Assembly: GCA_032622095.1 (NCBI GenBank)
Contig: CP136061.1
Coordinates: forward strand, 168,089,107 to 168,153,106
Direction of reading: 5' to 3'
DNA length: 64,000 nucleotides
Source: Siphonodentalium dalli
Lineage: Eukaryota; Mollusca; Scaphopoda; Gadilida; Siphonodentaliidae
This document shows positions 1-64,000 of this stretch, one piece after another (within the stretch, counting starts at the first letter, position 1; each line of letters starts with the position of its first letter). Below the pieces are notes generated by a model. The model searched no databases. It was not told where the DNA came from and worked only from the letters and a program-made list of their open reading frames with translations. The position numbers and the translations under genes are program-made.

Positions 1-305
1 TTTTTGTTCTTTCATTTTGTATTTCACATTAGGCAGGACAGATCTCATTATTTTTGTCATTCTGTTTTGTCTTCCAGATTGGAGAGGGTACACTATTTCA
101 GATACTTGGAAGCATACAGAAGATGGCAACATCCAAGATAATGAAGCGAATCAAATGTATGTGGTTATTGTTATAGCCCCTTTTTTTAAAAGGTATATTG
201 TTTTGCATCTGTCTGTCCGGACGTTCGTACGTACATCCGCCCAATGTCTGTTCATGCCATAGTGCTCGGTTCTGAATGAAATTTGGTATGGATGTTCCCT
301 ACTAT

Positions 306-315
306 GAGTATACTC
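306..315. repeat. GAGTATACTC palindrome, present in long monomers
   Basis: Perfect 10-bp palindrome. With its flanks 'ctact' and 'agtag' it forms a stem of 10 pairs interrupted by a 2-base bulge on one side. It recurs at the same place in nearly every long monomer, for example near 1265 and 2222. A copy near 45,448 has lost three bases ('tag') just after the palindrome. No function is evident. Confidence 0.7.
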
Positions 316-1214
316 AGTAGAATATTCCATCGTTTTGTTCAGATTATTCATTCTAGAGTTATTCATCTTTGTTTATCTGGAAATGTTGGCTTTTTGGTCT
401 GTCTGATGTCTTTTCAGGACATAACTTGAACAATAATGCTCGGTTCTCGATGATATTTGGTATGGGTGTTCACCACTATAAGGACATTCAATGGCATCTG
501 TTCAATGTATGCACCGGACGACAGTATATCTTGTTTTTGCACTGATTTAAATTTTTATTATTTTTGTTCTTTCATTTGGTATTCCACATTATAGACAGGA
601 CATATCTCATTATTTTTGTCATTCTGTTTTGTCTTCCAGATTGGAGAGGGTAGAAGATTTCAGATACTCGGAAGCATATAGAAGATGGCCACATCCAAGA
701 TAACGCAGCGAATCAAATGTCTGGTTATTATTATAGCCCCTTATTAAAAAAGGGTATATTGTTTTGCACGTGTCTGTCCGGACATGCGTTCGTACATCCG
801 CACAATGTCTGTTCAATGTTATAACTTGAACCGTAGTGCTCTGATCTCAATGAAATTTGGTATGGGTGTTCACCACTATAAGGACATTCAATGGCATCTG
901 TCCAATGTATGCACCGGACGACAGTATATCTTGTTTTTGCACTGATTTAAATTTCATTAGTTTTGTTCTTTCATTTTGTATTCCACATTAGGCAGGACAG
1001 ATCTCATTATTTTTGTCATTCTGTTTTGTCTTCCAGATTGGAGAGGGTAGAAGATTTCAGATACTCGGAAGCATACAGAAGATAGCCACATCCAAGATAA
1101 CGCAGCGAATCAAATGTCTGGTTATTGTTATAGCCCCTTTTTAAAAAAGGTATATTGTTTTGCATCTGTCTGTCCGGATGTTCGTACGTACATCCGCCCA
1201 ATGTCTGTTCATGC

Positions 1215-1436
1215 CATAGTGCTCGGTTCTGAATGAAATTTGGTATGGATGTTCCCTACTATGAGTATACTCAGTAGATTATTCCATCGTTTTGTTCAGA
1301 TTATTCATTCTAGAGTTATTCATCCTTGTTTATCTGGAAATGTTGGCTTTTTGGTCTGTCTGATGTCTTTTCGGGACATAACTTGAACAATAATGCTTGG
1401 TTCTCAATGATATTTGGTATGGATGTTCACCACTAT
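1215..1436. repeat. Internal direct repeat that defines the long monomer
   Basis: Within a long unit, the segment at 1215-1262 ('atagtgctcggttctgaatg', then the landmark and 'gttccctactat') is a diverged direct copy of 1390-1436 ('ataatgcttggttctcaatg', then the landmark and 'gttcaccactat'). The copies lie about 175 bp apart. Short monomers have one such segment. Loss by recombination between the two copies, or gain by duplication, would convert one length class into the other. Which direction occurred cannot be told from this window. Confidence 0.8.
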
Positions 1437-1992
1437 AAGGACATTCAATGGCATCTGTTCAATGTATGCACCGGACGACAGTATATCTTGTTTTTGCACT
1501 GATTTAAATTTCATTATTTTTGTTCTTTCATTTGGTATTCCACATTATAGACAGGACATATCTCATTATTTTTGTCATTTTGTTTTGTCTTCCAGATTGG
1601 AGAGGGTAGAAGATTTCAGATACTCTGAAGCATATAGAAGATGGCCACATCCAAGATAACGCAGCGAATCAAATGTCTGGTTATTATTATAGCCCCTTAT
1701 TAAAAAAGGGTATATTGTTTTGCACGTGTCTGTCCGGACATGCGTTCGTACATCCGCACAATGTCTGTTCAATGTTATAACTTGAACCGTAGTGCTCTGA
1801 TCTCAATGAAATTTGGTATGGGTGTTCACCACTATAAGGACATTCAATGGCATCTGTTCAATGTATGCACCGGACGACAGTATATCTTGTTTTTGCACTG
1901 ATTTAAATTTCATTATTTTTGTTTTTTCATTTTGTATTTCACATTAGGCAGGACAGATCTCATTATTTTTGTCATTCTGTTTTGTCTTCCAG

Positions 1993-2071
1993 ATTGGAGA
2001 GGGTACACTATTTCAGATACTCGGAAGCATACAGAAGATGGCCACATCCAAGATAATGCAGCGAATCAAAT
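1993..2071 (+). other. Exon-like 79-bp segment (representative copy)
   Basis: The segment is preceded by a long pyrimidine-rich tract ending 'gttttgtcttccag', a good match to a 3' splice site. It is followed by 'gtatgtgg', a good match to a 5' splice site. In this copy two forward frames are open across it, one reading IGEGTLFQILGSIQKMATSK and on, the other DWRGYTISDTRKHTEDGHIQ and on. The length is not a multiple of three. In most monomers the downstream signal is the weaker 'gtctgg', and in L1R1 monomers all frames contain stops ('gggtag', 'atatag', 'agataa'). This suggests that the satellite grew from an intron-exon-intron piece of a gene, or that the resemblance is accidental. I recognise no protein family in either frame. 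Confidence 0.4.
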
Positions 2072-2093
2072 GTATGTGGTTATTGTTATAGCC

Positions 2094-2108
2094 CCTTTTT
2101 TAAAAAGG
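2094..2108. repeat. CC-T(n)A(m)-GG palindrome in the long right half
   Basis: A CC T6 A5 GG block. Other long monomers carry T5A6 (for example 1135-1149) or T7A4 (for example near 178-190), always with 11 T plus A in total. The short monomers have 'ccccttattaaaaaaggg' at the equivalent place. Because the run length stays constant, the variation is by T/A exchange at the centre and not by slippage. This makes the block a simple marker of monomer subfamily. Confidence 0.75.
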
Positions 2109-2771
2109 TATTTTGTTTTGCATCTGTCTGTCCGGACGTTCGTACGTACACCCGCCCAATGTCTGTTCATGCCATAGTGCTCGGTTCTGAATGAAATTTG
2201 GTATGGATGTTCCCTACTATGAGTATACTCAGTAGAATATTCCAACGTTTTGTTCAGATTATTCATTCTAGAGTTATTCATCTTTGTTTATCTGGAAATG
2301 TTGGCTTTTTGGTCTGTCTGATGTCTTTTCAGGACATAACTTGAACAATAATGCTCGGTTCTCAATGATATTTGGTATGGATGTTCACCACTATAAGGAC
2401 ATTCAATGGCATCTGTTCAATGTATGCACCGGACGACAGTATATCTTGTTTTTGCACTGATTTAAATTTCATTATTTTTGTTCTTTCGTTTGGTATTCCA
2501 CATTATAGACAGGACAGATCTCATTATTTTTGTCATTCTGTTTTGTTTTCCAGATTGGAGAGGGTAGAAGATTTCAGATACTCGGGAAGCATATAGAAGA
2601 TGGCCACATCCAAGATAACGCAGCGAATCAAATGTCTGGTTATTATTATAGCCCCTTATTAAAAAAGGGTATATTGTTTTGCATGTGTCTGTCCTGACAT
2701 GCGTTCGCACATCCGCACAATGTCTGTTCAATGTTATAACTTGAACCGTAGTGCTCTGATCTCAATGAAAT

Positions 2772-3170
2772 TTGGTATGGGTGTTCACCACTATAAGGAC
2801 ATTCAATGGCATCTGTCCAATGTATGCACCGGACGACAGTATATCTTGTTTTTGCACTGATTTAAATTTCATTATTTTTGTTCTTTCATTTGGTATTCCA
2901 CATTATAGACAGGACAGATCTCATTATTTTTGTCATTTTGTTTTGTCTTCCAGATTGGAGAGGGTAGAAGATTTCAGATACTCGGAAGCATATAGAAGAT
3001 GGCCACATCCAAGATAACGCAGCGAATCAAATGTCTGGTTATTATTATAGCCCCTTATTAAAAAAGGGTATATTGTTTTGCACGTGTCTGTCCGGACATG
3101 CATTCGCACATCCGCACAATGTCTGTTCAATGTTATAACTTGAACCGTAGTGCTCTGATCTCAATGAAAT
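2772..3170. repeat. Example of short monomer, type L1R1 (399 bp)
   Basis: A representative short unit, cut at the landmark 'ttggtatggg'. In order it contains: 'gcaccggacgacagtatatc'; a T-rich stretch with 'gcactgatttaaatttcatt'; the L1 signature 'acattatagacaggac'; a pyrimidine tract ending in CAG; a 79-bp exon-like segment with 'gggtagaag' and 'gcatatag'; the weak hairpin 'ccccttattaaaaaaggg'; 'tgtccggacatgc'; and 'aacttgaaccgtagtgctct'. The next unit starts at 3171. All three frames of the exon-like segment carry a stop in this type. The phase chosen for the unit boundary is arbitrary because the array is continuous. Confidence 0.93.
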
Positions 3171-3729
3171 TTGGTATGGGTGTTCACCACTATAAGGACA
3201 TTCAATGGCATCTGTCCAATGTATGCACCGGACGACAGTATATCTTGTTTTTGCACTGATTTAAATTTCATTATTTTTGTTCTTTCATTTGGTATTCCAC
3301 ATTATAGACAGGACAGATCTCATTATTTTTGTCATTTTGTTTTGTCTTCCAGATTGGAGAGGGTAGAAGATTTCAGATAATCGGAAGCATACAGAAGATG
3401 GCCACATCCAAGATAACGCAGCGAATCAAATGTCTGGTTATTGTTATAGCCCCTTTTTAAAAAAGGTATATTGTTTTGCATCTGTCTGTCCGGACGTTCG
3501 TACGTAAATCCGCCCAATGTCTGTTCATGCCATAGTGCTCGGTTCTGAATGAAATTTGATATGGATGTTCCCTACTATGAGTATACTCAGAAGAATATTC
3601 CATCGTTTTGTTCAGATTATTCATTCTAGAGTTATTCATCTTTGTTTATCTGGAAATGTTGGCTTTTTAGTCTGTCTGATGTCTTTTCAGGACATAACTT
3701 GAACAATAATGCTCGGTTCTCAATGATAT
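3171..3729. repeat. Example of recombinant long monomer, type L1R2 (559 bp)
   Basis: This unit has the left half of the short type ('acattatagacaggac', 'gggtagaag') joined to the long right half ('gcatacag', 'gttattgttatag', a T/A palindrome, 'gttcgtacgt' and the extra roughly 158 bp). The extra part includes a second diverged copy of the landmark ('tgatatggatgttccctact'), a GAGTATACTC palindrome and 'tctggaaatgttggc'. The change from one type to the other falls in or near the 79-bp exon-like segment. This unit therefore looks like a product of recombination or gene conversion between monomer classes. Confidence 0.88.
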
Positions 3730-4288
3730 TTGGTATGGATGTTCACCACTATAAGGACATTCAATGTCATCTGTTCAATGTATGCACCGGATGACAGTAT
3801 ATCTTGTTTTTGCACTGATTTAAATTTCATTATTTTTGTTCTTTCATTTGGTATTCCACATTATAGACAGGACAGATCTCATTATTTTTGTCATTTTGTT
3901 TTGTCTTCCAGATTGGAGAGGGTAGAAGATTTCAGATACTCGGAAGCATACAGAAGATGGCCACATCCAATATAACGCAGCGAATCAAATGTCTGGTTAT
4001 TGTTATAGCCCCTTTTTAAAAAAGGTATATTGTTTTGCATCTGTCTGTCCGGACGTTCGTACGTACATCCGCCCAATGTCTGTTCATGCCATAGTGCTCG
4101 GTTCTGAATGAAATTTGGTATGGATGTTCCCTACTATGAGTATACTCAGTAGAATATTCCATCGTTTTGTTCAGATTATTCATTCTAGAGTTATTCATCT
4201 TTGTTTATCTGGAAATGTTGGCTTTTTGGTCTGTCTGATGTCTTTTCAGGACATAACTTGAACAATAATGCTCGGTTCTCAATGATAT

Positions 4289-4845
4289 TTGGTATGAATG
4301 TTCACCACTATAAGGACATTCAATGGCATCTGTTCAATGTATGCACCGGACGACAGTATATCTTGTTTTTGCACTGATTTAAATTTCATTAGTTTTGTTC
4401 TTTCATTTTGTATTCCACATTAGGCAGGACAGATCTCATTATTTTTGTCATTCTGTTTTGTCTTCCAGATTGGAGAGGGTACAATATTTCAGATACTCGG
4501 AAGCATACAGAAGATGGCCACATCCAAGATAACGCAGCGAATCAAATGTCTGGTTATTGTTATAGCCCCTTTTTTTAAAAGGTATATTGTTTTGCATCTG
4601 TCTGTCCGGACGTTCGTACGTACATCCGCCCAATGTCTGTTCATGCCATAGTGCTCGGTTCTGAATGAAATTTGGTATGGATGTTCCCTACTATGAGTAT
4701 ACTCAGTAGAATATTCCATCGTTTTGTTCAGATTATTCATTCTAGAGTTATTCATCTTTGTTTATCTGGAAATGTTGGCTTTTTGGTCTGTCTGATGTCT
4801 TTTCGGGACATAACTTGAACAATAATGCTCGGTTCTCAATGATAT
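4289..4845. repeat. Example of long monomer, type L2R2 (557 bp)
   Basis: Long unit with the L2 left half: 'acattaggcaggac' in place of 'acattatagacaggac', which accounts for the 2-bp length difference from L1R2. The exon-like segment reads 'gggtacaatatttcag' and the right half is the R2 type with the extra roughly 158 bp. Unlike the short unit, the exon-like segment here has two frames without a stop. I found no monomer pairing L2 with the short right half. Confidence 0.9.
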
Positions 4846-7247
4846 TTGGTATGGATGTTCACCACTATAAGGACATTCAATGGCATCTGTTCAATGTATG
4901 CACCGGACGACAGTATATCTTGTTTTTGCACTGATTTAAATTTCATTATTTTTGTTCTTTCATTTGGTATTCCACATTATAGACAGGACATATCTCATTA
5001 TTTTTGTCATTTTTTTTGTCTTCCAGATTGGAGAGGGTAGAAGATTTCAGATACTCTGAAGCATATAGAAGATGGCCACATCCAAGATAACGCAGCGAAT
5101 CAAATGTCTGGTTATTATTATAGCCCCTTATTAAAAAAGGGTATATTGTTTTGCACGTGTCTGTCCGGACATGCGTTCGTACATCCGCACAATGTCTGTT
5201 CAATGTTATAACTTGAACCGTAGTGCTCTGATCTCAATGAAATTTGGTATGGGTCTTCACCACTATAAGGACATTCAATGGCATCTGTCCAATGTATGCA
5301 CCGGACGACAGTATATCTTGTTTTTGCACTGATTTAAATTTCATTAGTTTTGTTCTTTCATTTTGTATTCCACATTAGGCAGGACAGATCTCATTATTTT
5401 TGTCATTCTGTTTTGTCTTCCAGATTGGAGAGGGTACAATATTTCAGATACTCGGAAGCATACAGAAGATGGCCACATCCAAGATAACGCAGCGAATCAA
5501 ATGTCTGGTTATTGTTATAGCCTCTTTTTAAAAAAGGTATATTGTTTTGCATCTGTCTGTCCGGACGTTCGTACGTACATCCGCCCAATGTCTGTTCATG
5601 CCATAGTGCTCGGTTCTGAATGAAATTTGGTATGGATGTTCCCTACTATGAGTATACTCAGTAGAATATTCCATCGTTTTGTTCAGATTATTCATTCTAG
5701 AGTTATTCATCTTTGTTTATCTGGAAATGTTGGCTTTTTGGTCTGTCTGATGTCTTTTCGGGACATAACTTGAACAATAATGCTCGGTTCTCAATGATAT
5801 TTGGTATGGATGTTCACCACTATAAGGACATTCAATGGCATCTGTTCAATGTATGCACCGGACGACAGTATATCTTGTTTTTGCACTGATTTAAATTTCA
5901 TTATTTTTGTTCTTTCATTTGGTATTCCACATTATAGACAGGACATATCTCATTATTTTTGTCATTTTGTTTTGTCTTCCAGATTGGAGAGGGTAGAAGA
6001 TTTCAGATACTCTGAAGCATATAGAAGATGGCCACATCCAAGATAACGCAGCGAATCAAATGTCTGGTTATTATTATAGCCCCTTATTAAAAAAGGGTAT
6101 ATTGTTTTGCACGTGTCTGTCCGGACATGCGTTCGTACATCCGCACAATGTCTGTTCAATGTTATAACTTGAACCGTAGTGCTCTGATCTCAATGAAATT
6201 TGGTATGGGTGTTCACCACTATAAGGACATTCAATGGCATCTGTCCAATGTATGCACCGGACGACAGTATATCTTGTTTTTGCACTGATTTAAATTTCAT
6301 TAGTTTTGTTCTTTCATTTTGTATTCCACATTAGGCAGGACAGATCTCATTATTTTTGTCATTCTGTTTTGTCTTCCAGATTGGAGAGGGTACAATATTT
6401 CAGATACTCGGAAGCATACAGAAGATGGCCACATCCAAGATAACGCAGCGAATCAAATGTCTGGTTATTGTTATAGCCCCTTTTTAAAAAAGGTATATTG
6501 TTTTGCATCTGTCTGTCCGGACGTTCGTACGTACATCCGCCCAATGTCTGTTCATGCCATAGTGCTCGGTTCTGAATGAAATTTGGTATGGATGTTCCCT
6601 ACTCTGAGTATACTCAGTAGAATATTCCATCGTTTTGTTCAGATTATTCATTCTAGAGTTATTCATCCTTGTTTATCTGGAAATGTTGGCTTTTTGGTCT
6701 GTCTGATGTCTTTTCGGGACATAACTTGAACAATAATGCTCGGTTCTCAATGATATTTGGTATGGATGTTCACCACTATAAGGACATTCAATGGCATCTG
6801 TTCAATGTATGCACCGAGCGACAGTATATCTTGTTTTTGCACTGATTTAAATTTCATTATTTTTGTTCTTTCATTTGGTATTCCACATTATAGACAGGAC
6901 ATATCTCATTATTTTTGTCATTTTGTTTTGTCTTCCAGATTGTAGAGGGTAGAAGATTTCAGATACTCTGAAGCATATAGAAGATGGCCACATCCAAGAT
7001 AACGCAGCGAATCAAATGTCTGGTTATTATTATAGCCCCTTATTAAAAAAGGGTATATTGTTTTGCACGTGTCGGTCCGGACATGCGTTCGTACATCCGC
7101 ACAATGTCTGTTCAATGTTATAACTTGAACCGTAGTGCTCTGATCTCAATGAAATTTGGTATGGGTCTTCACCACTATAAGGACATTCAATGGCATCTGT
7201 CCAATGTATGCACCGGACGACAGTATATCTTGTTTTTGCACTGATTT

Positions 7248-10200
7248 AAATTTTATTATTTTTGTTCTTTCATTTGGTATTCCACATTATAGACAGGACA
7301 TATCTCATTATTTTTGTCATTCTGTTTTGTCTTCCAGATTGGAGAGGGTAGAAGATTTCAGATACTCGGAAGCATATAGAAGATGGCCACATCCAAGATA
7401 ACGCAGCGAATCAAATGTCTGGTTATTATTATAGCCCCTTATTAAAAAAGGGTATATTGTTTTGCACGTGTCTGTCCGGACATGCGTTCGTACATCCGCA
7501 CAATGTCTGTTCAATGTTATAACTTGAACCGTAGTGCTCTGATCTCAATGAAATTTGGTATGGGTGTTCACCACTATAAGGACATTCAATGGCATCTGTC
7601 CAATGTATGCACCGGACGACAGTATATCTTGTTTTTGCACTGATTTAAATTTCATTAGTTTTGTTCTTTCATTTTGTATTCCACATTAGGCAGGACAGAT
7701 CTCATTATTTTTGTCATTCTGTTTTGTCTTCCAGATTGGAGAGGGTAGAAGATTTCAGATACTCGGAAGCATACAGAAGATAGCCACATCCAAGATAACG
7801 CAGCGAATCAAATGTCTGGTTATTGTTATAGCCCCTTTTTAAAAAAGGTATATTGTTTTGCATCTGTCTGTCCGGATGTTCGTACGTACATCCGCCCAAT
7901 GTCTGTTCATGCCATAGTGCTCGGTTCTGAATGAAATTTGGTATGGATGTTCCCTACTATGAGTATACTCAGTAGATTATTCCATCGTTTTGTTCAGATT
8001 ATTCATTCTAGAGTTATTCATCCTTGTTTATCTGGAAATGTTGGCTTTTTGGTCTGTCTGATGTCTTTTCTGGACATAACTTGAACAATAATGCTTGGTT
8101 CTCAATGATATTTGGTATGGATGTTCACCACTATAAGGACATTCAATGGCATCTGTTCAATGTATGCACCGGACGACAGTATATCTTGTTTTTGCACTGA
8201 TTTAAATTTCATTATTTTTGTTCTTTCATTTGGTATTCCACATTATAGACAGGACATATCTCATTATTTTTGTCATTTTGTTTTGTCTTCCAGATTGGAG
8301 AGGGTAGAAGATTTCAGATACTCTGAAGCATATAGAAGATGGCCACATCCAAGATAACGCAGCGAATCAAATGTCTGGTTATTATTATAGCCCCTTATTA
8401 AAAAAGGGTATATTGTTTTGCACGTGTCTGTCCGGACATGCGTTCGTACATCCGCACAATGTCTGTTCAATGTTATAACTTGAACCGTAGTGCTCTGATC
8501 TCAATGAAATTTGGTATGGGTGTTCACCACTATAAGGACATTCAATGGCATCTGTTCAATGTATGCACCGGACGACAGTATATCTTGTTTTTGCACTGAT
8601 TTAAATTTCATTATTTTTGTTTTTTCATTTTGTATTTCACATTAGGCAGGACAGATCTCATTATTTTTGTCATTCTGTTTTGTCTTCCAGATTGGAGAGG
8701 GTACACTATTTCAGATACTCGGAAGCATACAGAAGATGGCCACATCCAAGATAATGCAGCGAATCAAATGTATGTGGTTATTGTTATAGCCCCTTTTTTA
8801 AAAAGGTATTTTGTTTTGCATCTGTCTGTCCGGACGTTCGTACGTACACCCGCCCAATGTCTGTTCATGCCATAGTGCTCGGTTCTGAATGAAATTTGGT
8901 ATGGATGTTCCCTACTATGAGTATACTCAGTAGAATATTCCAACGTTTTGTTCAGATTATTCATTCTAGAGTTATTCATCTTTGTTTATCTGGAAATGTT
9001 GGCTTTTTGGTCTGTCTGATGTCTTTTCAGGACATAACTTGAACAATAATGCTCGGTTCTCAATGATATTTGGTATGGATGTTCACCACTATAAGGACAT
9101 TCAATGGCATCTGTTCAATGTATGCACCGGACGACAGTATATCTTGTTTTTGCACTGATTTAAATTTCATTATTTTTGTTCTTTCATTTGGTATTCCACA
9201 TTATAGACAGGACAGATCTCATTATTTTTGTCATTCTGTTTTGTTTTCCAGATTGGAGAGGGTAGAAGATTTCAGATACTCGGGAAGCATATAGAAGATG
9301 GCCACATCCAAGATAACGCAGCGAATCAAATGTCTGGTTATTATTATAGCCCCTTATTAAAAAAGGGTATATTGTTTTGCATGTGTCTGTCCTGACATGC
9401 GTTCGCACATCCGCACAATGTCTGTTCAATGTTATAACTTGAACCGTAGTGCTCTGATCTCAATGAAATTTGGTATGGGTGTTCACCACTATAAGGACAT
9501 TCAATGGCATCTGTCCAATGTATGCACCGGACGACAGTATATCTTGTTTTTGCACTGATTTAAATTTCATTATTTTTGTTCTTTCATTTGGTATTCCACA
9601 TTATAGACAGGACAGATCTCATTATTTTTGTCATTTTGTTTTGTCTTCCAGATTGGAGAGGGTAGAAGATTTCAGATACTCGGAAGCATATAGAAGATGG
9701 CCACATCCAAGATAACGCAGCGAATCAAATGTCTGGTTATTATTATAGCCCCTTATTAAAAAAGGGTATATTGTTTTGCACGTGTCTGTCCGGACATGCA
9801 TTCGCACATCCGCACAATGTCTGTTCAATGTTATAACTTGAACCGTAGTGCTCTGATCTCAATGAAATTTGGTATGGGTGTTCACCACTATAAGGACATT
9901 CAATGGCATCTGTCCAATGTATGCACCGGACGACAGTATATCTTGTTTTTGCACTGATTTAAATTTCATTATTTTTGTTCTTTCATTTGGTATTCCACAT
10001 TATAGACAGGACAGATCTCATTATTTTTGTCATTTTGTTTTGTCTTCCAGATTGGAGAGGGTAGAAGATTTCAGATAATCGGAAGCATACAGAAGATGGC
10101 CACATCCAAGATAACGCAGCGAATCAAATGTCTGGTTATTGTTATAGCCCCTTTTTAAAAAAGGTATATTGTTTTGCATCTGTCTGTCCGGACGTTCGTA

Positions 10201-12940
10201 CGTAAATCCGCCCAATGTCTGTTCATGCCATAGTGCTCGGTTCTGAATGAAATTTGATATGGATGTTCCCTACTATGAGTATACTCAGAAGAATATTCCA
10301 TCGTTTTGTTCAGATTATTCATTCTAGAGTTATTCATCTTTGTTTATCTGGAAATGTTGGCTTTTTAGTCTGTCTGATGTCTTTTCAGGACATAACTTGA
10401 ACAATAATGCTCGGTTCTCAATGATATTTGGTATGGATGTTCACCACTATAAGGACATTCAATGTCATCTGTTCAATGTATGCACCGGATGACAGTATAT
10501 CTTGTTTTTGCACTGATTTAAATTTCATTATTTTTGTTCTTTCATTTGGTATTCCACATTATAGACAGGACAGATCTCATTATTTTTGTCATTTTGTTTT
10601 GTCTTCCAGATTGGAGAGGGTAGAAGATTTCAGATACTCGGAAGCATACAGAAGATGGCCACATCCAATATAACGCAGCGAATCAAATGTCTGGTTATTG
10701 TTATAGCCCCTTTTTAAAAAAGGTATATTGTTTTGCATCTGTCTGTCCGGACGTTCGTACGTACATCCGCCCAATGTCTGTTCATGCCATAGTGCTCGGT
10801 TCTGAATGAAATTTGGTATGGATGTTCCCTACTATGAGTATACTCAGTAGAATATTCCATCGTTTTGTTCAGATTATTCATTCTAGAGTTATTCATCTTT
10901 GTTTATCTGGAAATGTTGGCTTTTTGGTCTGTCTGATGTCTTTTCAGGACATAACTTGAACAATAATGCTCGGTTCTCAATGATATTTGGTATGAATGTT
11001 CACCACTATAAGGACATTCAATGGCATCTGTTCAATGTATGCACCGGACGACAGTATATCTTGTTTTTGCACTGATTTAAATTTCATTAGTTTTGTTCTT
11101 TCATTTTGTATTCCACATTAGGCAGGACAGATCTCATTATTTTTGTCATTCTGTTTTGTCTTCCAGATTGGAGAGGGTACAATATTTCAGATACTCGGAA
11201 GCATACAGAAGATGGCCACATCCAAGATAACGCAGCGAATCAAATGTCTGGTTATTGTTATAGCCCCTTTTTTTAAAAGGTATATTGTTTTGCATCTGTC
11301 TGTCCGGACGTTCGTACGTACATCCGCCCAATGTCTGTTCATGCCATAGTGCTCGGTTCTGAATGAAATTTGGTATGGATGTTCCCTACTATGAGTATAC
11401 TCAGTAGAATATTCCATCGTTTTGTTCAGATTATTCATTCTAGAGTTATTCATCTTTGTTTATCTGGAAATGTTGGCTTTTTGGTCTGTCTGATGTCTTT
11501 TCGGGACATAACTTGAACAATAATGCTCGGTTCTCAATGATATTTGGTATGGATGTTCACCACTATAAGGACATTCAATGGCATCTGTTCAATGTATGCA
11601 CCGGACGACAGTATATCTTGTTTTTGCACTGATTTAAATTTCATTATTTTTGTTCTTTCATTTGGTATTCCACATTATAGACAGGACATATCTCATTATT
11701 TTTGTCATTTTTTTTGTCTTCCAGATTGGAGAGGGTAGAAGATTTCAGATACTCTGAAGCATATAGAAGATGGCCACATCCAAGATAACGCAGCGAATCA
11801 AATGTCTGGTTATTATTATAGCCCCTTATTAAAAAAGGGTATATTGTTTTGCACGTGTCTGTCCGGACATGCGTTCGTACATCCGCACAATGTCTGTTCA
11901 ATGTTATAACTTGAACCGTAGTGCTCTGATCTCAATGAAATTTGGTATGGGTCTTCACCACTATAAGGACATTCAATGGCATCTGTCCAATGTATGCACC
12001 GGACGACAGTATATCTTGTTTTTGCACTGATTTAAATTTCATTAGTTTTGTTCTTTCATTTTGTATTCCACATTAGGCAGGACAGATCTCATTATTTTTG
12101 TCATTCTGTTTTGTCTTCCAGATTGGAGAGGGTACAATATTTCAGATACTCGGAAGCATACAGAAGATGGCCACATCCAAGATAACGCAGCGAATCAAAT
12201 GTCTGGTTATTGTTATAGCCTCTTTTTAAAAAAGGTATATTGTTTTGCATCTGTCTGTCCGGACGTTCGTACGTACATCCGCCCAATGTCTGTTCATGCC
12301 ATAGTGCTCGGTTCTGAATGAAATTTGGTATGGATGTTCCCTACTATGAGTATACTCAGTAGAATATTCCATCGTTTTGTTCAGATTATTCATTCTAGAG
12401 TTATTCATCTTTGTTTATCTGGAAATGTTGGCTTTTTGGTCTGTCTGATGTCTTTTCGGGACATAACTTGAACAATAATGCTCGGTTCTCAATGATATTT
12501 GGTATGGATGTTCACCACTATAAGGACATTCAATGGCATCTGTTCAATGTATGCACCGGACGACAGTATATCTTGTTTTTGCACTGATTTAAATTTCATT
12601 ATTTTTGTTCTTTCATTTGGTATTCCACATTATAGACAGGACATATCTCATTATTTTTGTCATTTTGTTTTGTCTTCCAGATTGGAGAGGGTAGAAGATT
12701 TCAGATACTCTGAAGCATATAGAAGATGGCCACATCCAAGATAACGCAGCGAATCAAATGTCTGGTTATTATTATAGCCCCTTATTAAAAAAGGGTATAT
12801 TGTTTTGCACGTGTCTGTCCGGACATGCGTTCGTACATCCGCACAATGTCTGTTCAATGTTATAACTTGAACCGTAGTGCTCTGATCTCAATGAAATTTG
12901 GTATGGGTGTTCACCACTATAAGGACATTCAATGGCATCT
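7248..12940. repeat. Large duplicated block, copy 2 (offset 6698 bp)
   Basis: Second copy of the block at about 550-6240, with the same monomer order and linked variants. It ends where 'ctgtccaatg' near 6243 becomes 'ctgttcaatg' near 12937. Its right part is itself the start of the 4387-bp repeat described next, so the duplications are nested. Confidence 0.85.
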
Positions 12941-15900
12941 GTTCAATGTATGCACCGGACGACAGTATATCTTGTTTTTGCACTGATTTAAATTTCATTA
13001 TTTTTGTTTTTTCATTTTGTATTTCACATTAGGCAGGACAGATCTCATTATTTTTGTCATTCTGTTTTGTCTTCCAGATTGGAGAGGGTACACTATTTCA
13101 GATACTCGGAAGCATACAGAAGATGGCCACATCCAAGATAATGCAGCGAATCAAATGTATGTGGTTATTGTTATAGCCCCTTTTTTAAAAAGGTATTTTG
13201 TTTTGCATCTGTCTGTCCGGACGTTCGTACGTACACCCGCCCAATGTCTGTTCATGCCATAGTGCTCGGTTCTGAATGAAATTTGGTATGGATGTTCCCT
13301 ACTATGAGTATACTCAGTAGAATATTCCAACGTTTTGTTCAGATTATTCATTCTAGAGTTATTCATCTTTGTTTATCTGGAAATGTTGGCTTTTTGGTCT
13401 GTCTGATGTCTTTTCAGGACATAACTTGAACAATAATGCTCGGTTCTCAATGATATTTGGTATGGATGTTCACCACTATAAGGACATTCAATGGCATCTG
13501 TTCAATGTATGCACCGGACGACAGTATATCTTGTTTTTGCACTGATTTAAATTTCATTATTTTTGTTCTTTCATTTGGTATTCCACATTATAGACAGGAC
13601 AGATCTCATTATTTTTGTCATTCTGTTTTGTTTTCCAGATTGGAGAGGGTAGAAGATTTCAGATACTCGGGAAGCATATAGAAGATGGCCACATCCAAGA
13701 TAACGCAGCGAATCAAATGTCTGGTTATTATTATAGCCCCTTATTAAAAAAGGGTATATTGTTTTGCATGTGTCTGTCCTGACATGCGTTCGCACATCCG
13801 CACAATGTCTGTTCAATGTTATAACTTGAACCGTAGTGCTCTGATCTCAATGAAATTTGGTATGGGTGTTCACCACTATAAGGACATTCAATGGCATCTG
13901 TCCAATGTATGCACCGGACGACAGTATATCTTGTTTTTGCACTGATTTAAATTTCATTATTTTTGTTCTTTCATTTGGTATTCCACATTATAGACAGGAC
14001 AGATCTCATTATTTTTGTCATTTTGTTTTGTCTTCCAGATTGGAGAGGGTAGAAGATTTCAGATACTCGGAAGCATATAGAAGATGGCCACATCCAAGAT
14101 AACGCAGCGAATCAAATGTCTGGTTATTATTATAGCCCCTTATTAAAAAAGGGTATATTGTTTTGCACGTGTCTGTCCGGACATGCATTCGCACATCCGC
14201 ACAATGTCTGTTCAATGTTATAACTTGAACCGTAGTGCTCTGATCTCAATGAAATTTGGTATGGGTGTTCACCACTATAAGGACATTCAATGGCATCTGT
14301 CCAATGTATGCACCGGACGACAGTATATCTTGTTTTTGCACTGATTTAAATTTCATTATTTTTGTTCTTTCATTTGGTATTCCACATTATAGACAGGACA
14401 GATCTCATTATTTTTGTCATTTTGTTTTGTCTTCCAGATTGGAGAGGGTAGAAGATTTCAGATAATCGGAAGCATACAGAAGATGGCCACATCCAAGATA
14501 ACGCAGCGAATCAAATGTCTGGTTATTGTTATAGCCCCTTTTTAAAAAAGGTATATTGTTTTGCATCTGTCTGTCCGGACGTTCGTACGTAAATCCGCCC
14601 AATGTCTGTTCATGCCATAGTGCTCGGTTCTGAATGAAATTTGATATGGATGTTCCCTACTATGAGTATACTCAGAAGAATATTCCATCGTTTTGTTCAG
14701 ATTATTCATTCTAGAGTTATTCATCTTTGTTTATCTGGAAATGTTGGCTTTTTAGTCTGTCTGATGTCTTTTCAGGACATAACTTGAACAATAATGCTCG
14801 GTTCTCAATGATATTTGGTATGGATGTTCACCACTATAAGGACATTCAATGTCATCTGTTCAATGTATGCACCGGATGACAGTATATCTTGTTTTTGCAC
14901 TGATTTAAATTTCATTATTTTTGTTCTTTCATTTGGTATTCCACATTATAGACAGGACAGATCTCATTATTTTTGTCATTTTGTTTTGTCTTCCAGATTG
15001 GAGAGGGTAGAAGATTTCAGATACTCGGAAGCATACAGAAGATGGCCACATCCAATATAACGCAGCGAATCAAATGTCTGGTTATTGTTATAGCCCCTTT
15101 TTAAAAAAGGTATATTGTTTTGCATCTGTCTGTCCGGACGTTCGTACGTACATCCGCCCAATGTCTGTTCATGCCATAGTGCTCGGTTCTGAATGAAATT
15201 TGGTATGGATGTTCCCTACTATGAGTATACTCAGTAGAATATTCCATCGTTTTGTTCAGATTATTCATTCTAGAGTTATTCATCTTTGTTTATCTGGAAA
15301 TGTTGGCTTTTTGGTCTGTCTGATGTCTTTTCAGGACATAACTTGAACAATAATGCTCGGTTCTCAATGATATTTGGTATGAATGTTCACCACTATAAGG
15401 ACATTCAATGGCATCTGTTCAATGTATGCACCGGACGACAGTATATCTTGTTTTTGCACTGATTTAAATTTCATTAGTTTTGTTCTTTCATTTTGTATTC
15501 CACATTAGGCAGGACAGATCTCATTATTTTTGTCATTCTGTTTTGTCTTCCAGATTGGAGAGGGTACAATATTTCAGATACTCGGAAGCATACAGAAGAT
15601 GGCCACATCCAAGATAACGCAGCGAATCAAATGTCTGGTTATTGTTATAGCCCCTTTTTTTAAAAGGTATATTGTTTTGCATCTGTCTGTCCGGACGTTC
15701 GTACGTACATCCGCCCAATGTCTGTTCATGCCATAGTGCTCGGTTCTGAATGAAATTTGGTATGGATGTTCCCTACTATGAGTATACTCAGTAGAATATT
15801 CCATCGTTTTGTTCAGATTATTCATTCTAGAGTTATTCATCTTTGTTTATCTGGAAATGTTGGCTTTTTGGTCTGTCTGATGTCTTTTCGGGACATAACT

Positions 15901-17090
15901 TGAACAATAATGCTCGGTTCTCAATGATATTTGGTATGGATGTTCACCACTATAAGGACATTCAATGGCATCTGTTCAATGTATGCACCGGACGACAGTA
16001 TATCTTGTTTTTGCACTGATTTAAATTTCATTATTTTTGTTCTTTCATTTGGTATTCCACATTATAGACAGGACATATCTCATTATTTTTGTCATTTTTT
16101 TTGTCTTCCAGATTGGAGAGGGTAGAAGATTTCAGATACTCTGAAGCATATAGAAGATGGCCACATCCAAGATAACGCAGCGAATCAAATGTCTGGTTAT
16201 TATTATAGCCCCTTATTAAAAAAGGGTATATTGTTTTGCACGTGTCTGTCCGGACATGCGTTCGTACATCCGCACAATGTCTGTTCAATGTTATAACTTG
16301 AACCGTAGTGCTCTGATCTCAATGAAATTTGGTATGGGTGTTCACCACTATAAGGACATTCAATGGCATCTGTCCAATGTATGCACCGGACGACAGTATA
16401 TCTTGTTTTTGCACTGATTTAAATTTCATTAGTTTTGTTCTTTCATTTTGTATTCCACATTAGGCAGGACAGATCTCATTATTTTTGTCATTCTGTTTTG
16501 TCTTCCAGATTGGAGAGGGTACAATATTTCAGATACTCGGAAGCATACAGAAGATGGCCACATCCAAGATAACGCAGCGAATCAAATGTCTGGTTATTGT
16601 TATAGCCTCTTTTTAAAAAAGGTATATTGTTTTGCATCTGTCTGTCCGGACGTTCGTACGTACATCCGCCCAATGTCTGTTCATGCCATAGTGCTCGGTT
16701 CTGAATGAAATTTGGTATGGATGTTCCCTACTATGAGTATACTCAGTAGAATATTCCATCGTTTTGTTCAGATTATTCATTCTAGAGTTATTCATCTTTG
16801 TTTATCTGGAAATGTTGGCTTTTTGGTCTGTCTGATGTCTTTTCGGGACATAACTTGAACAATAATGCTCGGTTCTCAATGATATTTGGTATGGATGTTC
16901 ACCACTATAAGGACATTCAATGGCATCTGTTCAATGTATGCACCGGACGACAGTATATCTTGTTTTTGCACTGATTTAAATTTCATTATTTTTGTTCTTT
17001 CATTTGGTATTCCACATTATAGACAGGACATATCTCATTATTTTTGTCATTTTGTTTTGTCTTCCAGATTGGAGAGGGTAGAAGATTTCA
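8500..17090. repeat. Tandem pair of 4387-bp higher-order units
   Basis: Sequence from about 8.5 to 12.7 kb recurs at an offset of 4387 bp from about 12.9 to 17.05 kb, head to tail. Linked markers repeat at that offset: the 'gtacacccgccc' variant near 8845 and 13232, the doubled G near 9280 and 13667, 'gataatcgg' near 10075 and 14462, and the shortened 'gtcattttttttgtc' tract near 11704 and 16091. The first difference is at 12708 ('gatactctg') against 17092 ('gataatcgg'). Confidence 0.85.
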
Positions 17091-19720
17091 GATAATCGGA
17101 AGCATACAGAAGATGGCCACATCCAAGATAACGCAGCGAATCAAATGTCTGGTTATTGTTATAGCCCCTTTTTAAAAAAGGTATATTGTTTTGCATCTGT
17201 CTGTCCGGACGTTCGTACGTAAATCCGCCCAATGTCTGTTCATGCCATAGTGCTCGGTTCTGAATGAAATTTGATATGGATGTTCCCTACTATGAGTATA
17301 CTCAGAAGAATATTCCATCGTTTTGTTCAGATTATTCATTCTAGAGTTATTCATCTTTGTTTATCTGGAAATGTTGGCTTTTTAGTCTGTCTGATGTCTT
17401 TTCAGGACATAACTTGAACAATAATGCTCGGTTCTCAATGATATTTGGTATGGATGTTCACCACTATAAGGACATTCAATGTCATCTGTTCAATGTATGC
17501 ACCGGATGACAGTATATCTTGTTTTTGCACTGATTTAAATTTCATTATTTTTGTTCTTTCATTTGGTATTCCACATTATAGACAGGACAGATCTCATTAT
17601 TTTTGTCATTTTGTTTTGTCTTCCAGATTGGAGAGGGTAGAAGATTTCAGATACTCGGAAGCATACAGAAGATGGCCACATCCAATATAACGCAGCGAAT
17701 CAAATGTCTGGTTATTGTTATAGCCCCTTTTTAAAAAAGGTATATTGTTTTGCATCTGTCTGTCCGGACGTTCGTACGTACATCCGCCCAATGTCTGTTC
17801 ATGCCATAGTGCTCGGTTCTGAATGAAATTTGGTATGGATGTTCCCTACTATGAGTATACTCAGTAGAATATTCCATCGTTTTGTTCAGATTATTCATTC
17901 TAGAGTTATTCATCTTTGTTTATCTGGAAATGTTGGCTTTTTGGTCTGTCTGATGTCTTTTCAGGACATAACTTGAACAATAATGCTCGGTTCTCAATGA
18001 TATTTGGTATGAATGTTCACCACTATAAGGACATTCAATGGCATCTGTTCAATGTATGCACCGGACGACAGTATATCTTGTTTTTGCACTGATTTAAATT
18101 TCATTAGTTTTGTTCTTTCATTTTGTATTCCACATTAGGCAGGACAGATCTCATTATTTTTGTCATTCTGTTTTGTCTTCCAGATTGGAGAGGGTACAAT
18201 ATTTCAGATACTCGGAAGCATACAGAAGATGGCCACATCCAAGATAACGCAGCGAATCAAATGTCTGGTTATTGTTATAGCCCCTTTTTTTAAAAGGTAT
18301 ATTGTTTTGCATCTGTCTGTCCGGACGTTCGTACGTACATCCGCCCAATGTCTGTTCATGCCATAGTGCTCGGTTCTGAATGAAATTTGGTATGGATGTT
18401 CCCTACTATGAGTATACTCAGTAGAATATTCCATCGTTTTGTTCAGATTATTCATTCTAGAGTTATTCATCTTTGTTTATCTGGAAATGTTGGCTTTTTG
18501 GTCTGTCTGATGTCTTTTCGGGACATAACTTGAACAATAATGCTCGGTTCTCAATGATATTTGGTATGGATGTTCACCACTATAAGGACATTCAATGGCA
18601 TCTGTTCAATGTATGCACCGGACGACAGTATATCTTGTTTTTGCACTGATTTAAATTTCATTATTTTTGTTCTTTCATTTGGTATTCCACATTATAGACA
18701 GGACATATCTCATTATTTTTGTCATTTTTTTTGTCTTCCAGATTGGAGAGGGTAGAAGATTTCAGATACTCTGAAGCATATAGAAGATGGCCACATCCAA
18801 GATAACGCAGCGAATCAAATGTCTGGTTATTATTATAGCCCCTTATTAAAAAAGGGTATATTGTTTTGCACGTGTCTGTCCGGACATGCGTTCGTACATC
18901 CGCACAATGTCTGTTCAATGTTATAACTTGAACCGTAGTGCTCTGATCTCAATGAAATTTGGTATGGGTGTTCACCACTATAAGGACATTCAATGGCATC
19001 TGTCCAATGTATGCACCGGACGACAGTATATCTTGTTTTTGCACTGATTTAAATTTCATTAGTTTTGTTCTTTCATTTTGTATTCCACATTAGGCAGGAC
19101 AGATCTCATTATTTTTGTCATTCTGTTTTGTCTTCCAGATTGGAGAGGGTACAATATTTCAGATACTCGGAAGCATACAGAAGATGGCCACATCCAAGAT
19201 AACGCAGCGAATCAAATGTCTGGTTATTGTTATAGCCTCTTTTTAAAAAAGGTATATTGTTTTGCATCTGTCTGTCCGGACGTTCGTACGTACATCCGCC
19301 CAATGTCTGTTCATGCCATAGTGCTCGGTTCTGAATGAAATTTGGTATGGATGTTCCCTACTATGAGTATACTCAGTAGAATATTCCATCGTTTTGTTCA
19401 GATTATTCATTCTAGAGTTATTCATCTTTGTTTATCTGGAAATGTTGGCTTTTTGGTCTGTCTGATGTCTTTTCGGGACATAACTTGAACAATAATGCTC
19501 GGTTCTCAATGATATTTGGTATGGATGTTCACCACTATAAGGACATTCAATGGCATCTGTTCAATGTATGCACCGGACGACAGTATATCTTGTTTTTGCA
19601 CTGATTTAAATTTCATTATTTTTGTTCTTTCATTTGGTATTCCACATTATAGACAGGACATATCTCATTATTTTTGTCATTTTGTTTTGTCTTCCAGATT
19701 GGAGAGGGTAGAAGATTTCA
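14400..19720. repeat. Tandem pair of 2630-bp higher-order units
   Basis: Sequence of about 14.40-17.05 kb is followed head to tail by its near-identical copy at about 17.05-19.70 kb. Matched markers are 'gataatcgg' near 14462 and 17092, 'ggtatgaatg' near 15379 and 18009, and 'tagcctcttttt' near 16602 and 19232. The junction monomer at 16886 starts as one subfamily ('gacaggacatatc' at about 17025) and turns into another by 17092. This is the expected footprint of unequal exchange within about 60 bp. Confidence 0.87.
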
Positions 19721-22700
19721 GATACTCTGAAGCATATAGAAGATGGCCACATCCAAGATAACGCAGCGAATCAAATGTCTGGTTATTATTATAGCCCCTT
19801 ATTAAAAAAGGGTATATTGTTTTGCACGTGTCTGTCCGGACATGCGTTCGTACATCCGCACAATGTCTGTTCAATGTTATAACTTGAACCGTAGTGCTCT
19901 GATCTCAATGAAATTTGGTATGGGTGTTCACCACTATAAGGACATTCAATGGCATCTGTCCAATGTATGCACCGGACGACAGTATATCTTGTTTTTGCAC
20001 TGATTTAAATTTCATTAGTTTTGTTCTTTCATTTTGTATTCCACATTAGGCAGGACAGATCTCATTATTTTTGTCATTCTGTTTTGTCTTCCAGATTGGA
20101 GAGGGTACAATATTTCAGATACTCGGAAGCATACAGAAGATGGCCACATCCAAGATAACGCAGCGAATCAAATGTCTGGTTATTGTTATAGCCCCTTTTT
20201 AAAAAAGGTATATTGTTTTGCATCTGTCTGTCCGGACGTTCGTACGTACATCCGCCCAATGTCTGTTCATGCCATAGTGCTCGGTTCTGAATGAAATTTG
20301 GTATGGATGTTCCCTACTCTGAGTATACTCAGTAGAATATTCCATCGTTTTGTTCAGATTATTCATTCTAGAGTTATTCATCCTTGTTTATCTGGAAATG
20401 TTGGCTTTTTGGTCTGTCTGATGTCTTTTCGGGACATAACTTGAACAATAATGCTCGGTTCTCAATGATATTTGGTATGGATGTTCACCACTATAAGGAC
20501 ATTCAATGGCATCTGTTCAATGTATGCACCGAGCGACAGTATATCTTGTTTTTGCACTGATTTAAATTTCATTATTTTTGTTCTTTCATTTGGTATTCCA
20601 CATTATAGACAGGACATATCTCATTATTTTTGTCATTTTGTTTTGTCTTCCAGATTGTAGAGGGTAGAAGATTTCAGATACTCTGAAGCATATAGAAGAT
20701 GGCCACATCCAAGATAACGCAGCGAATCAAATGTCTGGTTATTATTATAGCCCCTTATTAAAAAAGGGTATATTGTTTTGCACGTGTCGGTCCGGACATG
20801 CGTTCGTACATCCGCACAATGTCTGTTCAATGTTATAACTTGAACCGTAGTGCTCTGATCTCAATGAAATTTGGTATGGGTCTTCACCACTATAAGGACA
20901 TTCAATGGCATCTGTCCAATGTATGCACCGGACGACAGTATATCTTGTTTTTGCACTGATTTAAATTTTATTATTTTTGTTCTTTCATTTGGTATTCCAC
21001 ATTATAGACAGGACATATCTCATTATTTTTGTCATTCTGTTTTGTCTTCCAGATTGGAGAGGGTAGAAGATTTCAGATACTCGGAAGCATATAGAAGATG
21101 GCCACATCCAAGATAACGCAGCGAATCAAATGTCTGGTTATTATTATAGCCCCTTATTAAAAAAGGGTATATTGTTTTGCACGTGTCTGTCCGGACATGC
21201 GTTCGCACATCCGCACAATGTCTGTTCAATGTTATAACTTGAACCTTAGTGCTCTGATCTCAATGAAATTTGGTATGGGTGTTCACCACTATAAGGACAT
21301 TCAATGGCATCTGTTCAATGTATGCACCGGACGACAGTATATCTTGTTTTTGCACTGATTTAAATTTCATTATTTTTGTTCTTTCATTTTGTATTTCACA
21401 TTAGGCAGGACAGATCTCATTATTTTTGTCATTCTGTTTTGTCTTCCAGATTGGAGAGGGTACACTATTTCAGATACTTGGAAGCATACAGAAGATGGCC
21501 ACATCCAAGATAATGAAGCGAATCAAATGTATGTGGTTATTGTTATTGCCCCTTTTTTTAAAAGGTATATTGTTTTGCATCTGTCTGTCCGGACGTTCGT
21601 ACGTACATCCGCCCAATGTCTGTTCATGCCATAGTGCTCGGTTCTGAATGAAATTTGGTATGGATGTTCCCTACTATGAGTATACTCAGTAGAATATTCC
21701 ATCGTTTTGTTCAGATTATTCATTCTAGAGTTATTCATCTTTGTTTATCTGGAAATGTTGGCTTTTTGGTCTGTCTGATGTCTTTTCAGGACATAACTTG
21801 AACAATAATGCTCGGTTCTCAATGATATTTGGTATGGGTGTTCACCACTATAAGGACATTCAATGGCATCTGTTCAATGTATGCACCGGACGACAGTATA
21901 TCTTGTTTTTGCACTGATTTAAATTTTTATTATTTTTGTTCTTTCATTTGGTATTCCACATTATAGACAGGACATATCTCATTATTTTTGTCATTCTGTT
22001 TTGTCTTCCAGATTGGAGAGGGTAGAATATTTCAGATACTCGGAAGCATATAGAAGATGGCCACATCCAAGATAACGCAGCGAATCAAATGTCTGGTTAT
22101 TATTATAGCCCCTTATTAAAAAAGGGTATATTGTTTTGCACGTGTCTGTCCTGACATGCGTTCGCACATCCGCACAATGTCTGTTCAATGTTATAACTTG
22201 AACCGTAGTGCTCTGATCTCAATGAAATTTGGTATGGGTGTTCACCACTATAAGGACGTTCAATGGCATCTGTCCAATGTATGCACCGGACGACAGTATA
22301 TCTTGTTTTTGCACTGATTTAAATTTCATTAGTTTTGTTCTTTCATTTTGTATTCCACATTATAGACAGGACATATCTCATTATTTTTGTCATTTTGTTT
22401 TGTCTTCCAGATTGGAGAGGGTAGAAGATTTCAGATACTCTGAAGCATATAGAAGATGGCCACATCCAAGATAACGCAGCGAATCAAATGTCTGGTTATT
22501 ATTATAGCCCCTTATTAAAAAAGGGTATATTGTTTTGCACGTGTCTGTCCGGACATGCGTTCGTACATCCGCACAATGTCTGTTCAATGTTATAACTTGA
22601 ACCGTAGTGCTCTGATCTCAATGAAATTTGGTATGGGTGTTCACCACTATAAGGACATTCAATGGCATCTGTCCAATGTATGCACCGGACGACAGTATAT

Positions 22701-25073
22701 CTTGTTTTTGCACTGATTTAAATTTCATTAGTTTTGTTCTTTCATTTTGTATTCCACATTAGGCAGGACAGATCTCATTATTTTTGTCATTCTGTTTTGT
22801 CTTCCAGATTGGAGAGGGTACAATATTTCAGATACTCGGAAGCATACAGAAGATGGCCACATCCAAGATAACGCAGCGAATCAAATGTCTGGTTATTGTT
22901 ATAGCCCCTTTTTAAAAAAGGTATATTGTTTTGCATCTGTCTGTCCGGACGTTCGTACGTACATCCGCCCAATGTCTGTTCATGCCATAGTGCTCGGTTC
23001 TGAATGAAATTTGGTATGGATGTTCCCTACTCTGAGTATACTCAGTAGAATATTCCATCGTTTTGTTCAGATTATTCATTCTAGAGTTATTCATCCTTGT
23101 TTATCTGGAAATGTTGGCTTTTTGGTCTGTCTGATGTCTTTTCGGGACATAACTTGAACAATAATGCTCGGTTCTCAATGATATTTGGTATGGATGTTCA
23201 CCACTATAAGGACATTCAATGGCATCTGTTCAATGTATGCACCGAGCGACAGTATATCTTGTTTTTGCACTGATTTAAATTTCATTATTTTTGTTCTTTC
23301 ATTTGGTATTCCACATTATAGACAGGACATATCTCATTATTTTTGTCATTTTGTTTTGTCTTCCAGATTGGAGAGGGTAGAAGATTTCAGATACTCTGAA
23401 GCATATAGAAGATGGCCACATCCAAGATAACGCAGCGAATCAAATGTCTGGTTATTATTATAGCCCCTTATTAAAAAAGGGTATATTGTTTTGCACGTGT
23501 CGGTCCGGACATGCGTTCGTACATCCGCACAATGTCTGTTCAATGTTATAACTTGAACCGTAGTGCTCTGATCTCAATGAAATTTGGTATGGGTCTTCAC
23601 CACTATAAGGACATTCAATGGCATCTGTCCAATGTATGCACCGGACGACAGTATATCTTGTTTTTGCACTGATTTAAATTTTATTATTTTTGTTCTTTCA
23701 TTTGGTATTCCACATTATAGACAGGACATATCTCATTATTTTTGTCATTCTGTTTTGTCTTCCAGATTGGAGAGGGTAGAAGATTTCAGATACTCGGAAG
23801 CATATAGAAGATGGCCACATCCAAGATAACGCAGCGAATCAAATGTCTGGTTATTATTATAGCCCCTTATTAAAAAAGGGTATATTGTTTTGCACGTGTC
23901 TGTCCGGACATGCGTTCGCACATCCGCACAATGTCTGTTCAATGTTATAACTTGAACCTTAGTGCTCTGATCTCAATGAAATTTGGTATGGGTGTTCACC
24001 ACTATAAGGACATTCAATGGCATCTGTTCAATGTATGCACCGGACGACAGTATATCTTGTTTTTGCACTGATTTAAATTTCATTATTTTTGTTCTTTCAT
24101 TTTGTATTTCACATTAGGCAGGACAGATCTCATTATTTTTGTCATTCTGTTTTGTCTTCCAGATTGGAGAGGGTACACTATTTCAGATACTTGGAAGCAT
24201 ACAGAAGATGGCCACATCCAAGATAATGAAGCGAATCAAATGTATGTGGTTATTGTTATTGCCCCTTTTTTTAAAAGGTATATTGTTTTGCATCTGTCTG
24301 TCCGGACGTTCGTACGTACATCCGCCCAATGTCTGTTCATGCCATAGTGCTCGGTTCTGAATGAAATTTGGTATGGATGTTCCCTACTATGAGTATACTC
24401 AGTAGAATATTCCATCGTTTTGTTCAGATTATTCATTCTAGAGTTATTCATCTTTGTTTATCTGGAAATGTTGGCTTTTTGGTCTGTCTGATGTCTTTTC
24501 AGGACATAACTTGAACAATAATGCTCGGTTCTCAATGATATTTGGTATGGGTGTTCACCACTATAAGGACATTCAATGGCATCTGTTCAATGTATGCACC
24601 GGACGACAGTATATCTTGTTTTTGCACTGATTTAAATTTTTATTATTTTTGTTCTTTCATTTGGTATTCCACATTATAGACAGGACATATCTCATTATTT
24701 TTGTCATTCTGTTTTGTCTTCCAGATTGGAGAGGGTAGAATATTTCAGATACTCGGAAGCATATAGAAGATGGCCACATCCAAGATAACGCAGCGAATCA
24801 AATGTCTGGTTATTATTATAGCCCCTTATTAAAAAAGGGTATATTGTTTTGCACGTGTCTGTCCTGACATGCGTTCGCACATCCGCACAATGTCTGTTCA
24901 ATGTTATAACTTGAACCGTAGTGCTCTGATCTCAATGAAATTTGGTATGGGTGTTCACCACTATAAGGACGTTCAATGGCATCTGTCCAATGTATGCACC
25001 GGACGACAGTATATCTTGTTTTTGCACTGATTTAAATTTCATTAGTTTTGTTCTTTCATTTTGTATTCCACAT
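19650..25073. repeat. Tandem pair of 2713-bp higher-order units
   Basis: About 19.65-22.36 kb is repeated head to tail at about 22.36-25.07 kb. Shared markers include 'actctgagtatactc' near 20317 and 23030, 'caccgagcgac' near 20528 and 23241, 'tgaaccttag' near 21241 and 23954, and 'aaggacgttc' near 22253 and 24966. The crossover can be placed in the shared string 'tattccacatta': at about 22361 an L2-style left flank continues as the L1 signature 'tagacagg', whereas at 25073 the same flank continues as 'ggcagg'. Confidence 0.87.
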
Positions 25074-25979
25074 TAGGCAGGACAGATCTCATTATTTTTG
25101 TCATTCTGTTTTGTCTTCCAGATTGGAGAGGGTACAATATTTCAGATACTCGGAAGCATACAGAAGATGGCCATATCCAAGATAACGCAGCGAATCAAAT
25201 GTCTGGTTATTGTTATAGCCCCTTTTTAAAAAAGGTATATTGTTTTGCATCAGTCTGTCCGGACTTTCGTACGTACATCCGCCCAATGTCTGTTCATGCA
25301 ATAGTGCTCGGTTCTGAATGAAATTTGATATGGATGTTCCCTACTATGAGTATACTCAGTAGAATATTCCATCGTTTTGTTCAGATTATTCATTCTAGAG
25401 TTATTCATCCTTGTTTATCTGGAAATGTTGGCTTTTTGGTCTGTCTGATGTCTTTTCGGGACATAACTTGAACAATAATGCTCGGTTCTCAATGATATTT
25501 GGTATGGATGTTCACCACTATAAGAACATTCAATGGCATCTGTTCAATGTATGCACCGGACGACAGTATATCTTGTTTTTGCACTGATTTAAATTTCATT
25601 ATTTTTGTTCTTTCATTTGGTATTCCACATTATAGACAGGACATATCTCATTATTTTTGTCATTTTGTTTTGTCTTCCAGATTGGAGAGGGTAGAAGATT
25701 TCAGATACTCTGAAGCATATAGAAGATGGCCACATCCAAGATAACGCAACGAATCAAATGTCTGGTTATTATTATAGCCCCTTATTAAAAAAGGGTATAT
25801 TGTTTTGCACGTGTCTGTCCGGACATGCGTTCGTACATCCGCACAATGTCTGTTCAATGTTATAACTTGAACCGTAGTGCTCTGATCTCAATGAAATTTG
25901 GTATGGGTGTTCACCACTATAAGGACATTCAATGGCATCTGTCCAATGTATGCACCGGACGACAGTATATCTTGTTTTT

Positions 25980-28900
25980 GCACTGATTTAAATTTCATTA
26001 ATTTTGTTCTTTCATTTTGTATTCCACATTAGGCAGGACAGATCTCATTATTTTTGTCATTCTGTTTTGTCTTCCAGATTGGAGAGGGTACAATATTTCA
26101 GATACTCGGAAGCATACAGAAGATGGCCACATCCAAGATAACGCAGCGAATCAAATGTCTGGTTATTGTTATAGCCCCTTTTTTAAAAAGGTATATTGTT
26201 TTGCATCTGTCTGTCCGGACTTTCGTACGTACATCCGCCCAATGTCTGTTCATGCAATAGTGCTCGGTTCTGAATGAAATTTGGTATGGATGTTCCCTAC
26301 TATGAGTATACTCAGTAGAATATTCCATCGTTTTGTTCAGATTATTCATTCTAGAGTTATTCATCCTTGTTTATCTGGAAATGTTGGCTTTTTGGTCTGT
26401 CTGATGTCTTTTCGGGACATAACTTGAACAATAATGCTCGGTTCTCAATGATATTTGGTATGGATGTTCACCACTATAAGAACATTCAATGGCATCTGTT
26501 CAATGTATGCACCGGACGACAGTATATCTTGTTTTTGCACTGATTTAAATTTCATTATTTTTGTTCTTTCATTTGGTATTCCACATTATAGACAGGACAT
26601 ATCTCATTATTTTTGTCATTTTGTTTTGTCTTCCAGATTGGAGAGGGTAGAAGATTTCAGATACTCTGAAGCATATAGAAGATGGCCACATCCAAGATAA
26701 CGCAGCGAGTCAAATGTCTGGTTATTATTATAGCCCCTTATTAAAAAAGGGTATATTGTTTTGCACGTGTCTGTCCGGACATGCGTTCGTACATCCGCAC
26801 AATGTCTGTTCAATGTTATAACTTGAACCGTAGTGCTCTGATCTCAATGAAATTTGGTATGGGTGTTCACCACTATAAGGACATTCAATGGCATCTGTCC
26901 AATGTATGCACCGGACGACAGTATATCTTGTTTTTGCACTGATTTAAATTTCATTAGTTTTGTTCTTTCATTTTGTATTCCACATTAGGCAGGACAGATC
27001 TCATTATTTTTGTCATTCTGTTTTGTCTTCCAGATTGGAGAGGGTAGAAGATTTCAGATACTCGGAAGCATACAGAAGATAGCCACATCCAAGATAACGC
27101 AGCGAATCAAATGTCTGGTTATTGTTATAGCCCCTTTTTAAAAAAGGTATATTGTTTTGCATCTGTCTGTCCGGACGTTCGTACGTACATCCGCCCAATG
27201 TCTGTTCATGCCATAGTGCTCGGTTCTGAATGAAATTTGGTATGGATGTTCCCTACTATCAGTATACTCAGTAGAATATTACATCGTTTTGTTCAGATTA
27301 TTCATTCTAGAGTTATTCATCCTTGTTTATCTGGAAATGTTGGCTTTTTGGTCTGTCTGATGTCTTTTCGGGACATAACTTGAACAATAATGCTCGGTTC
27401 TCAATGATATTTGGTATGGATGTTCACCACTATAAGGACATTCAATGGCATCTGTTCAATGTATGCTCCGGATGACAGTATATCTTGTTTTTGCACTGAT
27501 TTAAATTTCATTATTTTTGTTCTTTCATTTGGTATTCCACATTATAGACAGGACAGATCTCATTATTTTTGTCATTTTGTTTTGTCTTCCAGATTGGAGA
27601 GGGTAGAAGATTTCAGATACTCTGAAGCATATAGAAGATGGCCACATCCAAGATAACGCATCGAATCGAATGTCTGGTTATTATTATAGCCCCTTATTAA
27701 AAAAGTGTATATTGTTTTGCAGTGTCTGTCCTGACATGCGTTCGCACATCCGCACAATGTATGTTCAATGTTATAACTTGAACCGTAGTGCTCTGATCTC
27801 AATGAAATTTGGTATGGGTGTTCACCACTATAAGGACATTCAATGGCATCTGTTCAATGTATGCACCGGACGACAGTATATCTTGTTTTTGCACTGATTT
27901 AAATTTCATTATTTTTGTTCTTTCATTTTGTATTTCACATTAGGCAAGACAGATCTCATTATTTTTGTCATTCTGTTTTGTCTTCCAGATTGGAGAGGGT
28001 ACACTATTTCAGATACTCGGAAGCATACAGAAGATGGCCACATCCAAGATAATGCAGCGAATCAAATGTATGTGGTTATTGTTATAGCCCCTTTTTTAAA
28101 AAGGTATATTGTTTTGCATCTGTCTGTCCGGACGTTCGTACGTACATCCGCCCAATGTCTGTTCATGCCATAGTGCTCGGTTCTGAATGAAATTTCGTAT
28201 GGATGTTCCCTACTATGAGTATACTCAGTAGAATATTCCATCGTTTTGTTCAGATTATTCATTCTAGAGTTATTCATCTTTGTTAATCTGGAAATGTTGG
28301 CTTTTTGGTCTGTCTGATGTCTTTTCAGGACATAACTTGAACAATAATGCTCGGTTCTCAATGATATTTGGTATGGGTGTTCACCACTATAAGGACATGC
28401 AATGGCATCTGTTCAATGTATGCACCGGACGACAGTATATCTTGTTTTTGCACTGATTTAAATTTTATTATTTTTGTTCTTTCATTTGGTATTCCACATT
28501 ATAGACAGGACAGATCTCATTATTTTTGTCATTCTGTTTTGTTTTCCAGATTGGAGAGGGTAGAAGATTTCAGATACTCGGAAGCATATAGAAGATGGCC
28601 ACATCCAAGATAACGCAGCGAATCAAATGTCTGGTTATTATTATAGCCCCTTATTAAAAAAGTGTATATTGTTTTGCAGTGTCTGTCCTGACATGCGTTC
28701 GCACATCCGCACAATGTATGTTCAATGTTATATCTTGAACCGTAGTGCTCTGATCTCAATGAAATTTGGTATGGGTGTTCACCACTATAAGGACATTCAA
28801 TGGCATCTGTCCAATGTATGCACGGACGACAGTATATCTTGTTTTTGCACTTATTTTTGTTCTTTCATTTGGTATTCCACATTATAGACAGGACAGATCT

Positions 28901-31500
28901 CATTATTTTTGTCATTTTGTTTTGTCTTCCAGATTGGAGAGGGTAGAAGATTTCATATACTCGGAAGCATACAGAAGATAGCCACATCCAAGATAATGCA
29001 GCGAATCAAATGTATGTGGTTATTGTTATAGCCCCTTTTTTTAAAAGGTATATTGTTTTGCATCTGTCTGTCCGGACGTTCGTACATACATCCGCCCAAT
29101 GTCTGTTCATGCCATAGTGCTCGGTTCTGAATGAAATTTGATATGGATGTTCCCTACTATGAGTATACTCAGTAGAATATTCCATCGTTTTGTTCAGATT
29201 ATTCATTCTAGAGTTATTCATCTTTGTTTATCTGGAAATGTTGGCTTTTTAGTCTGTCTGATGTCTTTTCAGGACATAACTTGAACAATAATGCTCGGTT
29301 CTCAATGATATTTGGTATGGATGTTCACCACTATAAGGACATTCAATGTCATCTGTTCAATGTATGCACCGGATGACAGTATATCTTGTTTTTGCACTGA
29401 TTTAAATTTCATTATTTTTGTTCTTTCATTTGGTATTCCACATTATAGACAGGACAGATCTCATTATTTTTGTCATTTTGTTTTGTCTTCCAGATTGGAG
29501 AGGGTAGAAGATTTCAGATACTCTGAAGCATATAGAAGATGGCCACATCCAAGATAACGCAGCGAATCGAATGTCTGGTTATTATTATAGCCCCTTATTA
29601 AAAAAGGGTATATTGTTTTGCACGTGTCTGTCCGGACATGCGTTCGCACATCCGAACAATGTCTGTTCAATGTTATAACTTGAACCGTAGTGCTCTGATC
29701 TCAATGAAATTTGGTATGGGTGTTCACCACTATAAGGACATTCAATGGCATCTGTTCAATGTATGCACCGGACGACAGTATATCTTGTTTTTGCACTGAT
29801 TTAAATTTCATTATTTTTGTTCTTTCATTTTGTATTTCACATTAGGCAGGACAGATCTCATTATTTTTGTCATTCTGTTTTGTCTTCCAGATTGGAGAGG
29901 GTACACTATTTCAGATACTCGGAAGCATACAGAAGATGGCCACATCCAAGATAACGCAGCGAATCAAATGTCTGGTTATTGTTATAGCCCCTTTTTTAAA
30001 AAGGTATATTGTTTTGCATCTGTCTGTCCGGACGTTCGTACGTACATCCGCCCAATGTCTGTTCATGCCATAGTGCTCGGTTCTGAATGAAATTTGGTAT
30101 GGATGTTCCCTACTATGAGTATACTCAGTAGAATATTCCATCGTTTTGTTCAGATTATTCATTCTAGAGTTATTCATCTTTGTTTAACTGGAAATGTTGG
30201 CTTTTTGGTCTGTCTGATGTCTTTTCAGGACATAACTTGAACAATAATGCTCGGTTCTCAATGATATTTGGTATGGGTGTTCACCACTATAAGGACATGC
30301 AATGGCATCTGTTCAATGTATGCACCGGACGACAGTATATCTTGTTTTTGCACTGATTTAAATTTTATTATTTTTGTTCTTTCATTTGGTATTCCACATT
30401 ATAGACAGGACAGATCTCATTATTTTTGTCATTCTGTTTTGTTTTCCAGATTGGAGAGGGTAGAAAATTTCAGATACTCGGAAGCATATAGAAGATGGCC
30501 ACATCCAAGATAACGCAGCGAATCAAATGTCTGGTTATTATTATAGCCCCTTATTAAAAAAGTGTATATTGTTTTGCAGTGTCTGTCCTGACATGCGTTC
30601 GCACATCCGCACAATGTATGTTTAATGTTATAACTTGAACCGTAGTGCTCTGATCTCAATGAAATTTGGTATGGGTGTTCACCACTATAAGGACATTCAA
30701 TGGCATCTGTTCAATGTATGCACCGGACGACAGTATATCTTGTTTTTGCACTGATTTAAATTTCATTATTTTTGTTCTTTCATTTTGTATTTCACATTAG
30801 GCAAGACAGATCTCATTATTTTTGTCATTCTGTTTTGTCTTCCAGATTGGAGAGGGTACACTATTTCAGATACTCGGAAGCATACAGAAGATGGCCACAT
30901 CCAAGATAATGCAGCGAATCAAATGTATGTGGTTATTGTTATAGCCCCTTTTTTAAAAAGGTATATTGTTTTGCATCTGTCTGTCCGGACGTTCGTACGT
31001 ACATCCGCCCAATGTCTGTTCATGCCATAGTGCTCGGTTCTGAATGAAATTTGGTATGGATGTTCCCTACTATGAGTATACTCAGTAGAATATTCCATCG
31101 TTTTGTTCAGATTATTCATTCTAGAGTTATTCATCTTTGTTAATCTGGAAATGTTGGCTTTTTGGTCTGTCTGATGTCTTTTCAGGACATAACTTGAACA
31201 ATAATGCTCGGTTCTCAATGATATTTGGTATGGGTGTTCACCACTATAAGGACATGCAATGGCATCTGTTCAATGTATGCACCGGACGACAGTATATCTT
31301 GTTTTTGCACTGATTTAAATTTTATTATTTTTGTTCTTTCATTTGGTATTCCACATTATAGACAGGACAGATCTCATTATTTTTGTCATTCTGTTTTGTT
31401 TTCCAGATTGGAGAGGGTAGAAGATTTCAGATACTCGGAAGCATATAGAAGATGGCCACATCCAAGATAACGCAGCGAATCAAATGTCTGGTTATTATTA
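25980..31500. repeat. Duplicated block, copy 1 (offset 9016 bp)
   Basis: About 5.5 kb recurring at about 35.0-40.51 kb. Shared private variants include 'cataagaacattc' near 26480 and 35496, 'gctccggatg' near 27465 and 36481, the 14-bp deletion near 28851 and 37867, and 'gtagaaaatttcag' near 30462 and 39478. The match ends near 31500, where the short right half continues but the partner at about 40510 switches to the long right half. Confidence 0.85.
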
Positions 31501-34414
31501 TAGCCCCTTATTAAAAAAGTGTATATTGTTTTGCAGTGTCTGTCCTGACATGCGTTCGCACATCCGCACAATGTATGTTCAATGTTATAACTTGAACCGT
31601 AGTGCTCTGATCTCAATGAAATTTGGTATGGGTGTTCACCACTATAAGGACATTCAATGGCATCTGTCCAATGTATGCACGGACGACAGTATATCTTGTT
31701 TTTGCACTGATTTAAATTTCATTATTTTTGTTCTTTCATTTGGTATTCCACATTATAGACAGGACAGATCTCATTATTTTTGTCATTTTGTTTTGTCTTC
31801 CAGATTGGAGAGGGTAAAAGATTTCAGATACTCGGAAGCATACAGAAGATAGCCACATCCAAGATAACGCAGCGAATCAAATGTCTGGTTATTGTTATAG
31901 CCCCTTTTTTAAAAAGGTATATTGTTTTGCATCTGTCTGTCCGGACGTTCGTACGTACATCCGCCCAATGTCTGTTCATGCCATAGTGCTCGGTTCTGAA
32001 TGAAATTTGATATGGATGTTCCCTACTATGAGTATACTCAGTAGAATATTCCATCGTTTTGTTCAGATTATTCATTCTAGAGTTATTCATCTTTGTTTAT
32101 CTGGAAATGTTGGCTTTTTAGTCTGTCTGATGTCTTTTCAGGACATAACTTGAACAATAATGCTCGGTTCTCAATGATATTTGGTATGGATGTTCACCAC
32201 TATAAGGACATTCAATGTCATCTGTTCAATGTATGCACCGGATGACAGTATATCTTGTTTTTGCACTGATTTAAATTTCATTATTTTTGTTCTTTCATTT
32301 GGTATTCCACATTATAGACAGGACAGATCTCATTATTTTTGTCATTTTGTTTTGTCTTCCAGATTGGAGAGGGTAGAAGATTTCAGATACTCGGAAGCAT
32401 ATAGAAGATGGCCACATCCAAGATAACGCAGCGAATCAAATGTCTGGTTATTATTATAGCCCCTTATTAAAAAAGGGTATATTGTTTTGCACGTGTTTGT
32501 CCTGACATGCGTTCGCACATCCGCACAATGTCTATTCAATGTTATAACTTGAACCGTAGTGCTCTGATCTCAATGAAATTTGGTATGGGTGTTCACCACT
32601 ATAAGGACATTCAATGGCATCTGTCCAATGTATGCACCGGACGACAGTATATCTTGTTTTTGCACTGATTTAAATTTCATTATTTTTGTTCTTTCATTTG
32701 GTATTCCACATTATAGACAGGACAGATCTCATTATTTTTGTCATTTTGTTTTGTCTTCCAGATTGGAGAGGGTAGAAGATTTCAGATACTCGGAAGCATA
32801 TAGAAGATGGCCACATCCAAGATAACGCAGCGAATCAAATGTCTGGTTATTATTATAGCCCCTTATTAAAAAAGGGTATATTGTTTTGCACGTGTATGTC
32901 CGGACATGCGTTCGCACATCCGCACAATGTCTGTTCAATGTTATAACTTGAACCGTAGTGCTCTGATCTCAATGAAATTTGGTATGGGTGTTCACCACTA
33001 TAAGGACATTCAATGGCGTCTGTTCAATGTATGCACCGGACGACAGTATATCTTGTTTTTGCACTGATTTAAATTTCATTATTTTTGTTCTTTCATTTTG
33101 TATTTCACTTTAGGCAGGACAGATCTCATTATTTTTGTCATTCTGTTTTGTCTTCCAGATTGGAGAGGGTACACTATTTCAGATACTCGGAAGCATACAG
33201 AAGATGGCCACATCCAAGATAATGCAGCGAATCAAATGTATGTGGTTATTGTTATAGCCCCTTTTTTAAAAAGGTATATTGTTTTGCATCTGTCTGTCCG
33301 GACGTTCGTACGTACATCCGCCCAATGTCTGTTCATGCCATAGTGCTCGGTTCTGAATGAAATTTGGTATGGATGTTCCCTACTATGAGTATACTCAGTA
33401 GAATATTCCATCGTTTTGTTCAGATTATTCATGCTAGAGTTATTCATCTTTGTTTATCTGGAAATGTTGGCTTTTTGGTCTGTCTGATATGTCTTTTCAG
33501 GACATAACTTGAACAATAATGCTCGGTTCTCAATGATATTTGGTATGGGTGTTCACCACTATAAGGACATGCAATGGCATCTGTTCAATGTATGCACCGG
33601 ACGACAGTATATCTTGTTTTTGCACTGATTTAAATTTTATTATTTTTGTTCTTTCATTTGGTATTCCACATTATAGACAGGACAGATCTCATTATTTTTG
33701 TCATTCTGTTTTGTTTTCCAGATTGGAGAGGGTAGAAGATTTCAGATACTCGGAAGCATATAGAAGATGGCCACATCCAAGATAACGCAGCGAATCAAAT
33801 GTCTGGTTATTATTATAGCCCCTTATTAAAAAAGGGTATATTGTTTTGCACGTGTCTGTCCGGACATGCGTTCGCACATCCGCACAATGTCTGTTCAATG
33901 TTATAACTTGAACCGTAGTGCTCTGATCTCAATGAAATTTGGTATGGGTGTTCACCACTATAAGGACATTCAATGGCATCTGTTCAATGTATGCACCGGA
34001 CGACAGTATATCTTGTTTTTGCACTGATTTAAATTTCATTATTTTTGTTCTTTCATTTGGTATTCCACATTATAGACAGGACAGATCTCATTATTTTTGT
34101 CATTTTGTTTTGTCTTCCAGATTGGAGAGGGTAGAAGATTTCAGATACTCGGAAGCATACAGAAGATGGCCACATCCAAGATAACGCAGCGAATCAAATG
34201 TCTGGTTATTGTTATAGCCCCTTTTTAAAAAAGGTATATTGTTTTGCATCTGTCTGTCCGGACGTTCGTACATACATCCGCCCAATGTCTGTTCATGCCA
34301 TAGTGCTCGGTTCTGATTGAAATTTGATATGGATGTTCCCTACTATGAGTATACTCAGTAGAATATTCCATCGTTTTGTTCAGATTATTCATTCTAGAGT
34401 TATTCATCTTGGTT

Positions 34415-34448
34415 TATCTGGAAATGTTGGCTATCTGGAAATGTTGGC
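34415..34448. repeat. 17-bp tandem duplication marker, copy 1
   Basis: The 17-mer tatctggaaatgttggc occurs twice in a row at this point of a long monomer. Other long monomers have it once. The same doubled form is seen at 40717-40750 and 47818-47851, so the three monomers share a recent ancestor. Confidence 0.93.
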
Positions 34449-34999
34449 TTTTTAGTCTGTCTGATGTCTTTTCAGGACATAACTTGAACAATAATGCTCG
34501 GTTCTCAATGATATTTGGTATGGATGTTCACCACTATAAGGACATTCAATCTCATCTGTTCAATGTATGCACCGGATGACAGTATATCTTGTTTTTGCAC
34601 TGATTTAAATTTCATTATTTTTGTTCTTTCATTTGGTATTCCACATTATAGACAGGACAGATCTCATTATTTTTGTCATTATGTTTTGTCTTCCAGATTG
34701 GAGAGGGTAGAAGATTTCAGATACTCGGAAGCATATAGAAGATGGCCACATCCAAGATAACGCAGCGAATCAAATGTCTGGTTATTATTATAGCCCCTTA
34801 TTAAAAAAGGGTATATTGTTTTGCACGTGTCTGTCCTGACATGCGTTCGCACATCCGCACAATGTCTGTTCAATGTTATAACTTGAACCGTAGTGCTCTG
34901 ATCTCAATGAAATTTGGTATGGGTGTTCACCACTATAAGGACGTTCAATGGCATCTGTCCAATGTATGCACCGGACGACATTATATCTTGTTTTTGCAC

Positions 35000-37900
35000 T
35001 GATTTAAATTTCATTAGTTTTGTTCTTTCATTTTGTATTCCACATTAGGCAGGACAGATCTCATTATTTTTGTCATTCTGTTTTGTCTTCCAGATTGGAG
35101 AGGGTACAATATTTCAGATACTCGGAAGCATACAGAAGATGGCCACATCCAAGATAACGCAGCGAATCAAATGTCTGGTTATTGTTATAGCCCCTTTTTA
35201 AAAAAGGTATATTGTTTTGCATCTGTCTGTCCGGACTTTCGTACGTACATCCGCCCAATGTCTGTTCATGCAATAGTGCTCGGTTCTGAATGAAATTTGG
35301 TATGGATGTTCCCTACTATGAGTATACTCAGTAGAATATTCCATCGTTTTGTTCAGATTATTCATTCTAGAGTTATTCATCCTTGTTTATCTGGAAATGT
35401 TGGCTTTTTGGTCTGTCTGATGTCTTTTCGGGACATAACTTGAACAATAATGCTCGGTTCTCAATGATATTTGGTATGGATGTTCACCACTATAAGAACA
35501 TTCAATGGCATCTGTTCAATGTATGCACCGGACGACAGTATATCTTGTTTTTGCACTGATTTAAATTTCATTATTTTTGTTCTTTCATTTGGTATTCCAC
35601 ATTATAGACAGGACATATCTCATTATTTTTGTCATTTTGTTTTGTCTTCCAGATTGGAGAGGGTAGAAGATTTCAGATACTCTGAAGCATATAGAAGATG
35701 GCCACATCCAAGATAACGCAGCGAGTCAAATGTCTGGTTATTATTATAGCCCCTTATTAAAAAAGGGTATATTGTTTTGCACGTGTCTGTCCGGACATGC
35801 GTTCGTACATCCGCACAATGTCTGTTCAATGTTATAACTTGAACCGTAGTGCTCTGATCTCAATGAAATTTGGTATGGGTGTTCACCACTATAAGGACAT
35901 TCAATGGCATCTGTCCAATGTATGCACCGGACGACAGTATATCTTGTTTTTGCACTGATTTAAATTTCATTAGTTTTGTTCTTTCATTTTGTATTCCACA
36001 TTAGGCAGGACAGATCTCATTATTTTTGTCATTCTGTTTTGTCTTCCAGATTGGAGAGGGTAGAAGATTTCAGATACTCGGAAGCATACAGAAGATAGCC
36101 ACATCCAAGATAACGCAGCGAATCAAATGTCTGGTTATTGTTATAGCCCCTTTTTAAAAAAGGTATATTGTTTTGCATCTGTCTGTCCGGACGTTCGTAC
36201 GTACATCCGCCCAATGTCTGTTCATGCCATAGTGCTCGGTTCTGAATGAAATTTGGTATGGATGTTCCCTACTATCAGTATACTCAGTAGAATATTCCAT
36301 CGTTTTGTTCAGATTATTCATTCTAGAGTTATTCATCCTTGTTTATCTGGAAATGTTGGCTTTTTGGTCTGTCTGATGTCTTTTCGGGACATAACTTGAA
36401 CAATAATGCTCGGTTCTCAATGATATTTGGTATGGATGTTCACCACTATAAGGACATTCAATGGCATCTGTTCAATGTATGCTCCGGATGACAGTATATC
36501 TTGTTTTTGCACTGATTTAAATTTCATTATTTTTGTTCTTTCATTTGGTATTCCACATTATAGACAGGACAGATCTCATTATTTTTGTCATTTTGTTTTG
36601 TCTTCCAGATTGGAGAGGGTAGAAGATTTCAGATACTCTGAAGCATATAGAAGATGGCCACATCCAAGATAACGCATCGAATCGAATGTCTGGTTATTAT
36701 TATAGCCCCTTATTAAAAAAGTGTATATTGTTTTGCAGTGTCTGTCCTGACATGCGTTCGCACATCCGCACAATGTATGTTCAATGTTATAACTTGAACC
36801 GTAGTGCTCTGATCTCAATGAAATTTGGTATGGGTGTTCACCACTATAAGGACATTCAATGGCATCTGTTCAATGTATGCACCGGACGACAGTATATCTT
36901 GTTTTTGCACTGATTTAAATTTCATTATTTTTGTTCTTTCATTTTGTATTTCACATTAGGCAAGACAGATCTCATTATTTTTGTCATTCTGTTTTGTCTT
37001 CCAGATTGGAGAGGGTACACTATTTCAGATACTCGGAAGCATACAGAAGATGGCCACATCCAAGATAATGCAGCGAATCAAATGTATGTGGTTATTGTTA
37101 TAGCCCCTTTTTTAAAAAGGTATATTGTTTTGCATCTGTCTGTCCGGACGTTCGTACGTACATCCGCCCAATGTCTGTTCATGCCATAGTGCTCGGTTCT
37201 GAATGAAATTTCGTATGGATGTTCCCTACTATGAGTATACTCAGTAGAATATTCCATCGTTTTGTTCAGATTATTCATTCTAGAGTTATTCATCTTTGTT
37301 AATCTGGAAATGTTGGCTTTTTGGTCTGTCTGATGTCTTTTCAGGACATAACTTGAACAATAATGCTCGGTTCTCAATGATATTTGGTATGGGTGTTCAC
37401 CACTATAAGGACATGCAATGGCATCTGTTCAATGTATGCACCGGACGACAGTATATCTTGTTTTTGCACTGATTTAAATTTTATTATTTTTGTTCTTTCA
37501 TTTGGTATTCCACATTATAGACAGGACAGATCTCATTATTTTTGTCATTCTGTTTTGTTTTCCAGATTGGAGAGGGTAGAAGATTTCAGATACTCGGAAG
37601 CATATAGAAGATGGCCACATCCAAGATAACGCAGCGAATCAAATGTCTGGTTATTATTATAGCCCCTTATTAAAAAAGTGTATATTGTTTTGCAGTGTCT
37701 GTCCTGACATGCGTTCGCACATCCGCACAATGTATGTTCAATGTTATATCTTGAACCGTAGTGCTCTGATCTCAATGAAATTTGGTATGGGTGTTCACCA
37801 CTATAAGGACATTCAATGGCATCTGTCCAATGTATGCACGGACGACAGTATATCTTGTTTTTGCACTTATTTTTGTTCTTTCATTTGGTATTCCACATTA

Positions 37901-40510
37901 TAGACAGGACAGATCTCATTATTTTTGTCATTTTGTTTTGTCTTCCAGATTGGAGAGGGTAGAAGATTTCATATACTCGGAAGCATACAGAAGATAGCCA
38001 CATCCAAGATAATGCAGCGAATCAAATGTATGTGGTTATTGTTATAGCCCCTTTTTTTAAAAGGTATATTGTTTTGCATCTGTCTGTCCGGACGTTCGTA
38101 CATACATCCGCCCAATGTCTGTTCATGCCATAGTGCTCGGTTCTGAATGAAATTTGATATGGATGTTCCCTACTATGAGTATACTCAGTAGAATATTCCA
38201 TCGTTTTGTTCAGATTATTCATTCTAGAGTTATTCATCTTTGTTTATCTGGAAATGTTGGCTTTTTAGTCTGTCTGATGTCTTTTCAGGACATAACTTGA
38301 ACAATAATGCTCGGTTCTCAATGATATTTGGTATGGATGTTCACCACTATAAGGACATTCAATGTCATCTGTTCAATGTATGCACCGGATGACAGTATAT
38401 CTTGTTTTTGCACTGATTTAAATTTCATTATTTTTGTTCTTTCATTTGGTATTCCACATTATAGACAGGACAGATCTCATTATTTTTGTCATTTTGTTTT
38501 GTCTTCCAGATTGGAGAGGGTAGAAGATTTCAGATACTCTGAAGCATATAGAAGATGGCCACATCCAAGATAACGCAGCGAATCGAATGTCTGGTTATTA
38601 TTATAGCCCCTTATTAAAAAAGGGTATATTGTTTTGCACGTGTCTGTCCGGACATGCGTTCGCACATCCGAACAATGTCTGTTCAATGTTATAACTTGAA
38701 CCGTAGTGCTCTGATCTCAATGAAATTTGGTATGGGTGTTCACCACTATAAGGACATTCAATGGCATCTGTTCAATGTATGCACCGGACGACAGTATATC
38801 TTGTTTTTGCACTGATTTAAATTTCATTATTTTTGTTCTTTCATTTTGTATTTCACATTAGGCAGGACAGATCTCATTATTTTTGTCATTCTGTTTTGTC
38901 TTCCAGATTGGAGAGGGTACACTATTTCAGATACTCGGAAGCATACAGAAGATGGCCACATCCAAGATAACGCAGCGAATCAAATGTCTGGTTATTGTTA
39001 TAGCCCCTTTTTTAAAAAGGTATATTGTTTTGCATCTGTCTGTCCGGATGTTCGTACGTACATCCGCCCAATGTCTGTTCATGCCATAGCGCTCGGTTCT
39101 GAATGAAATTTGGTATGGATGTTCCCTACTATGAGTATACTCAGTAGAATATTCCATCGTTTTGTTCAGATTATTCATTCTAGAGTTATTCATCTTTGTT
39201 TAACTGGAAATGTTGGCTTTTTGGTCTGTCTGATGTCTTTTCAGGACATAACTTGAACAATAATGCTCGGTTCTCAATGATATTTGGTATGGGTGTTCAC
39301 CACTATAAGGACATGCAATGGCATCTGTTCAATGTATGCACCGGACGACAGTATATCTTGTTTTTGCACTGATTTAAATTTTATTATTTTTGTTCTTTCA
39401 TTTGGTATTCCACATTATAGACAGGACAGATCTCATTATTTTTGTCATTCTGTTTTGTTTTCCAGATTGGAGAGGGTAGAAAATTTCAGATACTCGGAAG
39501 CATATAGAAGATGGCCACATCCAAGATAACGCAGCGAATCAAATGTCTGGTTATTATTATAGCCCCTTATTAAAAAAGTGTATATTGTTTTGCAGTGTCT
39601 GTCCTGACATGCGTTCGCACATCCGCACAATGTATGTTTAATGTTATAACTTGAACCGTAGTGCTCTGATCTCAATGAAATTTGGTATGGGTGTTCACCA
39701 CTATAAGGACATTCAATGGCATCTGTTCAATGTATGCACCGGACGACAGTATATCTTGTTTTTGCACTGATTTAAATTTCATTATTTTTGTTCTTTCATT
39801 TTGTATTTCACATTAGGCAAGACAGATCTCATTATTTTTGTCATTCTGTTTTGTCTTCCAGATTGGAGAGGGTACACTATTTCAGATACTCGGAAGCATA
39901 CAGAAGATGGCCACATCCAAGATAATGCAGCGAATCAAATGTATGTGGTTATTGTTATAGCCCCTTTTTTTAAAAGGTATATTGTTTTGCATCTGTCTGT
40001 CCGGACGTTCGTACGTACATCCGCCCAATGTCTGTTCATGCCATAGTGCTCGGTTCTGAATGAAATTTGGTATGGATGTTCCCTACTATGAGTATACTCA
40101 GTAGAATATTCCATCGTTTTGTTCAGATTATTCATTCTAGAGTTATTCATCTTTGTTAATCTGGAAATGTTGGCTTTTTGGTCTGTCTGATGTCTTTTCA
40201 GGACATAACTTGAACAATAATGCTCGGTTCTCAATGATATTTGGTATGGGTGTTCACCACTATAAGGACATGCAATGGCATCTGTTCAATGTATGCACCG
40301 GACGACAGTATATCTTGTTTTTGCACTGATTTAAATTTTATTATTTTTGTTCTTTCATTTGGTATTCCACATTATAGACAGGACAGATCTCATTATTTTT
40401 GTCATTCTGTTTTGTTTTCCAGATTGGAGAGGGTAGAAGATTTCAGATACTCGGAAGCATATAGAAGATGGCCACATCCAAGATAACGCAGCGAATCAAA
40501 TGTCTGGTTA
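35000..40510. repeat. Duplicated block, copy 2 (offset 9016 bp)
   Basis: Second copy of about 25.98-31.50 kb. A few substitutions separate the copies, such as 'ccggatgttcg' and 'atagcgctcgg' near 39050-39090, where the partner has 'ccggacgttcg' and 'atagtgctcgg'. The same two changes are seen in the 4390-bp partner near 43440-43480, so that copy was made from this block after the block had diverged. Confidence 0.85.
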
Positions 40511-40716
40511 TTGTTATAGCCCCTTTTTAAAAAAGGTATATTGTTTTGCATCTGTCTGTCCGGACGTTCGTACATACATCCGCCCAATGTCTGTTCATGC
40601 CATAGTGCTCGGTTCTGATTGAAATTTGATATGGATGTTCCCTACTATGAGTATACTCAGTAGAATATTCCATCGTTTTGTTCAGATTATTCATTCTAGA
40701 GTTATTCATCTTGGTT

Positions 40717-40750
40717 TATCTGGAAATGTTGGCTATCTGGAAATGTTGGC
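40717..40750. repeat. 17-bp tandem duplication marker, copy 2
   Basis: Same doubled 17-mer as at 34415. The preceding base pattern 'cttggtttatc' is also shared with 34415 but not with 47818, which reads 'ctttgtttatc'. Copies 1 and 2 are therefore closer to each other here than to copy 3. Confidence 0.93.
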
Positions 40751-41199
40751 TTTTTAGTCTGTCTGATGTCTTTTCAGGACATAACTTGAACAATAATGCT
40801 CGGTTCTCAATGATATTTGGTATGGATGTTCACCACTATAAGGACATTCAATCTCATCTGTTCAATGTATGCACCGGATGACAGTATATCTTGTTTTTGC
40901 ACTGATTTAAATTTCATTATTTTTGTTCTTTCATTTGGTATTCCACATTATAGACAGGACAGATCTCATTATTTTTGTCATTTTGTTTTGTCTTCCAGAT
41001 TGGAGAGGGTAGAAGATTTCAGATACTCTGAAGCATATAGAAGATGGCCACATCCAAGATAACGCAGCGAATCAAATGTCTGGTTATTATTATAGCCCCT
41101 TATTAAAAAAGTGTATATTGTTTTGCAGTGTCTGTCCTGACATGCGTTCGCACATCCGCACAATGTATGTTTAATGTTATAACTTGAACCGTAGTGCTC

Positions 41200-44100
41200 T
41201 GATCTCAATGAAATTTGGTATGGGTGTTCACCACTATAAGGACATTCAATGGCATCTGTTCAATGTATGCACCGGACGACAGTATATCTTGTTTTTGCAC
41301 TGATTTAAATTTCATTATTTTTGTTCTTTCATTTTGTATTTCACATTAGGCAAGACAGATCTCATTATTTTTGTCATTCTGTTTTGTCTTCCAGATTGGA
41401 GAGGGTACACTATTTCAGATACTCGGAAGCATACAGAAGATGGCCACATCCAAGATAATGCAGCGAATCAAATGTATGTGGTTATTGTTATAGCCCCTTT
41501 TTTTAAAAGGTATATTGTTTTGCATCTGTCTGTCCGGACGTTCGTACGTACATCCGCCCAATGTCTGTTCATGCCATAGTGCTCGGTTCTGAATGAAATT
41601 TGGTATGGATGTTCCCTACTATGAGTATACTCAGTAGAATATTCCATCGTTTTGTTCAGATTATTCATTCTAGAGTTATTCATCTTTGTTAATCTGGAAA
41701 TGTTGGCTTTTTGGTCTGTCTGATGTCTTTTCAGGACATAACTTGAACAATAATGCTCGGTTCTCAATGATATTTGGTATGGGTGTTCACCACTATAAGG
41801 ACATGCAATGGCATCTGTTCAATGTATGCACCGGACGACAGTATATCTTGTTTTTGCACTGATTTAAATTTTATTATTTTTGTTCTTTCATTTGGTATTC
41901 CACATTATAGACAGGACAGATCTCATTATTTTTGTCATTCTGTTTTGTTTTCCAGATTGGAGAGGGTAGAAGATTTCAGATACTCGGAAGCATATAGAAG
42001 ATGGCCACATCCAAGATAACGCAGCGAATCAAATGTCTGGTTATTATTATAGCCCCTTATTAAAAAAGTGTATATTGTTTTGCAGTGTCTGTCCTGACAT
42101 GCGTTCGCACATCCGCACAATGTATGTTCAATGTTATATCTTGAACCGTAGTGCTCTGATCTCAATGAAATTTGGTATGGGTGTTCACCACTATAAGGAC
42201 ATTCAATGGCATCTGTCCAATGTATGCACGGACGACAGTATATCTTGTTTTTGCACTTATTTTTGTTCTTTCATTTGGTATTCCACATTATAGACAGGAC
42301 AGATCTCATTATTTTTGTCATTTTGTTTTGTCTTCCAGATTGGAGAGGGTAGAAGATTTCATATACTCGGAAGCATACAGAAGATAGCCACATCCAAGAT
42401 AATGCAGCGAATCAAATGTATGTGGTTATTGTTATAGCCCCTTTTTTTAAAAGGTATATTGTTTTGCATCTGTCTGTCCGGACGTTCGTACATACATCCG
42501 CCCAATGTCTGTTCATGCCATAGTGCTCGGTTCTGAATGAAATTTGATATGGATGTTCCCTACTATGAGTATACTCAGTAGAATATTCCATCGTTTTGTT
42601 CAGATTATTCATTCTAGAGTTATTCATCTTTGTTTATCTGGAAATGTTGGCTTTTTAGTCTGTCTGATGTCTTTTCAGGACATAACTTGAACAATAATGC
42701 TCGGTTCTCAATGATATTTGGTATGGATGTTCACCACTATAAGGACATTCAATGTCATCTGTTCAATGTATGCACCGGATGACAGTATATCTTGTTTTTG
42801 CACTGATTTAAATTTCATTATTTTTGTTCTTTCATTTGGTATTCCACATTATAGACAGGACAGATCTCATTATTTTTGTCATTTTGTTTTGTCTTCCAGA
42901 TTGGAGAGGGTAGAAGATTTCAGATACTCTGAAGCATATAGAAGATGGCCACATCCAAGATAACGCAGCGAATCGAATGTCTGGTTATTATTATAGCCCC
43001 TTATTAAAAAAGGGTATATTGTTTTGCACGTGTCTGTCCGGACATGCGTTCGCACATCCGAACAATGTCTGTTCAATGTTATAACTTGAACCGTAGTGCT
43101 CTGATCTCAATGAAATTTGGTATGGGTGTTCACCACTATAAGGACATTCAATGGCATCTGTTCAATGTATGCACCGGACGACAGTATATCTTGTTTTTGC
43201 ACTGATTTAAATTTCATTATTTTTGTTCTTTCATTTTGTATTTCACATTAGGCAGGACAGATCTCATTATTTTTGTCATTCTGTTTTGTCTTCCAGATTG
43301 GAGAGGGTACACTATTTCAGATACTCGGAAGCATACAGAAGATGGCCACATCCAAGATAACGCAGCGAATCAAATGTCTGGTTATTGTTATAGCCCCTTT
43401 TTTAAAAAGGTATATTGTTTTGCATCTGTCTGTCCGGATGTTCGTACGTACATCCGCCCAATGTCTGTTCATGCCATAGCGCTCGGTTCTGAATGAAATT
43501 TGGTATGGATGTTCCCTACTATGAGTATACTCAGTAGAATATTCCATCGTTTTGTTCAGATTATTCATTCTAGAGTTATTCATCTTTGTTTAACTGGAAA
43601 TGTTGGCTTTTTGGTCTGTCTGATGTCTTTTCAGGACATAACTTGAACAATAATGCTCGGTTCTCAATGATATTTGGTATGGGTGTTCACCACTATAAGG
43701 ACATGCAATGGCATCTGTTCAATGTATGCACCGGACGACAGTATATCTTGTTTTTGCACTGATTTAAATTTTATTATTTTTGTTCTTTCATTTGGTATTC
43801 CACATTATAGACAGGACAGATCTCATTATTTTTGTCATTCTGTTTTGTTTTCCAGATTGGAGAGGGTAGAAAATTTCAGATACTCGGAAGCATATAGAAG
43901 ATGGCCACATCCAAGATAACGCAGCGAATCAAATGTCTGGTTATTATTATAGCCCCTTATTAAAAAAGTGTATATTGTTTTGCAGTGTCTGTCCTGACAT
44001 GCGTTCGCACATCCGCACAATGTATGTTTAATGTTATAACTTGAACCGTAGTGCTCTGATCTCAATGAAATTTGGTATGGGTGTTCACCACTATAAGGAC

Positions 44101-44900
44101 ATTCAATGGCATCTGTTCAATGTATGCACCGGACGACAGTATATCTTGTTTTTGCACTGATTTAAATTTCATTATTTTTGTTCTTTCATTTTGTATTTCA
44201 CATTAGGCAAGACAGATCTCATTATTTTTGTCATTCTGTTTTGTCTTCCAGATTGGAGAGGGTACACTATTTCAGATACTCGGAAGCATACAGAAGATGG
44301 CCACATCCAAGATAATGCAGCGAATCAAATGTATGTGGTTATTGTTATAGCCCCTTTTTTTAAAAGGTATATTGTTTTGCATCTGTCTGTCCGGACGTTC
44401 GTACGTACATCCGCCCAATGTCTGTTCATGCCATAGTGCTCGGTTCTGAATGAAATTTGGTATGGATGTTCCCTACTATGAGTATACTCAGTAGAATATT
44501 CCATCGTTTTGTTCAGATTATTCATTCTAGAGTTATTCATCTTTGTTAATCTGGAAATGTTGGCTTTTTGGTCTGTCTGATGTCTTTTCAGGACATAACT
44601 TGAACAATAATGCTCGGTTCTCAATGATATTTGGTATGGGTGTTCACCACTATAAGGACATGCAATGGCATCTGTTCAATGTATGCACCGGACGACAGTA
44701 TATCTTGTTTTTGCACTGATTTAAATTTTATTATTTTTGTTCTTTCATTTGGTATTCCACATTATAGACAGGACAGATCTCATTATTTTTGTCATTCTGT
44801 TTTGTTTTCCAGATTGGAGAGGGTAGAAGATTTCAGATACTCGGAAGCATATAGAAGATGGCCACATCCAAGATAACGCAGCGAATCAAATGTCTGGTTA
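41200..44900. repeat. Duplicated block, copy of about 36.8-40.51 kb (offset 4390 bp)
   Basis: Same monomer order and private variants as about 36.8-40.5 kb, including the 14-bp deletion near 42257 (37867), 'atagcgctcgg' near 43478 (39088) and 'gtagaaaatttcag' near 43868 (39478). It ends near 44.9 kb, where the partner at about 40.51 kb switches monomer type. Confidence 0.83.
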
Positions 44901-47900
44901 TTATTATAGCCCCTTATTAAAAAAGTGTATATTGTTTTGCAGTGTCTGTCCTGACATGCGTTCGCACATCCGCACAATGTATGTTCAATGTTATAACTTG
45001 AACCGTAGTGCTCTGATCTCAATGAAATTTGGTATGGGTGTTCACCACTATAAGGACATTCAATGGCATCTGTCCAATGTATGCACGGACGACAGTATAT
45101 CTTGTTTTTGCACTGATTTAAATTTCATTATTTTTGTTCTTTCATTTGGTATTCCACATTATAGACAGGACAGATCTCATTATTTTTGTCATTTTGTTTT
45201 GTCTTCCAGATTGGAGAGGGTAAAAGATTTCAGATACTCGGAAGCATACAGAAGATAGCCACATCCAAGATAACGCAGCGAATCAAATGTCTGGTTATTG
45301 TTATAGCCCCTTTTTTAAAAAGGTATATTGTTTTGCATCTGTCTGTCCGGACGTTCGTACGTACATCCGCCCAATGTCTGTTCATGCCATAGTGCTCGGT
45401 TCTGAATGAAATTTGATATGGATGTTCCCTACTATGAGTATACTCAGAATATTCCATCGTTTTGTTCAGATTATTCATTCTAGAGTTATTCATCTTTGTT
45501 TATCTGGAAATGTTGGCTTTTTAGTCTGTCTGATGTCTTTTCAGGACATAACTTGAACAATAATGCTCGGTTCTCAATGATATTTGGTATGGATGTTCAC
45601 CACTATAAGGACATTCAATGTCATCTGTTCAATGTATGCACCGGATGACAGTATATCTTGTTTTTGCACTGATTTAAATTTCATTATTTTTGTTCTTTCA
45701 TTTGGTATTCCACATTATAGACAGGACAGATCTCATTATTTTTGTCATTTTGTTTTGTCTTCCAGATTGGAGAGGGTAGAAGATTTCAGATACTCGGAAG
45801 CATATAGAAGATGGCCACATCCAAGATAACGCAGCGAATCAAATGTCTGGTTATTATTATAGCCCCTTATTAAAAAAGGGTATATTGTTTTGCACGTGTT
45901 TGTCCTGACATGCGTTCGCACATCCGCACAATGTCTATTCAATGTTATAACTTGAACCGTAGTGCTCTGATCTCAATGAAATTTGGTATGGGTGTTCACC
46001 ACTATAAGGACATTCAATGGCATCTGTCCAATGTATGCACCGGACGACAGTATATCTTGTTTTTGCACTGATTTAAATTTCATTATTTTTGTTCTTTCAT
46101 TTGGTATTCCACATTATAGACAGGACAGATCTCATTATTTTTGTCATTTTGTTTTGTCTTCCAGATTGGAGAGGGTAGAAGATTTCAGATACTCGGAAGC
46201 ATATAGAAGATGGCCACATCCAAGATAACGCAGCGAATCAAATGTCTGGTTATTATTATAGCCCCTTATTAAAAAAGGGTATATTGTTTTGCACGTGTAT
46301 GTCCGGACATGCGTTCGCACATCCGCACAATGTCTGTTCAATGTTATAACTTGAACCGTAGTGCTCTGATCTCAATGAAATTTGGTATGGGTGTTCACCA
46401 CTATAAGGACATTCAATGGCGTCTGTTCAATGTATGCACCGGACGACAGTATATCTTGTTTTTGCACTGATTTAAATTTCATTATTTTTGTTCTTTCATT
46501 TTGTATTTCACTTTAGGCAGGACAGATCTCATTATTTTTGTCATTCTGTTTTGTCTTCCAGATTGGAGAGGGTACACTATTTCAGATACTCGGAAGCATA
46601 CAGAAGATGGCCACATCCAAGATAATGCAGCGAATCAAATGTATGTGGTTATTGTTATAGCCCCTTTTTTAAAAAGGTATATTGTTTTGCATCTGTCTGT
46701 CCGGACGTTCGTACGTACATCCGCCCAATGTCTGTTCATGCCATAGTGCTCGGTTCTGAATGAAATTTGGTATGGATGTTCCCTACTATGAGTATACTCA
46801 GTAGAATATTCCATCGTTTTGTTCAGATTATTCATGCTAGAGTTATTCATCTTTGTTTATCTGGAAATGTTGGCTTTTTGGTCTGTCTGATATGTCTTTT
46901 CAGGACATAACTTGAACAATAATGCTCGGTTCTCAATGATATTTGGTATGGGTGTTCACCACTATAAGGACATGCAATGGCATCTGTTCAATGTATGCAC
47001 CGGACGACAGTATATCTTGTTTTTGCACTGATTTAAATTTTATTATTTTTGTTCTTTCATTTGGTATTCCACATTATAGACAGGACAGATCTCATTATTT
47101 TTGTCATTCTGTTTTGTTTTCCAGATTGGAGAGGGTAGAAGATTTCAGATACTCGGAAGCATATAGAAGATGGCCACATCCAAGATAACGCAGCGAATCA
47201 AATGTCTGGTTATTATTATAGCCCCTTATTAAAAAAGGGTATATTGTTTTGCACGTGTCTGTCCGGACATGCGTTCGCACATCCGCACAATGTCTGTTCA
47301 ATGTTATAACTTGAACCGTAGTGCTCTGATCTCAATGAAATTTGGTATGGGTGTTCACCACTATAAGGACATTCAATGGCATCTGTTCAATGTATGCACC
47401 GGACGACAGTATATCTTGTTTTTGCACTGATTTAAATTTCATTATTTTTGTTCTTTCATTTGGTATTCCACATTATAGACAGGACAGATCTCATTATTTT
47501 TGTCATTTTGTTTTGTCTTCCAGATTGGAGAGGGTAGAAGATTTCAGATACTCGGAAGCATACAGAAGATGGCCACATCCAAGATAACGCAGCGAATCAA
47601 ATGTCTGGTTATTGTTATAGCCCCTTTTTAAAAAAGGTATATTGTTTTGCATCTGTCTGTCCGGACGTTCGTACATACATCCGCCCAATGTCTGTTCATG
47701 CCATAGTGCTCGGTTCTGATTGAAATTTGATATGGATGTTCCCTACTATGAGTATACTCAGTAGAATATTCCATCGTTTTGTTCAGATTATTCATTCTAG
47801 AGTTATTCATCTTTGTTTATCTGGAAATGTTGGCTATCTGGAAATGTTGGCTTTTTAGTCTGTCTGATGTCTTTTCAGGACATAACTTGAACAATAATGC

Positions 47901-48230
47901 TCGGTTCTCAATGATATTTGGTATGGATGTTCACCACTATAAGGACATTCAATCTCATCTGTTCAATGTATGCACCGGATGACAGTATATCTTGTTTTTG
48001 CACTGATTTAAATTTCATTATTTTTGTTCTTTCATTTGGTATTCCACATTATAGACAGGACAGATCTCATTATTTTTGTCATTATGTTTTGTCTTCCAGA
48101 TTGGAGAGGGTAGAAGATTTCAGATACTCGGAAGCATATAGAAGATGGCCACATCCAAGATAACGCAGCGAATCAAATGTCTGGTTATTATTATAGCCCC
48201 TTATTAAAAAAGGGTATATTGTTTTGCACG
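44100..48230. repeat. Duplicated block, copy of about 30.7-34.83 kb (offset 13403-13406 bp)
   Basis: Shares linked variants with about 30.7-34.83 kb: 'gagggtaaaagatttc' near 45219 (31813), 'gcacgtgtatgtcc' near 46292 (32889), 'tttcactttaggc' near 46506 (33103), 'gatatgtcttttc' near 46889 (33486) and the 17-bp tandem duplication near 47818 (34415). The offset changes from 13406 to 13403 bp because this copy lost three bases near 45448. The blocks differ at about 48237 ('tccggac') against about 34834 ('tcctgac'). Confidence 0.85.
47818..47851. repeat. 17-bp tandem duplication marker, copy 3
   Basis: Third doubled 17-mer. It lies in the block that is the 13403-bp partner of about 30.7-34.83 kb. 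Confidence 0.93.
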
Positions 48231-49973
48231 TGTCTGTCCGGACATGCGTTCGCACATCCGCACAATGTCTGTTCAATGTTATAACTTGAACCGTAGTGCT
48301 CTGATCTCAATGAAATTTGGTATGGGTGTTCACCACTATAAGGACATTCAATGGCATCTGTTCAATGTATGCACCGGACGACAGTATATCTTGTTTTTGA
48401 ACTGATTTAAATTTCATTATTTTTGTTCTTTCATTTTGTATTTCACATTAGGCAGGACAGATCTCATTAGTTTTGTCATTCTGTTTTGTCTTCCAGATTG
48501 GAGAGGGTACACTATTCAGATACTCGGAAGCATACAGAAGATGGCCACATCCAAGATAATGCAGCGAATCAAATGTATGTGGTTATTGTTATAGCCCCTT
48601 TTTTTAAAAGGTATATTGTTTTGCATCTGTCTGTCCGGACGTTCGTACGTACATCCGCCCAATGTCTGTTCATGCCATAGTGCTCGGTTCTGAATGAAAT
48701 TTGGTATGGATGTTCCCTACTAGGAGTATACTCAGTAGAATATTCAATCATTTTGTTCAGATTATTCATTCTAGAGTTATTCATCTTTGTTTATCTGGAA
48801 ATGTTGGCTTTTTGGTCTGTCTGATGTCTTTTCAGGACATAACTTGAACAATAATGCTCGGTTCTCAATGATATTTGGTATGGGTGTTCACCACTATAAG
48901 GACATGCAATGGCATCTGTTCAATGTATGCACCGGACGACAGTATATCTTGTTTTTGCACTGATTTAAATTTTATTATTTTTGTTCTTTCATTTGGTATT
49001 CCACATTATAGACAGGACAGATCTCATTATTTTTGTCATTCTGTTTTGTTTTCCAGATTGGAGAGGGTAGAAGATTTCAGATACTCGGAAGCATATAGAA
49101 GATGGCCACATCCAAGATAACGCAGCGAATCAAATGTCTGGTTATTATTATAGCCCCTTATTAAAAAAGGGTATATTGTTTTGCACGTGTCTGTCCTGAC
49201 ATGCGTTCGCACATCCGCACAATGTATGTTCAATGTTATAACTTGAACCGTAATGCTCTGATCTCAATGAAATTTGGTATGGGTGTTCACCACTATAAGG
49301 ACATTCAATGGCATCTGTCCAATGTATGCACCGGACGACAGTATATCTTGTTTTTGCACTGATTTAACTTTCATTATTTTTGTTCTTTCATTTGGTATTC
49401 CACATTATAGACAGGACAGATCTCATTATTTTTGTCATTTTGTTTTGTCTTCCAGATTGGAGAGGGTAGAAGATTTCAGATACTCGGAAGCATACAGAAG
49501 ATGGCCACATCCAAGATAACGCAGCGAATCAAATGTCTGGTTATTGTTATAGCCCCTTTTTAAAAAAGGTATATTGTTTTGCATCTGTCTGTCCGGACGT
49601 TCGTACGTACATCCGCCCAATGTCTGTTCATGCCATAGTGCTCGGTTCTGAATGAAATTTGATATGGATGTTCCCTACTATGAGTATACTCAGTAGAATA
49701 TTCCATCGTTTTGTTCAGATTATTCATTCTAGAGTTATTCATCTTTGTTTATCTGGAAAAGTTGGCTTTTTAGTCTGTCTGATGTCTTTTCAGGACATAA
49801 CTTGAACAATAATGCTCGGTTCTCAATGATATTTGGTATGGATGTTCACCACTATAAGGACATTCAATGTCATCTGTTCAATGTATACACCAGATGACAG
49901 TATATCTTGTTTTTGCACTGATTTAAATTTCATTATTTTTGTTGTTTCATTTGGTATTCCACATTATAGACAG

Positions 49974-49991
49974 GACAGATCCGACAGATCT
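49974..49991. repeat. 9-bp tandem duplication marker (gacagatcc/gacagatct)
   Basis: An extra 9 bp just after the L1 signature, linked to 'gttgtttcat' in place of 'gttctttcat' upstream. The same linked pair of variants occurs at 62355-62372 and 63720-63737, where a further G-to-A change gives 'aacagatcc'. The variant is seen on both sides of the transposon, so this monomer subfamily spans the insertion. Confidence 0.9.
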
Positions 49992-52900
49992 CATTATTTT
50001 TGTCATTTTGTTTTGTCTTCCAGATTGGAGAGGGTAGAAGATTTCAGATACTCGGAAGCATATAGAAGATGGCCACATCCAAGATAACGCAGCGAATCAA
50101 ATGTCTGGTTATTATTATAGCCCCTTATTAAAAAAGGGTATATTGTTTTGCACGTGTCTGTCCTGACATGCGTTCGCACATCCGCACAATGTATGTTCAA
50201 TGTTATAACTTGAACCGTAGTGCTCTGATCTCAATGAAATTTGGTATGGGTGTTCACCACTATAAGGACATTCAATGGCATCTGTCCAATGTATGCACCG
50301 GACGACAGTATATCTTGTTTTTGCACTGATTTAAATTTCCTTATTTTTGTTCTTTCATTTGGTATTCCACATTATAGACAGGACAGATCTCATTATTTTT
50401 GTCATTTTGTTTTGTCTTCCAGATTGGAGACGGTAGAAGATTTCAGATACTCGGAAGCATACAGAAGATGGCCACATCTTAGAAAACGCAGCGAATCAAA
50501 TGTCTGGTTATTGTTATAGCCCCTTTTTAAAAAAGGTACATTGTTTTGCATCTGTCTGTCCGGACGTTCGTACATACATCCGCCCAATGTCTGTTCATGC
50601 CATAGTGCTCGGTTCTGAATGAAATTTGATATGGATGTTCCCTACTATGAGTATACTCAGTAGAATATTCCATCGTTTTGTTCAGATTATTCATTCTAGA
50701 GTTATTCATCTTTGTTTATCTGGAAATGTTGGCTTTTTAGTCTGTCTGATGTCTTTTCAGGACATAACTTGAACAATAATGCTCGGTTCTCAATGATATT
50801 TGGTATGGATGTTCACCACTATAAGGACATTCAATGTCATCTGTTCAATGTATGCACCGGATGACAGTATATCTTGTTTTTGCACTGATTTAAATTTCAT
50901 TATTTTTGTTCTTTCATTTGGTATTCCACATTATAGACAGGACAGATCTCATTAATTTGTCATTTTGTTTTGTCTTCCAGATTGGAGAGGGTAGAAGATT
51001 TCAGATACTCGGAAGCATATAGAAGATGGCCACATCCAAGATAACGCAGCGAATCAAATGTCTGGTTATTATTATAGCCCCTTATTAAAAAAGGGTATAT
51101 TGTTTTGCACGTGTCTGTCCTGACATGCGTTCGCACATCCGCACAATGTATGTTCAATGTTATAACTTGAACCGTAGTGCTCTGATCTCAATGAAATTTG
51201 GTATGGGTGTTCACCACTATAAGGACATTCAATGGCGTCTGTTCAATGTATGCACCGGACGACAGTATATCTTGTTTTTGCACTGATTTAAATTTCATTA
51301 TTTTTGTTCTTTCATTTTGTATTTCACATTAGGCAGGACAGATCTCATTATTTTTGTCATTCTGTTTTGTCTTCCAGATTGGAGAGGGTAGAAGATTTCA
51401 GATACTCGGAAGCATACAGAAGATGGCCACATCCAAGATAACGCAGCGAATCAAATGTCTGGTTATTGTTATAGCCCCTTTTTAAAAAAGGTATATTGTT
51501 TTGCATCTGTCTGTCCGGACGTTCGTACATACATCCGCCCAATGTCTGTTCATGCCATAGTGCTCGGTTCTGATTGAAATTTGATATGGATGTTCCCTAC
51601 TATTAGTATACTCAGTAGAATATTCCATCGTTTTGTTCAGATTATTCATTCTAGAGTTATTCATCTTTGTTTATCTGGAAATGTTGGCTTTTTAGTCTGT
51701 CTGATGTCTTTTCAGGACATAACTTGAACAATAGTGCTCGGTTCTCAATGATATTTGGTATGGATGTTCACCACTATAAGGACATTCAATGTCATCTGTT
51801 CAATGTATGCACCGGATGACAGTATATCTTGTTTTTGCACTGATTTAAATTTCATTATTTTTGTTCTTTCATTTGGTATTCCACATTATAGACAGGACAG
51901 ATCTCATTATTTTTGTCATTATGTTTTGTCTTCCAGATTGGAGAGGGTAGAAGATTTCAGATACTCGGAAGCATATAGAAGATGGCCACATCCAAGATAA
52001 TGCAGCGAATCAAATGTCTGGTTATTATTATAGCCCCTTATTAAAAAAGGGTATATTGTTTTGCACGTGTCTGTCCGGACATGCGTTCGCACATCCGCAC
52101 AATGTCTGTTCAATGTTATAACTTGAAGCGTAGTGCTCTGATCTCAATGAAATTTGGTATGGGTGTTCACCACTATAAGGACATTCAATGGCATCTGTTC
52201 AATGTATGCACCGGACGACAGTATATCTTGTTTTTGAACTGATTTAAATTTCATTATTTTTGTTCTTTCATTTTGTATTTCACATTAGGCAGGACAGATC
52301 TCATTATTTTTGTCATTCTGTTTTGTCTTCCAGATTGGAGAGGGTACACTATTCAGATACTCGGAAGCATACAGAAGATGGCCACATCCAAGATAATGCA
52401 GCGAATCAAATGTATGTGGTTATTGTTATAGCCCCTTTTTTAAAAAGGTATATTGTTTTGCATCTGTCTGTCCGGACGTTCGTACATACATCCGCCCAAT
52501 GTCTGTTCATGCCATAGTGCTCGGTTCTGAATGAAATTTGATATGGATGTTCCCTACTATGAGTATACTCAGTAGAATATTCCATCGTTTTGTTCAGATT
52601 ATTCATTCTAGAGTTATTCATCTTTGTTTATCTGGAAATGTTGGCTTTTTAGTCTGTCTGATGTCTTTTCAGGACATAACTTGAACAATAATGCTCGGTT
52701 CTCAATGATATTTGGTATGGGTGTTCACCACTATAAGGACATGCAATGGCATCTGTTCAATGTATGCACCGGACGACAGTATATCTTGTTTTTGCACTGA
52801 TTTAAATTTTATTATTTTTGTTCTTTCATTTGGTATTCCACATTATAGACAGGACAGATCTCATTATTTTTGTCATTTTGTTTTGTATTCCAGATTGGAG

Positions 52901-53084
52901 AGGGTAGAAGATTTCAGATACTCGGAAGCATATAGAAGATGGCCACATCCAAGATAACGCAGCGAATCAAATGTCTGGTTATTATTATAGCCCCTTATTA
53001 AAAAAGGGTATATTGTTTTGCACGTGTCTGTCCTGACATGCGTTCGCACATCCGCACAATGTATGTTCAATGTTATAACTTGAA

Positions 53085-53092
53085 CCGTAGTG
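53085..53092. repeat. Target-site duplication, left copy (CCGTAGTG)
   Basis: The last satellite bases before the element. The identical 8-mer is at 54753-54760. The base before it (A at left, G at right) and the base after it (A at left, C at right) differ, so the duplication is exactly 8 bp. Many intact monomers in the window give the empty site 'gaaccgtagtgctctg'. Confidence 0.93.
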
Positions 53093-53095
53093 AGG

Positions 53096-53134
53096 TATGT
53101 AAATTTCCCAAAAGCGCCCAATCGAGCGTTACGC
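53096..53134 (+). repeat. Left terminal inverted repeat (imperfect)
   Basis: Starts TATGTAA three bases inside the element and ends in GCGTTACGC. By hand alignment it matches the reverse complement of 54710-54748 at 29 of 39 positions without gaps, with the best blocks at the outer TATGTAA and the inner GCGTTACGC. The outermost three or four bases do not pair. Confidence 0.75.
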
Positions 53135-53420
53135 GCCTTGTGTACAATGGATTACTCATACCGGCGGTGGTACTTTACTCAGCTGCGGAAAGTATCCAGT
53201 TACCCATTCGAGCGCTCCAGTTAAAATTACGCCCAAATGGGATCGCCGCGGTTTGGCCAATAATTCAGGGCTGTATAGATGTAGCCTACTATCTGTTCCG
53301 ACTGGTGTGAAATGTGAGCACGGAAATTACTTTCGCAATGAGGATCCCGTAACTAACGCGTGGATAGTCGGTTCTGCCAAAATTCATAAAAGGATGTATT
53401 GCAGCACAAATATACCGAGC
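53103..53420 (+). pseudogene. Transposase, N-terminal fragment in a different frame
   Basis: A 106-codon open stretch between stops at 53100 and 53421, in a different frame from the catalytic fragment that follows. Its second half looks like protein: cysteines and a histidine spaced as in ...LLSCGKYP..., ...LYRCSLLSVPTGVKCEHG..., then NAWIVGSAKIHKR. From memory, HMGXB3-like transposases carry cysteine-rich zinc-binding segments ahead of the catalytic domain, so this may be a remnant of one. The stretch begins inside the terminal repeat, so its first codons are unlikely to be coding. It ends 22 bases after the start of the next frame, which points to a small indel or to loss of the part between the two fragments. 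The assignment is tentative. Confidence 0.5.
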
Positions 53421-54112
53421 TAAGTTTCCCGCCAAATATTCGGGATGTTATTTCGGACATGATATTGTCAGTTGAAAGGACATACGGACATGATATTCCC
53501 GATGAATCGTGTTATCCACCCCCGACAAGAATGCACGAAGAGTTGGAATTTTTCCCGGCGTTTCCGCTTATTAGAGGGTCCGGACAATATAATGTGGGAA
53601 CACGAGGCGAGACTGTGACAACTGGATGTAGAAAGCTCACAGAAAGCCACAACAAACTGACACCAGGATTATTCTCAGTGTTCTGCCCACATGGCATTTG
53701 TCTTGGATTCCAGGTCATGATGGCATGTGAATCACCTCAGACAGCCTTTGACATTTTAATGAGAAGGTTTTCAAAAATTCCAAAGACAATCATATACGAT
53801 AATTGTTGTAAGTTGCATTTATATGCCTTGCTCAGAGAGCCGGATAGATTTCGTCATTGCAGATTTTTTGTCGACCGTCTTCATTTCCGTGGCCATATTG
53901 GGTGCTCACTTGGCTACGACATGGAAACATATAAATCTGACACATCAGTTCGCTCTATCAACAGCCAAGTGGTCGAACAAGCCAACAGCGGACTGAGACG
54001 TATACAAACTCAACTAACATATATGCCACCTAAAAACTTAATGGTACACGCAGCCGTATTTCTTGCACTTCGAAACAGGAGGAAGGGTGCATCTATAAAA
54101 AAGTTACCATAG
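53390..54112 (+). pseudogene. Transposase catalytic-domain fragment (DDE, KDZ/HMGXB3-like)
   Basis: Open from just after an in-frame stop at 53387-53389 to three consecutive stops at 54110-54118. The first ATG in frame is at 53459. Counting from the TTG at 53399 gives 237 residues. Visible motifs are KLTPG (86-90), CPHGIC (96-101), the acidic IIYDNCC (Asp134), REPDRF (147-151), FFVDRLH (Asp159) followed by a His/Cys cluster RGHIGC (164-169), and NSQVVEQANSGL (Glu193). These match the order I recall from the HMGXB3-like/KDZ-type transposase domain, in which the enzyme cuts and joins element ends in the nucleus. The region that would carry an earlier catalytic Asp upstream of KLTPG is not evident. 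With no start near the front and a frame change from the upstream piece, I call it a broken gene. Confidence 0.75.
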
Positions 54113-54128
54113 TAGTAGTTCACTCTTG

Positions 54129-54183
54129 CATATATGTACGCCAGTTGAGTTTGTATGCGCATAAGACCGCTATTGACCTGTTC
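54129..54183 (-). pseudogene. Inverted fragment of the transposase C-terminal motif
   Basis: On the minus strand this reads EQVNSGLMRIQTQLAYIYA, a diverged copy of EQANSGLRRIQTQLTYM at about 53975-54025 on the plus strand. At the DNA level the two are inverted copies, with 4 extra bases here and a shared 14-bp core 'atacaaactcaact'. Beyond the motif the minus frame meets a stop and similarity ends. It may be the remnant of a second, diverged transposase in opposite orientation, or a local inverted duplication. The differences are mostly at third codon positions, which favours the first explanation. Confidence 0.72.
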
Positions 54184-54187
54184 CACA

Positions 54188-54320
54188 GAACATCTTTAAT
54201 ATTCCATGAGTTGTTAATTTTGTATGAGTATCACATAAAGTGTTTATGGATCTTCTGTGTATAATTATCTAGTGTTATTTAAATAAAATATTATTATTGC
54301 AAAATCTTCCGTTGTTTATG
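54188..54320. other. AT-rich spacer inside the transposon
   Basis: Lies between the inverted transposase fragment and the hairpin. Apart from the AATAAA at 54282 I see no feature. It is not satellite sequence and shows no match to the other parts of the element. Confidence 0.6.
54282..54287 (+). promoter_or_regulatory. Possible polyadenylation signal AATAAA
   Basis: AATAAA about 170 bp after the transposase stop codons, in AT-rich sequence. The position suits a transposase transcript, but the hexamer is common in such sequence and no downstream GU-rich element stands out. Confidence 0.35.
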
Positions 54321-54322
54321 AA

Positions 54323-54510
54323 AAAGAGTCTTTTCAAATGGCCACGCGCCGATCACCACCAGTCGAGCACCAATAGGCGTGTCCCAAACCGGCGGTGCAC
54401 CAATGAGCGTTCGCCAACATATACGATAATGTTTGTACCGCCGGTTTGGGACACGCCTATTGGTGCTCGACTGGTGGTGATCTGCGCGTGGTCATTTGAA
54501 AAGACTCTTT
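54323..54510. repeat. Long hairpin with 74-bp arms
   Basis: Bases 54323-54396 are the reverse complement of 54437-54510 at 72 of 74 positions. The mismatches are 54341 with 54492 and 54350 with 54483. The loop is 40 bp. The arms are much more GC-rich than the surroundings. The loop begins 'gcaccaatgagcgt', a diverged direct copy of 'gcaccaataggcgt' inside the left arm. No clear target duplication borders the hairpin, so a nested foldback/MITE insertion is possible but not shown. A transcript through it would fold into long double-stranded RNA. An open frame through it is explained by the arms and is not a gene. Confidence 0.93.
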
Positions 54511-54520
54511 GTCAAACCAC

Positions 54521-54715
54521 CGCCTGTTTGTACTGATCCCATATACACACTGCGCGTAATTAATTCTTTAATTTTATTGACGCCCCTTTGTGTTACTCAA
54601 TGCCCTAAGCAGCGTAACGCCTGTTTGTACTTATCCACTATACACACTGCGCGTAATTAATCTCTATTCATTGATCGACGCCCCTTTGTGTTACTCATTG
54701 CACTAAGTAGCGTAA
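54521..54715. repeat. Two copies of a 97/98-bp subterminal repeat
   Basis: Unit 1 is 54521-54617 and unit 2 is 54618-54715. Both start CGCCTGTTTGTACT, share 'acacactgcgcgtaattaat' and 'cgcccctttgtgttactca', and end in AGCGTAA. A third partial start, CGCGTGTTTGAG, follows at 54716 and runs into the terminal repeat. The junction motif GCGTAACGC also occurs, inverted, in the left terminal repeat at 53126-53134. Arrays of this kind near transposon ends often bind transposase. That role here is inferred. Confidence 0.88.
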
Positions 54716-54748
54716 CGCGTGTTTGAGCCACTTTGGAATAATTACATA
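54710..54748 (-). repeat. Right terminal inverted repeat (imperfect)
   Basis: Partner of 53096-53134, ending four bases before the target duplication. Its inner block GCGTAACGC is shared with the subterminal repeats just upstream. Confidence 0.75.
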
Positions 54749-54752
54749 TATG

Positions 54753-54760
54753 CCGTAGTG
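54753..54760. repeat. Target-site duplication, right copy (CCGTAGTG)
   Basis: First satellite bases after the element, matching 53085-53092. The satellite then continues in register with no bases lost, as expected for a clean transposition and not for a rearrangement. Confidence 0.93.
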
Positions 54761-57700
54761 CTCTGATCTCAATGAAATTTGGTATGGGTGTTCACCACTA
54801 TAAGGACATTCAATGGCATCTGTCCAATGTATGCACCGGACGACAGTATATCTTGTTTTTGCACTGATTTAAATTTCATTATTTTTGTTCTTTCATTTGG
54901 TATTCCACATTATAGACAGGACAGATCTCATTATTTTTGTCATTTTGTTTTGTCTTCCAGATTGGAGAGGGTAGAAGATTTCAGATACTCGGAAGCATAT
55001 AGAAGATGGCCACATCCAAGATAACGCAGCGAATCAAATGTCTGGTTATTATTATAGCCCCTTATTAAAAAAAGGTATATTGTTTTGCACGTGTCTGTCC
55101 GGACATGCGTTCGCACATCCGCACAATGTCTGTTCAATGTTATAACTTGAACCGTAGTGCTCTGATCTCAATGAAATTTGGTATGGGTGTTCACCACTAT
55201 AAGGACATTCAATGGCATCTGTTCAATGTATGCACCGGACGACAGTATATCTTGTTTTTGAACTGTTTTTTTAAATTTCATTATTTTTGTTCTTTCATTT
55301 TGTATTTCACATTAGGCAGGACAGATCTCATTATTTTTGTCATTCTGTTTTGTCTTCCAGATTGGAGAGGGTACACTATTCAGATACTCGGAAGCATACA
55401 GAAGATGGCCACATCCAAGATAATGCAGCGAATCAAATGTATGTGGTTATTGTTATAGCCCCTTTTTAAAAAAGGTATATTGTTTTGCATCTGTCTGTCC
55501 GGACGTTCGTACGTACATCCGCCCAATGTCTGTTCATGCCATAGTGCTCGGTTCTGAATGAAATTTGGTATGGATGTTCCCTACTATGAGTATACTCAGT
55601 AGAATATTCCATCGTTTTGTTCAAATTATTCATTCTAGAGTTATTCATCTTTGTTTATCTGGAAATGTTGGCTTTTTGGTCTGTCTGATGTCTTTTCATG
55701 ACATAACTTGAACAATAATGCTCGGTTCTCAATGATATTTGGTATGGGTGTTCACCGCTATAAGGACATGCAATGGCATCTGTTCAATGTATGCACCGGA
55801 CGACAGTATATCTTGTTTTTGCACTGATTTAAATTTCATTATTTTTGTTCTTTCATTTGGTATTCCACATTATAGACAGGACAGATCTCATTATTTTTGT
55901 CATTTTGTTTTGTCTTCCAGATTGGAGAGGGTAGAAGATTTCAGATACTCGGAAGCATACAGAAGATGGCCACATCCAAGAAAACGCAGCGAATCAAATG
56001 TCTGGTTATTGTTATAGCCCCTTTTTAAAAAAGGTATATTGTTTTCCATCTGTCTGTCCGGACGTTCGTACATACATCCGCCCAATGTCTGTTCATGCCA
56101 TAGTGCTCGGTTCTGAATGAAATTTGATATGGATGTTCCCTACTATGAGTATACTCAGTAGAATATTCCATCGTTTTGTTCAGATTATTCATTCTAGAGT
56201 TATTCATCTTTGTTTATCTGGAAATGTTGGCTTTTTAGTCTGTCTGATGTCTTTTCAGGACATAACTTGAACAATAATGCTCGGTTCTCAATGATATTTG
56301 GTATGGATGTTCACCACTATAAGGACATTCAATGTCATCTGTTCAATGTATGCACCGGATGACAGTATATCTTGTTTTTGCACTGATTTAAATTTCATTA
56401 TTTTTGTTCTTTCATTTGGTATTCCACATTATAGACAGGACAGATCTCATTATTTTTGTCATTTTGTTTTGTCTTCCAGATTGGAGAGGGTAGAAGATTT
56501 CAGATACTCGGAAGCATATAGAAGATGGCCACATCCAAGATAACGCAGCGAATCAAATGTCTGGTTATTATTATAGCCCCTTATTAAAAAAGGGTATATT
56601 GTTTTGCACGTGTTTGTCCTGACATGCATTCGCACATCCGCACAATGTCTGTTCAATGTTATAACTTGAACCGTAGTGCTCTGATCTCAATGAAATTTGG
56701 TATGGGTGTTCACCACTATAAGGACATTCAATGGCATCTGTCCAATGTATGCACCGGACGACAGTATATCTTGTTTTTGCACTGATTTAAATTTCATTAT
56801 TTTTGTTCTTTCATTTGGTATTCCACATTATAGACAGGACAGATCTCATTATTTTTGTCATTTTGTTTTGTCTTCCAGATTGGAGAGGGTAGAAGATTTC
56901 AGATACTCGGAAGCATATAGAAGATGGCCACATCCAAGATAACGCAGCGAATCAAATGTCTGGTTATTATTATAGCCCCTTATTAAAAAAAGGTATATTG
57001 TTTTGCACGTGTCTGTCCGGACATGCGTTCGCACATCCGCACAATGTCTGTTCAATGTTATAACTTGAACCGTAGTGCTCTGATCTCATTGAAATTTGGT
57101 ATGGGTGTTCACCACTATAAGGACATTCAATGGCGTCTGTTCAATGTATGCACCGGACGACAGTATATCTTGTTTTTGCACTGATTTAAATTTCATTATT
57201 TTTGTTCTTTCATTTTGTATTTCACATTAGGCAGGACAGATCTCATTATTTTTGTCATTCTGTTTTGTCTTCCAGATTGGAGAGGGTACACTATTTCAGA
57301 TACTCGGAAGCATACAGAAGATGGCCACATCCAAGATAATGCAGCGAATCAAATGTATGTGGTTATTGTTATAGCCCCTTTTTAAAAAAGGTATATTGTT
57401 TTGCATCTGTCTATCCGGACGTTCGTACGTACATCCGCCCAATGTCTGTTCATGCCATAGTGCTCGGTTCTGAATGAAATTTGGTATGGATGTTCCCTAC
57501 TATGAGTATACTCAGTAGAATATTCCATCGTTTTGTTCAGATTATTCATTCTAGAGTTATTCATCTTTGTTTATCTGGAAATGTTGGCTTTTTGGTCTGT
57601 CTGATATGTCTTTTCAGGACATAACTTGAACAATAATGCTCGGTTCTCAATGATATTTGGTATGGGTGTTCACCACTATAAGGACATGCAATGGCATCTG

Positions 57701-59119
57701 TTCAATGTATGCACCGGACGACAGTATATCTTGTTTTTGCACTGATTTAAATTTCATTATTTTTGTTCTTTCATTTGGTATTCCACATTATAGACAGGAC
57801 AGATCTCATTATTTTTGTCATTTTGTTTTGTTGTCCAGATTGGAGAGGGTAGAAGATTTCAGATACTCGGAAGCATACAGAAGATGGCCACATCCAAGAT
57901 AACGCAGCGAATCAAATGTCTGGTTATTGTTATAGCCCCTTTTTAAAAAAGGTATATTGTTTTGCATCTGTCTGTCCGGACGTTCGTACATACATCCGCC
58001 CAATGTCTGTTCATGCCATAGTGCTCGGTTCTGATTGAAATTTGATATGGATGTTCCCTACTATGAGTATACTCAGTAGAATATTCCATCGTTTTGTTCA
58101 GATTATTCATTCTAGAGTTATTCATCTTTGTTTATCTGGAAATGTTGGCTTTTTAGTCTGTCTGATGTCTTTTCAGGACATAACTTGAACAATAATGCTC
58201 GGTTTTCAATGATATTTGGTATGGATGTTCACCACTATAAGGACATTCAATGTCATCTGTTCAATGTATGCACCGGATGACAGTATATCTTGTTTTTGCA
58301 CTGATTTAAATTTCATTATTTTTGTTCTTTCATTTGGTATTCCACATTATAGACAGGACAGATCTCATTATTTTTGTCATTATGTTTTGTCTTCCAGATT
58401 GGAGAGGGTAGAAGATTTCAGATACTCGGAAGCATATAGAAGATGGCCACATCCAAGATAACGCAGCGAATCAAATGTCTGGTTATTATTATAGCCCCTT
58501 ATTAAAAAAGGGTATATTGTTTTGCACGTGTCTGTCCGGACATGCGTTCGCACATCCGCACAATGTCTGTTCAATGTTATAACTTGAACCGTAGTGCTCT
58601 GATCTCAATGAAATTTGGTATGGGTGTTCACCACTATAAGGACATTCATTGGCATCTGTTCAATGTATGCACCGGACGACAGTATATCTTGTTTTTGAAC
58701 TGTTTTTTTAAATTTCATTATTTTTGTTCTTTCATTTTGTATTTCACATTAGGCAGGACAGATCTCATTATTTTTGTCATTCTGTTTTGTCTTCCAGATT
58801 GGAGAGGGTACACTATTCAGATACTCGGAAGCATACAGAAGATGGCCACATCCAAGATAATGCAGCGAATCAAATGTATGTGGTTATTGTTATAGCCCCT
58901 TTTTAAAAAAGGTATATTGTTTTGCATCTGTCTGTCCGGACGTTCGTACGTACATCCGCCCAATGTCTGTTCATGCCATAGTGCTCGGTTCTGAATGAAA
59001 TTTGGTATGGATGTTCCCTACTATGAGTATACTCAGTAGAATATTCCATCGTTTTGTTCAGATTATTCATTCTAGAGTTATTCATCTTTGTTTATCTGGA
59101 AATGTTGGCTTTTTGGTCT

Positions 59120-62100
59120 GTCTGATATGTCTTTTCAGGACATAACTTGAACAATAATGCTCGGTTCTCAATGATATTTGGTATGGGTGTTCACCACTAT
59201 AAGGACTTGCAATGGCATCTGTTCAATGTATGCACCGGACGACAGTATATCTTGTTTTTGCACTGATTTAAATTTCATTATTTTTGTTCTTTCATTTGGT
59301 ATTCCACATTATAGACAGGACAGATCTCATTATTTTTGTCATTTTGTTTTGTCTTCCAGATTGGAGAGGGTAGAAGATTTCAGATACTCGGAAGCATACA
59401 GAAGATGGCCACATCCAAGAAAACGCAGCGAATCAAATGTCTGGTTATTGTTATAGCCCCTTTTTAAAAAAGGTATATTGTTTTGCATCTGTCTGTCCGG
59501 ACGTTCGTACATACATCCGCCCAATGTCTGTTCATGCCATAGTGCTCGGTTCTGAATGAAATTTGATATGGATGTTCCCTACTATGAGTATACTCAGTAG
59601 AATATTCCATCGTTTTGTTCAGATTATTCATTCTAGAGTTATTCATCTTTGTTTATCTGGAAATGTTGGCTTTTTAGTCTGTCTGATGTCTTTTCAGGAC
59701 ATAACTTGAACAATAATGCTCGGTTCTCAATGATATTTGGTATGGATGTTCACCACTATAAGGACATTCAATGTCATCTGTTCAATGTATGCACCGGATG
59801 ACAGTATATCTTGTTTTTGCACTGATTTAAATTTCATTATTTTTGTTCTTTCATTTGGTATTCCACATTATAGACAGGACAGATCTCATTATTTTTGTCA
59901 TTTTGTTTTGTCTTCCAGATTGGAGAGGGTAGAAGATTTCAGATACTCGGAAGCATATAGAAGATGGCCACATCCAAGATAACGCAGCGAATCAAATGTC
60001 TGGTTATTATTATAGCCCCTTATTAAAAAAGGGTATATTGTTTTGCACGTGTCTGTCCTGACATGCGTTCGCACATCCGCACAATGTATGTTCAATGTTA
60101 TAACTTGAACCGTAGTGCTATGATCTCAATGAAATTTGGTATGGGTGTTCACCACTATAAGGACATTCAATGGCATTTGTCCAATGTATGCACCGGACGA
60201 CAGTATATCTTGTTTTTGCACTGATTTAAATTTCATTATTTTTGTTCTTTCATTTGGTATTCCACATTATAGACAGGACAGATCTCATTATTTTTGTCAT
60301 TTTGTTTTGTCTTCCAGATTGGAGAGGGTAGAAGATTTCAGATACTCGGAAGCATACAGAAGATGGCCACATCCAAGATAACGCAGCGAATCAAATGTCT
60401 GGTTATTGTTATAGCCCCTTTTTAAAAAAGGTATATTGTTTTGCATCTGTCTGTCCGGACGTTCGTACGTACATCCGCCCAATGTCTGTTCATGCCATAG
60501 TGCTCGGTTCTGAATGAAATTTGATATGGATGTTCCCTACTATGAGTATACTCAGTAGAATATTCCATCGTTTTGTTCAGATTATTCATTCTAGAGTTAT
60601 TCATCTTTGTTTATCTGGAAATGTTGGCTTTTTAGTCTGTCTGATATGTCTTTTCAGGACATAACTTGAACAATAATGCTCGGTTCTCAATGATATTTGG
60701 TATGGGTGTTCACCACTATAAGGACTTGCAATGGCATCTGTTCAATGTATGCACCGGACGACAGTATATCTTGTTTTTGCACTGATTTAAATTTCATTAT
60801 TTTTGTTCTTTCATTTGGTATTCCACATTATAGACAGGACAGATCTCATTATTTTTGTCATTTTGTTTTGTCTTCCAGATTGGAGAGGGTAGAAGATTTC
60901 AGATACTCGGAAGCATACAGAAGATGGCCACATCCAAGAAAACGCAGCGAATCAAATGTCTGGTTATTGTTATAGCCCCTTTTTAAAAAAGGTATATTGT
61001 TTTGCATCTGTCTGTCCGGACGTTCGTACATACATCCGCCCAATGTCTGTTCATGCCATAGTGCTCGGTTCTGAATGAAATTTGATATGGATGTTCCCTA
61101 CTATGAGTATACTCAGTAGAATATTCCATCGTTTTGTTCAGATTATTCATTCTAGAGTTATTCATCTTTGTTTATCTGGAAATGTTGGCTTTTTAGTCTG
61201 TCTGATGTCTTTTCAGGACATAACTTGAACAATAATGCTCGGTTCTCAATGATATTTGGTATGGATGTTCACCACTATAAGGACATTCAATGTCATCTGT
61301 TCAATGTATGCACCGGATGACAGTATATCTTGTTTTTGCACTGATTTAAATTTCATTATTTTTGTTCTTTCATTTGGTATTCCACATTATAGACAGGACA
61401 GATCTCATTATTTTTGTCATTTTGTTTTGTCTTCCAGATTGGAGAGGGTAGAAGATTTCAGATACTCGGAAGCATATAGAAGATGGCCACATCCAAGATA
61501 ACGCAGCGAATCAAATGTCTGGTTATTATTATAGCCCCTTATTAAAAAAGGGTATATTGTTTTGCACGTGTCTGTCCTGACATGCGTTCGCACATCCGCA
61601 CAATGTATGTTCAATGTTATAACTTGAACCGTAGTGCTATGATCTCAATGAAATTTGGTATGGGTGTTCACCACTATAAGGACATTCAATGGCATTTGTC
61701 CAATGTATGCACCGGACGACAGTATATCTTGTTTTTGCACTGATTTAAATTTCATTATTTTTGTTCTTTCATTTGGTATTCCACATTATAGACAGGACAG
61801 ATCTCATTATTTTTGTCATTTTGTTTTGTCTTCCAGATTGGAGAGGGTAGAAGATTTCAGATACTCGGAAGCATACAGAAGATGGCCACATCCAAGATAA
61901 CGCAGCGAATCAAATGTCTGGTTATTGTTATAGCCCCTTTTTAAAAAAGGTATATTGTTTTGCATCTGTCTGTCCGGACGTTCGTACGTACATCCGCCCA
62001 ATGTCTGTTCATGCCATAGTGCTCGGTTCTGAATGAAATTTGATATGGATGTTCCCTACTATGAGTATACTCAGTAGAATATTCCATCGTTTTGTTCAGA

Positions 62101-62150
62101 TTATTCATTCTAGAGTTATTCATCTTTTTTTATCTGGAAATGTTGGCTTT
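59120..62150. repeat. Tandem pair of 1519-bp higher-order units
   Basis: Two head-to-tail copies of a three-monomer unit (559 + 399 + 561 bp) at about 59.12-60.63 kb and 60.64-62.15 kb. Linked markers are 'aaggacttgcaatgg' near 59210 and 60721, 'tccaagaaaacgc' near 59414 and 60933, 'tagtgctatgatc' near 60113 and 61632, and 'ggcatttgtcc' near 60172 and 61691. The 'gatatgtc' insertion seen at about 59125 and 60644 is missing at about 62162, which marks the end of the repeat. Confidence 0.85.
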
Positions 62151-64000
62151 TTAGTCTGTCTGATGTCTTTTCAGGACATAACTTGAACAATAATGCTCGG
62201 TTCTCAATGATATTTGGTATGGATGTTCACCACTATAAGGACATTCAATGTCATCTGTTCAATGTATGCACCAGATGACAGTATATCTTGTTTTTGCACT
62301 GATTTAAATTTCATTATTTTTGTTGTTTCATTTGGTATTCCACATTATAGACAGAACAGATCCGACAGATCTCATTATTTTTGTCATTTTGTTTTGTCTT
62401 CCAGATTGGAGAGGGTAGAAGATTTCAGATACTCGGAAGCATATAGAAGATGGCCACATCCAAGATAACGCAGCGAATCAAATGTCTGGTTATTATTATA
62501 GCCCCTTATTAAAAAAGGGTATATTGTTTTGCACGTGTCTGTCCTGACATGCGTTCGCACATCCGCACAATGTATGTTCAATGTTATAACTTGAACCGTA
62601 GTGCTCTGATCTCAATGAAATTTGGTATGGGTGTTCACCACTATAAGGACATTCAATGGCATCTGTCCAATGTATGCACCGGACGACAGTATATCTTGTT
62701 TTTGCACTGATTTAAATTTCATTATTTTTGTTCTTTCATTTGGTATTCCACATTATAGACAGGACAGATCTCATTATTTTTGTCATTTTGTTTTGTCTTC
62801 CAAATTGGAGAGGGTAGAAGATTTCAGATACTCGGAAGCATATAGAAGATGGCCACATCCAAGATAACGCAGCGAATCAAATGTCTGGTTATTATTATAG
62901 CCCCTTATTAAAAAAGGGTATATTGTTTTGCACGTGTCTGTCCTGACATGCGTTCGCACATCCGCACAATGTATGTTCAATGTTATAACTTGAACCGTAG
63001 TGCTCTGATCTCAATGAAATTTGGTATGGGTGTTCACCACTATAAGGACATTCAATGGCATCTGTCCAATGTATGCACCGGACGACAGTATATCTTGTTT
63101 TTGCACTGATTTAAATTTCATTATTTTTGTTCTTTCATTTGGTATTCCACATTATAGACAGGACAGATCTCATTATTTTTGTCATTTTGTTTTGTCTTCC
63201 AGATTGGAGAGGGTAGAAGATTCAGATACTCGGAAGCATACAGAAGATGGCCACATCCAAGATAACGCAGCGAATCAAATGTCTGGTTATTGTTATAGCC
63301 CCTTTTTAAAAAAGGTATATTGTTTTGCATCTGTCTGTCCGGACGTTCGTACGTACATCCGCCCAATGTCTGTTCAAGCCATAGTGCTCGGTTCTGAATG
63401 AAATTTGATATGGATGTTCTCTACTATGAGTATACTCAGTAGAATATTCCATCGTTTTGTTCAGATTATTCATTCTAGAGTTATTCATCTTTGTTTATCT
63501 GGAAATGTTGGCTTTTTAGTCTGTCTGATGTCTTTTCAGGACATAACTTGAACAATAATGCTCGGTTCTCAATGATATTTGGTATGGATGTTCACCACTA
63601 TAAGGACATTCAATGTCATCTGTTCAATGTATGCACCGGATGACAGTATATCTTGTTTTTGCACTGATTTAAATTTCATTATTTTTGTTGTTTCATTTGG
63701 TATTCCACATTATAGACAGAACAGATCCGACAGATCTCATTATTTTTGTCATTTTGTTTTGTCTTCCAAATTGGAGAGGGTAGAAGATTTCAGATACTCG
63801 GAAGCATATAGAAGATGGCCACATCCAAGATAACGCAGCGAATCAAATGTCTGGTTATTATTATAGCCCCTTATTAAAAAAGGGTATATTGTTTTGCACG
63901 TGTCTGTCCTGACATGCGTTCGCACATCCGCACAATGTATGTTCAATGTTATAACTTGAACCGTAGTGCTCTGATCTCAATGAAATTTGGTATGGGTGTT

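Follow-up and report, generated by a model that had tools for sequence, protein, structure and literature searches.

A 1,660-bp insert within a satellite array in the window (the whole stretch of 64,000 nucleotides analysed here) is best explained as a shortened cut-and-paste DNA transposon of the KDZ (Kyakuja-Dileera-Zisupton) type, a reading to which we assign a probability of roughly three in four. It looks like an unexceptional relative of KDZ (Zisupton) transposons already known. The evidence comprises an exact target-site duplication that can be set against the many empty sites of this array, imperfect terminal inverted repeats, and an open frame with similarity to the Pfam KDZ family.

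Insertion site and satellite array

The insertion is described by the following features:

53085..53092, + strand: left copy of the 8-bp target-site duplication CCGTAGTG, from comparison of the flanks with empty sites
53093..54752, + strand: inserted element, 1,660 bp, with 43% G+C against 37% in the remaining window
54753..54760, + strand: right copy of the 8-bp target-site duplication CCGTAGTG, from comparison of the flanks with empty sites

Both copies of CCGTAGTG are exact and lie, with the insert between them, inside one satellite unit, as the first-pass annotation had stated in describing a transposon placed cleanly in a satellite monomer. Beyond the 8 bp, no further base on either side matches the empty monomer at 27741, and because no base outside CCGTAGTG agrees with that monomer, the maximal overlap is exactly 8. 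A duplication of 8 bp is the maximal and simplest reading; 7 bp plus one base matching by chance could also account for it.

That the boundaries can be read from empty sites was likewise borne out. The joined flanks with one copy of CCGTAGTG (100 bp) match 8 other places in the window exactly and 62 with at most 12 mismatches, and CCGTAGTG stands at the insertion phase in 54 of the 58 places in the window having the flanking words AACTTGAA and CTCTGATCTC. Among the matches listed, empty paralogues extend over 7.3 kb at 96.9% identity (26605-33897) and 7.1 kb at 97.1% (40190-47300), and longer joined flanks also align to empty paralogues across 1.9 kb with up to 98.3% identity. A 12.9-kb duplication (98.2%) includes the left flank; its alignment ends exactly at 53092. 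Two monomer types occur at the insertion phase, one with CCGTAGTG before CTCTGATCTC (54/58) and one with CAATAATG before CTCGG (63/64).

Satellite sequence makes up nearly the whole window, with units of 397-399 bp in 19 of 23 tandem-repeat rows, and 200-base bins with more than 60% unique 15-base words are confined to 53001-54800. A blastn search of the window for a second copy of the insert (word size 7, E up to 1) returned 0 rows whether or not the low-complexity filter was applied; the positive control for this self-search, a satellite monomer, gave 198. As the insert is single-copy amid duplicated flanks, it appears younger than the nearby duplications, which are now about 2-3% diverged, with the reservation that homogenisation of the array could blur or distort this order. 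This is in line with the earlier proposal of a single copy that arrived after the local amplification.

The array itself contains nested large satellite duplications in 406-15171 and 22177-53092 (12.9 kb at 98.2%, 9.4 kb at 98.5%, and 8.1 kb at 99.0% for 406-8469 against 7104-15171). None of the 185 self-matches of at least 3 kb in the window is in inverted orientation.

Ends of the element

53096..53149, + strand: imperfect left terminal inverted repeat, with identities in 39 of 54 columns as counted on the printed alignment
54696..54748, - strand: right terminal inverted repeat, imperfect, from the alignment with the left end

The outer inverted repeats score 23, a value reached by 0 of 2,000 shuffles (mean 7.2, maximum 19), and the imperfect terminal repeats noted in the first pass are thereby confirmed. 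Random internal 60-mer pairs reached the same score in 16 of 2,000 cases, probably owing to a strong internal hairpin. The terminal repeats are clear against shuffles, yet the element contains a stronger inverted repeat. An extended alignment of the first 300 against the last 420 bases scored 30, with a maximum of 29.5 in 500 shuffles; the claim of inverted ends is based on the outer 54 columns and not on this extended alignment. The ends are read from this single copy.

Under the 8-bp reading, the left end of the element is AG and the right end TG. Read inward, the right end is CATATATGTAA and the left end AGGTATGTAA, one base shorter. Counting the last G of the left duplication as part of the element brings the ends into register, with no offset over 11 bases, and a 7-bp duplication is possible because the ends pair better with this extra left base.

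The 64-kb window contains four occurrences of the motif CAAACCGGCGGTG, allowing up to 2 mismatches, and all are within the element: one lies 64 bases from the left end, the other three in the right quarter. Also restricted to the element are the three exact occurrences of GCGTTACGC in the window. Both motifs could be putative transposase-binding sites.

Open frame and profile searches

53390..54112, + strand: open frame of 240 codons closed by a stop, with a match to Pfam KDZ (PF18758) at residues 92-180

This frame is longer than the longest frame in each of 1,000 shuffles (maximum 209). It had previously been given as 237 residues; the long open frame is present, with a stop-free length of 240 codons. 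The Pfam scan, at E up to 10, covered every stop-free frame of 50 residues or more overlapping the insert, 18 in all. The sole match of the 240-codon frame was KDZ (E 0.00075, 19.7 bits, profile positions 75-171 of 217), and residues 82-234 alone matched KDZ with E 0.00028 and 21.1 bits, both scores falling below the Pfam gathering score for this family of 26.6 bits. Residues 1-93 alone, residues 132-234 alone and, as a control, the exactly reversed protein sequence gave no Pfam match. The frame is thus likely kin to KDZ on the basis of its sequence, with a match below the curators' threshold, so that membership is not proven; to this extent the earlier KDZ-like assignment of the transposon is partly supported. 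No unrelated transposase superfamily emerged from the profile check of the frame, KDZ being its only Pfam match.

The KDZ superfamily is characterised by a complete catalytic triad in an RNase-H fold. The frame may also resemble HMGXB3-like proteins, as the first-pass annotation proposed; the searches returned no HMGXB3 sequence or profile. The frame had no match in NCBIfam, PHROGs or the PDB sequences, and a single-sequence AlphaFold2 model was unusable (pLDDT 38.3).

The 17 other insert frames yielded one Pfam match, EcsB (E 0.035), which was rejected as chance, its 13.4 bits being far under the cut-off of 30.7. Neither hAT nor P profiles matched any of the 18 frames at E up to 10, and the same was true of profiles for the CxC (cysteine-cluster) domain, which is described for fungal KDZ proteins. 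The missing CxC was not counted against KDZ, because its absence would follow from loss of the remaining gene and CxC is not known to define all KDZ elements.

Rfam (gathering scores) and a tRNA scan gave no match in the whole window. P0001 had no match in viral_contigs, exact satellite and subterminal words were not found there, and tblastn against phages returned nothing. Degenerate patterns were made for three conserved-looking stretches: in viral_contigs two had no match, and the 3 loci of the third were rejected as chance (9-residue matches, best E 0.19), as were 5 loci of the first pattern in genome_contigs (best E 0.20). The KDZ family search was negative in the one genome searched; 2 of 14 control genomes had matches at E up to 1, none of them above the cut-off. 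Relatives were thus found in none of the viral contigs, phages and prokaryote genomes (one pattern), collections that are unlikely to contain any.

Region 3' of the stop codon

54133..54186, - strand: antisense fragment of 18 codons, VEQVNSGLMRIQTQLAYI, resembling VEQANSGLRRIQTQLTYM in the frame (53972-54025)
54282..54287, + strand: AATAAA, candidate poly-A signal; the only + strand AATAAA in the element, downstream of the stop
54310..54522, no strand: near-perfect foldback with 90-bp arms (54310-54399 and 54434-54522)
54521..54725, + strand: 98-bp unit in 2.1 tandem copies, right subterminal, from tandem-repeat detection

The antisense fragment aligns to the sense frame with a local score of 49, the maximum of 1,000 shuffles being 33. 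Its 14 base differences from the frame are distributed 1/2/11 over the three codon positions, an excess at third positions (11/14) with a binomial P of 0.0007 against one third. This bias suggests that at least one of the sense and antisense copies evolved as protein-coding after their separation, without distinguishing which. The antisense stretch itself had no Pfam match, and no other coding remnant was seen in its three frames. The AATAAA at 54282 is a possible poly-A signal.

The arms of the foldback share 83 identities with 6 mismatches and 1 gap (folding z -22). It is the only inverted repeat of at least 60 bp in the window (exact seeds of 14), and by eye no duplication of its own is obvious at its borders. 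Parts of the 98-bp unit recur inverted in the left end of the element.

Origin of the insert

In the transposition that we propose, a full-length transposase expressed from another locus would recognise the ends and subterminal repeats in trans, excise the element and insert it at a staggered cut of 8 bp within a single satellite unit, and repair of the gaps would then produce the 8-bp duplication. The retained frame would be what is left of a transposase gene of far greater length: its 240 codons are regarded as a remnant because the Zisupton-type proteins of Pristionchus have 1,166 and 1,367 residues according to excerpts of the published description (PMC9297572). Such a piece is unlikely to be a working enzyme, and for this reason the copy is probably non-autonomous and helper-dependent.

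Among the alternatives, the one with most in its favour, though still improbable, is compatible with the shortened KDZ-type transposon: the insert may be a composite of two KDZ copies that have diverged and meet tail to tail, the right part carrying the antisense remnant of a second transposase. The resemblance of the antisense fragment to the sense gene well above shuffles and the concentration of differences at third codon positions, as between two coding sequences, are consistent with this. However, the fragment is short, at 54 bp, selection on one copy suffices for the bias, a small inverted duplication that later diverged fits as well, and the antisense stretch offers neither a Pfam match nor further coding remnants. 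Slightly less probable is a true duplication of 7 bp (CCGTAGT), in which the element would start with GAGGTATGTAA, in register with the right end CATATATGTAA, in a Kyakuja-like layout. The one added left base then removes the offset between the ends, the eighth base would match accidentally with a chance of about 1 in 4, and excerpts of PMC12730594 give Kyakuja 7-bp duplications and CA..TG termini; but an ancestral CA left end would need its first base changed to exactly the target base, the same excerpts describe Kyakuja without the terminal inverted repeats that are present here, and 8 bp remains simplest.

We consider it doubtful, more so than a 7-bp duplication, that a KDZ gene fragment was captured by an element from some other superfamily that duplicates 8 bp, of hAT or P type. 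P elements make duplications of this length, and a KDZ fragment carried as cargo would likewise be truncated. As hAT elements, too, usually duplicate 8 bp (excerpts of PMC12730594), the duplication suits such a capture, while the lack of hAT or P profiles in the 18 insert frames argues weakly against it, since a short non-autonomous element may lack its gene; the antisense fragment, moreover, resembles the KDZ frame too. Very improbable, in our estimate, is an undescribed KDZ lineage whose transposase transcript would bear an antisense piece of a related transposase after the stop, so that transcripts might pair with themselves or with transcripts from related elements, supplying small-RNA silencing or a self-limitation of the family. 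Least credible of all is an assembly artefact in which unrelated sequence was joined into the array. Satellite arrays are prone to misassembly, yet an exact 8-bp duplication combined with inverted ends is a signature of transposition, not of misjoining.

The insertion point is known to the base and has numerous empty counterparts in one array, which helps to order the growth of the array. Should relatives turn up, the insert would serve to fix the ends and target length of a short family of KDZ type; failing that, it counts as an ordinary transposon insertion. New anatomical details are the hairpin with 90-bp arms, the 98-bp tandem duplication in the right end and the 18-codon antisense transposase-like fragment.

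Comparison with known systems

The KDZ features present here are the 8-bp target duplication (which may be read as 7+1) and the imperfect terminal inverted repeats. All comparisons draw on excerpts of the cited papers. For Zisupton and the Dileera element Zisupton-1_PGr, 8-bp duplications are described (PMC12730594), as they are as a rule for hAT elements (PMC12730594). In Cryptococcus neoformans, KDZ1 has 8-bp duplications, a length of about 11 kb, 241-bp inverted repeats and a CxC1 domain, and the Cryptococcus elements KDZ2 and KDZ3 have terminal inverted repeats and duplications of 4-8 bp (PMC12810828). In Pristionchus, inverted repeats were seen and a target duplication was not detected, as far as the excerpted text goes (PMC9297572). 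With 4-8 bp in KDZ2 and KDZ3 and none detected in Pristionchus, 8 bp is not a strict hallmark of KDZ. Among giant transposon families of Ectocarpus, which include KDZ, the transposase gene is often predicted to be pseudogenised, and the authors infer movement in trans (PMC12477816).

The insert shares 8-bp duplications, terminal inverted repeats and a likely KDZ-type domain with Zisupton of fish, fungi and other eukaryotes (PMC12730594, PMC9297572), from which it differs, in a comparison by description only, in its 1.66 kb and in having only 240 codons of a transposase. It likewise has 8-bp duplications, terminal inverted repeats and a likely KDZ domain in common with KDZ1 of Cryptococcus neoformans (PMC12810828), whereas its ends are short and imperfect and it gave no CxC match. 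With the fungal Kyakuja elements (PMC12730594) it has in common a transposase that is likely of the KDZ superfamily and a right end of TG; unlike these, for which the excerpts describe 7-bp duplications, CA..TG termini and no terminal inverted repeats, it has a maximal duplication of 8 bp, a left end of AG and inverted repeats.
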